DNA of 44,980 nucleotides from Selenomonas sp. (GCA_017635515.1 JAGBLH010000312.1:1-44980), one strand, 5' to 3'; positions 1 to 44,980 are shown, numbered from the stretch's first letter. Notes: a model not told the origin generated them from the letters alone. Translations and numbers: made by a program.

Positions 1-7
1 AATATTG

Positions 8-173
8 GTCGTCCCCTGTGTAGGGGGCGTGGATTGAAATTATGGGCAAGGGTCAAATCGCAGCGTAAGCCACGCGTCGCCCCCTGTGTAGGGGGCGTGG
101 ATTGAAATATCCGTGTTGTAGCCTGAATCCATGCAGGCAAGTCGCCCCCTGTGTAGGGGGCGTGGATTGAAAT
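8..173 (+). CRISPR. CRISPR array, leader-distal end, three repeats
   Basis: Three 33-base repeats lie at 8-40, 76-108 and 141-173, separated by spacers of 35 and 32 bases. Each repeat has a GCCCCC/GGGGGC stem around a TGTGTA loop and ends in GATTGAAAT, like the repeats of type I-C systems, which end in GATTGAAAC. That orientation means transcription runs on the plus strand, so the leader and cas genes would lie to the left, outside the window. The first visible repeat has T instead of C at position 12, which keeps a G-T pair in the stem. No fourth repeat follows, so 141-173 looks like the terminal repeat. No cas gene is visible in the window. Confidence 0.93.
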
Positions 174-264
174 TCCAATCAGCCCCGCATATATCGTGAG
201 AAATGGCATCATCACAGAGATTCGCATACACCTTTCTGATTAAAGAGGATGGAGGTAGATACGC

Positions 265-1173
265 GTGGATAGAGTATTGGTTGTCGGCAGTTTGAATATG
301 GATTTTGCGGTTTACATGGACAGACGGCCGCAGGCCGGGGAGACTGTCATGGCGCGGAGCATGAAGCTGGTGCCGGGGGGCAAGGGTGCAAATCAGGCGT
401 ATGCCCTGGGGAAGCTTGGGGCAAAGACTGCTATGATTGGAGCTGTGGGAAGCGATGCCTTTGGCAAGCAGCTTCTGGAGAATCTGGAAAGTGTTGCCGT
501 GAATACGGCGGGAGTCCGAAAAATCCTCGGGGCAGAAACCGGCAAGGCTTTCATAGAAATCGAAAGCAGCGGCCAGAATAGCATCAGTGTGATTGCCGGA
601 GCCAATGCTGCTGTGGATGAAGCGCTGGTGCGGGAAAGGGAGGAGCTGATTGCCCAGGCTGATGCTGTGGTCATGCAGCTGGAAATACCTGTTCCTTCCG
701 TGGCGGCTGCGGCCAAGCTGGCAAAAAAGCATGGCAAGACTGTGGTATTGGATCCGGCTCCGGCAAGGTCTGACCTGCCTGATGAGCTATGGTCAATGGT
801 TGACATAACCAAGCCTAATGAGACAGAGCTGGCGGTGCTCACGGGGCTGCCGACCGGCACAGAGGAAGAAATAGTGGCAGCCGCTAAATCCTTGCTGACC
901 AAGGGCGTGAAAAATGTGCTGGTGACTCTGGGAGGCGAGGGCACTTTGTGGGTGACGGCAGACAAAGTGGAAAAAATTGCTGCTTACGAGGTCGAAACCG
1001 TCGATACAACCGCTGCGGGCGACTGTTTCCTGGCTGCTTTTGTGAGCCGCTTTACCGGCCACAATTTTGTCGAAGCCATGGATTTTGGAGCCAGAGCAGC
1101 TGCCATTGCTGTAACCAGGCAGGGGGCGCAGACTTCGATTCCTACGTCAGCAGAGGTTGAGAGATTCAGCTGA
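265..1173 (+). CDS. rbsK: Ribokinase (PfkB family)
   Basis: Phosphorylates D-ribose at O5 with ATP in the cytoplasm, feeding the pentose phosphate pathway. The 302-residue protein has the usual ribokinase length. It begins with the family's GSLNMD segment, carries the substrate-binding GGKGANQA motif near residue 40, and has the C-terminal DTTAAGDCF motif containing the catalytic Asp (most family members have DTF rather than DCF). The start is a GTG nine bases after GGAGG at 251-255. No rbs transporter genes are adjacent; it stands alone between the CRISPR array and the B12 operon, so the sugar source is unclear. Other PfkB sugar kinases are possible, but the motif set fits ribokinase best. 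Confidence 0.88.
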   Translation: MDRVLVVGSLNMDFAVYMDRRPQAGETVMARSMKLVPGGKGANQAYALGKLGAKTAMIGAVGSDAFGKQLLENLESVAVNTAGVRKILGAETGKAFIEIESSGQNSISVIAGANAAVDEALVREREELIAQADAVVMQLEIPVPSVAAAAKLAKKHGKTVVLDPAPARSDLPDELWSMVDITKPNETELAVLTGLPTGTEEEIVAAAKSLLTKGVKNVLVTLGGEGTLWVTADKVEKIAAYEVETVDTTAAGDCFLAAFVSRFTGHNFVEAMDFGARAAAIAVTRQGAQTSIPTSAEVERFS

Positions 1174-1217
1174 TTGAATCCGAAGTCAAGGGCGCCTGAA
1201 GTATGTGCAGGCTGTTC

Positions 1218-1246
1218 TTGACAATGATTTTATATAATGATATGAT
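1218..1246 (+). promoter_or_regulatory. Sigma-A type promoter of the B12 uptake operon
   Basis: TTGACA (1218-1223) and TATGAT (1241-1246) are separated by 17 bases. Transcription would begin near 1253, immediately before the cobalamin riboswitch. A TATAAT at 1233-1238 is too close to this -35 box to be its partner. Confidence 0.75.
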
Positions 1247-1274
1247 AATTCCAACTTTTAGTGAAAATAGAATA

Positions 1275-1450
1275 TGGAAGGGTCAGGTGTCGTAAGACTT
1301 AATAAGGAAGTCCGGTGAGAGGTGTATCCTCAAGGCCGGTGCGGTCCCGCCACTGTATCAGGGAGCAATCCTGCTATATGCCACTGGGAAATGTCCTGGG
1401 AAGGCGCAGGAAAGCTGAGATCTGGAGCCAGGAGAATTGCCTGACCAACA
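1275..1450 (+). promoter_or_regulatory. Cobalamin riboswitch (AdoCbl aptamer)
   Basis: The conserved core GCGGTCCCGCCACTGT is at 1341-1356 and the B12 box AGCCAGGAGAATTGCCTG at 1426-1443, both hallmarks of the cobalamin riboswitch. It sits between a promoter and btuCDF, so it would shut off B12 import when cobalamin is plentiful. Past the aptamer, CGCATTTCA (1521-1529) pairs with TGAAATGCG (1538-1546), and a terminator hairpin follows at 1566-1606, which suggests transcription attenuation as the output. Edges are approximate. Confidence 0.92.
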
Positions 1451-1565
1451 ATCGCCGTAAGAAGCTGTGAAACAGCTTTCAGGAACCTGCGAGTGATGGG
1501 GATGGGGATTCTGTGCAGAGCGCATTTCACGATTGAATGAAATGCGGATGCATTCGTTTGGAAAG

Positions 1566-1606
1566 AACAGGTCTGTCCCAGCTCTTGGGGTGGAGCCTGT
1601 TTTTTT
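1566..1606 (+). terminator. Riboswitch-linked intrinsic terminator
   Basis: ACAGG (1567-1571) pairs with CCTGT (1596-1600), continuing after a one-base bulge through a GC-rich stem, followed by seven T residues at 1600-1606. It lies between the cobalamin aptamer and the first coding sequence, the expected place for an expression-platform terminator. Confidence 0.8.
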
Positions 1607-1628
1607 ATGTCAAGAGGGGGTAGCGCTT

Positions 1629-1724
1629 ATGAATTTTTCTGCTTCTGACCATATGATATGCCTGACCTTTGCTGCCAAAGATGGCAAGGTGGCATACATC
1701 AAGGCCGGGGCGGTGGCAAGGTGA
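1629..1724 (+). CDS. 31-residue ORF ahead of btuC, translationally coupled
   Basis: An ATG at 1629 follows a good ribosome site (AGAGGGGG, 1613-1620) just after the riboswitch terminator, and its TGA overlaps the btuC ATG as TGATG. The product has no obvious signal or membrane segment and I do not recognise it; its middle reads LTFAAKDGKVAYIKAGAV. btuC lacks a strong ribosome site of its own, so one role may be to deliver ribosomes to btuC. It could also be the residue of a longer gene. Whether the peptide itself has a function cannot be told. Confidence 0.5.
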   Translation: MNFSASDHMICLTFAAKDGKVAYIKAGAVAR

Positions 1725-2731
1725 TGGGGAAGTTGGTTTGGCGGGGAGCACTGCTGGCGCTGTTCCTGGCAGTAAGCATGGGGCTGGCTGTGGGCATGGG
1801 CTCAGTATCAATTCCACCAGATACGATTATGCGGGAGATAGGTGCCTTCGCGCTGGGTGAGCCGATGGATGCTTCCGCATCTATGATTGTTTTCGACATA
1901 CGCGCTCCCCGCATTATATTTGCGGCTATTGGCGGTGCCTTGCTGGCTTTGACAGGGCTTTTGATGCAGACGGTATCGCAGAACTATCTGGCAGACCCAT
2001 ACATATTAGGAGTGTCCTCCGGTGCCAGCACAGGTGCGGTGCTTTGCCTGGTCACAGGCGCAGCGCAGATGTTTGCGCCTTATGGTGTATATGTGGGCGC
2101 ATTCATGGGGGCAGCAGTTGCCACGGCCATCGTGGTCAGGCTGGCAGGGAGCAGCGGCAGCCCGGTGAAGCTGGTGCTGATGGGCATGGGCATATCAGCG
2201 CTGTTTTCGGCTTTTACGATGCTGGCTATTTATGGTGCGAAGGATGAGGCACAGGTCAGAAGTGCCATGTTCTGGCTGATGGGGAGCCTGACAGGAATCC
2301 AGTGGAGCATGGTGCCTGTGGGGGGAGCGATGCTTTTCCTGACCATGCTGTTCATCTGGCTGATGCGTCATGAGCTGGATTTGATTCTACTGGGGCGCAA
2401 CGAGGCCAGGCATCTGGGAATGCCCGTCCAGCGCGTGCAGCAGATGATAGTGCTGATTTCCTCTTTGGCAGTGGCTGTGGTGGTGGCGCTTTCCGGGATC
2501 ATCGGTTTTGTGGGGCTAGTGGTGCCGCATATTGCCAGGTCATTGGGAGACTCCCGTCATGCAGTCATGCTTTGGTTTACTGCTCTGGTGGGGGCGTTGG
2601 TGATGGTCTGGGCAGATGCGGCAGCTCGAACCTTGTTCCGTCCGGAGGAATTGCCCATTGGCATTCTGACAGCTTCTTTGGGAGCGCCGGTGTTTATGTG
2701 GATCATCAGCAGGAAGTACAAGGATTATTGA
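1724..2731 (+). CDS. btuC: Cobalamin ABC transporter permease (FecCD/BtuC family)
   Basis: Inner-membrane channel subunit of a B12 importer. The 335-residue protein consists of about ten hydrophobic segments, begins with a hydrophobic helix, and carries the family's RAPRIIFAAIGGALLA region near residue 60 and the GLVVPHIAR segment near residue 260 that contacts the ATPase. The ATG at 1724 is chosen because it overlaps the stop of the upstream small ORF and restores the normal N-terminus. A GTG at 1721 is an alternative. FecCD permeases also carry iron-siderophore or heme; the upstream cobalamin riboswitch is what points to B12. btuD starts one base after its stop. Confidence 0.9.
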   Translation: MGKLVWRGALLALFLAVSMGLAVGMGSVSIPPDTIMREIGAFALGEPMDASASMIVFDIRAPRIIFAAIGGALLALTGLLMQTVSQNYLADPYILGVSSGASTGAVLCLVTGAAQMFAPYGVYVGAFMGAAVATAIVVRLAGSSGSPVKLVLMGMGISALFSAFTMLAIYGAKDEAQVRSAMFWLMGSLTGIQWSMVPVGGAMLFLTMLFIWLMRHELDLILLGRNEARHLGMPVQRVQQMIVLISSLAVAVVVALSGIIGFVGLVVPHIARSLGDSRHAVMLWFTALVGALVMVWADAAARTLFRPEELPIGILTASLGAPVFMWIISRKYKDY

Positions 2732-2732
2732 T

Positions 2733-3476
2733 ATGCTAACGGTAAAGAATCTTACATACGGCATAGAGGGACGGGAAATATTGGCCCAGGTGCAGACGCA
2801 TTTTCGTAAAGGGCGCATGACTGCTATAGTAGGGCCTAATGGCAGCGGCAAGAGCACTCTGCTGTCCTTCCTGAGCCGGGACAAGCCTAGCAGGGGGAAT
2901 GTATTCCTTGAGGGGCGGGATGTTGCCGACATTGAGGCCGGGGAGTATGCTCGCCTGGTGGCGGTACTTCCACAGCAACGAGAGACCATAGCGGATTTTT
3001 TTGTCAAAGATGTGGTGGTGATGGGGCGGTTCCCCTACAAGGAGGGCTTCCGTGACTATACGGAGGAAGACCGGCGCATTGCTGCCGAAGCCATGGAGCA
3101 GGCAGGGGTCAGTTCCATGGCAGACCGCCGCATCAGCCATATGTCAGGTGGAGAGATTCAAAGGGTGATGATTGCCAAGACTTTGGCGCAGCGTTCAGAG
3201 CTGGTTTTGCTGGATGAACCTACCAACCATCTGGATGTGAAGTACAAGCTGGCTCTGATGAAGACCCTTCAGGACTACAGGGGGACGGTGGTCATGGTTC
3301 TCCATGACTTGTCCCTGGCAGTGGCGTACTGCGATGATGTCATCGTGATGAAAAAGGGAAGGATTGCAGAGCAGGGGCCTACAGGCGAAATACTCAGGCC
3401 TGACCTGCTGGAAGAGGTTTTTGGTGTTCCCTTTGTGCGCTATGAGCATGAGGGGCGTGTATATTTGAACTATTGA
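2733..3476 (+). CDS. btuD: Cobalamin ABC transporter ATP-binding protein
   Basis: Cytoplasmic ATPase that powers the BtuC channel. The 247-residue protein has Walker A GPNGSGKST near residue 34, a Q-loop in the LPQQRE segment, the ABC signature MSGGEIQR near residue 137, Walker B LVLLDEP followed by the D-loop NHLD, and the switch histidine in VLHDLSL. Length and motif order match FepC/BtuD-type ATPases. The start is one base after the btuC stop, so the genes are tightly co-transcribed under the cobalamin riboswitch. The family alone does not distinguish B12 from siderophore import. Confidence 0.9.
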   Translation: MLTVKNLTYGIEGREILAQVQTHFRKGRMTAIVGPNGSGKSTLLSFLSRDKPSRGNVFLEGRDVADIEAGEYARLVAVLPQQRETIADFFVKDVVVMGRFPYKEGFRDYTEEDRRIAAEAMEQAGVSSMADRRISHMSGGEIQRVMIAKTLAQRSELVLLDEPTNHLDVKYKLALMKTLQDYRGTVVMVLHDLSLAVAYCDDVIVMKKGRIAEQGPTGEILRPDLLEEVFGVPFVRYEHEGRVYLNY

Positions 3477-3492
3477 GGGAGGAAACGTGGAT

Positions 3493-4497
3493 ATGAAGAC
3501 ATGGCTGAAAAAGAGCATTGTGGCAGGACTTTGCCTTGTGTCTATGGCAGCTTTCACCGGGTGTGGCGGTGAAAAACAAACGGCTACGAATGACAAGCCC
3601 GCCGGGTATCCTGTCTCCTGGACAGAGACTCTGGATGGCCAGGAAGTGAAGCAGAGTGTAGAGAAGGCACCTGCCCATGCCATTTCCATGTCCCAGGCGA
3701 CTACGGAGATGATGCTTGCCTTGGGACTGGAAGACAAGATGGCAGGTACGGCCATGAAGGAAGAGGAGATTTATCCTCCCCTGCAGGCGGCTTATGATAA
3801 GGTGAAAGTCCTTTCGGATAAATGGCCCTCGTATGAGACTTTCATGGCTGAGAACCCGGATTTTGCCACCGGCTGGGAGGTTCCCTTTACCAAGCGGGGC
3901 ATCCCGGCAGAGAGGATTACAGCCAAGAATGTGCCCATATATGTCCCTTCCTCCATGCAGAAGCTTGATGCCAACCTGGATACGGTTTTTGAAGATATGC
4001 AGAAGCTGGGAGAGATTTTCGGTGTCAAGGACAAGGCAGATGCCTGGGTGAAATCCGAGAAGGATAAGCTTGCTTCAGTGCAGGGCAAGATCGAGAAGCT
4101 GCCCAAGAAGAAAATCTTCGTTTACGATGCCAGCGATGGCAAGCCCTTCACCGCTTTCAAGGGCTATACCACCAATATTCTCAAGCTCATTGGTGCCGAG
4201 AATGTGATGGAAAATGCCGGGGTAGACAAGACCTGGGCAGCTGTCAGCTGGGAAAATGTGGTAGCGGCAGACCCTGAGTACATCATTATCGCGGATTACA
4301 GCAGCGGAGTGCGCAATGATGATGATTTCCAGCAGAAGGTAGCAGCCATCAAGGGCAATCCCCAGCTGGCCAATGTGACAGCAGTCAAGGAAAACCACTT
4401 TGTGAAGGTCAAGCTGTCGGAGATTACACCGGGCGTGCGGACGGTTGATGCACTGGTTCGCATAGCAGAGGAGATCCATGGCATTTCTGTCAAGTGA
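3493..4497 (+). CDS. btuF: Cobalamin-binding lipoprotein of the ABC importer
   Basis: Substrate-binding protein delivering ligand to BtuCD. The N-terminus is a lipoprotein signal: basic residues, a hydrophobic stretch and the lipobox FTGC, so it would be anchored to the membrane through that cysteine. The mature part has the two-lobed periplasmic-binding (TroA/BtuF-like) organisation, including an early TTEMMLALGLEDKMAGTA segment. The protein is 334 residues from the ATG at 3493, ten bases after GGGAGG (3477-3482). A GTG at 3487, only four bases from the ribosome site, would add two residues. It is the last gene of the riboswitch operon. Confidence 0.87.
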   Translation: MKTWLKKSIVAGLCLVSMAAFTGCGGEKQTATNDKPAGYPVSWTETLDGQEVKQSVEKAPAHAISMSQATTEMMLALGLEDKMAGTAMKEEEIYPPLQAAYDKVKVLSDKWPSYETFMAENPDFATGWEVPFTKRGIPAERITAKNVPIYVPSSMQKLDANLDTVFEDMQKLGEIFGVKDKADAWVKSEKDKLASVQGKIEKLPKKKIFVYDASDGKPFTAFKGYTTNILKLIGAENVMENAGVDKTWAAVSWENVVAADPEYIIIADYSSGVRNDDDFQQKVAAIKGNPQLANVTAVKENHFVKVKLSEITPGVRTVDALVRIAEEIHGISVK

Positions 4498-4563
4498 TGC
4501 CGTCAACAACATATGTAAAAAGCAGTGGAAATGGCAATAGCTGAGAAAAAATTGAAAAGTATG

Positions 4564-4592
4564 TTGACACAGGTAAAGCACGATGATATACT
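4564..4592 (+). promoter_or_regulatory. Promoter of tRNA-Thr
   Basis: A perfect TTGACA (4564-4569) and TATACT (4587-4592) are separated by 17 bases, about 35 bases before the tRNA. This is one of the strongest promoters in the window. Confidence 0.82.
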
Positions 4593-4628
4593 ATAGGTGC
4601 TGTCGCAGAGAGGCGATGGTATCAGAGC

Positions 4629-4704
4629 GCTGATGTAGCTCAGTCGGCAGAGCGTATCCTTGGTAAGGATAAGGTCACCAGTTCAATCCTGGTCATCAGC
4701 TCCA
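4629..4704 (+). tRNA. tRNA-Thr (anticodon GGT)
   Basis: A 76-base cloverleaf with CCA encoded. The acceptor arms GCTGATG (4629-4635) and CATCAGC (4694-4700) pair perfectly, the D stem is GCTC/GAGC, the anticodon stem TATCC/GGATA encloses the loop TTGGTAA with anticodon GGT, and the T stem is ACCAG/CTGGT. The discriminator base is T. It reads ACC and ACT codons. It has its own promoter and terminator. Confidence 0.96.
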
Positions 4705-4716
4705 TTTGGATTTTAT

Positions 4717-4746
4717 CCCGGAGGGTGTTTGCCTTCCGGGTTTTTT
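4717..4746 (+). terminator. Intrinsic terminator after tRNA-Thr
   Basis: A nine-pair stem, CCCGGAGGG (4717-4725) with CCTTCCGGG (4732-4740), is followed by six T residues at 4741-4746. Confidence 0.9.
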
Positions 4747-4769
4747 CATGAGAAAATATGCTTGTTTTA

Positions 4770-4798
4770 TTGAAAAACGTATTATCTTATGGTAGAAT
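4770..4798 (+). promoter_or_regulatory. Promoter of the ileS T-box transcript
   Basis: TTGAAA (4770-4775) and TAGAAT (4793-4798) are separated by 17 bases and lie shortly before the T-box leader. Confidence 0.72.
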
Positions 4799-4818
4799 AC
4801 CTTTTGTCAATATGTAAA

Positions 4819-5010
4819 TGCGTTGATGAAGACAGTAGGCACGCAGGAACGTCGCAGCGAACCGGGATTGGTGAGAGCCGGGGGCTAGTAGGGCGGGCTG
4901 AACATCACTTCGGAGCAGCAGGCTGAAATCCCAGGACGTAAGCCCCGCCGGTTCTTCCCGTTACGAAGCAGCGTATGATGGTACGTGGCAAATAGGTGGT
5001 ATAAGTGTAG
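4819..5010 (+). promoter_or_regulatory. T-box leader sensing uncharged tRNA-Ile
   Basis: The leader shows the usual T-box parts in order: GATGAAGACAGTA at the start of stem I, the distal-loop segment GATTGGTGAGAGCC (4866-4879), a specifier-loop segment GAACATCAC with ATC, an isoleucine codon, at 4904-4906, and the T-box sequence AGGTGGTATAAG (4994-5005). TGGT at 4997-5000 can pair with the ACCA end of uncharged tRNA. A terminator follows at 5014. Binding of uncharged tRNA-Ile would favour the antiterminator and let ileS be transcribed. Confidence 0.88.
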
Positions 5011-5013
5011 GTA

Positions 5014-5054
5014 AAGCCTGCATCCTGTTTGGGATGCAGGCTTATATATTTTTT
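5014..5054 (+). terminator. T-box-controlled terminator
   Basis: A perfect 12-pair stem, AAGCCTGCATCC (5014-5025) with GGATGCAGGCTT (5032-5043), is followed by an AT-rich tract ending in six T residues. It abuts the ileS ribosome site at 5055-5060. An in-frame ATG at 5029 lies in its loop and is not a plausible start. Confidence 0.9.
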
Positions 5055-5067
5055 AGGGGGAATTCAT

Positions 5068-8000
5068 TTGTATAGCAAAGTTGACACCAACCTTGACTTC
5101 GTCACCCGTGAGAAGGAAGTAGAAGAATTCTGGAAAAAAGAGGGCATTGCCCAGAAGGCCATTGATCAGCGTGAGGGCTGCGATACCTTCACTTTCTACG
5201 ATGGTCCGCCTACGGCTAACGGCAAACCCCATATCGGCCATGTGCTGACCCGTGTCATCAAGGATATGCTGCCCCGCTACCAGTCCATGAAGGGCAAGAA
5301 AGTCCTGCGCAAGGCCGGCTGGGATACCCACGGCCTGCCGGTGGAGCTGGAAGTCGAGAAGCTGGTGGGTATCAACGGCAAGGAGCAGATCGAGGAATAC
5401 GGTATCGAACCCTTCATCAAGAAGTGCCGCGAGTCCGTCTGGAAGTACAAGGGCATGTGGGAGGAGTTCTCCGATGTGGTAGGCTTCTGGGCCGACATGG
5501 ACCATCCCTACATCACCTATGAGAATGACTTCATCGAGTCCGAGTGGTGGGCCCTGAAGGAAATCTGGAACAAGGGCCTCCTGTACAAGGGGCACAAGGT
5601 CGTGCCTTACTGCCCCCGCTGCGGCACTCCCCTGTCCTCCCATGAGGTAGCCCAGGGCTACAAGGACGTGAAAGAGCGTTCCGCCATGGTGAAATTCAAG
5701 GTCAAGGACGAGGACGCTTACTTCCTGGCCTGGACCACCACTCCCTGGACCCTGCCTTCCAACCTGGGCCTCTGCGTGAATCCCGAGGTTGATTATGTGA
5801 AAATCAAGGTGGACGGCACTGTCTACTACCTGGCCGAAGCCCTGGTGGACACCGTCTTCGAAGGCGTGGAAGGGGAGCGCGAAGTTCTCGCCACCTGCAA
5901 GGGCAAAGACCTTGAGTACAAGGAATACGAGCCTCTGTATGACTACGCTGTGGACAAGTTGAAGAAAAAGGCTTTCTATGTGGTCTGCGATGACTATGTC
6001 ACCACCTCCGACGGTACCGGCATCGTCCACATCGCCCCGGCTTTCGGTGAGGACGATAACCGGGTCTGCCGCAAGTACGATATGCCCTTTGTGCAGTTCG
6101 TGGACAACAAGGGCGAGATGACGGCAGACACCGACTGGCCCGGCGTCTTCGTCAAGGATGCTGACCCCCTGATCCTTGAGGATCTGAAAAAGAGCGGCAA
6201 ACTCTTCAAGGCCCCCAAGTTCGAGCACAGCTATCCTCATTGCTGGCGCTGCGATACCCCCCTCATCTACTATGCCCGTGAGACCTGGTTCATCAAGATG
6301 ACGGACGTGAAGGACAAGCTCATCGCCAACAACAAGACCGTCAACTGGATTCCGAAATCCATTGGCGAGGGCCGCTTCGGCGACTGGCTGGAGCATGTGC
6401 AGGATTGGGGCCTCTCCCGCAATCGTTACTGGGGCACGCCGCTGCCTGTCTGGGAGTGCGAGTGCGGCCATCAGCACGCCATTGGCTCTATTGCCGAGCT
6501 GAAGGAAATGAGCGACAACTGCCCCGAGGAAATCGAGCTGCATCGTCCTTACATCGACAAGGTTACCATTAAATGCCCTGAATGCGGCAAGGAAATGCAT
6601 CGTGTGCCCGAGGTCATCGACTGCTGGTTTGACTCCGGTGCTATGCCCTTTGCCCAGTGGCACTATCCGTTTGAGAACAAAGACATCTTCGAGAAGCACT
6701 TCCCGGCAGATTTCATCTCTGAGGCGGTGGACCAGACCCGCGGCTGGTTCTACTCCCTAATTGCCATTTCCACCCTGCTCTTTGACAAGGCTCCTTACAA
6801 GAATGTCATCGTGCTGGGCCATGTGCAGGATGAGAACGGTCAGAAGATGTCCAAGTCCAAGGGCAATGCCGTTGACCCCATGGACGCCCTCAGAAGGCAC
6901 GGCGCTGACGCCATCCGCTGGTACTTCTATGAGAACAGCGCTCCCTGGCTGCCTAACCGCTTTCATGATGGGGCGGTGCAGGAAGGCCAGAGGAAATTCA
7001 TGGGCACTCTGTGGAACACCTACGCCTTCTTCGTGTTGTACGCCAATATCGACGAGTTCGATGCCACCAAGTACAGCCTGGAGTACGACAAGCTCAGCGT
7101 CATGGACAAGTGGTGCCTGTCCCGCTTGAACACCATGGTGAAGGAAGTGGACAGTTGCCTCACGAACTATCGCGTGACGGAGGCCGCCAAGGCCCTGCAG
7201 TCCTTTGTGGATGAGCTTTCCAACTGGTATGTGCGCCGCAGCCGCAGCCGCTTCTGGGCCAAAGGCATGGAGCAGGACAAGATCAATGCCTACATGACCC
7301 TCTACACGGCGCTGGTGACCACTGCCAAGGCTGCTGCTCCCATGATTCCCTTCATGACTGAGAGCATCTACCGCAATCTGGTCTGCAGCATCGACAAGGC
7401 TGCCCCCGTGTCCGTGCATCTGGCAGATTATCCCGTGGCTGATGAGGCCCTCATCGACACCGAGCTGGAGAAGAACATGGAACTGGTGCTCTCCATCGTG
7501 GTGCTGGGCCGCGCTGCCCGCAACGAGGCCAATATCAAGAACCGCCAGCCCATCGGCCATATGTATGTGAAGGCCGAGGGCACCTTGGATGATTTCTTCA
7601 AGGAAATCGTGGAGGACGAGCTGAATGTGAAGGAAGTGGTCTTCAAGGAAGATATGGAAGACTTCACTGTCTACACCTTCAAGCCCAACTTCCGCGCTCT
7701 TGGCCCCAAGGTGGGCAAGAACATGGGGGCCGTGAAGAGCGCTCTCGCTGCCATGAACGGCCGTAAGGCCAAGGAAGCCATGGACAAAGAGGGCAGCCTC
7801 AAGGTCACCCTGGCCGATGGCACCGAGTATGCTCTCACCTCTGAAGAAGTGGAGATTGCCATGAGCCAGGCCGAAGGCTACAACTGCCAGAGCTATGGCG
7901 AAGTGGCCATTGCCCTGGAAACCACCCTCAGTGAAGAGCTGCTGGAGGAAGGCTTCCTGCGCGAGATCATCAGCAAGGTGCAGACCATGCGCAAGGAGAA

Positions 8001-8196
8001 CGGCTATGAGGTCACCGACCACATCAAGGTGGGCCTCTCCAAGAGTGACAAGCTCATGGCCATCGTGAAGAAAGCCGAGAACGAAGCCCTGCTGCGCTCA
8101 GTGACCCTGGCTGATGAAGTGTCCTATGGCACGGACGTGGCCCATGTCAAGGAGTGGAACATCAACGGCGAGAATGTCACCCTCTCGGTGGAATGA
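5068..8196 (+). CDS. ileS: Isoleucyl-tRNA synthetase, IleRS2-like
   Basis: Charges tRNA-Ile with isoleucine in the cytoplasm. The 1042-residue protein has the class I signature PHIGH near residue 55, the GWDTHGLPVE segment, an editing (CP1) domain, several Cys pairs (CPRCG, CWRC, CPECG), DQTRGWFYS and KMSKSKGN near residue 595, then the anticodon-binding domain and a long C-terminal extension. The DQTRGWFY form and the C-terminal extension fit the eukaryote-like type 2 enzymes, in contrast to DQHRGWF of type 1. The start is TTG at 5068, seven bases after AGGGGG. A T-box leader controls it, and a CsoR-type gene begins one base after its stop. Confidence 0.93.
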   Translation: MYSKVDTNLDFVTREKEVEEFWKKEGIAQKAIDQREGCDTFTFYDGPPTANGKPHIGHVLTRVIKDMLPRYQSMKGKKVLRKAGWDTHGLPVELEVEKLVGINGKEQIEEYGIEPFIKKCRESVWKYKGMWEEFSDVVGFWADMDHPYITYENDFIESEWWALKEIWNKGLLYKGHKVVPYCPRCGTPLSSHEVAQGYKDVKERSAMVKFKVKDEDAYFLAWTTTPWTLPSNLGLCVNPEVDYVKIKVDGTVYYLAEALVDTVFEGVEGEREVLATCKGKDLEYKEYEPLYDYAVDKLKKKAFYVVCDDYVTTSDGTGIVHIAPAFGEDDNRVCRKYDMPFVQFVDNKGEMTADTDWPGVFVKDADPLILEDLKKSGKLFKAPKFEHSYPHCWRCDTPLIYYARETWFIKMTDVKDKLIANNKTVNWIPKSIGEGRFGDWLEHVQDWGLSRNRYWGTPLPVWECECGHQHAIGSIAELKEMSDNCPEEIELHRPYIDKVTIKCPECGKEMHRVPEVIDCWFDSGAMPFAQWHYPFENKDIFEKHFPADFISEAVDQTRGWFYSLIAISTLLFDKAPYKNVIVLGHVQDENGQKMSKSKGNAVDPMDALRRHGADAIRWYFYENSAPWLPNRFHDGAVQEGQRKFMGTLWNTYAFFVLYANIDEFDATKYSLEYDKLSVMDKWCLSRLNTMVKEVDSCLTNYRVTEAAKALQSFVDELSNWYVRRSRSRFWAKGMEQDKINAYMTLYTALVTTAKAAAPMIPFMTESIYRNLVCSIDKAAPVSVHLADYPVADEALIDTELEKNMELVLSIVVLGRAARNEANIKNRQPIGHMYVKAEGTLDDFFKEIVEDELNVKEVVFKEDMEDFTVYTFKPNFRALGPKVGKNMGAVKSALAAMNGRKAKEAMDKEGSLKVTLADGTEYALTSEEVEIAMSQAEGYNCQSYGEVAIALETTLSEELLEEGFLREIISKVQTMRKENGYEVTDHIKVGLSKSDKLMAIVKKAENEALLRSVTLADEVSYGTDVAHVKEWNINGENVTLSVE

Positions 8197-8197
8197 T

Positions 8198-8557
8198 ATG
8201 AAGCGCGTAGATGTGGACAAGAACCTGGCAGTGGAGCTGGGGCATGAGCACATCATGGTGGACGGCGAGATTGTCCACCGCCATCCCCACAAGCACAGCC
8301 ACACCCAGACCAAGAGGGTGGCCAACCGCCTGGCCCGCCTCATAGGACACCTCCAGTCCGTCAAGAAGATGGTGGAGGACGGCAGGGACTGCACGGAGGT
8401 GCTGACCCAGCTGGCGGCAGTGGACAGCGCCCTCAAGGGCGTCAGCCGTGTCATCATCAAGGACCACATGGAACACTGCATCGTGGAAGCGGTGCAGCAT
8501 GAGGACCGGCAGGCTCTAGAGGAACTCAGCAAGGCCATTGACAGCTTCATAAAGTAA
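8198..8557 (+). CDS. CsoR-family metal-responsive repressor with His-rich N-terminus
   Basis: A 119-residue all-helical regulator of the CsoR/RcnR/FrmR family, which release DNA on binding metal or reactive ligands. The core runs from about residue 36. Cys65, His90 and Cys94 have the spacing (25 and 4) of the Cu(I) ligands in Mycobacterium CsoR (Cys36, His61, Cys65). An unusual N-terminal extension contains HRHPHKHSH, able to bind metal. The ATG is one base after the ileS stop with only a weak GGTGG ribosome site, so translation may be coupled to ileS. No copper exporter gene is nearby, so the target is unknown. A nickel/cobalt role is the main alternative. Confidence 0.8.
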   Translation: MKRVDVDKNLAVELGHEHIMVDGEIVHRHPHKHSHTQTKRVANRLARLIGHLQSVKKMVEDGRDCTEVLTQLAAVDSALKGVSRVIIKDHMEHCIVEAVQHEDRQALEELSKAIDSFIK

Positions 8558-8563
8558 GAGGGG

Positions 8564-8600
8564 AGCACCCGGCTGAACTTAGGCAGCCGGGTGCTTTTTC
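8564..8600 (+). terminator. Intrinsic terminator after the ileS-csoR unit
   Basis: A perfect 12-pair stem, AGCACCCGGCTG (8564-8575) with CAGCCGGGTGCT (8584-8595), is followed by a T-rich tract. Confidence 0.92.
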
Positions 8601-8602
8601 TC

Positions 8603-8631
8603 TTGAATAAGTATAGGAAATCTAGTAGTAT
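8603..8631 (+). promoter_or_regulatory. Candidate promoter for the HAD-hydrolase operon
   Basis: TTGAAT (8603-8608) and TAGTAT (8626-8631) with a 17-base spacer, directly downstream of the preceding terminator and 35 bases before the next start codon. Confidence 0.55.
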
Positions 8632-8665
8632 AGGGGTTAGTCGAGTCTTAAAAAGGTGGGATTGC

Positions 8666-9478
8666 ATGAAGAAAGCGGTTTTTTTCGATATAGACGGCAC
8701 CCTCATTGATATACGCAAGGGGCACACGAAGCTGACCCCGGAGGTGAAGGGCGCCATCAGGAAGCTGCGGCAGGCGGGGCACTATGCCTTCATTGCCAGC
8801 GGCAGGCCCTTGGCCTATCTGGATGAGGAACTTTTGCAGCCGGGGCTGTTCAATGGCTTTGTGCTCATGAACGGCGCCTTGGTGCTCTGCGAGGGGCAGG
8901 TCCTGAATGACCAACCCTTGCCCCGGGAGACCGTGCAGGAGATCGTGAGGCTCTGCGAAGAGCGCAAGGTGCAGTACGTGCTGGAGGGCAAGGAGAAGAT
9001 TTACCTGCGGCCTGAGTTTGACCAGGTGAGGCGCTTCTATGTGGGCATTGATGTTTCCTTGAAGAATTTCGTGGAGGACTTCAGCCTTGAGGACATTGAT
9101 GTTTACAAGATGGAGTTTGTCTGCGACAATCCCGGCGGCAACGGCCTCTTTGACAAGCTCTTGAACTGGCCGGGGCTGACAGGCCTCATGGACCCTGCCC
9201 ATCTGAAGAACATGGAGCTTTACGCCACGGCAGTGACCAAGGGCACGGGCATCGAGCACGCCTTGGAGAAGCTGGGCCTGCCCCGTGAGCAGAGCTATGC
9301 CTTTGGGGACGGCCTCAATGATCTGGAGATGATGGACACGGTAGGCACAGCCCTGGTCATGGGCAACGGCCAGCCGGAGCTGAAGGAGAAGGCTGACTTC
9401 ATCATGCCCACGGTGGCAGAGAATGGGGTGGCCTATGGCATAGAGCATTATATTTTGGGAGGCGAAGGCAATGCGTGA
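8666..9478 (+). CDS. HAD-superfamily (Cof-type) phosphatase
   Basis: A 270-residue soluble hydrolase of the HAD IIB/Cof type, enzymes that dephosphorylate sugar phosphates, nucleotides or flavin mononucleotide. It has motif I FFDIDGTL at residue 5, motif II in IASGRP, and motif IV FGDGLNDLEMM near residue 212, with a C2-type cap between. Length is typical. ATG 8666 is chosen over an upstream in-frame ATG at 8591 because it follows AAGGTGG (8653-8659) and places motif I normally; the upstream one lies in the terminator. It overlaps the next gene by eight bases. The substrate cannot be told from sequence. Confidence 0.85.
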   Translation: MKKAVFFDIDGTLIDIRKGHTKLTPEVKGAIRKLRQAGHYAFIASGRPLAYLDEELLQPGLFNGFVLMNGALVLCEGQVLNDQPLPRETVQEIVRLCEERKVQYVLEGKEKIYLRPEFDQVRRFYVGIDVSLKNFVEDFSLEDIDVYKMEFVCDNPGGNGLFDKLLNWPGLTGLMDPAHLKNMELYATAVTKGTGIEHALEKLGLPREQSYAFGDGLNDLEMMDTVGTALVMGNGQPELKEKADFIMPTVAENGVAYGIEHYILGGEGNA

Positions 9479-10412
9479 GAAAATAGGCGTGTTCTTGGGC
9501 GTGCTCCTGATGCTGTCGGTGCTGCTGACGGGCTGCGCCCAGTGGACAGGCGGCAGCAGCGCGGCCACCTCAGGCGGAAGCGTTGCAGAGACGGCGAAGG
9601 CGCAGGCCAAGATCACGGTGAAGATGCTGGATGTGGGCCAGGGCGATGCCATCCTCATCGAGACCGGGGCGCAGACGGTGCTGGTGGACACCAGCGACGT
9701 GGACGAGCAGGAAAAGCTCAAGGCCGAGCTGAAGGAAGCCGGGGTGAAGCGGCTGGACAAGGTGATCCTCACCCATCCCCATGCTGACCATATCGGGGGC
9801 ATGGACGTGATCCTTTCAGATTTCGAGGTGGGGGAGGTCTACGACAATGGCATGCCCTCAACTTCCAAGATCTACCTGCGCTATATGAAGGAGCTCAAGG
9901 CCAAGGACATCAAGCGCCACGGCCTCAAGGCAGGTGACGTCCTGGACCTGGGGGGCGGAGCGAGCTTCAAGGTGCTGGCTCCCACCGAGGAACTGGCAGC
10001 CAAGGGGGCTAAGCAGGGCTACAAGCATGACCCCAACAATGAATCTGTCATAGGCCAGCTTATTTTCGGTGACTTCAAGATGATGTTCACCGGCGATGGC
10101 GAAGGGCCGGAGGAAAAGGAGATACTGGCATCTCCTTTGGGCAGCGAGGTGAAAAGCCAGGTACTCAAGTCCGGCCACCACGGCAGCAAGACCTCCTCTT
10201 CCAAGGAATGGCTGAGGGCTGTGGAGCCGGAAGTGGGGCTTATCTCCTGCGGCGAGGGTAACGACTACGGCCACCCCCACAAGGAGACCCTGAAGAAGTA
10301 CCAGGCACTGAAAATGAAGGTCTATGAGACCGACAAGAACGGCACCATCACCTTGGTGACAGACGGCAAGGGGTATGACATTTCCGTGGAGAAAGGAGGC
10401 ACCCAGCAATGA
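9471..10412 (+). CDS. Metallo-beta-lactamase-fold lipoprotein (ComEC C-terminal-like)
   Basis: A 313-residue hydrolase with the metal-binding THPHADHIGG motif near residue 100 and a later GHHGS motif, the pattern of the metallo-beta-lactamase domain found at the C-terminus of ComEC and in stand-alone relatives. The N-terminus is a lipoprotein signal with lipobox LLTGC, followed by a Ser/Gly-rich linker, so the enzyme acts outside the cytoplasm, anchored to a membrane. Natural substrates of this group are poorly known; nucleic acids or phosphodiesters are likely. It overlaps the HAD gene by eight bases and the DUF3006 gene by four, so the three are co-transcribed. Confidence 0.83.
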   Translation: MREKIGVFLGVLLMLSVLLTGCAQWTGGSSAATSGGSVAETAKAQAKITVKMLDVGQGDAILIETGAQTVLVDTSDVDEQEKLKAELKEAGVKRLDKVILTHPHADHIGGMDVILSDFEVGEVYDNGMPSTSKIYLRYMKELKAKDIKRHGLKAGDVLDLGGGASFKVLAPTEELAAKGAKQGYKHDPNNESVIGQLIFGDFKMMFTGDGEGPEEKEILASPLGSEVKSQVLKSGHHGSKTSSSKEWLRAVEPEVGLISCGEGNDYGHPHKETLKKYQALKMKVYETDKNGTITLVTDGKGYDISVEKGGTQQ

Positions 10413-10609
10413 TCTCAGCTTATCTTGACCGCTTTGAAGGAAACCTGGCTGTGCTGCTCTTGGGCGAGGAGGAAAAGAAGGTGAATTTCCCCAAGGCTTT
10501 CCTGCCCGAGGAGGCAGGGGAAGGCGACTACCTCAAGATAGAAATCAGCCGTGATGAGGAAAAAACTGCGGAGGCGGAGGCCGAGGCTTTGCGCCTTTTG
10601 CAAGAATAA
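10409..10609 (+). CDS. DUF3006-family small protein
   Basis: A 66-residue protein starting with the DUF3006 pattern (YLDRFEGNLAVLL, then FLPEEAGEGDYLKIE), predicted as a small beta-rich fold with an acidic helical tail. Its ATG overlaps the TGA of the metallo-beta-lactamase-fold gene in an ATGA arrangement. DUF3006 genes are often found next to such hydrolases, suggesting a partner role, but no function is established. No signal peptide is present. Confidence 0.75.
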   Translation: MISAYLDRFEGNLAVLLLGEEEKKVNFPKAFLPEEAGEGDYLKIEISRDEEKTAEAEAEALRLLQE

Positions 10610-10647
10610 GTCTGTTTTGCAGGAATTTCTCAGAAAAGGAAACTAAA

Positions 10648-10698
10648 ATGTTACGGAAGTTTGTTCGTTGGTTGTTTACTAGGGAGGAGTCCTTTTGA
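10648..10698 (+). CDS. Possible 16-residue upstream ORF coupled to the amidase
   Basis: An ATG at 10648 follows AAAGGA (10634-10639), and its TGA (10696-10698) overlaps the amidase ATG as TGATG. Two of its Glu codons form part of the amidase ribosome site. It may only reflect chance, since the amidase has its own strong ribosome site. Nothing about the peptide is recognisable. Confidence 0.25.
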   Translation: MLRKFVRWLFTREESF

Positions 10699-11765
10699 TG
10701 TGCAAGTTTTTCCGCCGGGGATTTTCGGCGGCGGTGCTCCTGGTGATGGTCCTTTCCATGCTGGTTCTGCCCCAGGGCAGCGCTGAGGCAGGGAAGGCCC
10801 CGGTGCATGAGCTCAATTATTTCAAATCCTATGAGACCGAGGTGGAGGGCCAAAAGGCCTACCGCATCGAGATCGGCATGGACCGCGATGGCCTGGAGTA
10901 CCAGGTGGTGGCCAAGACCTTTGTCCGCAAGCAGTTGGTGCTGGATATGAAGAATACCCAGCCCGGCAAGCTCAAGAAAGATATCAAGCTGAGCAGCTCC
11001 GTGGCCAAGCGCCTGACCATCAATGAGCTGGAAAGGCGTCACACCCAGGTGGTCATCGACCTTGGCAGCATCGTGACCGATGATATGTACAAGGTTCACG
11101 AGGAAAAGGCCGACCACAAGGCAGGCAAGCCCTACCGCCTGGTGGTGGATATCTTCAGCGAGCCGCTGAACCAGGGAGAGACTTTCAAGGGGGTCAAGGG
11201 GCGCACCGTTGTCATTGACCCCGGCCATGGCGGCAGCGACTCCGGGGCGGTGGGCCCCACGGGCCTGGCGGAAAAGACCGCGACTCTGGCTGTGTCCAAG
11301 AAGGTCAAGTCCCTGCTGGAGGCCTCCGGGGCCAGGGTGGTCATGACCCGCGACAGGGACGTGGATGTGTATGGCCCCAACGCCTCTGACAGGCAGGAGC
11401 TGCAGGCCAGGGTCAACGTGGGCGAGTACGCTCCCGGTGCCAATATCTTCGTTTCCATTCACTGCAACGCCTTTTCCAATCCTGCCGCCAAGGGCATGGA
11501 GACCTATTACTTCCCCGGCTCTGCCCGTGGGCAGCAGCTGGCCACTTACATCTACGATGAGCTGCTGAAAGACGGCGGCCTGGCGGGCCGCGGGGTGCGC
11601 ACGGCTAACTTCTACGTCATCAAGCATTCCTCCATGCCCGCCACCTTGCTGGAACTGGCTTTCATCACCAATCCCAGGGAGGAAAAACTGCTGGGGGACG
11701 ACAAATATCAGAACACCCTGGCCAAGGCCATTGTGCGTGGCATCAGCCGTTATTTTGGGGATTGA
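10698..11765 (+). CDS. N-acetylmuramoyl-L-alanine amidase (Amidase_3) with AMIN-like domain
   Basis: Cleaves the amide bond between N-acetylmuramic acid and the stem peptide of peptidoglycan, outside the inner membrane. The N-terminus is a cleavable signal peptide ending near SAEAG. Residues of about 35-155 form an AMIN-like beta domain, which targets such enzymes to the septum or wall. The catalytic domain begins at VVIDPGHGGSDSGA, whose His is a zinc ligand, followed by the Glu in LAEKTATL and the His in SIHCNA; the C-terminal LLELAFITN holds the catalytic Glu. ATG 10698 lies eight bases after GGGAGGAG. A TTG at 10695 would add one residue. A GerMN lipoprotein gene follows at once. Confidence 0.9.
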   Translation: MCKFFRRGFSAAVLLVMVLSMLVLPQGSAEAGKAPVHELNYFKSYETEVEGQKAYRIEIGMDRDGLEYQVVAKTFVRKQLVLDMKNTQPGKLKKDIKLSSSVAKRLTINELERRHTQVVIDLGSIVTDDMYKVHEEKADHKAGKPYRLVVDIFSEPLNQGETFKGVKGRTVVIDPGHGGSDSGAVGPTGLAEKTATLAVSKKVKSLLEASGARVVMTRDRDVDVYGPNASDRQELQARVNVGEYAPGANIFVSIHCNAFSNPAAKGMETYYFPGSARGQQLATYIYDELLKDGGLAGRGVRTANFYVIKHSSMPATLLELAFITNPREEKLLGDDKYQNTLAKAIVRGISRYFGD

Positions 11766-11784
11766 GCACTAGGAGGGGACATAG

Positions 11785-12384
11785 ATGAAGATTTTTGCAA
11801 GCAAGAGATGGCTGGCCGCCTGCCTGCTGATGATGGCTCTGCTGGTGACGGCAGGCTGCCAGGAGGGGCAGGGCACCAGCAGTTCCTCCGGGTCTTCCGG
11901 CGCCGTCACCAAGGTGCAGGAAAAGCAGGTGCCTGAGCCTGCGAAGCAGGAGAAGAAGGAAGAGAAGCCCCAGGAGATAAGCACTCAGGTCTACTATCCC
12001 AATGCCGATGGCACCAAGCTCATCGCCGTGAAGCGCAAGTTCAAGGTGAATGCTGCCGGGGACAAGTATGCCGAGGCTGTGAAGTCTCTCATGCAGGGTA
12101 CCAAGGACAAGAACCAGAGCGTCATCATCCCCAGGCAGGCCAAGCTCCGCAGCGTGAAGCTGGAGGGCGGCGTGGCCAAGGTGGACTTCTCCAAGGATCT
12201 GGTGAAGCACTTCGTGGGCGGCTCCACCGGCGAGGAGATGCTGGTGGGCTCCATCGTGAACACCCTCACGGAGTTCCCCGAGGTGAAGCAGGTGCAGATC
12301 CTCATCGAGGGCAGCCCCGTGGAGACCATCGCCGGGCACATGGACCTCAGCACTCCCTTGGAGCGCATGAAGGATTTGCTCTGA
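11785..12384 (+). CDS. GerMN-domain lipoprotein
   Basis: A 199-residue protein with a lipoprotein signal (lipobox VTAGC), a Ser/Gly then Lys/Glu-rich linker to about residue 65, and a C-terminal GerMN domain with a VYYPNADGTKLIAVKR start and a GGVAKVDFSKDL segment. GerMN domains occur in spore germination protein GerM and in cell-wall-associated lipoproteins of non-sporulating bacteria, often beside amidases, as here (19 bases downstream of one). A role in peptidoglycan remodelling is inferred from that neighbourhood; no enzymatic residues are evident. Confidence 0.8.
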   Translation: MKIFASKRWLAACLLMMALLVTAGCQEGQGTSSSSGSSGAVTKVQEKQVPEPAKQEKKEEKPQEISTQVYYPNADGTKLIAVKRKFKVNAAGDKYAEAVKSLMQGTKDKNQSVIIPRQAKLRSVKLEGGVAKVDFSKDLVKHFVGGSTGEEMLVGSIVNTLTEFPEVKQVQILIEGSPVETIAGHMDLSTPLERMKDLL

Positions 12385-12418
12385 TTTATGCATTGATTTT
12401 TTGACTTTTTAGTCCCTG

Positions 12419-12453
12419 AGCGCACAGAATTGCTTGTAATTCTGTGCGCTTTG
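12419..12453 (+). terminator. Terminator-like hairpin after the GerMN gene
   Basis: A perfect 13-pair stem, AGCGCACAGAATT (12419-12431) with its complement at 12438-12450, and a short T run. Its 3' arm overlaps the spacer of the tig promoter. Confidence 0.7.
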
Positions 12454-12462
12454 TGTTATGAT
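12434..12462 (+). promoter_or_regulatory. Candidate promoter of tig-clpP-clpX
   Basis: TTGTAA (12434-12439) and TATGAT (12457-12462), 17 bases apart. It overlaps the preceding hairpin, so the termination and initiation signals share DNA. Confidence 0.55.
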
Positions 12463-12525
12463 TCTTGAAGTATGGCTGTAAAAGGCCCTATTGGAAATGG
12501 ATAAAACAGGAGGTCATTTTAGACA

Positions 12526-13815
12526 ATGAAAGTTACGGCAGCAAACGGAGAGAACCAGCAGGTCACTCTTACTATTGAAGTTGAGGCAGCAGAGGTTGCA
12601 AAGGCTCAGGAGCGCGCTTGCAAGCGCCTCGCAAACCGCGTGAATATCCCCGGTTTCCGCAAGGGCAAGGCTCCCCAGAGGATCGTGGAGAACCACCTGG
12701 GCAAGGAATATGTGCTCCAGGAGGCTTTTGACAGCTTCCTCGGCCCCCAGTCCCTGGATGAGGCTTTCAAGGAGCAGAATATTGTGCCCGTGACCCGTCC
12801 CGAAGTTGAGATCGAGACTCTGGAAGAGGGCAAGGACCTGGTGTTCAAGGCTACTGTCACTCCCCGTCCTGAGGTCACCCTTGGCGAGTACAAGGGCCTC
12901 CACATTGAGAAAGTCGTGGAAGAGGTCAAGGATGAGGATGTGGAGAAGCAGCTCAAGAACATGCAGGAGCGCCAGGGCACCATGGTGGATGCTCCCGAGG
13001 GCTCCGAGGTGCAGGATGGCGACTTCATCACCCTTGATTTCGATGGCTCCGTAGACGGCGTGGCCTTCGAGGGCGGCAAGGGCCAGGACTATCCTCTGCA
13101 GATTGGTTCCGGCAGCTTCATCCCCGGCTTCGAGGAGCAGCTCATCGGCGCCAAGGTTGAGGAAGAGCGCGATGTGAACGTGACCTTCCCCGAGGAGTAC
13201 CATGCCAAGGATCTGGCTGGCAAGGCTGCTGTGTTCAAGTGCAAGATCCACAGCATCAAGCGCAAGGAACTGCCCGCCTTGGACGATGAGCTGGCCAAGA
13301 AGGTCAGCAAGTTTGAGACTCTCGAAGAGCTCCGCGCTGATATCCGCAAGAACCTGGAGCAGAATGCCGAGCGCAAGGCTGAGAACGACCAGCGCACCGC
13401 TGTCATCGAGAAGGCCAGCGAGAACATCACCGTGGATATCCCCGCCGTGATGATCGACAACCGCGTGACGGCCATGATCCAGGAAATGTCCATGCGCCTC
13501 GAGCAGCAGGGCATGAAGATGGAGCAGTATCTCCAGTTCGCTGGCACAGATATTGCAAAAATCAGGGAGGATTATCGCGAGACTGCGGAGAAGAATGTAC
13601 GTACGGATCTGATGCTGGAGGAAGTTGCCAAGGCTGAGGACATCAAGGTTGAGGGCAAGGACCTTGATCAGGAAGTTGCCCTGATGGCCATGCAGTACGG
13701 CGCTACCCCGAAGCAGGTCCAGAAGATCATCAAGGAACAGGGACGCCTGGGCGATCTGGCTGCCACCGTGCTCCGCAAGAAGACGGCGCAGTTCATCATT
13801 GACAGCATTGCCTAA
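12526..13815 (+). CDS. tig: Trigger factor chaperone
   Basis: Ribosome-bound chaperone and peptidyl-prolyl isomerase that meets nascent chains at the exit tunnel. The 429-residue protein has the ribosome-docking motif GFRKGKAP near residue 44, an FKBP-type PPIase domain at about residues 160-245 ([10 protein letters not shown] through [15 protein letters not shown]), and the helical C-terminal chaperone arms. Length is typical. AGGAGG at 12508-12513 is 12 bases from the ATG, slightly long. It heads a tig-clpP-clpX group with short gaps, a common order that pairs folding with degradation. Confidence 0.95.
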
Positions 13816-13856
13816 TCCCTCTCATACTTTTCGGATTCCCTAATGGGGGTAGACAA

Positions 13857-14471
13857 ATGAACTATGTACCTATGGTCGTGGAGCGTTCCAGTCGTGGGGA
13901 GCGGGCTTATGATATCTATTCCCGCCTCCTGAAAGACAGGATTATCTTCCTGGGGGGGCCCATCGACGATAACGTAGCCAATTCAGTAGTAGCCCAGCTG
14001 CTTTTCCTGGAGTCAGAGGATCCTGACAAGGACATCCATCTCTACATCAATAGCCCGGGCGGCGTGGTGACGGCAGGCCTTGCCATCTATGACACCATGC
14101 AGTATATCAAGCCTGATGTGTCCACTATCTGCATCGGGCAGGCAGCCAGCATGGGGTCGCTCCTGCTGGCAGCCGGTGCCAAGGGCAAGCGCTATGCCCT
14201 GCCTCTGGCCCGCATCATGATCCATCAGCCCTTGGGCGGCGCCCAGGGCCAGTCCACCGACATCCAGATCCAGGCCAAGGAAATCCTGCGCCTGCGCGAA
14301 GTCGGCAATGACATCCTGGCACGCCATACGGGCCAGGAGCGCGACAAGATCAATCAGGACACGGAACGTGACAACTTCATGAGTGCCGAGGAAGCCAAGG
14401 CTTACGGCCTCATCGACGAGGTCATCACCCGTCCCAAGAAAGCACCCGCTAAGAAGACCGGCAAGGAATAG
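13857..14471 (+). CDS. clpP: ATP-dependent Clp protease proteolytic subunit
   Basis: Serine peptidase that forms the double-heptamer degradation chamber and works with ClpX. The 204-residue protein has the catalytic triad Ser98 (in GQAASMGS), His123 (in MIHQPLGG) and Asp172. No long propeptide is seen. The ATG follows GGGGGTAG with suitable spacing. clpX starts 11 bases after its stop, and tig lies 41 bases upstream. I see no separate promoter or a CtsR-type operator in the gap. Confidence 0.97.
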
Positions 14472-14482
14472 GAGGTGATGTC

Positions 14483-15748
14483 ATGCTGAAGTTTGGGGAT
14501 GACAAGGGCCAGCTGAAATGCTCCTTCTGCGGCAAGACCCAGGAACAGGTGAGAAAACTTGTGGCTGGGCCGGGGGTCTATATTTGTGATGAATGCATCG
14601 AGCTTTGCAACGAGATCATCGAGGAAGAATTCAGCGAAGATGTAGAGGTAGAGCTCAAGGACGTCCCGAAACCGAAGGACATCCGCGCTATTCTGGATCA
14701 GTACGTCATCGGCCAGGAAGAGGCGAAGAAATCCCTCTCCGTGGCTGTGTACAACCACTACAAACGTGTCAATTCCGGGCAGGGCAAGAGCGATGATGTT
14801 GAGCTGCAGAAGTCCAACATCCTCATGCTGGGGCCCACCGGTAGCGGCAAGACCCTGCTGGCGCAGACTTTGGCAAGGATTCTCAAGGTTCCCTTCGCCA
14901 TCGCCGATGCCACCGCCCTCACGGAGGCAGGCTATGTGGGCGAGGATGTGGAGAACATCCTCCTGAAGCTCATCCAGGCTGCCGACTATGATGTGGAAAA
15001 GGCGGAGCGGGGCATCATCTACATCGACGAGATTGACAAGATTGCCCGCAAGTCCGAGAACCCGTCCATCACCCGTGATGTGTCGGGTGAGGGCGTGCAG
15101 CAGGCCCTGCTGAAGATCCTGGAGGGAACTACTGCTTCTGTGCCGCCCCAGGGCGGGCGCAAGCACCCCCATCAGGAGCTTATCCAGATTGACACCACCA
15201 ATATCCTCTTCATCTGCGGCGGTGCCTTCGACGGCATCGAGAAGGTCATCGAGGCTCGCCTGGGCCAGAAGCAGATGGGCTTCGGGGCTTCCATCAAGTC
15301 CAAGAAGCAGCGGAATATCGGCGAGACCCTGAGCAAGGTGCTGCCGGAGGATCTCTTGAAGAACGGGCTCATCCCAGAGTTTATCGGCCGCCTGCCCATC
15401 GTGGTGACGCTGGATTCCCTGGATGAGGACGCTCTGGTGAGCATCCTCACCAAGCCTAAGAACGCTTTGGTGAAGCAGTACCAGCGCCTGCTGGAGATGG
15501 ACGGAGTCAAGCTCTCCTTCGAGGAGGAGGCCCTGCGCCAGATTGCCAAGGAGGCCTTGAAGAGGAAGACAGGTGCCCGTGGCCTGCGCTCCATCCTGGA
15601 GAGCATCATGCGCAACGTCATGTATGAGATTCCCTCCGTAGAGGGTGTCTCTGCCTGCAAGGTCACCAAGGAGGCCATCACGGCGCGCAAGGATCCGGTT
15701 CTCACCATTGCTAAGGCCGGCCAGAGCAAAAAAGAAGAATCTGCCTGA
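14483..15748 (+). CDS. clpX: Clp protease ATP-binding subunit ClpX
   Basis: AAA+ unfoldase that recognises tagged proteins and feeds them to ClpP. The 421-residue protein has the N-terminal zinc-binding domain (CSFCGKT then CDECIELC), Walker A GPTGSGKT near residue 118, Walker B in IIYIDEIDK, the IGF-type ClpP-contact region near residue 270 (here MGFGA), and sensor motifs including [12 protein letters not shown]. The start follows GGAGGTGATGTC closely. It ends with a strong terminator, separating it from lon. Confidence 0.97.
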
Positions 15749-15763
15749 TCGGCAGGACTTACG

Positions 15764-15798
15764 GATAAGGCGCTGCCTGAGCAGCGCCTTATCTTAAT
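15764..15798 (+). terminator. Intrinsic terminator after clpX
   Basis: A perfect 12-pair stem, GATAAGGCGCTG (15764-15775) with CAGCGCCTTATC (15782-15793), then an AT-rich tail. The T tract is interrupted. Confidence 0.78.
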
Positions 15799-15854
15799 AT
15801 ATATCGGATTTTATACTGGAGACCGTTGATATTTGACAAGCGAAGGCAAATGTT

Positions 15855-15914
15855 TACGGATCCGTATATACAGCGTTCGTAACCAAACCAGTTTTGGTAA
15901 ATTTCACCGAACGC
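15855..15914 (+). promoter_or_regulatory. Palindrome and nested stem-loop in the lon leader
   Basis: A perfect 12-base palindrome TACGGATCCGTA (15855-15866) is followed by a nested fold: GCGTTCG (15873-15879) pairs with CGAACGC (15908-15914), enclosing ACCAAA (15882-15887) paired with TTTGGT (15893-15898). The outer arm ends seven bases before the lon AGGAGG. It may be an operator, or an RNA element affecting translation. No CIRCE or CtsR-type site is present. A TTGACA at 15833-15838 has no well-placed -10 box. Confidence 0.5.
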
Positions 15915-15933
15915 GAGTATAGGAGGAATGACA

Positions 15934-18246
15934 ATGGCAGAGACTAGGACGCTGCCGGTGCTCCCCCTGCGGGGCATGACGGTCTTTCCATATATGATCA
16001 TACACCTTGATGTGGCCCGGGAGCGCTCCATGGAAGCCCTGGAGCAGGCCATGGTGGGGGACAGGAGAATCCTGCTCATCACCCAGCGTGATGCGGAGGT
16101 TGATGCTCCCGAGGCCAAGGATCTCTATGAGACAGGCACCATTGCCGAGGTGCGCCAGCTCATCAAGATGCCCGGCGGCACCATGCGGGTGCTGGTGGAA
16201 GGCCTGGTGCGCGGTGTAATCGAGGGCTTCCAGGCCCTTGAGAACTACGACGAGGCGGCGGTCACCGCTTACGAGGACGAGCAGCCCAGTTCCCTCGAAA
16301 TGGAGGCTCTCTCCCGTGGCGTGAGCCATGAGTTTGAGGAGTGGGTGAAGCTCTCCAAGAAAATCCCCGCCGAGACCCTGGTGTCCGTGGCCATCATCGA
16401 CGACGCGGGCCGCCTGGCGGACCTCATCGCCAGCCATCTGAACCTCAAGGTGGAGACCAAGCAGGAACTGCTGTCCTGCATCGACATCAAGGACCGCATG
16501 GAAAAGCTCTATGCTGTCCTGGCGCATGAAATAGAGCTCATGAAGATGGAGCAGAAGATCGGCGTGCAGGTGCGCAAGCAGATGGAGAAGATCCAGAAGG
16601 ACTACTACCTGCGGGAGCAGATCAAGGCCATCCACAAAGAGCTGGGGGACAAGGATGACCGCACCAGCGAGATCGAGGAATACCGCAAGCGCCTGGAAGA
16701 GGGGGAGTACCCTGACAAGGTCAAGGAGACTGTGGAAAAGGAGCTCAAGCGCCTGGACGGCATGAACAACATGAACTCCGAGACCAGCGTCATCAGGACG
16801 TACCTTGACTGGCTCCTGGACCTGCCCTGGTGCAAGGAGTCCGAGCTGCAGGTGGACATCAACGAAGCCAAGCGGGTGCTTGACCATGACCACTACGGCC
16901 TCACCAAGGTCAAGGACAGGATCCTGGACTATCTGGCTGTGCAGCAGCTGGCAGAGGACAAGCGGGCGCCTATCCTCTGCCTGGTGGGTCCCCCGGGGGT
17001 GGGCAAGACATCCCTGGCCGCTTCCGTGGCCAGGGCTACGGGCCGCGAGTTCGTCCGGGCTTCCCTGGGGGGCATCAGGGACGAGGCAGAGATTCGGGGC
17101 CATCGCCGCACCTACGTGGGCGCCATGCCCGGGCGCATCATCGAGAGCCTCAGGCATACGGGCACGAAGAATCCCCTGTTCCTGCTGGACGAAGTGGACA
17201 AGCTGGGCAATGACTACCGGGGAGACCCTGCCGCGGCCCTGCTTGAGGTGCTGGACCCTGCCCAGAACAACACCTTCAGCGACCACTATATCGAGCTGCC
17301 CTTTGACCTGTCCAAGGTCATGTGGATCATCACGGCCAACAATCTCAGCAATATACCCCGCGCCCTGCGTGACCGCATGGAGGTCATCACCCTGTCCAGC
17401 TATACGGAAATCGAGAAGCTGGAGATAGCCAAGCGCTATCTGGTGGGGCGCCAGCGCACGGAGAACGGTCTCAGGAGCAAGGATATTTCCCTTGGCACCA
17501 CGGTGCTCCAGAAAATCATCCAGGAGTACACCCGTGAGTCCGGCGTGCGCGAGCTGGAGCGGGTCATCGGCCAGGTCTGCCGCAAGGCTGCCCGCAAGAT
17601 CGTGGAGGGAGAGGATGCTCCCATCAAGGTCACCAAGACTAATCTCAAGGACTTCCTGGGACGGGCCAAGTTCCTGGAGACCAAGGCGGAGAAGAAGCCC
17701 CAGGTGGGGCTGGCTACGGGCATGGCTTGGACGGAAGTGGGGGGCGATACCCTGCCCACGGAGGTCACGGTGCTTAAGGGCAAGGGCAAGCTGATCCTCA
17801 CGGGGCAGCTGGGGGATGTGATGCAGGAGTCTGCCCAGGCAGGCCTCAGCTACATCCGCAGCCGCGCCCAGAAGTTCAAGCTGGATGAGGACTTCTACGA
17901 GAAGAACGATATCCACATCCATCTGCCGGAAGGCGCCATCCCCAAGGATGGGCCGTCAGCCGGCATCACCATGGCCACCGCCATGATTTCCGCCCTGACG
18001 GGGAAGAAGGTCAGGAGCGATGTGGCCATGACGGGGGAAATCACCCTTAGGGGCAATGTGCTGCCCATCGGCGGCCTCAAGGAAAAGGTGCTGGCTGCCT
18101 ATCGCGAGGGCATGAAGACCATTATCCTGCCCAAGGAAAACGAGCGGGATATCGAAGATATTCCCGAGACGGTAAGGGAGAAGCTGGAGTTCGTCCCTGT
18201 GGAGCACATGGACGAGGTGCTGGCTACGGCACTGTGCGGGAAGTAA
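15934..18246 (+). CDS. lon: ATP-dependent protease La (Lon)
   Basis: Homohexameric AAA+ protease that degrades damaged and regulatory proteins. The 770-residue protein has the N-terminal substrate domain starting [13 protein letters not shown], Walker [10 protein letters not shown] near residue 352, Walker B in FLLDEVDK, and the C-terminal Ser-Lys protease domain with Ser675 (PKDGPSAG) and Lys718 (GGLKEKV), 43 residues apart as in E. coli Lon. ATG 15934 is preferred because it lies seven bases after AGGAGG (15921-15926), whereas the in-frame ATG at 15928 is one base away. engB, usually nearby in Firmicutes, is 19 kb downstream across an accessory island. Confidence 0.96.
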
Positions 18247-18263
18247 GGTAAGATGAAAAATAT

Positions 18264-18316
18264 CATATTTCTACCATATTTCTACTTTTAGATGGAAATT
18301 TCCACTATATTTCTAC
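18264..18316 (+). repeat. CATATTTCTAC repeats around a GGAAATTTCC palindrome
   Basis: CATATTTCTAC occurs twice in tandem (18264-18274, 18275-18285) and again with one mismatch at 18306-18316. The perfect palindrome GGAAATTTCC (18294-18303) lies between. The second and third copies are 31 bases apart, about three helical turns. It sits upstream of a candidate promoter at 18348, so a regulator-binding site is likely. Confidence 0.6.
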
Positions 18317-18347
18317 AAGAAGTGTTAGTAAGGTGTTTTATTATCCC

Positions 18348-18376
18348 TTGCAAATCTTTTTTGTTTGTGCTATCCT
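18348..18376 (+). promoter_or_regulatory. Candidate promoter of the glycan cluster
   Basis: TTGCAA (18348-18353) and TATCCT (18371-18376) with a 17-base spacer. A second possible -10 box, TATAAT (18476-18481), lacks a good -35 partner. Confidence 0.5.
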
Positions 18377-18433
18377 AGGGGAGATGATTTTGCCCTTTAT
18401 GGATTCTGATTTTGCAAGGAGTGTGCGTCCAGG

Positions 18434-18559
18434 ATGTTACAAAAAATGGAAAAAGTAGCATTCGTATCTCTTGTGTATAATCAGAATAGACATATGTCCG
18501 TAGGGGGGGGGGGCATAGTGGCGAATTATCTGATACAATTCAGAATAATGCGTCTGTAA
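18434..18559 (+). pseudogene. 41-codon ORF resembling a glycosyltransferase N-terminus, with an 11-G tract
   Basis: This short ORF starts with ATG 18434 (or 18446), after AAGGAG at 18416-18421. The residues KVAFVSLVYNQNR followed by SVGGGGIVANYLIQ resemble the first strand and glycine-rich loop of GT-B glycosyltransferases. Homology appears to end within a dozen residues, and a TAA stops it at 18559. The four Gly codons are an 11-G run (18503-18513). Losing one G brings an immediate TAG; gaining one opens a frame to about 18604. It may be the remnant of a deleted gene or a switchable leader. No longer product is visible. Confidence 0.45.
18503..18513 (+). repeat. Poly-G tract, 11 bases
   Basis: A run of 11 G residues, the longest homopolymer I noticed in the window, inside the short glycosyltransferase-like ORF. 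Tracts of this length commonly change length by slipped-strand mispairing during replication. Confidence 0.9.
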
Positions 18560-18588
18560 TTTGCCCTGCCAATTTTATATTGTCTTTT

Positions 18589-18623
18589 GCAAGCCAAGCG
18601 TGCTGATACGCTTGGCTTGTTTG
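18589..18623 (+). terminator. Hairpin in the leader of the DUF4422 gene
   Basis: GCAAGCCAAGCG (18589-18600) pairs with CGCTTGGCTTGT (18609-18620), 11 Watson-Crick pairs plus one G-T, followed by a short T run interrupted by GCG. It could be a weak terminator or attenuator 35 bases before the next start. Confidence 0.55.
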
Positions 18624-18657
18624 CGTGCGCAAAAAATTTGCAGGGGAGGGACAGCAG

Positions 18658-19857
18658 GTGAGCAAACTCATACTATACGGCAGAGGCCTCATAGCTGAGG
18701 AATATTGCAGATATCTGGAAGCTCAAGGCAGGGGAGAGGACATAAAAGCTTTTGCCGTCACTAAGATGAACGGTCAGGGAAACACCTACTGTAGTCGCCC
18801 TTGTATAGAGATTAAAGATGCCATAGAAAAGTATCCTGAAGCAGAGGTACATTTGTCCCTGCAAGAAAAATATCACCAAGAAGTCTTAACCCTGCTAAAA
18901 GAACTAGGCCGGGAGCCAAAAGAAATAATCGGCCTCCAGCGCATGACAGAGCTATTGGGAGAGCAGGGCATAAAACAAATCAGTGAGGCCTGCCCAGAAT
19001 TGATAGTCCAAAGGAATCCTCATGATTATTCCATGCTTGAGATATTTTCTAAGGAACGTCCGAAAGAAAAATTCACATTCTACCCCATGACTCAGGTACC
19101 TTTAAGCGAAGAAGCTTTGGGGCGTATCCGGGATTATGTGCAGGAACATCTGCTCTATATCGCCCTGGCAACGTCCAAGAAGGATGCTGAAGTACGGAAG
19201 GATAACCTGCCGGATTACTTACATCCCGTGCTGGGGGGCGCAGCAGACCTTGATGGGAAGCAGGTCGGGCTGATTGAATATGACGATGCAGAAGCAGGCA
19301 ATATCTCCAGGTATAACCATCTGTATTCTGAACTCACAGTGGCATACTGGCTCTGGCAGAAAGCACCCAAGGCCAAATATCTTGGTCTCTGCCACTATCG
19401 GAGACATTTTGTGTTGACGGAAGAAGTAAAGGAAGCTATGGCCAGAGGCACGGTGGATGTCCTGCTCACAACACCAAGGTTGACATTTCCTACTGTTCAT
19501 AAGTACTTTGCCAATCTTCCTGTCACTACCATGGATGAACTGGACTATGAAACAATGCTCAGATTCATAGCGAGTGAAGATTCCGAGATAGCGAAGTATT
19601 CAAGGGATTTCTTTGAAGGCCAGATTCATTATCCAAACAACATGTTAATCGCCAGGAGAGATATTTACTTGGATTATTGCCGCTTCATGTTCAGGGTACT
19701 GCAGAGCATGCAGGAGCATTATGAGCGAGAGGGGATAGCCAGGCCGGAAAGATACCTTGGGTACGTGGGGGAACTGCTGACTACTGTCTATTTTGCCTTT
19801 CATCGCGGAAAGTACCGCACCACTTGCATAGATTACAAACTGCTGAAAGAGATTTGA
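18658..19857 (+). CDS. DUF4422 glycosyltransferase with N-terminal Rossmann-like module
   Basis: A 399-residue protein. Residues 1-100 begin LILYGRGLIAEEYCRYLE, a Rossmann-like nucleotide-binding pattern. From about residue 165 the DUF4422 domain follows, with YNHLYSELTVAYWLW and YLGLCHYRRHF, typical of glycosyltransferases in capsule and exopolysaccharide clusters. No membrane segment is seen. The GTG at 18658 is chosen because it lies about eight bases after AGGGGAGGGA and starts the Rossmann strand; an in-frame ATG at 18625 lies in leader sequence. It is the first full gene of the cluster, 14 bases before the next. Sugar specificity is unknown; UDP-galactofuranose is possible given glf downstream. 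Confidence 0.75.
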   Translation: MSKLILYGRGLIAEEYCRYLEAQGRGEDIKAFAVTKMNGQGNTYCSRPCIEIKDAIEKYPEAEVHLSLQEKYHQEVLTLLKELGREPKEIIGLQRMTELLGEQGIKQISEACPELIVQRNPHDYSMLEIFSKERPKEKFTFYPMTQVPLSEEALGRIRDYVQEHLLYIALATSKKDAEVRKDNLPDYLHPVLGGAADLDGKQVGLIEYDDAEAGNISRYNHLYSELTVAYWLWQKAPKAKYLGLCHYRRHFVLTEEVKEAMARGTVDVLLTTPRLTFPTVHKYFANLPVTTMDELDYETMLRFIASEDSEIAKYSRDFFEGQIHYPNNMLIARRDIYLDYCRFMFRVLQSMQEHYEREGIARPERYLGYVGELLTTVYFAFHRGKYRTTCIDYKLLKEI

Positions 19858-19871
19858 AGGAGAGATACTGC

Positions 19872-20330
19872 ATGAAATTCACAGAAGAAACCGAGCTGAA
19901 GGAGTTTTTCGGCGGGATAGACAGAGTGGCTTTCTACGGTGTAGGGGGCATGGGGAAGAATCTCTATGTCTATCTGAAAGACCATGGCTGGGAGCGGAAA
20001 CTGGCTTTCTTTGTAGTTACGAAGAAAAATGTAGATGAATTCTGGGGCGCCCCGGTGAAAGAGGTATCCGAGCTGGATGAGGAGGAACGCTGTCTGCCCG
20101 TGGTAATCGCCACCAGGAAGAATTTCCACGACAGTATCTACGGCTCCCTAAGCGCCGTAGGCGCTACGGACGTCCATACCCTGAGCGAGAGCCTGTTGAA
20201 CCATGTTGAGTATCTAGCCAATCAGTCCTCTCAGTATGACCTGGGACCTGCCAAGAAAAGGCATGCCGCCTGGCTGAAGCGCAAGCACCGCATACAGACT
20301 ATCTGGAATCTCGGCATGGCCGCCAAATAA
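19872..20330 (+). CDS. Small Rossmann-like protein of the glycan cluster
   Basis: A 152-residue protein I do not recognise by name. It opens with an acidic helix and then VAFYGVGGMGKNLYVYL, a glycine-rich loop after a beta strand as in NAD- or nucleotide-binding folds, and continues with alternating strands and helices to about residue 115. The rest is a basic C-terminal tail. It resembles the N-terminal module of the preceding DUF4422 protein and the C-terminal module of the DUF6270 protein at 27830, in stand-alone form. ATG 19872 follows GAAGGAGAG. No catalytic residues are evident; a role as partner of a neighbouring transferase is inferred. Confidence 0.6.
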   Translation: MKFTEETELKEFFGGIDRVAFYGVGGMGKNLYVYLKDHGWERKLAFFVVTKKNVDEFWGAPVKEVSELDEEERCLPVVIATRKNFHDSIYGSLSAVGATDVHTLSESLLNHVEYLANQSSQYDLGPAKKRHAAWLKRKHRIQTIWNLGMAAK

Positions 20331-20352
20331 GCAGAAGGAGAAGAGCAAGAGC

Positions 20353-22599
20353 ATGAAAGATATCAGGACATATACACTGCAGAACATCGTACTGCCGGAC
20401 GGAGACTTCAGCGAGCAGGAAGAGCTTTTTTATCGGGAAAAGAAATTCTTTGGGGAGTTGGACGGTAGCATGGTGCAGGGGCATCTCTGCTCCTTCGATA
20501 CCTGGATGAACTTGTTCGCCGCGGAGAAATGGTACCACTACTGTGAGCTGGGGAGCCTCTATCTGCGGATTTCCGGCCGGGGCAAGTGCCGCCTGGATAT
20601 CCTGGGGCACACCCTCTCCGTCATACATGGTGTCATGTCTGAGACGCTGACTTCAACCGCATGCGATTTGGGGGAGGGCGGCTCCATGCTGGTACCTGTG
20701 CCCGCTGCTGACGAAACGGAGGGGATTTCCCTGCGCCTCTTCTGCGAGGAGGGCGGCTTCTCTCTGGAAGCTGCTTCCTGGTGTACGGATGCAGCACCCC
20801 AGCGCAGCCACAGGATGGCCATTGCTTGCTGCACCTACAAGCGGGAAAGGTATGTGACCAAGAATATCAGGAAATTCCAAAGCCTGATGTCCACCCATCC
20901 GGAACTGGGCGGCAAACTGCATATGTTTGTCTCTGACAATGGACAGAGCCTGCCCGCTGATCTTGCCGATGAGCATGTGGACATCCTGCCCAATATGAAT
21001 GCAGGCGGCGCCGGCGGCTTTGGACGGGGGCTCATGGCGGCTAATGACGGCGGCTATACCCGCTGCATCTTCATGGATGATGATGTGGAGCTGTGCACCG
21101 AAGCTTTTTTGCGCTCCCTGGCTCTTTGCGAATACTTCAAGGAGGAGTATAAGGATGCCTTCGTAAATGGCGCCATGATGAATCTCTTTGACAGGAACAT
21201 ATGCTCCGAGAGCATCACGGTCAGGAATGCCTTCTGGCTGAAGCCCTATCATGGACAGGTAGATGTAAGTGAACTCTACGACACCATGAAATGCCTGAAT
21301 GTCACCGATGACATTTATGAGAAGACCTTCGTCAGTTCTTCCTGGTGGTTCGCTTGCTTCAACCTTGACCTCTACAAGGGGGAGTATCCCATCCCCTGCT
21401 TCATTCGCGGGGATGACTGCGAATGGAGCTGGCGCCGCCTGGGGGTGCATCACGTATCTCTGAACGGCATCTGCGTCTGGCACACGCCCTTTGACTTCAA
21501 CACCCGCCGCATGATTGACCACTATTTCCTGCCCCGGAACATGTTCCTGGTGCACAGCAACTACAACCCGGATTTCAAGAATGAGTGGTACGGCTATATC
21601 AACGGGTTCTTCAAGCATTTCATGTCCACTTACAACTACACCTCCGCCGAATTGCTGTTGTCTGCTCTGAGAGAGATTCTGAAGGGCTGGCAGAGCTTCA
21701 CGGAGGACCCGAAGGAAATGATGGGGCGTCTGCAGGCCATCTGCAAAACGGCAGAAACCAAAGCCTGCAAGAACATCTGCAAGCTGGAGGATGTGCGTGA
21801 TATTGGCTCCGGCGGCAAGTCCGTGGGCAAGAAGGGCATTGTGGTGGACTGGTTCCCCTCGGAGAACGTGTTCAAGGGCAAGAAGAAGATGGAAGTATAC
21901 AACCTGGTGACCCGCAAATGCGAGATCCGCAGGCCGGACAGCCTGAAGCAGGAGTGGCAGGAGGAAGAATACGACCTGAATATTCTGCGCCTCCACCTGT
22001 ATTTCGATGCAGTTCGGGACAATATGAAGGAAGGCCTGCCGAAGCTTACAAACAGAGAGTTTTGGGATGAGTATCTGGAGCTGGTGCCGCAGAAAGCAAA
22101 GGCACGGGAAGCAGCCAAGGATGCCAGGCAGGAAGAGGCCGTCGAAGAAGGCATAGAGCTGCGGGTAGCCCTAGAGGATGCCATCATGTATATGAATGAC
22201 GAGGAGCTGACAGCTGAAAAGCTGCAGGAGGCCATGCGTGAGGCTGTGCGCCATCAGATGGTGCAGGCGCTGGAGCATTATTTCGCAGAGAAGTGGCAGA
22301 AAATCCAGGACGGCGCAGAACAGGCCGAGGCTTTCGACGGGCAGTATAGAGAGCTTCGCGTATCAGTTACAGGCCTCATCGAAACCGCCAGGGGGATGGA
22401 ATACATGCTGAGCTGTGAGGACGCAGATAAGAATCTGGCGCAGTGGAAGAAGAATGATATGGACTTCCTGTGCGAAATCCTGCGTTTCCATTGCGGGAGC
22501 GATGCATTGGATAAACATGCGGCCTTCCTTAGGGGGTGCCTGGCTGAGGCAGCGGAGATGTATTCGGATCTCAGAAATACGGTTGTGGTGGAAGAGTAA
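20353..22599 (+). CDS. GT2-family galactofuranosyltransferase-like protein (GlfT2-like)
   Basis: A 748-residue transferase, probably adding galactofuranose from UDP-Galf to a growing surface glycan. Residues 1-150 form a beta-rich N-terminal domain as in mycobacterial GlfT2. The GT-A core follows: IACCTYKRE at about 157, the metal-binding DDD at 242-244, RGDDCEWSW at 352-360 (the acceptor-activating acidic region), and the histidine in CVWHTPF. A long helical C-terminal part ends with acidic, coiled-coil-like stretches. The presence of UDP-galactopyranose mutase (glf) 13 kb downstream supports the donor assignment. No membrane helix is seen, so it acts at the cytoplasmic face. Another GT2 specificity cannot be excluded. 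Confidence 0.78.
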   Translation: MKDIRTYTLQNIVLPDGDFSEQEELFYREKKFFGELDGSMVQGHLCSFDTWMNLFAAEKWYHYCELGSLYLRISGRGKCRLDILGHTLSVIHGVMSETLTSTACDLGEGGSMLVPVPAADETEGISLRLFCEEGGFSLEAASWCTDAAPQRSHRMAIACCTYKRERYVTKNIRKFQSLMSTHPELGGKLHMFVSDNGQSLPADLADEHVDILPNMNAGGAGGFGRGLMAANDGGYTRCIFMDDDVELCTEAFLRSLALCEYFKEEYKDAFVNGAMMNLFDRNICSESITVRNAFWLKPYHGQVDVSELYDTMKCLNVTDDIYEKTFVSSSWWFACFNLDLYKGEYPIPCFIRGDDCEWSWRRLGVHHVSLNGICVWHTPFDFNTRRMIDHYFLPRNMFLVHSNYNPDFKNEWYGYINGFFKHFMSTYNYTSAELLLSALREILKGWQSFTEDPKEMMGRLQAICKTAETKACKNICKLEDVRDIGSGGKSVGKKGIVVDWFPSENVFKGKKKMEVYNLVTRKCEIRRPDSLKQEWQEEEYDLNILRLHLYFDAVRDNMKEGLPKLTNREFWDEYLELVPQKAKAREAAKDARQEEAVEEGIELRVALEDAIMYMNDEELTAEKLQEAMREAVRHQMVQALEHYFAEKWQKIQDGAEQAEAFDGQYRELRVSVTGLIETARGMEYMLSCEDADKNLAQWKKNDMDFLCEILRFHCGSDALDKHAAFLRGCLAEAAEMYSDLRNTVVVEE

Positions 22600-22602
22600 G
22601 TG

Positions 22603-22630
22603 AAAAAGCCCCGCTGCAGGGCAGCGGGGC
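22603..22630 (-). terminator. Terminator of the DUF3990 unit (minus strand)
   Basis: A perfect 10-pair stem, GCCCCGCTGC (22608-22617) with GCAGCGGGGC (22621-22630). On the minus strand it is followed by five T residues (A run at 22603-22607). It lies between the convergent glycosyltransferase gene and the minus-strand pair. Confidence 0.88.
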
Positions 22631-22635
22631 AAGAA

Positions 22636-22938
22636 TCATTGTGCAACATTAGTTTGTGTTCTGGAGAACATCATTTCAAGTCTGGGGTCATATTTGGCGA
22701 ATTTACGCAGCTCCTCACCTGTGGGCCAGCGATAGCCGTTCATGAGGTAATTGCACCAATCATAAACGTCATAGTGAAGTACATATTGTGCGCCGCCGTA
22801 CTCCCGGCATTTCTCTATAAGACCGCTGCCACGGATCAGTTTCTTCCGCTCTTCGCGAGAGTAGCCGCGTTCTTTGAGGATAAGCATTATAGTACCGAAG
22901 AATTTCATGACTTCTACGCGTAAGGATTGAAACAGCAT
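22636..22938 (-). CDS. Hypothetical partner of the DUF3990 protein
   Basis: A 100-residue protein I do not recognise. It appears mostly helical with many charged residues (YSREERKKLIRGSGL, then HYDVYDWCNYLMNGY). The ATG immediately follows the DUF3990 stop on the minus strand, with AGGTGG inside the end of that gene as ribosome site, so the two are translated together. An internal ATG ten codons later is a possible start. The size and tight pairing with an ADP-ribosyltransferase-like gene suggest an antitoxin or accessory, by inference only. Confidence 0.6.
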   Translation of the reverse strand: MLFQSLRVEVMKFFGTIMLILKERGYSREERKKLIRGSGLIEKCREYGGAQYVLHYDVYDWCNYLMNGYRWPTGEELRKFAKYDPRLEMMFSRTQTNVAQ

Positions 22939-23409
22939 TTATAAGACCACCTTTCTGATGTTGGATATGTGTTTTACGGCGTTGTTGGATAGAACAACCC
23001 ACTGCCAACCGTTGGTATTGGCACGAATTTTGTTGATGGCAGCTTCCATAGTAAGTCTGTGGGCTTGATAGCGAGCGTACAGACGGGAGACTCCAGAATC
23101 AGCCATGGGGCCGTAAATACAGTCAAATTCTGTAGGAGGAATCAAGCCAAAGCGATTTTTTATCACAAATTCGGCCCATTCGCGGCTTGGCGTGTCAAAG
23201 CCCTTGATTTTGAGATTGGATTCATCAAGCTCCATACTGAGGACGCAAGGTGAGATGGTTCCTTCGGCCCAATCAATGGCCTGGGCCAGGTGGGGCGTGG
23301 TATAGAAGCCTTGACCAAAGTCAAGGAAGGGGCGTCCGTGTGAGAGGGAGATGCCTTCATTTAGGATTTTATCGGCACTGAAGATGTCAGTGCCGTGGAA
23401 TAGTTTCAT
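22939..23409 (-). CDS. DUF3990 protein (ADP-ribosyltransferase-like)
   Basis: A 156-residue protein with the DUF3990 pattern: the N-terminal LFHGTD, then DFGQGFYTTPHLAQAIDWA near residue 31. DUF3990 is related in fold to PARP-like ADP-ribosyltransferases, where the H-x-T and Tyr positions bind NAD. No signal peptide is present, so it acts inside the cell. It has its own promoter, a clear AGGAGG ribosome site (23418-23423 complement) eight bases from the ATG, and a terminator, and it is oriented against the glycan genes on both sides. That layout suits a self-contained toxin or defence unit. The target is unknown. Confidence 0.8.
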   Translation of the reverse strand: MKLFHGTDIFSADKILNEGISLSHGRPFLDFGQGFYTTPHLAQAIDWAEGTISPCVLSMELDESNLKIKGFDTPSREWAEFVIKNRFGLIPPTEFDCIYGPMADSGVSRLYARYQAHRLTMEAAINKIRANTNGWQWVVLSNNAVKHISNIRKVVL

Positions 23410-23448
23410 TTGAAAGGCCTCCTTCTGCTAGAGAATATTCTTACTATT

Positions 23449-23476
23449 ATTGTAGCAAATAGGGAGACAGTGTCAA
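23449..23476 (-). promoter_or_regulatory. Promoter of the DUF3990 unit (minus strand)
   Basis: On the minus strand, TTGACA (complement of 23471-23476) and TACAAT (complement of 23449-23454) are 16 bases apart, 40 bases before the DUF3990 ATG. Confidence 0.75.
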
Positions 23477-23533
23477 TAGAGAAATGATTTTGTGGGCTAT
23501 GGATAATTAATTGTAGATAGGAGATGTAACTTG

Positions 23534-26500
23534 ATGGGACAGGAGAAGAAATATGATGTGGGCATCATGGGATTATGGAGCGGTTGCAACTATGGCAGCA
23601 TCATGACCTATTACGCATTGAACCGCGTAGTTGATTCTATGGGGAAATCTATCCTCATGATTGACAAGCCCATTCTGTCGGAAAGAGATGTGGAGCGGGA
23701 GGAGACTCATTCCCGCAGGTTTGGTAAGGAGCATTACGATATCAGCAAGCAGTACAGGCCAAATGAAATGCATGAGTTGAACGATATCTGTGATACGTTC
23801 CTCATAGGTTCTGACCAAGTTTGGAACTATGGCATCAGTAAAAATTTTGGCAAACTTTTCTACTTCGATTTCGTAGATGAGCAGAATAAGAAACTTGCAT
23901 ATGCTGTTTCTTTCGGACATGGCACAGATTTTGCACCGCCTGAGGAGAGGAAGGTTATATCTGGATATATGGCAAGGATGGACGGCATAGCTGTTCGTGA
24001 AGCAGATGGTGTACGTTTGTGCCGGGAGCAGTATGGAATCAAGGCTCTGCAGGTATTGGATCCTGTATTTTTGGCAGACCCGAAAATTTATACTCCTATT
24101 ATTAAGAAGTCTGCCCATAAAGAAGAAGAGCCTTTTATGGTTACATATATCCTTGATCCCACGCCGGAGAAATGTGAGGCTGCAAGGCATATTGCGGAAA
24201 AGCTTGGCGGTATAAAGATAATTAGTCTTTTGGATGGACTGCCCTGGAAATTTAAAGAGAACAAAGAAAAGACCACACTTCCCAATTGCATTGAGAATCT
24301 TCAGGTGGAGGATTGGCTCTATTACCTCAGCAACGCCAAATTTATCCTGACTGATTCCTGCCATGGTGCTTCTTTTGCTCTTATCTTCAAAAAGAATTTT
24401 ATAGCCATGACGAATAGGCATCGTGGTGTGTCCAGGTTCAAGTCACTGTCGGAGTTGTTTAAGTTTGAAGACAGGCTTGTGGAGGATCCTAGACGCATAT
24501 TGACGGATGAGCATTTATTAGAGCCACTGGATTATGTGATGATAGATTCCATAATGAAAAAGGAACGCACAAGGTGTCGGGAGTGGCTTAAAGACAAGTT
24601 GGATGAGCCTAAGAGGCCTGCTTCTGAGCTGAAAAATACGAATATAGTCCAGAAACAGGCGAGGTCTGCAGAAAAGGGCAGTGTAAATCTTTCTAATACT
24701 GTGATGCAGGTTGCTGAAGCTGGAAATTGCACTGGTTGCAGTGCCTGTGCATCTGTCTGCCCTAAGAATGCCATCACCATACGTGAGAATCAGAATGGTT
24801 TCTTGCAGCCTGAGATTGATGAGGAAAAATGCGTCAATTGTGGCATCTGCCTGACTAAGTGCATTTCCGAGCACCCGGTATACAAAAATAGTCCTCGTCC
24901 TGCTTGCTTTGCTATGATGGCTAATGATGAGACCAGGAAAATCAGCTCATCTGGCGGTATGTTTTCCGTAGCGGCAGAATATGTGCTGGAAAAAGGCGGC
25001 TATGTATGCGGTGCGGCTTATCGTGATGATTTCACGGTAGAGCATATCTTGATAAGCGACAAGGCAGAACTTTCAAGGCTGCGTGGCTCGAAATACATGC
25101 AGAGCCACATGGGACATATCTATGAGGACATAAAGGCATTGCTGGAAGAGGGGAAAATGGTCTTGTTCACCGGCATGCCTTGTCAGACAGCTGGACTATA
25201 TGCAAGCTTAGGGAAAGATTATGAAAACCTCTATACTATAGACCTCTTTTGCCATGGCATTACTTCTTCCAAGGTGTTCCAGAAGTACCATCATGATGTG
25301 CTGGGGGGCAACCCTCTGGCAAGGCTGGAGTTCAAAGAAAAGGCGCCTTGGGGCTGGCATGCAGGAGTGAACGCTTATTTCAAGGATGGCTCGAAGTATT
25401 CAGTGCCCTTGGAGAGAGATCCATATTTCATAGCTTATCTCAAATCGCTTGCCAAGAATACCTCTTGTGCTACATGTACATCCAACAGATTGCCTCGTCA
25501 GGGCGATATGACCATTGGAGATTTCTGGGGTATTGCCAGAAATGACCCAGAAATGCACGATGGTAAGGGAACATCTGCTGTATTGGTGAACAACGAAAAG
25601 GGCACACGATTCTTTGAGGCATTGAAAGATCGCATGAAGAGCTGGAAAGAAGAAAGTCTGGATGTAGCTATTCGCGGCAACCGCATTATCCAGGCTCCCT
25701 ATCGCCTTCATAGGAATAGGAATGAATTCTTTAAGAATTTCAGTTCTACGGATTTCACCTCACTTACCATGGGGTGCTTTAACAACCGCATCTATGAGAT
25801 GCAGAAAAAAGAGCTGCTTAAAATTATGCCTGAGAGTGATATTGAGCTTTATTATCTGGCCAAGGCAGCGGTGGAAAATAGCGGCGGCAGGAAAATCATT
25901 GCATGGATGAAATCTCCCAGATTTGAAGAAATACTTAGAAAGTATTTTGATAGAGAAGTATATTTCTCTATTGTAAGGAATCCGGCAGGAGTAGATAACA
26001 AGACACAGTTCCCTTTGAGTGCAGTACGGGGAAAGGCTGCCGATTATTATGTGGTGGGCATTAACCCCGGTCCGGACATGTGCCGTGATATAGAGGCTTT
26101 TGGCTACCGTGAAATCAAAGATTATATCTTCCGTATGCCAAGGCCGGTGGTATTGGATAATTTTGATTGTGGCAAGGGGCGTTACGAAGATGCATATGGA
26201 AACACTATTGAAGGGGTATCAGGTATAATCGGCCGTATTGTTTTCCGTGGCGGGAACAACCACATTGTCCTTGGGGAACGCATCCGCCACATGGAAAACC
26301 TGTCTTTTGACCTAGTGGCAAACTCCTATATCGAGATTGGTGCTGAGTGTGCGTTTAATGCTCCCAGTAGGTTTATCGTGATTGGCCGCAATGGCAACAG
26401 CGAGATAAAAATAAGGGAGAAGTGCCGTTTCACCGATGTGCTTACGCGTGTTTACAATAGCGAATATACATCATCTATCTTGATTAATGATTCCTGTTCA

Positions 26501-27808
26501 TTTGAGTCACATCTGGAACTCCATGCTAACTCTGGCAAGAAGATTATTGTGGGCAGGGACTGCATGTTCTCCCACAATATAGATCTCTGGGCAGGGGATG
26601 GGCACACTGTGTTTGATGTGGTGACCGGGAAAAATACAAATTCTGACTGGGAAAATTTGCCTCCTGGCAAGAATGCGCTTGTTATAGGTAATCATGTATG
26701 GATAGGCAAAGGTGCTTTTATCATGCATGGTACGAACATCGGGGATGGCAGTATTGTCGGAGCAATGAGCATGGTCAAGGGCACTTATCCGAACAATTGT
26801 ACAGTATTTGGAAATCCTGCAAGGGTAGCCAAGAGAAATGTTGCTTGGAGCAGGGATATGGTTGCGGAAAACATCTCACAATGTGGAAGAGAAGAATACG
26901 CTGTTAAAACCTCACACGCGAAGGCACCTGTTAGTGGAAGAAAGGTGTTGGTGATTGGTGGTACACGTTTCATGGGAGTGCATCTAGTCCGTGAACTTAT
27001 TGCGCTTGGCAATGATGTAACGATTGCAACGAGAGGACGCAAACCTGATGATTTTGGTATTGATGTAAAACGACTGACATTAGATGTGTCAAGTAAAGAA
27101 AGCTGCCAGAGGGCGTTGAAGGGGAAATCTTTTGATGTAGTCTTTGATAATCTGGCCTATTGCTCAGAGTATGCTGATAATGTTCTGGAAAATGTTCAGT
27201 GCAAGCGATATGTGCAGCTTTCGTCGGTTGAAGCATATAAGAACCTTCATATAGATATGAAAGAAGCGCATTTTGATCCTTATAAGATTCAAATGAAGCT
27301 TTGTGCACCGTCAGTAGGATATGTAGAAGGAAAGAGGCAGGCAGAGGCTGTTATATATCAGAAATATAAAAATATCTCAGCTGTGACTGTGCGTATTCCG
27401 TATGTTGCACCGACTGAAAGGCTTTACTATTATTGCAAAAATATGATTGATGGGACTCCGATGAGAATCAAAGATGTATCCCACGCATTCACATTTATAA
27501 GGGCACAGGAAGTTGGAAAGTTCTTGCCCTGGATTGCAGCACAGGATTTCAATGGTCCTGTCAATCTTGCAAGCAGCGGATTCGTTTCGATTCAGCAGAT
27601 TTTAGATTATATAGCTGAGAAGACGCATAAAACTCCAGTTGTTTCACAGAATGAAGAACTTCCACAAGGGCCATTTACGGTATACAACGAAAATAGGTAT
27701 TCGCTTAATCTGGATAAGGCTGTTTCTTTGGGATGGAAGTCGTCAAATCTCTATGATTGGTTTTGGGATCTTATGGATAGGTATATAGCAAAGGCGTTTA
27801 GGAAATAA
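23534..27808 (+). CDS. Multi-domain fusion: pyruvyltransferase, Fe-S FrhB-like, acyltransferase and SDR
   Basis: A 1424-residue single frame. Residues 1-340 look like a polysaccharide pyruvyl transferase (GLWSGCNYGSIMTYYAL start). Residues 395-750 carry two 4Fe-4S clusters (Cys399, 402, 405, 409 and Cys433, 436, 439, 443) and an FrhB-like domain (SSSGGMFSVAAEYVL, FTGMPCQTAGL). Residues 780-890 look like a short Rossmann-like module. Residues 925-1115 are a left-handed beta-helix acyltransferase ending GNHVWIGKGAFI, FGNPARV. Residues 1135-1424 are an NAD-dependent epimerase/dehydratase with GGTRFMG (1142-1148) and YVEGK. ATG 23534 follows AGGAGA by nine bases; TTG 23531 is possible. It probably makes and attaches a modified sugar. 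No internal frameshift is visible. Confidence 0.8.
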   Translation: MGQEKKYDVGIMGLWSGCNYGSIMTYYALNRVVDSMGKSILMIDKPILSERDVEREETHSRRFGKEHYDISKQYRPNEMHELNDICDTFLIGSDQVWNYGISKNFGKLFYFDFVDEQNKKLAYAVSFGHGTDFAPPEERKVISGYMARMDGIAVREADGVRLCREQYGIKALQVLDPVFLADPKIYTPIIKKSAHKEEEPFMVTYILDPTPEKCEAARHIAEKLGGIKIISLLDGLPWKFKENKEKTTLPNCIENLQVEDWLYYLSNAKFILTDSCHGASFALIFKKNFIAMTNRHRGVSRFKSLSELFKFEDRLVEDPRRILTDEHLLEPLDYVMIDSIMKKERTRCREWLKDKLDEPKRPASELKNTNIVQKQARSAEKGSVNLSNTVMQVAEAGNCTGCSACASVCPKNAITIRENQNGFLQPEIDEEKCVNCGICLTKCISEHPVYKNSPRPACFAMMANDETRKISSSGGMFSVAAEYVLEKGGYVCGAAYRDDFTVEHILISDKAELSRLRGSKYMQSHMGHIYEDIKALLEEGKMVLFTGMPCQTAGLYASLGKDYENLYTIDLFCHGITSSKVFQKYHHDVLGGNPLARLEFKEKAPWGWHAGVNAYFKDGSKYSVPLERDPYFIAYLKSLAKNTSCATCTSNRLPRQGDMTIGDFWGIARNDPEMHDGKGTSAVLVNNEKGTRFFEALKDRMKSWKEESLDVAIRGNRIIQAPYRLHRNRNEFFKNFSSTDFTSLTMGCFNNRIYEMQKKELLKIMPESDIELYYLAKAAVENSGGRKIIAWMKSPRFEEILRKYFDREVYFSIVRNPAGVDNKTQFPLSAVRGKAADYYVVGINPGPDMCRDIEAFGYREIKDYIFRMPRPVVLDNFDCGKGRYEDAYGNTIEGVSGIIGRIVFRGGNNHIVLGERIRHMENLSFDLVANSYIEIGAECAFNAPSRFIVIGRNGNSEIKIREKCRFTDVLTRVYNSEYTSSILINDSCSFESHLELHANSGKKIIVGRDCMFSHNIDLWAGDGHTVFDVVTGKNTNSDWENLPPGKNALVIGNHVWIGKGAFIMHGTNIGDGSIVGAMSMVKGTYPNNCTVFGNPARVAKRNVAWSRDMVAENISQCGREEYAVKTSHAKAPVSGRKVLVIGGTRFMGVHLVRELIALGNDVTIATRGRKPDDFGIDVKRLTLDVSSKESCQRALKGKSFDVVFDNLAYCSEYADNVLENVQCKRYVQLSSVEAYKNLHIDMKEAHFDPYKIQMKLCAPSVGYVEGKRQAEAVIYQKYKNISAVTVRIPYVAPTERLYYYCKNMIDGTPMRIKDVSHAFTFIRAQEVGKFLPWIAAQDFNGPVNLASSGFVSIQQILDYIAEKTHKTPVVSQNEELPQGPFTVYNENRYSLNLDKAVSLGWKSSNLYDWFWDLMDRYIAKAFRK

Positions 27809-27829
27809 ATATTTGCCGGGGTGAAATGA

Positions 27830-29101
27830 GTGGATGAACGTAAAATTCATATCAGTATTGTGGGATCGTGTGTGCCTAGAGATGCTTTTGGCATAGCTGA
27901 TGAGACGGGAAAATTCGTTGTGGATAGATTTGTACAAAGTATTAACCCTATTTCGGCAATGAGCGAGAGTCCGCTTATAAAGGACTGGAATCTCCGGGGG
28001 GGGGACGAAGAGCGATTTGGATTTAAGAGCCATTTCCATATGCGCAATGCATTTTTGGATTTAAACAAAAAGCTATTTTCTTATTTGGGTGAAGTACAGT
28101 CAGATTGGTTGTTGATGGATTTTAGCTGTTTGAGAAATAATTTATTTCGATTCGCAGATGGTTCATTTTGTACTGCACCGCTTATAAGTATGTGCACATG
28201 TTCGACTCTATTCGATGAGCAGTATCTGGATGAATCACATGAAACTTTTAGTTCGCTGACCGTCGATTTGAAGATTCTGTATAAGTCTTTGGATGCTTAT
28301 ATAGACAAGATATTAGAGTTATATCCACAGGAGAGAATTATTTTCTTTGAAAGTTATGCAACTTATTGGTATTTTAAAAGGTCCAGAAAATCTTGTTATG
28401 TGTATAACATTCCCTTAGCTAATAAGTTTAATAAAATTTTTAGAATGGGATTTGAATATGCACTTAGACGTATGCCATCTGCGCATATGATACGCTTCCC
28501 TTATGGAATGTTGTCAAATGAGGCGCACAAGTGGGGACGTCATCCTTTACATTATGTGGACGAATACTATAAGTATGCATATGAAGCTGTAGAACACATA
28601 GTTTGCTGTGATAACAGAGAGCAGGAAGCAGATGCTTTGATGCGTTTGCAAAGATATTATGAGGATGCGTTGTGTAGGAAATATGCTCCGTATAAAGAAA
28701 GGTATTTGGCAGAGTGGGACGCTGGACAGAAAAAGGAGGAGTGGGTGATTGAGACTAAAGATTGGCTGAGGGATTTTGTTGCTAATGATAAGAAACAGGA
28801 TTTGGAAAGATTTTTTAAGTCTAAGAAGTTTAAATGTGTTTCTTTATATGGTTTGTCAGATGTAGGCAAAGCTTTGATACCTGTTATTTTGTCAATGGGA
28901 GTAAAGATTAACTATATAGTGGAAAATGGAACTTATGGTACTGATTACGAAGGAATTGCCCTAGTACCCAGGGATTCTAAGTGCTATCCTGCAACAGAGT
29001 GCATGATTATCACAGATCTGAGGATTGAAAAGGTGCGGAGAAAACTGAAGAGGATGAATGTATCCTTTGAAGTACAGGATATATATTCTGTTATCGCCTA
29101 A
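27830..29101 (+). CDS. DUF6270 protein with C-terminal Rossmann-like module and a 9-G tract
   Basis: A 423-residue protein. Its N-terminus, ISIVGSCVPRDAFG, matches the GSCVSRD-type opening of DUF6270, an SGNH-hydrolase-like family in polysaccharide clusters; a late PYGMLSNEAHKWGRHPLHY segment supplies the usual His. From about residue 325 a Rossmann-like module starts (CVSLYGLSDVGKALIPV). The start is GTG at 27830 after GGGGTGA. Codons 56-59 contain nine G residues (27996-28004). One base lost or gained gives a stop within about 25 codons, so expression may be phase variable. Base composition is AT-rich. Esterase activity on a glycan is a guess from the fold. Confidence 0.7.
   Translation: MDERKIHISIVGSCVPRDAFGIADETGKFVVDRFVQSINPISAMSESPLIKDWNLRGGDEERFGFKSHFHMRNAFLDLNKKLFSYLGEVQSDWLLMDFSCLRNNLFRFADGSFCTAPLISMCTCSTLFDEQYLDESHETFSSLTVDLKILYKSLDAYIDKILELYPQERIIFFESYATYWYFKRSRKSCYVYNIPLANKFNKIFRMGFEYALRRMPSAHMIRFPYGMLSNEAHKWGRHPLHYVDEYYKYAYEAVEHIVCCDNREQEADALMRLQRYYEDALCRKYAPYKERYLAEWDAGQKKEEWVIETKDWLRDFVANDKKQDLERFFKSKKFKCVSLYGLSDVGKALIPVILSMGVKINYIVENGTYGTDYEGIALVPRDSKCYPATECMIITDLRIEKVRRKLKRMNVSFEVQDIYSVIA
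27996..28004 (+). repeat. Poly-G tract, 9 bases, inside the DUF6270 gene
   Basis: Nine G residues encode Arg-Gly-Gly and part of Asp in the intact frame. With ten G the frame reaches TAA within about eight codons of the tract; with eight G it stops about 20 codons later. The tract is striking because the gene around it is AT-rich. Confidence 0.9.
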
Positions 29102-29131
29102 AAGCAGTGATTGATGAGAGGAGTGTGTGTA

Positions 29132-31627
29132 GTGAAATCAGAGGTTTATCATGGCGAAAGTAATATTGATATAGAATATGTTTTTCATAAAGTATCTAAT
29201 GAATCAGATACTTTAATCGTTTCGTTTCCAGGAGCAGGTGGAGCAGTGCCTGGATATGCTGCTGGATGGGATGCATATGGGTATCTTATAACGCTTCGTT
29301 CGATGAATATGAATGGATTGTTTATAAAAGGAAATTCAGAATATGCGAAATCTCGTATGACTTTTAGAAATCATGAGCCGGTGATAGAACATGCGTTGAT
29401 ATCTTTGATAAAGAAATGTAAATTGGAATGTAGTGCGAAAAGAATAATTGTCATAGGATCTTCTATGGGAGGATTTTGTGCTCTGTATTATGGACTGAAA
29501 TATGACTGGGATATTATTTCTGGATCACCTTCGTATGGATTTTATGATACATCACTTGTATATGCTGCAGGCAAGACTGGAAAAAGTGAAAGAGAGTGGT
29601 TGAATGCGCAACTCCCAACTATAATAAGGGAGGCTGGAAAGCGTGGTTATGACAAGAAGTGCTTTATATCCTACGGAGAGGGAGAGGGCTTGTGGCTATC
29701 AGAAAGGCATGGACAAAAACTTATTGTTGATTTAAAAGACGCTGGTATTTCCTTTGAATGTAAGTTGTACCCATTTTCAGATCACGATACTGTTCATAGA
29801 TTGTTCCCTAAAGTTTTGATGTGGAAACTTAAAAATTATTTGGGAATTGAGGTTGAGGACAATGATGATGATATAGTGGAATCCCCTGAGGCAAAATTGG
29901 CAGAATTCTGGGAGAATGGCCGAAAGGCACTGATTCATAGTTTGGATGGAAGGGATAAGGAAAAAGCGCCATGTTTGAATATAAATGGATGCATGCATTA
30001 TGGAAATAAAGATTCTCAAAAGGCATTGCACGATTTTGTATATATTCGTAGTGGCTGGTTTTGGAATAACACGAAGAAGAAACCTATTAGAATGGAGGAC
30101 GGTGATACATATTGGCGAATTGCAACAATGACGGACAATAACGCGGCCTGTGGATTTTCTTTTCAAGATTCTTTGTTAAGTTACCTAGAGACGCAGGAAT
30201 ATGACGAAATGTATGAGTGGTTGGCCGAAAATACTAGAGAATACCTTAATGGTATGAGTGTGAATTGTAAAGGTAATCGAGACAGTGCTATATATAGGAT
30301 ACATTATCTAATTGCATTTCATACATTGGATAAATATAAGGAAAAAGCACCGACATGGACTTCTTGGATTTCAGAAGAAATTGATAGAGATATAAGATTT
30401 GTTATGTCACATTTGGGCAATATGACTGTGTCAATGAAATACGATTTTTTGTTATTATGCTTTCATATAGCTGTGTATTTTTCAAATGATGAGAAACTAT
30501 ATGCTGCTTTGTATCGAGAATTGCTTATACTCTTAGATAGGCAGTTGGAATATGATTTTGATGATAATGGTGTATGTATTTCTGCACAAATAAGAAGACA
30601 TGATTTTCTTGTCCTTCATTTGCGGAAGATCTTGAAATTCATTGAAGATAATCAATTCCCTAATGATAAGATGTTTAGGAAAATCATGAGAATGTATGAG
30701 AAAATTGAAAAAGTGGCAACCTATATGTCATCACCAAATGGTATGCTTGCATCAATAGGTGAAACATCAATTTCTGAAAAGTCGCGGTGCCTTTCTTTGG
30801 AGAAACGTGCATCGGGGAATCTTATTATGCGTACGTCAGATCTGGCTTTCTTAGAAGATGAAGCATCTATTTCGTATATTACTGTAGGTGGAGGAAAAAA
30901 TATACATTCCAATAAGAAACATTGTGATCTTCTTTCCTTTACCTGGCAGTATTGTGGGAAACAAATATTTTTTGACCCAGGGAGAGGGGCAGGGAAAATA
31001 GATTTGTATGCATCATCAACGGTGGCACATACTTCTTTTATCTGTGAGGGGAAGGAGTATTTAATCCCCAGTTATAATGATTGGACCACTATGGATGAGG
31101 TAACAGAGAATGAAAACTATGTTTCTTTAGAAATGTCACATCATTTATTGGATGGTATAGAATTGAAGCGTAAGTTTATATGGATAAAGCCAAATATTGT
31201 TATCTTGATAGATGAAGCGTATTCGCGAACAATAGAAAAATTCACCCAGAATTTCATAATGGAAAACTATCCAATGAAAAAGGTGGATGAAAGACGAGTG
31301 GTTGTTCAAATCGCGCCTGGGTTCGATGTTTCTATCACACAATGCTTGCCAAACTTCTTGCTCAATGAGTACCACGGTACAAATCATGTAGATGATGAAC
31401 AACACATTCGTGGATCACTTATTCAAAATGAGAAAATGGTTCGCAGAGGTTTGAATCTTGCATATACACAAGAGGGGAATATTGTTAAATTTTTTACTTT
31501 AATAGAGTGTCATAACTCATCCCAAAAAGAAGTACAGGAAAAGAAAGTGAAAAAGTTACATCGGGATGAGAATGAAAAATTAGTGATAGAGTTTTTTGAA
31601 AGTCCTGATATCGTAAAAGAAGTGTGA
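29132..31627 (+). CDS. Alpha/beta-hydrolase fused to a heparinase II/III-like domain
   Basis: An 831-residue protein. Residues 1-240 are an alpha/beta hydrolase with nucleophile elbow GSSMGG (Ser111) and a late His in PFSDHDTVHR; related domains occur in Asp2-type glycan acetyl-handling proteins. Residues of about 290-560 are helical, like the toroid of heparinase II/III-type lyases. The C-terminal part, from about 580, has the beta-sandwich pattern (LLSFTWQYCGKQIFFDPGRG, then VAHTSF). No signal peptide is seen, which is odd for a polysaccharide lyase. GTG 29132 lies eight bases after GAGAGGAG; earlier in-frame TTG/ATG codons at 29111 and 29114 precede that site. The region is AT-rich, about a third GC. 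Confidence 0.68.
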   Translation: MKSEVYHGESNIDIEYVFHKVSNESDTLIVSFPGAGGAVPGYAAGWDAYGYLITLRSMNMNGLFIKGNSEYAKSRMTFRNHEPVIEHALISLIKKCKLECSAKRIIVIGSSMGGFCALYYGLKYDWDIISGSPSYGFYDTSLVYAAGKTGKSEREWLNAQLPTIIREAGKRGYDKKCFISYGEGEGLWLSERHGQKLIVDLKDAGISFECKLYPFSDHDTVHRLFPKVLMWKLKNYLGIEVEDNDDDIVESPEAKLAEFWENGRKALIHSLDGRDKEKAPCLNINGCMHYGNKDSQKALHDFVYIRSGWFWNNTKKKPIRMEDGDTYWRIATMTDNNAACGFSFQDSLLSYLETQEYDEMYEWLAENTREYLNGMSVNCKGNRDSAIYRIHYLIAFHTLDKYKEKAPTWTSWISEEIDRDIRFVMSHLGNMTVSMKYDFLLLCFHIAVYFSNDEKLYAALYRELLILLDRQLEYDFDDNGVCISAQIRRHDFLVLHLRKILKFIEDNQFPNDKMFRKIMRMYEKIEKVATYMSSPNGMLASIGETSISEKSRCLSLEKRASGNLIMRTSDLAFLEDEASISYITVGGGKNIHSNKKHCDLLSFTWQYCGKQIFFDPGRGAGKIDLYASSTVAHTSFICEGKEYLIPSYNDWTTMDEVTENENYVSLEMSHHLLDGIELKRKFIWIKPNIVILIDEAYSRTIEKFTQNFIMENYPMKKVDERRVVVQIAPGFDVSITQCLPNFLLNEYHGTNHVDDEQHIRGSLIQNEKMVRRGLNLAYTQEGNIVKFFTLIECHNSSQKEVQEKKVKKLHRDENEKLVIEFFESPDIVKEV

Positions 31628-31696
31628 TTTTTGTAGATGATAGGCGATAAAGTTTAAACTTATAAATATAGCTAAAATTGCTGGGGGTATTGAAAG

Positions 31697-31930
31697 ATGA
31701 ACGAAAAGTTTAAAGAAATATTAAATGAAGTCAATCCAGAAATTCTCGAAAGCGAAGGGGTTAATCTGATGGAGGAGAAAATTATAGACAGTTTGATGGT
31801 TATGCGGATTGTTACTATGGCAGAGAATGTTTTCAATATTGATTTTGAACCTGATGACATCTTGCCAGAGAATTTTACATCTCCGGATATTATATGGAAG
31901 ACAATTCAAAAGTATGGTTTGAATGAATAG
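31697..31930 (+). CDS. Acyl carrier protein-like
   Basis: A 77-residue four-helix carrier protein with the phosphopantetheine attachment site DSL (Ser32). It would carry an activated acyl or aminoacyl group as a thioester. It starts 12 bases before an adenylating enzyme, as dltC and dltA do in D-alanylation loci and as carrier/adenylation pairs do in surface-glycan clusters. The sequence is acidic and AT-rich. It is not the fatty-acid ACP, whose site is usually GADSLDTVE. The attached group is unknown; the neighbour's relation to DltA suggests an amino acid. Confidence 0.85.
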   Translation: MNEKFKEILNEVNPEILESEGVNLMEEKIIDSLMVMRIVTMAENVFNIDFEPDDILPENFTSPDIIWKTIQKYGLNE

Positions 31931-31942
31931 GAGGGGATTGAG

Positions 31943-33454
31943 ATGATAATAAATATTCTTGAACTCTTAGAGAACTCTGCTAGCAAATACCCTGATAAAG
32001 TATTCCTGGCAGACGAGAAAAAATCCGTGACCTTTGCTGAGGCTGAGAAAACCGCCAAGCACATCGGTAGTTTCCTCACATCCAAAGCTCACGCCCGCAA
32101 CCACCCAATCGCTGTCTGTGTAGGCAGAGAAGTGGAAAGCGTCCTCATGTTCCTGGGCGTTGCTTACAGTGGCAATTTCTATGTTCCCATCAACAGGGAA
32201 CTTCCAGCAGACCGTATAAAGGTCATGCTGGACACACTTCAGCCAGAGGCAGTACTGGGGCTGGCAGAAGACAGGGTACAGATGGAAGACTTCTCCTGTC
32301 CTTTCTATGGATTTGACGAAGCCAGCAAGGCAGAGGTGAGGGAAGGAGCGTTGGCCCTTATCCGCCGTGATGCTATAGATACCGACCCTCTCTATGCCAT
32401 CTTTACCTCTGGCTCCACCGGCACCCCAAAGGCGGTCATGGTGAGCCATCGTTCTGTAATTGATTTGGCATATGCTTATCGTGATGCCTTTGAGATTACG
32501 TCAGAGTCCATCTGTGGCAATCAAGCGTCCTTTGATTTTGATATGTCTGTAAAGGACATAGGTTCGGCTCTGTTGAACGGATGCACTGTTCATATAATTC
32601 CTAAAGACAGATTCTCTTTCCCTGTAAAGCTCATTGCTTATCTGAACGAGAAGAAGATTACCCATTGCTTCTGGGCTGTTGCTACTCTTTGTGTGGTGGC
32701 AAGCCTTAAGGGAATGAAAAACGAAACTCCTAAATACCTGAAGCATGTGGTTTTTGGTGGGGAAGTCATCCCCATCAAGGTGCTGAATTACTGGATGGAG
32801 CACCTGCCGGAGACAAGGTTCTACAACGGCTATGGTCCTACGGAAATCACTGTGAACTGCACCTACTTCCCAGTAAGTCGTCAGTATGAACTGGACGAAG
32901 CTGTCCCCATCGGCAGGCCATTCTCCAATACCGGCGTGTTGGTGCTGGATGAGCATGACAAGCCTGTGCGTGGCGATGGTGTCGGAGAACTCTGCGTACG
33001 TGGCACCTGCCTGGCGCTTGGCTATTACAAGAATCCCGAAAAGACAGCAGAAGTTTTCGTGCAGAACCCACTGAATACTTCTTATCCTGAGAAGATTTAT
33101 CGCACCGGAGACTTGGTGAAATATGATAAAGATGGTCAGATAGTCTTCTGTGGCAGGAAGGACTTTCAGATCAAGCACATGGGCTACCGCATAGAGCTGG
33201 GGGACATAGAAACCGCTGCCAACGCTCTGGACATGGTAGGCAGAACTTGTTGCAGCTATGATAACGAGCACAGGCAGATAACTCTTTTTTACGAAGCAAA
33301 GGAGAAAATAGATAAGGAAGTGCGCGAGGCATTGAAAACCAAGTTGCCAAAGTACATGGTTCCGAGCCAGTATGTGCAGCTACCGAGCTTCCCCAATAAC
33401 GTGCACGGAAAGATTGATAGGAAGAGGTTGGAAAAAGAATATATACAGAAGTGA
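31943..33454 (+). CDS. Adenylation enzyme, DltA/NRPS-like amino acid activating
   Basis: A 503-residue ANL-family enzyme that forms an acyl-adenylate with ATP and loads it onto the adjacent carrier protein. Core motifs are present: FTSGSTGTPKAV near residue 154, a FDFDMSVKD segment like the FDLSVMD of DltA, YGPTE near residue 300, YRTGD near residue 388, and the C-terminal NVHGKIDRKRL with the catalytic Lys. DltA-like proteins activate D-alanine, but specificity here is not proved. The first codons are AT-rich and the rest is richer in GC than the genes before it. No DltB-type acyltransferase follows; a small membrane protein and an SGNH remnant do. Confidence 0.85.
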   Translation: MIINILELLENSASKYPDKVFLADEKKSVTFAEAEKTAKHIGSFLTSKAHARNHPIAVCVGREVESVLMFLGVAYSGNFYVPINRELPADRIKVMLDTLQPEAVLGLAEDRVQMEDFSCPFYGFDEASKAEVREGALALIRRDAIDTDPLYAIFTSGSTGTPKAVMVSHRSVIDLAYAYRDAFEITSESICGNQASFDFDMSVKDIGSALLNGCTVHIIPKDRFSFPVKLIAYLNEKKITHCFWAVATLCVVASLKGMKNETPKYLKHVVFGGEVIPIKVLNYWMEHLPETRFYNGYGPTEITVNCTYFPVSRQYELDEAVPIGRPFSNTGVLVLDEHDKPVRGDGVGELCVRGTCLALGYYKNPEKTAEVFVQNPLNTSYPEKIYRTGDLVKYDKDGQIVFCGRKDFQIKHMGYRIELGDIETAANALDMVGRTCCSYDNEHRQITLFYEAKEKIDKEVREALKTKLPKYMVPSQYVQLPSFPNNVHGKIDRKRLEKEYIQK

Positions 33455-33455
33455 G

Positions 33456-33569
33456 ATGGATTTACTTATGGCGATACTGAGAAATATTTTCTTTGCTACT
33501 GTGATTGTTGGTGCATCCATGTTTATGATGACATGGGCAGTAAGTTCTGCTTCGAAGCGCAAAAAATAA
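33456..33569 (+). CDS. Small single-pass membrane protein
   Basis: A 37-residue ORF starting one base after the stop of the adenylation gene (ATG 33456; ATG 33468 is an alternative). It consists of one hydrophobic segment, IFFATVIVGASMFMMTWAV, and a basic tail ending KRKK. It could be a DltX-like small subunit, though it lacks DltX's C-terminal FIYNEF-type motif. It could equally be the N-terminal anchor left from the truncated SGNH hydrolase gene just downstream. Confidence 0.5.
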   Translation: MDLLMAILRNIFFATVIVGASMFMMTWAVSSASKRKK

Positions 33570-33658
33570 TGTTCGATTTATATGAAATTATTAATTGATT
33601 TTTAGAGGCTTATCATTGCTGAAGTTTAAATAAAAACTTCTGTATAAGTGGGATGTGA

Positions 33659-33802
33659 TACTATCATGTTGATTTGTGGTCAAATGGAATAACGAAATAT
33701 AATATTCGCAGTTATACTGTTGATGGTTGGCTTCACCCTAATGCAGAAGGCCATGAGTTGATTGCTAGGCGATTTAGCGCTGTGATTAAAGCGACTTATT
33801 AA
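33659..33802 (+). pseudogene. 3' remnant of an SGNH/GDSL hydrolase gene
   Basis: The frame ending at TAA 33800-33802 encodes DGWLHPNAEGHELIARRF, the block V signature (D-x-x-H-P-N-x-x-G-H) of SGNH/GDSL esterases with the catalytic Asp and His. A stop codon at 33656 cuts it upstream, no start codon is available, and the catalytic Ser block is missing. The remaining bases from 33570 to 33876 hold nothing else I can identify. It is likely the end of a deleted O-acyl esterase or DltD-like gene. Confidence 0.7.
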
Positions 33803-33894
33803 CAGATCTATCTGAGTATTAATTATGAAATAACATCATTGTGTACTTTTGATAACTTGTAAGTTGTGGATGAGCAATGAAAGAAGGTGTCAAT

Positions 33895-34485
33895 GTGAGG
33901 ATGAGGTTAGATCGAAATTACAGATTGTTTAAGAAGAACGGCAAATTTCATATAGTATTTGGTGCAGTGCTTTGCAATATGGTTTCAGTGAGTGTTAGGG
34001 ACAAATTTCATGCAGAGCGGTTGGGTGACATTGATGAGCAACATCCGCTTGACTTGAAGGACTGTTTTAATCCTATAGAAATGAGAATTCTTTGTGCAAA
34101 GCTTGGAAGAAGTATTTGCCCTGAATGCGTGAAAGAGCTATATTCTGATTTCGGACATCTTCCCCATGAAAACTGTGATGACGGTTCATCGAAATACATG
34201 TTTCTTGAGAACGATAAGACAGGAGAAATTCATATAGTTGAAATACCTTGTGAACTATCAGTATGTGATTTTGTCTATGATTCTTTAGAGGAAATGATGG
34301 ATTTTGATAACAGAAACATGGAATGTGTCTGCCAAAAGTTTTCTTTAGAAGAAGGGAATGTTCTTGAAGAACTGATGGATGGTGAGATGCGTTCTGTGTT
34401 CAATGAACAGGAAGCGAGGCTCATTGGTGCCAAATTTGGAAGACGTCTCTGCGGAGTATGCGTAAGCCATTTGTATAGAACATAG
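33895..34485 (+). CDS. Hypothetical protein with an internally duplicated CxxC unit
   Basis: A protein of 196 residues from GTG 33895, which lies about six bases after AAGAAGGTG; ATG 33877 would make it 202. I do not recognise it. It contains two copies of one unit: FNPIEMRILCAKLG then RSICPECVKELY, and FNEQEARLIGAKFG then RRLCGVCVSHLY. The 26-residue cores share 13 identities, each with a CxxC pair able to bind metal. No signal or membrane segment is present. It is AT-rich like its neighbours and is followed by a convergent toxin-antitoxin pair. Confidence 0.65.
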   Translation: MRMRLDRNYRLFKKNGKFHIVFGAVLCNMVSVSVRDKFHAERLGDIDEQHPLDLKDCFNPIEMRILCAKLGRSICPECVKELYSDFGHLPHENCDDGSSKYMFLENDKTGEIHIVEIPCELSVCDFVYDSLEEMMDFDNRNMECVCQKFSLEEGNVLEELMDGEMRSVFNEQEARLIGAKFGRRLCGVCVSHLYRT

Positions 34486-34500
34486 GAAAATATCAAAGAA

Positions 34501-34537
34501 GGGACTGTTGCACGTTTTCATTACGTGTAACAGTCCC
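34501..34537 (-). terminator. Terminator of the dinJ-yafQ unit (minus strand)
   Basis: A 15-pair stem, GGGACTGTTGCACGT (34501-34515) with 34523-34537, contains one G-T pair. On the minus strand it is followed by TTCTTT. It may also stop plus-strand transcription, although no T tract follows there. Confidence 0.75.
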
Positions 34538-34546
34538 CAAAATGAT

Positions 34547-34825
34547 TCAATTCCCGAATAGATCACTGTGAGTTCCCGTTCTTTGTGCAACCAGTATGAG
34601 CTCACATTGATTGATTCGATATATCAACAACCAGTCAGGTCGTATGTGGCACTCGCGGAAAGAAACGTAGTCACCTGTTAGACTATGGTCATGGTGTTTT
34701 TCTTCAAGGACTTCACCATTGGCAAGCTTTTCCAATATGTCTTTCAGTTCCTGTAAGGGGAGGCCACGCTTTTTTGCCAGTTTGAAATCCTTTTTGAACT
34801 GCTTTGAATAGCGCACCTTAAGCAT
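34547..34825 (-). CDS. yafQ: YafQ-family toxin (RelE/ParE superfamily)
   Basis: A 92-residue ribosome-dependent mRNA interferase type protein. It starts MLKVRYSKQFKKDFKLAKKRG and has the C-terminal HIRPDWLLIYRI segment followed by LVAQRTGTHSDLF, matching YafQ, in which a late His is catalytic (here in GTHSDLF). Its start overlaps the antitoxin's end by eight bases, the usual type II arrangement. The DinJ-like antitoxin is intact, so the pair is probably functional and may stabilise the island. Confidence 0.9.
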   Translation of the reverse strand: MLKVRYSKQFKKDFKLAKKRGLPLQELKDILEKLANGEVLEEKHHDHSLTGDYVSFRECHIRPDWLLIYRINQCELILVAQRTGTHSDLFGN

Positions 34826-35087
34826 TCAGATCATCCCACATTTCATCTACGCTGTCAAAGGTGCGGCTGAGGTTTTTGCCTGCCAGAGTATCATCCATAG
34901 CTTTCTGTGTAGTGGCGTTTGGAGTTTTGGGAGCTACAATCTCAAAAGGAATGCGCCCCTGGTTTACTACCTGTCTGCAGAAAAGGTGAATGGCAGTGGA
35001 CATGCTGAGGCCCATGCTTTTTAAGGTGGTTTCTGTTTGTTGTTTCAGGGCTGAATCTATACGCACTTGTATCGTTGCAGTGGACAT
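34818..35087 (-). CDS. dinJ: DinJ/RelB-family antitoxin
   Basis: An 89-residue antitoxin beginning TATIQVRIDSALKQQ, a ribbon-helix-helix DNA-binding N-terminus, with the family's LGLSMSTAIHLFCRQVV-like helix (here MGLSMSTAIHLFCRQVV) and an acidic C-terminal toxin-binding tail. It binds YafQ and represses its own promoter. On the minus strand AAAGGAGGG precedes the ATG. Confidence 0.9.
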   Translation of the reverse strand: MSTATIQVRIDSALKQQTETTLKSMGLSMSTAIHLFCRQVVNQGRIPFEIVAPKTPNATTQKAMDDTLAGKNLSRTFDSVDEMWDDLNA

Positions 35088-35326
35088 GGTAATCCCTCCT
35101 TTGTCAATATTTTACATTATGATTCGATTTGAAGTCAATGAGATTGTAATGATTTATAACTACAATATAAGAAAATGCAAATATGACTTGGAAGAAGGTG
35201 TAATTCCCTTTATAGGTGGGGACTTCATAACGCGTGGTGAGCTAACATCTATCGCTTCGCTGAAATACAAGGAGGAAGGTTTGCCTTCGGCAAAGCAGTA
35301 ACAAGGTCATTATAATGGAGGTTATT
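35088..35326. other. Gap between dinJ and glf
   Basis: The left part holds the dinJ promoter. A 60-codon plus-strand ORF (35119-35301) overlaps that promoter, lacks a ribosome site and shows no known motif, so I do not call it. A small TTTGCC/GGCAAA hairpin lies near 35280. Confidence 0.5.
35109..35138 (-). promoter_or_regulatory. Candidate promoter of dinJ-yafQ (minus strand)
   Basis: On the minus strand, TTGACT (complement of 35133-35138) and TAAAAT (complement of 35109-35114), 18 bases apart, about 20 bases before the dinJ ATG. Confidence 0.5.
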
Positions 35327-36421
35327 ATGTACGATTACCTGATAGTCGGCAGCTGCCTTTTTGGCGCTGTTTTTGCTCATGAGATGAAGAAGAAAGGCAA
35401 ATCCTGCCTGGTGCTGGAGCGCAGGGGTCATGCGGGGGGCAATGTGTACTGCGAGGAGAAGGACGGCATCAACGTCCATAAGTACGGTGCCCATATCTTC
35501 CATACTTCCTATAAGGATGTGTGGGAGTATGTCAACGGCTTTGTGGAGTTCAACAACTATGTGAATAGTCCTGTGGCCAATTTCCGTGGGGAACTTTACA
35601 ACCTGCCCTTCAACATGAACACCTTTACCAAACTTTGGCCGGAGGTGCGTACTCCTGCCGAGGCGGCGGCCAGGATTGAGGAGGAACGGCAGTTGGCTGG
35701 CATTAGTGAACCGCAGAAACTGGAGGAGCAGGCTGTTTCCCTTATTGGCCGCACTGTCTACGAGAAGCTCATCAAGGGCTATACGGAAAAGCAGTGGGGG
35801 CGTGCCTGCACTGAGCTGCCGGCTTTCATCATCAAACGTCTGCCTGTGCGTTACACCTTTGACAATAACTATTTCAATGACCGCTATCAGGGCATTCCCG
35901 TGGGTGGCTATAACAAGCTTATTGATGCCCTGCTGGAAGGGATTGAAGTGCGGCTGAATACGGACTATCTGCAGGATAGGGAGAATTTTGACAAGCTGGC
36001 CCAAAAGATAGTCTACACCGGCCCTATTGACGAATATTTCGATTATCAGCTGGGGCGTCTGGAGTATCGTGGTTTGAAATTCGAGACAGAGAGGCTGGAA
36101 GAGGAAAATCATCAGGGCGTGGTTGTCATGAACTTTACTGCCCGGGAAGTGCCCTATACCCGCATCATCGAGCACAAGCACTTCGAGTTTGGCAAGCAGC
36201 CTGTCACCTATGTGACCAGGGAGTATCCCGCTGACTGGCAGCCTGGCGAAGAAGCATACTATCCTGTCAACAACGACAAGAATCAGGCACTATACCAGCA
36301 GTATGCAGATTTGGCCGCCAAGGAAAATAATGTCATTTTCGGAGGACGGCTGGCTGAGTACAAATACTATGACATGGACGATGTCATTAAGAGCGCCTTG
36401 GAGCAGGCAGCCAAGGAATAA
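35327..36421 (+). CDS. glf: UDP-galactopyranose mutase
   Basis: FAD enzyme converting UDP-galactopyranose to UDP-galactofuranose, the donor for galactofuranosyltransferases. The 364-residue protein begins DYLIVGSCLFGAVFAHEM, the FAD-binding strand-loop-helix (usually GAGLSG, here GSCLFG), then LERRGHAGGNVY and KYGAHIFHT, typical of the family. The KGYTEKQWG and RYTFDNNYF segments also match. ATG 35327 lies five bases after TGGAGG; an ATG at 35315 precedes that site. It complements the GlfT2-like gene at 20353. Its higher GC content than the preceding 8 kb marks a return towards core-like composition. Confidence 0.93.
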   Translation: MYDYLIVGSCLFGAVFAHEMKKKGKSCLVLERRGHAGGNVYCEEKDGINVHKYGAHIFHTSYKDVWEYVNGFVEFNNYVNSPVANFRGELYNLPFNMNTFTKLWPEVRTPAEAAARIEEERQLAGISEPQKLEEQAVSLIGRTVYEKLIKGYTEKQWGRACTELPAFIIKRLPVRYTFDNNYFNDRYQGIPVGGYNKLIDALLEGIEVRLNTDYLQDRENFDKLAQKIVYTGPIDEYFDYQLGRLEYRGLKFETERLEEENHQGVVVMNFTAREVPYTRIIEHKHFEFGKQPVTYVTREYPADWQPGEEAYYPVNNDKNQALYQQYADLAAKENNVIFGGRLAEYKYYDMDDVIKSALEQAAKE

Positions 36422-36435
36422 AGCAGGTAGTGTTT

Positions 36436-36900
36436 ATGCAAAGATACAAATACAAAGCTGCACGCCAAAGAATCCAGTACTGCTACACAGGCGAGTTCGA
36501 TGGCTGGGTGGCTGCCACCATGGAGTATATGGACAGCCTGATGCCGCCTACCCTTTCCAAGCGGGCCGCAGCCATGCTGCTACTGGTGGCAGGCATGGGC
36601 AATGAGGATATTGTGGCCCTCACGGGCATGTGCATCCGCAGTGTTCGCGGCTTGAGGAAGGTCATGGAGGAGCAGGAGCCCACCTCCGAGCTTTTTTCCA
36701 TCAAGTGTGGCTCAGGCAGAAAGAAAAAGACCGAGGGTATCGAGGAACAGGTGTGGGCGGAGCTGGATACCGGCAACTACCGTACCAACAAGGCAGTGGC
36801 GGATATGCTGAAGGCGAAATTCGGCATTGAGACTTCGGTAAACCTGGCCTCCCGGTTGGTGAAGCGGTGGAAAAAAGCCCGTGAAGGGGCTGAGGAATAG
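36436..36900 (+). CDS. Orphan HTH protein resembling an IS630-type transposase N-terminus
   Basis: A 154-residue protein with two DNA-binding segments: a helix-turn-helix near residue 55 (NEDIVALTGMCIRSVRGLR) and a winged-helix near residue 110 (TNKAVADMLKAKFGIE then LASRLVKRW). This two-part layout resembles the N-terminal DNA-binding region of IS630-type transposases, but no DDE catalytic domain follows. It is either the domesticated DNA-binding part of a transposase or an unrelated regulator. ATG 36436 follows AGCAGGT; a GTG at 36430 would add two residues. An XRE regulator starts eight bases after its stop. Confidence 0.6.
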   Translation: MQRYKYKAARQRIQYCYTGEFDGWVAATMEYMDSLMPPTLSKRAAAMLLLVAGMGNEDIVALTGMCIRSVRGLRKVMEEQEPTSELFSIKCGSGRKKKTEGIEEQVWAELDTGNYRTNKAVADMLKAKFGIETSVNLASRLVKRWKKAREGAEE

Positions 36901-36908
36901 AGGCTGCT

Positions 36909-37259
36909 ATGGTTTGGAAGAATAAGTTCCATGAACGGATCAACGAATTGTGGAAACGGGCCAAAGGCCAGAATCGCAAATTGACTCAGACTGAGTATGC
37001 CAGACGTCTGGGGGTCACAAGAAATGCTTTTATGGGCTGGCTGCGGGGAATGGGACAGCCAGATACAGACGGCCTGGTCCGCATTGCCAGCACAGAAAAT
37101 GTCAGCCTATCCTGGCTGTTGGGGGATGAACGGCCTGAAGCTCAGAGCGAGTTGCTCCAGGACGAACAGGCCTTGCTGCAGTTTTTTCGAAGCATCAGCT
37201 CAGAGCACAAAAAGAATATTCTGGATTTGGCCCAGTTATTTCAAATGCATGATAGATAG
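36909..37259 (+). CDS. XRE-family transcriptional regulator
   Basis: A 116-residue protein with one helix-turn-helix at about residues 24-55 (LTQTEYARRLGVTRNAF, then GWLRG), typical of the XRE/Cro/CI family, followed by VSLSWLLGDE, the usual end of this domain. The rest is a helical, acidic tail. It may regulate the island or be prophage-derived. It is co-oriented with and close to the orphan HTH gene, suggesting joint expression. Confidence 0.8.
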   Translation: MVWKNKFHERINELWKRAKGQNRKLTQTEYARRLGVTRNAFMGWLRGMGQPDTDGLVRIASTENVSLSWLLGDERPEAQSELLQDEQALLQFFRSISSEHKKNILDLAQLFQMHDR

Positions 37260-37314
37260 ATGCTGGTAAAAGCCAAATGGTGGAAAGAGGCCGGAGAAAG
37301 TGCCGCGGAATGAA

Positions 37315-37358
37315 AAGAATGCCTGCATGTGCTGGGAAAGTCACATGCAGGCATTCTT
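37315..37358. terminator. Strong terminator at the island's right edge
   Basis: A perfect 17-pair stem (37315-37331 with 37342-37358) and a 10-base loop. T-rich flanks on both sides suggest it works in both directions. It closes the XRE gene's transcript. Confidence 0.8.
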
Positions 37359-37411
37359 CATATTAATTAATGTAGGCGGAGAGAGGGATACAATTGGATG
37401 ATTTTGAGGGT

Positions 37412-37441
37412 TTGTAATTTGGCGGCTGGCAGTTGTATAAT
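37412..37441 (+). promoter_or_regulatory. Candidate promoter of engB
   Basis: TTGTAA (37412-37417) and TATAAT (37436-37441), 18 bases apart. A second TATAATG follows at about 37454, so two start points are possible. Confidence 0.6.
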
Positions 37442-37489
37442 GTTCGTGAATTATATAATGTAAGAAAAAGCTTGATAAGGAGCGATATA

Positions 37490-38116
37490 ATGGCTGAAGA
37501 AAAAGTGATTATCACCCAAGGGAAATACATTGCCTCGGCGGTGAAGAAGGAGCAGTACCCGGAAGGGGGGCTGCCGGAGATAGTCTTTATAGGCAGGTCC
37601 AACGTGGGCAAGTCCTCACTGATCAACTCTCTTACCCGTGTGAAGGGGCTGGCTCGGGTTTCTTCCCAGCCTGGCAAGACCCAGACCATCAATTTCTATG
37701 AGCTGGGAGCCAAGGTTGAGGGGGCGGAGGAGAGGAAGTCCTTCTATCTGGTGGACCTGCCCGGCTACGGTTATGCCAAGACCGGGAAGGAAAAGAGGAA
37801 GCTTTGGTCGAAGTTCATCGAAGAGTATCTGCTGACCTCTGAGAATCTGCAGTTCGTGTGCCAGCTCATCGATATCCGCCACGAGCCCATGGCCTCTGAT
37901 GTGGACATGTTCAAGTGGCTGGTGGAAAACAACATCCCCGTGCTGATTGTGGCCACCAAGGCGGACAAGATTGGCAAGAATGTCAGGCAGAAGCAGATTG
38001 CCCTCATCAAGCGCAGCCTGGGAGTGGCAGAACTTTCCGTGCTGCCCTATTCCTCTTTGAAAAATGAAGGGCGTTCAGATTTGCTTGACGTAATCGGTTC
38101 GATTTTGGTAGAATAA
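37490..38116 (+). CDS. engB: Ribosome biogenesis GTPase EngB (YsxC)
   Basis: Essential GTPase for assembly of the large ribosomal subunit. The 208-residue protein has G1 GRSNVGKSS near residue 33, G3 DLPGYGYA, G4 TKAD and the switch region SSQPGKTQTINFY. ATG 37490 follows AAGGAGCG; a longer in-frame ATG at 37433 lies in the promoter. In Bacillus engB (ysxC) follows lon directly, whereas here 19 kb separates them. Heme-type genes (ahbA, ahbB) follow, as hem genes do in Bacillus. Confidence 0.95.
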   Translation: MAEEKVIITQGKYIASAVKKEQYPEGGLPEIVFIGRSNVGKSSLINSLTRVKGLARVSSQPGKTQTINFYELGAKVEGAEERKSFYLVDLPGYGYAKTGKEKRKLWSKFIEEYLLTSENLQFVCQLIDIRHEPMASDVDMFKWLVENNIPVLIVATKADKIGKNVRQKQIALIKRSLGVAELSVLPYSSLKNEGRSDLLDVIGSILVE

Positions 38117-38184
38117 GAATAAAGAAAAATGAATCGGATTCATAGTTTCCGCAGGGGATTGTGTATCGGGGAGGGGAGAAGATA

Positions 38185-38640
38185 ATGGAGCTGACGGCCT
38201 TTGACAAGGAGCTGTTGAATCTCTTGCAGGGACACCTGCCCGTTTGCAGCCGTCCCTTTGCCAGACTGGCAGAGGAGCTGGGCACGGAGGAGAGCGTGGT
38301 GCTCCGGCGGGTGCAGGAGCTCAAGCAGGAGGGGTATCTGCGCCGCATCGGCACCTTCTTTGACTCCAACAAGCTGGGCTACCATGGCACGCTGGTGGCC
38401 CTCAAGGTGGAGCCGAAGCATATCCCGGAGGTGGCAGATGCCATCAATGGTTACCCAGGTGCCACCCACAACTACGAGCGGGAGGGCAGGTACAACCTCT
38501 GGTTCACCCTGCTGACCCCCAGCGAGCAGCAGGAAAAGAGCATCATCGCAGAGGTCAGGACCCTGCCCGGCGTGGAGGAGGTGCTGAACCTCAAGGCCCA
38601 CAAGAAATACAAGATCAATGTGCAGTTCAAATTGCAGTGA
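38185..38640 (+). CDS. ahbA: Siroheme decarboxylase subunit, AhbA-like
   Basis: One half of the enzyme that decarboxylates siroheme to didecarboxysiroheme, on the alternative heme or heme d1 pathway. The 151-residue protein has an Lrp/AsnC-type winged-helix N-terminus (LLNLLQGHLPVCSRPFARL) and a RAM-like ferredoxin-fold C-terminus. Motifs include RRIGTFFDSNKLGY, replacing the RIGAV of many homologs, and THNYEREGRYNLWF. The start follows GGGGAG. Its fellow subunit gene begins 40 bases downstream. An Lrp-like regulator is the alternative, but the paired arrangement favours AhbAB. Confidence 0.85.
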   Translation: MELTAFDKELLNLLQGHLPVCSRPFARLAEELGTEESVVLRRVQELKQEGYLRRIGTFFDSNKLGYHGTLVALKVEPKHIPEVADAINGYPGATHNYEREGRYNLWFTLLTPSEQQEKSIIAEVRTLPGVEEVLNLKAHKKYKINVQFKLQ

Positions 38641-38680
38641 GGCACTGCCTGCAGGAAGCGTCAGAAAGCGGGGGATACAG

Positions 38681-39163
38681 GTGGAAGCAGCAGGGGTAAG
38701 CGAGCTTGACAAGAAGATCATCAGAGCCTTGCAAGGGGAGTTCCCCCTGGTGGCAGAACCTTACAAGGAACTGGCGGCAGGCATCGGCATTTCCGAAGAA
38801 CTCTTCCTCCAGCGGGTCAGGGCCATGGAGGAGGACAAGAAGATACGCAAGATGGGGGCGGTGCTGCGCCACCGCGAGGTGGGCTTCAAGGCCAACGTCC
38901 TGGCGGCCTGGGTGGTGCCGCAGGAGAAACTGGACGAAATCGCCCGGCAGATGGCGAAGCATCCGGCAGTGACCCACTGCTATGACCGCACCACAGCTCC
39001 CGGCTGGCCCTATAATCTCTACACCATGATCCACGGCCACAGCCGGGAGGAATGCGAGCAGATTGCCCGTGAGCTGGGAGAGGAAAATGGCGTCACGGAG
39101 CGCACCATGCTTTACAGCAAGCACGAGTGGAAAAAGACCAGCATGAAGTATTTCTGCGAGTGA
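38681..39163 (+). CDS. ahbB: Siroheme decarboxylase subunit, AhbB-like
   Basis: Second subunit of siroheme decarboxylase. The 160-residue protein has the same winged-helix plus ferredoxin-fold layout as AhbA, with the characteristic KMGAVLRHREVGFKANV and THCYDRTTAPGWPYNLY segments, in which the conserved His residues take part in substrate binding or catalysis. GTG 38681 is chosen because it lies five bases after GGGGGA; the frame is open further upstream but overlaps ahbA. The pair indicates heme made from siroheme, or a siroheme-derived cofactor. No other ahb or nir gene is in the window. Confidence 0.87.
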   Translation: MEAAGVSELDKKIIRALQGEFPLVAEPYKELAAGIGISEELFLQRVRAMEEDKKIRKMGAVLRHREVGFKANVLAAWVVPQEKLDEIARQMAKHPAVTHCYDRTTAPGWPYNLYTMIHGHSREECEQIARELGEENGVTERTMLYSKHEWKKTSMKYFCE

Positions 39164-39170
39164 GGTGAAG

Positions 39171-39198
39171 GACTCTCTATCAGAGGGTCTTTTTTTTT
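39171..39198 (+). terminator. Intrinsic terminator after ahbB
   Basis: An eight-pair stem, GACTCTCT (39171-39178) with AGAGGGTC (39182-39189), a three-base loop and nine T residues. Confidence 0.85.
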
Positions 39199-39274
39199 AG
39201 GCTATCGTATGCTAAAATGTAAAGCGTGTTTTATCGGCTGACGATAATTGTTTATGTTGCAGGGGGATGTGCGT

Positions 39275-40462
39275 ATGGTAGACCAGAAGATGTATGAGCT
39301 CGGCACCCGGAAATCCACCATCAGGGATGTCTTTGAATATGGCCGCAAGCTGGCGGCAGCAGAGGGGGAGGACAAGGTCTTCGACTTCAGCCTGGGAAAT
39401 CCCAATGTGCCTGCGCCGGAATATATCAGGGATGCGGCAGTGGATATCCTCCAGACCATGGAGCCCAGCGCCATCCACGGCTACACCATAGCCCCAGGTG
39501 CCCCTGCTGTCCGCAGGGCCATTGCCAAGAGCATCAATGACCGCTTTGGCATGGAGATCAGCGAAAAGAATCTCTTTATGACCGCCGGCGCCGCCGCTGC
39601 CTGCACTATCTGCTTCAAGGCCATCTGCGAGGCAGGGGACGAGTTCCTGGCCTTCGCTCCCTTCTTCCCGGAGTACCGCTGCTTCGTGGAGTCCGTGGGA
39701 GGGAAGCTGGTGGTAGTGCCCGCCAAGACCGAGGACTTCCAGATTGATTTTACGGCCATGGAGAAGTGCCTCACGCCCCATACCAAGGCGGTGATCGTGA
39801 ACTCTCCCAACAACCCCAGCGGGGCTGTGTACTCCGAGGCCACCATCAGCCAGCTGGCGGAAGTCCTGCGCGCCAAGTCCCAGGAATACGGCCATCCCAT
39901 CTTCCTGATTGCCGACGAGCCTTATCGCGAGATTGCCTACGAGGGCTTTGCGGTGCCCTATATCCCCAAATTCTATGACAACACTTTGGTCTGCTATTCC
40001 TACAGCAAGTCCTTCTCCCTGCCCGGCGAGCGCATCGGCTACATCATGGTGCCGGATACAGTGGCTGACTTCCAGCAGGTCTATGGCGCCATTGCCGGTG
40101 CCGCCCGCGTCCTGACCCATGTCAATGCGCCTTCCCTCTGGCAGCTGGTCATTGCCCGCTGCGCAGGCCGTCCCTCGGATATCAGCGTTTACCGTGAAAA
40201 CGGCCAGCTGCTCTATCAGGGGCTGACTGAGGCAGGCTTCGAGTGCGTCAAGCCCCAGGGGGCCTTCTATCTCTTCCCCAGGGCGCTGGAGGAGGATGAC
40301 TATGCCTTCTGCCAGCGGGCTAGGAAGTACGGCCTGCTCTTGGTGCCCGGCACAGACTTCGGCTGCCCCGGCCACTTCCGCGCCGCTTACTGCATCAAGA
40401 CCGAGACCATCCGCCGTTCCCTGCCCCTTTTCAGGAAGCTGGCAGAGGAATACAAAAACTGA
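39275..40462 (+). CDS. Pyridoxal-phosphate aminotransferase, class I/II
   Basis: A 395-residue aspartate-aminotransferase-fold enzyme. It has the substrate-binding SLGNPNVPAP start, NSPNNPSGAVY near residue 175, the IADEPYREI segment with the cofactor-binding Asp and Tyr, and the Schiff-base Lys in YSKSFSLPGERIGY near residue 244. Members of this subgroup transaminate aspartate, aromatic or branched-chain amino acids; the exact substrate is not clear. ATG 39275 lies eight bases after AGGGGGA; earlier in-frame codons precede the ribosome site. It forms its own transcript between two terminators. Confidence 0.87.
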   Translation: MVDQKMYELGTRKSTIRDVFEYGRKLAAAEGEDKVFDFSLGNPNVPAPEYIRDAAVDILQTMEPSAIHGYTIAPGAPAVRRAIAKSINDRFGMEISEKNLFMTAGAAAACTICFKAICEAGDEFLAFAPFFPEYRCFVESVGGKLVVVPAKTEDFQIDFTAMEKCLTPHTKAVIVNSPNNPSGAVYSEATISQLAEVLRAKSQEYGHPIFLIADEPYREIAYEGFAVPYIPKFYDNTLVCYSYSKSFSLPGERIGYIMVPDTVADFQQVYGAIAGAARVLTHVNAPSLWQLVIARCAGRPSDISVYRENGQLLYQGLTEAGFECVKPQGAFYLFPRALEEDDYAFCQRARKYGLLLVPGTDFGCPGHFRAAYCIKTETIRRSLPLFRKLAEEYKN

Positions 40463-40473
40463 GCCTGATTTGC

Positions 40474-40506
40474 GAAACCGCCCTTTACATGAGGGCGGTT
40501 TCTTTA
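40474..40506 (+). terminator. Intrinsic terminator after the aminotransferase
   Basis: A perfect 11-pair stem, GAAACCGCCCT (40474-40484) with AGGGCGGTTTC (40492-40502), then a T-rich tail. Confidence 0.88.
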
Positions 40507-40550
40507 TATCATTATAGCAACAGGTTTGTTTTGTATTATGGAGGTTGAAC

Positions 40551-41174
40551 ATGGGAAAGATAATCGTCATTGGCATTGCAGGCGGCACAGGCAGCGGTAA
40601 GACTACCATCACCCGGAAACTGATGGAGAACTTTGGTGATCAGGTGACGGTGATATACCATGACAACTATTACCGTGCCCATCACGACATGCCTCCCGCC
40701 GAGCGCGCCAAGCTGAACTTCGACCACCCGGACGCCTTTGATACGGAACTGATGCTGGAGCATCTGAAGGCTCTCAAGAACGGGCAGTCCATCGAGTGCC
40801 CCGTCTATGACTACTCCATCAACGACCGCAGCGACAAGACCATCACTGTGAAGCCTTCCCGGGTCATCGTGGTGGAGGGCATCATGACCTTCCATGAAAA
40901 ATCCTTGCGGGATCTCATGGACATCAAGCTCTTCGTGGACGCTGATGCAGATGTGCGCATCCTGCGCCGCATCATGCGCGACGTGCGGGAGCGCGGCCGC
41001 CAGCTGGACGGCATCATCCGCCAGTATCTCGCCACCGTGAAGCCCATGCACGAGGCCTTCGTGGAGCCATCCAAGCGCTACGCCGACATCATCATCCCCG
41101 AGGGAGGAGAGAACAAGGTGGCCCTGGAGATGGTCATGAACAGGGTGCAGTTCCATCTGGATGAAAAGTCCTGA
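40551..41174 (+). CDS. udk: Uridine kinase
   Basis: Phosphorylates uridine and cytidine to UMP and CMP in pyrimidine salvage. The 207-residue protein has the P-loop GGTGSGKTT at about residue 11, YHDNYYR, the NFDHPDAFD substrate segment, PVYDYSINDRS and the ILRRIMRDVRERGR lid. ATG 40551 lies six bases after GGAGG (40540-40544). Length and motifs match bacterial Udk. It stands alone between two strong terminators. Confidence 0.93.
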   Translation: MGKIIVIGIAGGTGSGKTTITRKLMENFGDQVTVIYHDNYYRAHHDMPPAERAKLNFDHPDAFDTELMLEHLKALKNGQSIECPVYDYSINDRSDKTITVKPSRVIVVEGIMTFHEKSLRDLMDIKLFVDADADVRILRRIMRDVRERGRQLDGIIRQYLATVKPMHEAFVEPSKRYADIIIPEGGENKVALEMVMNRVQFHLDEKS

Positions 41175-41193
41175 CAGCACAATATAGAGGAGA

Positions 41194-41234
41194 AATCTCC
41201 CGGCGCAGAAGTCCAAGGCGCCGGGAGATTTTTT
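41194..41234 (+). terminator. Intrinsic terminator after udk
   Basis: A 13-pair GC-rich stem, AATCTCCCGGCGC (41194-41206) with GCGCCGGGAGATT (41218-41230), and a T run to 41234. Confidence 0.92.
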
Positions 41235-41298
41235 GCTCCCGTTTTCTAATTATGATACGCTAGGGTGCGTGGACACAAAAATCTTTGAAAATAAAGTG

Positions 41299-41327
41299 TT
41301 GACAAGGATTTTTGGGGGTGCTAATAT
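41299..41327 (+). promoter_or_regulatory. Promoter of the str operon
   Basis: A perfect TTGACA (41299-41304) and TAATAT (41322-41327), 17 bases apart. The leader contains a seven-G run at 41341-41347. Confidence 0.8.
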
Positions 41328-41378
41328 ATAGAAGTGCTCCGGGGGGGCACAGGGAAAGTGTACAGGGGAGTGCAAACG

Positions 41379-41624
41379 ATGAATCTGGAAACACTTAAGG
41401 ATGCCAGGAAGGTCATCGGCCTCAAGCAGGTCACCAAGGCGGTGAAGCGCCACAGCACGGAACTGGTGCTGCTGGCAGAGGACGCGGACAGTCGCGTGAC
41501 AGACCCCTTGCGAGAACTTTGCGAGGCTGAAGCAGTCAGGGTCATGGAGGCAGAATCCATGAAGGAACTGGGCAGGGCCTGCGGCATCGAGGTCGGCGCA
41601 GCAGCAATCGCCGTACTGAAGTAA
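41379..41624 (+). CDS. L7Ae/L30e-family ribosomal-type protein (YbxF-like)
   Basis: An 81-residue K-turn RNA-binding-family protein. It begins with a helix and VIGLKQVTKAVKRHST, followed by LVLLAEDADSRV and a C-terminal CGIEVGAAAIAVL, the pattern of L7Ae/L30e proteins (YbxF and YlxQ in Bacillus). It lies directly before rpsL, as ybxF does in Bacillus, where rpoC precedes it; here udk and a terminator precede it instead. ATG 41379 lies eight bases after AGGGGAG. A small GCTTATT/AATAAGC hairpin (41625-41642) follows. Confidence 0.88.
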   Translation: MNLETLKDARKVIGLKQVTKAVKRHSTELVLLAEDADSRVTDPLRELCEAEAVRVMEAESMKELGRACGIEVGAAAIAVLK

Positions 41625-41702
41625 GCTTATTTGTTAATAAGCGGTGTAAAAACTGCTTATAATAAATAATAAATTCTCAATATGAAGGAAGGAGGTGCAT
41701 GT

Positions 41703-42080
41703 ATGCCAACTATCAACCAGTTAGTTCGTAAGAGCAGGAAGAGCATGCAGGAGAAGTCCAAAGCACCAGCACTGAAGAATTGCCCGCAGAAGCGCGGCGT
41801 CTGCACTCGTGTTTATACCAGCACGCCGAAGAAGCCGAACTCTGCACTGCGTAAGGTGGCTCGTGTTCGTCTGACGAACAGCATCGAAGTCACTGCATAC
41901 ATTCCGGGCATTGGTCATAATCTTCAGGAGCACAGCGTTGTTCTGATTCGTGGCGGCCGTGTTAAGGATCTGCCGGGCGTTCGTTACCACATCATCCGTG
42001 GTTCCCTCGATACTGCAGGTGTGCAGGATCGTGGTCAGGCCCGCAGCAAGTACGGTGCTAAGAAAGCGAAGAAGAAATAA
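41703..42080 (+). CDS. rpsL: 30S ribosomal protein S12
   Basis: Decoding-centre protein of the small ribosomal subunit. The 125-residue protein has the invariant [17 protein letters not shown] and [13 protein letters not shown] segments. Both lysines at which streptomycin-resistance changes occur (in TPKKPNS and RVKDLPG) are the sensitive wild-type form. ATG 41703 follows GGAGG; the in-frame ATG at 41682 lies before that site. It is the second gene of the str operon. Confidence 0.98.
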
Positions 42081-42107
42081 GCTGACAGCTTAAAAAGATT
42101 ATGATAA

Positions 42108-42590
<483 letters not shown>

Positions 42591-42630
42591 TCCGCAAGAC
42601 CGTATCTATATATAAGGAGAGAAAATAAAA

Positions 42631-44709
42631 GTGGCAAGAGAGTTTTCCCTTGAAAAAACTCGTAATATCGGTATCATGGCTCACATCGACGCCGGTAAGA
42701 CGACCACCACGGAGCGTATCCTCTTCTACACGGGTGTAAACCACAAAATCGGTGAGGTTCATGATGGCGCTGCTACCATGGACTGGATGGTTCAGGAGCA
42801 GGAGCGCGGTATCACCATTACTTCCGCAGCTACCACCTGCCACTGGAAGAACCATCGTATCAACATCATTGATACGCCGGGCCACGTGGACTTCACGGTA
42901 GAGGTTGAGCGTTCCCTGCGCGTGCTTGACGGCGCTGTGGCAGTGCTGACTGCCCGCGGCGGCGTTGAGCCTCAGACTGAGACCGTTTGGCGTCAGGCTG
43001 AGAAGTATCAGGTTCCTCGCATGGCTTATGTCAACAAGATGGATATCACTGGTGCAGACTTCTTCAATGTCATCAAGATGATGGAGGAGCGCCTCAATGC
43101 CAATGCAGTTGCTATCCAGTTGCCTATCGGCGCTGAGGATAACTTCCAGGGCATCGTCGATCTCGTGAAGATGGAAGCCATCGTTTATGAAGACGATCTT
43201 GGCAAAGTCGCGGATGAGGTTGCCATTCCCGATGACATGAAGGATATGGCTGAAGAATATCGCGAGAAGCTGCTGGAGGCTTGCTCCGAGCAGGATGACG
43301 AGTTCATGGAGAAGTACCTCGGCGGTGAGGATATCACCGAAGAGGATATCAAGAAGGTCATCCGCAAGGCTACCGTTTCCTGCAACATGGTGCCTGTGGT
43401 CTGCGGCACTTCTTATCGCAACAAGGGCGTGCAGCCCCTGCTGGATGCAGTGGTTGATTACATGCCCGCTCCGACGGACATTCCTCCCATCAAGGGCGTG
43501 AATCCCGACACTGGCGAGGAAGACCACCGTCCCTCCAGCGATGAGGAGCCTTTCTCCGCGCTGGCATTCAAGATTATGACCGATCCTTACGTCGGCAAGC
43601 TGGCATTCTTCCGTGTGTACTCCGGTGTGCTCAATTCCGGCTCTTATGTGTATAACTCCACTAAGGGCAAGAAGGAGCGTATCGGCCGTATCCTGCAGAT
43701 GCACGCCAACAACCGCAAGGAGATCGACAGGGTCTACAGCGGTGATATCGCTGCTGCCGTGGGCCTTAAGGACACCACCACCGGCGATACCCTCTGCGAC
43801 GAGAGCCATCCCATCATCCTTGAGTCCATGGTGTTCCCGGATCCGGTTATTTCCGTAGCCGTAGAGCCGGCCACCAAGAACGACCAGGAGAAGATGGGCG
43901 TAGCCCTGCAGAAGCTGGCTGAGGAGGATCCCACTTTCCGGGTCCACACGGATCAGGAAACGGGACAGACCATCATCTCCGGCATGGGCGAGCTCCATCT
44001 CCAGATCATCGTGGATCGCATGCTGCGTGAGTTCAAGGTGGACTGCAAGGTAGGCGAGCCCCAGGTGGCTTACCGGGAGACCATCCGCAAGACCGTGGAG
44101 GCCGAGGGCAAGTTTGTCCGCCAGTCCGGCGGTCACGGCCAGTACGGCCATTGCTGGCTCAAGCTGGAGCCCCAGGAGGCCGGTGCAGGCTTTGCTTTCG
44201 AGAACAAGGTGGTGGGCGGTGCTATTCCCAAGGAATTCATCAAGCCCATCGAGGATGGCGTCAAGCAGGCTATGGAGTCTGGTGTCGTAGCCGGTTATCC
44301 GGTGGTTGATGTCAAGGCTACGGTCTACGATGGTTCTTTCCACGAGGTCGACTCCTCCGAGGCTGCGTTCAAGATTGCCGGTTCCATGGCATTCAAGAAT
44401 GGTGCCGAGAAGGCCAACCCGGTTCTCCTCGAGCCGTATGTTAAGGTTGAGGTCATCGTTCCTGAGGATTACATGGGCGATGTCATCGGCGATCTTAACT
44501 CTCGTCGCGGCCGCATCGACGGCATGGAGCCACGCAATGGTGCACAGGTCATCAATGCGTTCGTTCCTCTGTCCGAGATGTTCGGTTACTCGACGGATCT
44601 GCGTTCCAAGACACAGGGTCGCGGGAACTACTCCATGGAGGTTTCCTACTATGATGAGGTTCCTAAGAATATAGCCGACGCTGTTACTGCCAAGAATAAG
44701 GGCGAATAA
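42631..44709 (+). CDS. fusA: Elongation factor G
   Basis: Ribosomal translocase GTPase. The 692-residue protein has G1 [13 protein letters not shown], the switch I region RGITI, G3 DTPGHVDF, G4 NKMD, and the domain IV and V segments of EF-G, including [11 protein letters not shown] and the C-terminal [12 protein letters not shown]. The start is GTG at 42631 after AAGGAGAG. A domain II/III layout of normal length indicates a canonical EF-G, not the EF-G2 paralog. Confidence 0.98.
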
Positions 44710-44724
44710 GGGAGGAAAAAATCA

Positions 44725-44980
44725 ATGGCAAAAGAAAAGTTTGAGAGAACTAAGCCGCATGTCAACATCGGCACCATCGGTCACGTTGACCATGGCAAGA
44801 CTACTCTGACGGCTGCAATCACGAAGTGCCTGTCCGAGAAGGGCATGGCTAAGTTCGAGGATTACGCTGATATCGATAAGGCTCCTGAGGAGCGCGAGCG
44901 CGGTATCACCATCAACACCGCTCACGTTGAGTATGAGACCGAGAAGCGTCACTATGCTCACGTTGACTGCCCGGGCCATG
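44725..44980 (+). CDS. tuf: Elongation factor Tu, N-terminal part (cut by window edge)
   Basis: The first 85 codons of EF-Tu, which brings aminoacyl-tRNA to the ribosome. The P-loop GHVDHGKTT near residue 19, the [12 protein letters not shown] switch I segment near residue 59 and the DCPGH G3 motif at the window end are all present. ATG 44725 lies eight bases after GGGAGG, 15 bases beyond the fusA stop. The rest of the gene lies outside the window. Confidence 0.97.

Follow-up and report, generated by a model that had tools for sequence, protein, structure and literature searches.

Two enzymes of UDP-MurNAc synthesis, MurA and MurB, make a lactyl ether in sequence. MurA transfers an enolpyruvyl group from phosphoenolpyruvate (PEP) and the product undergoes flavin-dependent reduction by MurB. 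O-lactyl ethers are also known in capsules and O-antigens. Among reductases with the FrhB fold, 7-hydroxymethyl chlorophyll a reductase (HCAR) and the divinyl reductase BciB use flavin and 4Fe-4S clusters and are F420-independent; for HCAR this follows from its plant origin. BciB reduces a vinyl C=C bond, and HCAR, whose structure is solved, takes off a hydroxyl oxygen. The polysaccharide pyruvyl transferases (PSPTs; PF04230) characterised so far, CsaB and Pvg1p, are ketal formers (PMC10435577).

We analysed a 44,980-nucleotide stretch of Selenomonas sp. DNA (GCA_017635515.1, JAGBLH010000312.1:1-44980), hereafter the window. Here, a PSPT and an FrhB-type reductase share one polypeptide with further modules.

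The fused gene and its modules

The gene and its parts are as follows.

23519 to 23523, plus strand: ribosome-binding site AGGAG, 10 bases 5' of the ATG at 23534
23534 to 27808, plus strand: fused gene, 1424 amino acids, ATG start (open frame and Pfam domains)
23534 to 24607, plus strand: module 1, residues 1–358, PSPT (PF04230, alignment A2, profile match to Pvg1p)
24683 to 25783, plus strand: module 2, residues 384–750, reductase with dicluster 4Fe-4S, FrhB_N and FrhB_C regions (PF12838, PF04422, PF04432)
25871 to 26128, plus strand: module 3, approximately residues 780–865, degenerate Rossmann-like segment (related segments found by profile)
26246 to 26866, plus strand: module 4, residues 905–1111, left-handed-helix hexapeptide O-acyltransferase (PF00132; 3jqy)
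26939 to 27796, plus strand: module 5, residues 1136–1421, atypical SDR with GGTRFMG and YxxxK motifs (PF01370)

A first-pass annotation had described a single uninterrupted frame joining four or five modules. The frame was borne out: positions 23534–27808 read as 1424 codons with zero stops. The 1424-residue frame is genuine and encodes one chain. A scan for internal in-frame starts showed that none at a joint between modules is preceded by a ribosome site. The sole other in-frame start with a ribosome-like site of at least 5 bases, codon 1064, lies inside the acyltransferase, away from the joints. A TTG at 23531 is an alternative start for the fused gene.

Pfam recognised PSPT, ferredoxin dicluster, FrhB_N, FrhB_C, hexapeptide repeats and an epimerase-type SDR in the fused protein. 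Hence, profiles for the families named in advance (PF04230, PF04432, PF04422, hexapeptide and SDR) all matched. The proposed Rossmann-like module did not: this segment matched nothing in Pfam, and its glycine loop is degenerate. Segments related to it occur elsewhere, one of them C-terminal on another FrhB protein, according to a profile built from very few input sequences, some weaker matches of which may be unrelated. The chain contains four recognisable enzymes (PSPT, FrhB, hexapeptide acyltransferase and SDR), not five.

In module 1, PF04230 aligned with residues 19–294 (2.7e-25; 90.3 bits against a cut-off of 25.3), and the PSPT profile reached the Pvg1p structure 5ax7 at 1.7e-4. Residues R155 and H277 were invariant among the PSPTs of alignment A2. 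In CsaB, R148 and H308 are required for PEP binding (PMC10435577). Judged by motif position, since A2 does not include CsaB, R155 and H277 appear to match these residues.

Module 2 begins with a dicluster ferredoxin (residues 398–444), followed by PF04422 (residues 461–526; 35.1 bits, cut-off 22) and PF04432 (residues 541–701; 4.9e-18, 65.9 bits, cut-off 23.3). As annotated at first pass, all eight cluster cysteines are in the translation (399, 402, 405, 409, 433, 436, 439 and 443). Four cysteines of the FrhB core (550, 573, 645 and 648) were invariant among aligned family members. The FrhB profile reached the HCAR structure 5dqr at 4.2e-6. As in HCAR and BciB, the module combines the FrhB fold with cluster-binding motifs; it differs in that their substrates are chlorophylls.

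The fused chain carries the only FrhB protein of the source genome. When we searched for the F420 synthesis genes CofD and CofH, three control genomes gave matches above the curated cut-off; this genome and 12 relatives gave none. F420-dependence of the FrhB module was rejected on this basis. Because the source genome and tested relatives are without F420 synthesis genes, the electrons probably come from ferredoxin, not F420.

The hexapeptide repeats of module 4 (residues 1050–1083) scored 33 bits against a cut-off of 27. Its closest solved relatives are polysialic acid O-acetyltransferases (3jqy, 1.9e-20). In module 5, Pfam placed an epimerase/SDR match at residues 1138–1219; PF01370 scored 33.6 bits with the whole protein and 39.6 bits with the module alone (cut-off 20.9). 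The motif GGTRFMG begins at 1142 and the YxxxK noted at first pass is present as YVEGK at 1263. Standalone SDR relatives in other genomes were at most 42% identical, and an AlphaFold model of the isolated SDR had a pLDDT of 34. No NCBIfam model scored the module above its cut-off and PDB matches were weak. Hence, its earlier labelling as an epimerase was not supported by a specific model. The suggestion that one common product is both acylated and epimerised found no support either.

PSPT and reductase linkage in other bacteria

We found no second example of the full architecture in the searched genomes of the family, class and phylum. Within those genomes, the expectation that no other chain carries all of the modules holds. 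Viral contigs gave no match. A search of genome contigs returned two loci, with PSPT and FrhB together only in the Alistipes locus.

Contrary to what had been supposed, the fusion is not isolated: PSPT-FrhB, FrhB-PSPT, PSPT-FrhB-hexapeptide and FrhB-hexapeptide chains recur. Eleven chains join PSPT and FrhB, in both orders and counting the fused protein of the window. Five have the window's order (the window included), one starts with a CsaB-type PSPT and the other five with FrhB. Two further chains are FrhB-hexapeptide fusions. A 916-residue congener protein (L015, genome G165) has PSPT, FrhB and hexapeptide modules ordered as in the window chain, to which they are 24–32% identical; it differs in lacking the Rossmann-like segment and SDR. 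Marinibacterium QEW23941.1, annotated 'coenzyme F420-reducing hydrogenase subunit beta', is a PSPT/FrhB fusion in a glycan cluster. In the genomes searched, we found no other fusion of this type with the acyltransferase plus SDR of the window chain. The PSPT of the window shares 50% identity with the PSPT of an FrhB-PSPT fusion in genome G509. Since PSPT-FrhB and PSPT-FrhB-hexapeptide chains exist elsewhere, the fused chain is a variant of a recurrent PSPT-FrhB fusion, to which the SDR is a new addition.

Linkage was also evident at the level of loci. A PSPT gene lay within about 2 kb of an FrhB gene at 27 of 29 loci in the window's bacterial family, and the same was true of 16 of 22 loci that the phylum sample contributed from other families. 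At ten of 11 further class-level loci, two of them on short contigs, FrhB had no nearby PSPT, and one FrhB gene lies next to a LysR regulator, outside any glycan context. We rejected the notion that every FrhB pairs with a PSPT. This unlinked class-level group indicates that the FrhB fold as such is general.

PSPT genes on enterobacterial plasmids adjoin one of two reductase genes, FrhB or nitroreductase. Related E. coli plasmids, one pairing PSPT with nitroreductase and the other with FrhB, encode PSPTs that are 99.4% identical over 337 residues. Recombination between cassettes may account for this near-identity. Fusions of PSPT with nitroreductase, of 849 and 871 residues, occur in Paracoccus and Gemmobacter. 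Searched at the DNA level with the pair from a Klebsiella aerogenes plasmid, E. coli genomes gave no match. The presence of two unrelated flavoprotein folds in one position points to a shared task, reduction of the PSPT product.

Lactyl ethers, pyruvate ketals and other readings

The first-pass annotation linked sugar pyruvylation to a reductive step. This appears right in outline, given the PSPT-reductase linkage, the fusions and the nitroreductase swap, and can be sharpened. We consider it rather probable that modules 1 and 2 are sequential makers of a lactyl ether on a surface glycan, in the manner of MurA and MurB. The PSPT module would transfer enolpyruvyl from PEP to a sugar hydroxyl. 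The FrhB module would then reduce the vinyl double bond, giving an O-(1-carboxyethyl), or O-lactyl, ether in place of a cyclic pyruvate ketal. The hexapeptide module could O-acylate the glycan, afterwards or separately, and the SDR could contribute an additional NAD(P)-dependent sugar step. The likeness to MurA and MurB is one of proposed chemistry; their folds are unrelated to those of PSPT and FrhB, and we claim no common ancestry.

Described glycan structures bear on this proposal. Of the Klebsiella capsule types described as non-pyruvylated, a survey found PSPT genes in just four: K8, K22, K37 and K66 (PMC4616057). In an independent table (PMC6856556), K22, K37 and K66 are the only types with O-lactyl sugars, and K8 has a galactose that is pyruvylated. 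The chance of this overlap between ketal-free PSPT types and O-lactyl types is 2.6e-4, or 7e-5 with K8 set aside. The title of a reference in PMC3857182 assigns K22 a 4-O-[(S)-1-carboxyethyl]-glucuronic acid. Across its 79 loci the survey counted two nitroreductases and one 'coenzyme F420 hydrogenase' (PMC4616057). One acetyltransferase gene is the only difference between the K22 and K37 loci (PMC3857182). With these two loci nearly alike, a two-plus-one split of reductases is what lactyl ether formation predicts. We infer that the nitroreductases belong to K22 and K37, and the F420 hydrogenase gene to K66.

The O-antigen cluster of E. coli O124/O164 is arranged wzx-FrhB-PSPT-GT-GT-wzy-GT-glf-GT. 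Among 5426 E. coli genomes, DNA relatives of its FrhB gene were confined to five O124/O164 chromosomes and one plasmid. The O124 antigen, we assume, carries 4-O-[(R)-1-carboxyethyl]-glucose, a lactyl ether. A review gives the lactyl-glucose sugar only for Shigella dysenteriae (PMC10609480). Like the window, the O124/O164 and Klebsiella K22, K37 and K66 loci have a PSPT gene, adjoined by FrhB in O124/O164. All differ from the window chain in that the genes are separate. The O124 FrhB is of a distant subfamily (18% identity to that of the window in alignment A1; BLAST E 0.007) and is without the second ferredoxin cluster, whereas in the Klebsiella types the reductase is a predicted assignment. 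A Salinivibrio O-antigen with 4-O-lactyl mannose reportedly resembles repeating units in which that mannose bears a 4,6-pyruvate (PMC8466920). This likeness fits a common enolpyruvyl intermediate. A published lactyl-ether pathway or gene pair was not found in the literature searched.

The PSPT could instead make an ordinary cyclic pyruvate ketal, with FrhB independently reducing that glycan, or a sugar nucleotide, for instance by an HCAR-like deoxygenation. CsaB and Pvg1p set the precedent for ketal formation by PF04230 enzymes (PMC10435577), and FrhB is also found without PSPT. The matched structure, 5dqr, is of an enzyme that removes a hydroxyl oxygen. Against this, the tight linkage, the fusion in both orders and the nitroreductase swap argue for a shared step, and in Klebsiella the lactyl types combine a PSPT gene with a ketal-free capsule. 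We consider separate ketal formation and reduction unlikely.

Two further readings concern the chain itself. It is improbable that the protein is a scaffold, with one or more catalytically dead modules retained to couple cluster enzymes physically: the third segment has its degenerate glycine loop and no recognisable family, but the enzyme modules retain intact motifs. Still less credible is an assembly or annotation artefact fusing separate genes of one operon. The source assembly is a draft of 316 contigs with an estimated contamination of 5.8%, and many relatives encode homologous modules in separate, neighbouring genes. However, such an artefact would take several independent errors, the joints are in frame, stop-free and without internal ribosome sites, and the shorter congener chain has its modules in the same order.

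Lactyl ether formation may extend beyond this locus. PSPT and a flavin reductase are coupled on the same chain in the window, and as pairs and fusions elsewhere. We judge the chances to be evenly balanced that PSPT together with a flavoprotein, whether of FrhB or nitroreductase type, serves bacteria generally as a lactyl-ether synthase for polysaccharides, a non-homologous counterpart of MurA and MurB. The window chain would then be a single-protein version, with acyltransferase and SDR for the same glycan. The comparison offers a testable gene assignment for O-lactyl ethers: PSPT for the enolpyruvyl ether, and FrhB or nitroreductase for its reduction. If true, this would explain the FrhB 'coenzyme F420' proteins in polysaccharide loci of bacteria apparently without F420. 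Likewise, a PSPT gene would not always be evidence of a pyruvate ketal.

The surrounding gene cluster

The gene cluster containing the fused gene is bounded by lon (15928–18246) and a YsxC-type GTPase gene (37433–38116). Its other features include the following.

18625 to 19857, plus strand: DUF4422 protein
20353 to 22599, plus strand: GlfT2-like galactofuranosyltransferase (PDB 9dtp, 8e-15; 4fix, 1.2e-13)
27830 to 29101, plus strand: DUF6270 protein, directly 3' of the fused gene
29111 to 31627, plus strand: 838-residue protein, N-terminal part weakly XcbB/CpsF-like
31943 to 33454, plus strand: AMP-binding (adenylating) enzyme
35315 to 36421, plus strand: UDP-galactopyranose mutase (GLF; PF03275, 2.3e-83)

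Because the cluster encodes both a GlfT2-like transferase and UDP-galactopyranose mutase, the acceptor for the proposed lactyl ether is plausibly part of a galactofuranose-containing glycan. As in the window, a relative of the GlfT2-like transferase is found near the PSPT-reductase fusion in Gemmobacter and in genomes G509 and G520.

The GC content is 0.35–0.45 across much of the cluster, compared with about 0.55–0.61 in most of the flanks. Similarly, GC3 is 0.36–0.49 in the modules of the fused gene and 0.84 in lon. These differences suggest that the glycan cluster is an acquired insert. The source genome also encodes LpxC, so lipid A synthesis and an outer membrane are probable in the host.

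Base composition of the SDR module

The third-codon-position GC content (GC3) of the SDR module (window 26939-27796) is 0.36, compared with 0.48-0.49 in the polysaccharide pyruvyl transferase (PSPT), FrhB and hexapeptide modules. The low value resembles that of the downstream DUF6270 gene. Hence, the SDR module may have joined the fused chain later. The surrounding glycan cluster (window 18247-37432) has low GC and sits as an apparent insert between two housekeeping genes, lon and a YsxC-type GTPase gene. One neighbour immediately precedes the fused gene on the opposite strand:
22939-23409, minus strand, DUF3990 gene

PSPT and FrhB genes in other bacteria

IS-flanked nitroreductase-PSPT cassettes, with a recombinase gene nearby, occur on E. 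coli plasmids (L068, L073 and L074); L073 also carries FrhB-PSPT. In an Alistipes genome, nitroreductase, FrhB and PSPT are consecutive genes (L038:4796-7857). The PSPT gene of E. coli O124/O164 strain TUM18780 is annotated as two adjoining open frames (L072:11148-12283) but is single and intact in strains WEC and VL7S7. Standalone FrhB proteins are found in another family of the Negativicutes (L127, L130 and similar loci). No PSPT gene lies within several kilobases of these, and one adjoins a LysR regulator.

The downstream 838-residue protein

Downstream of the fused gene, an 838-residue protein (window 29111-31627) has a weak N-terminal match to XcbB/CpsF-like proteins. Close to its C-terminus, it matches heparinase II/III-like proteins very weakly. 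A relative of its N-terminal part adjoins the hexapeptide transferase of contig C277 (locus L002).
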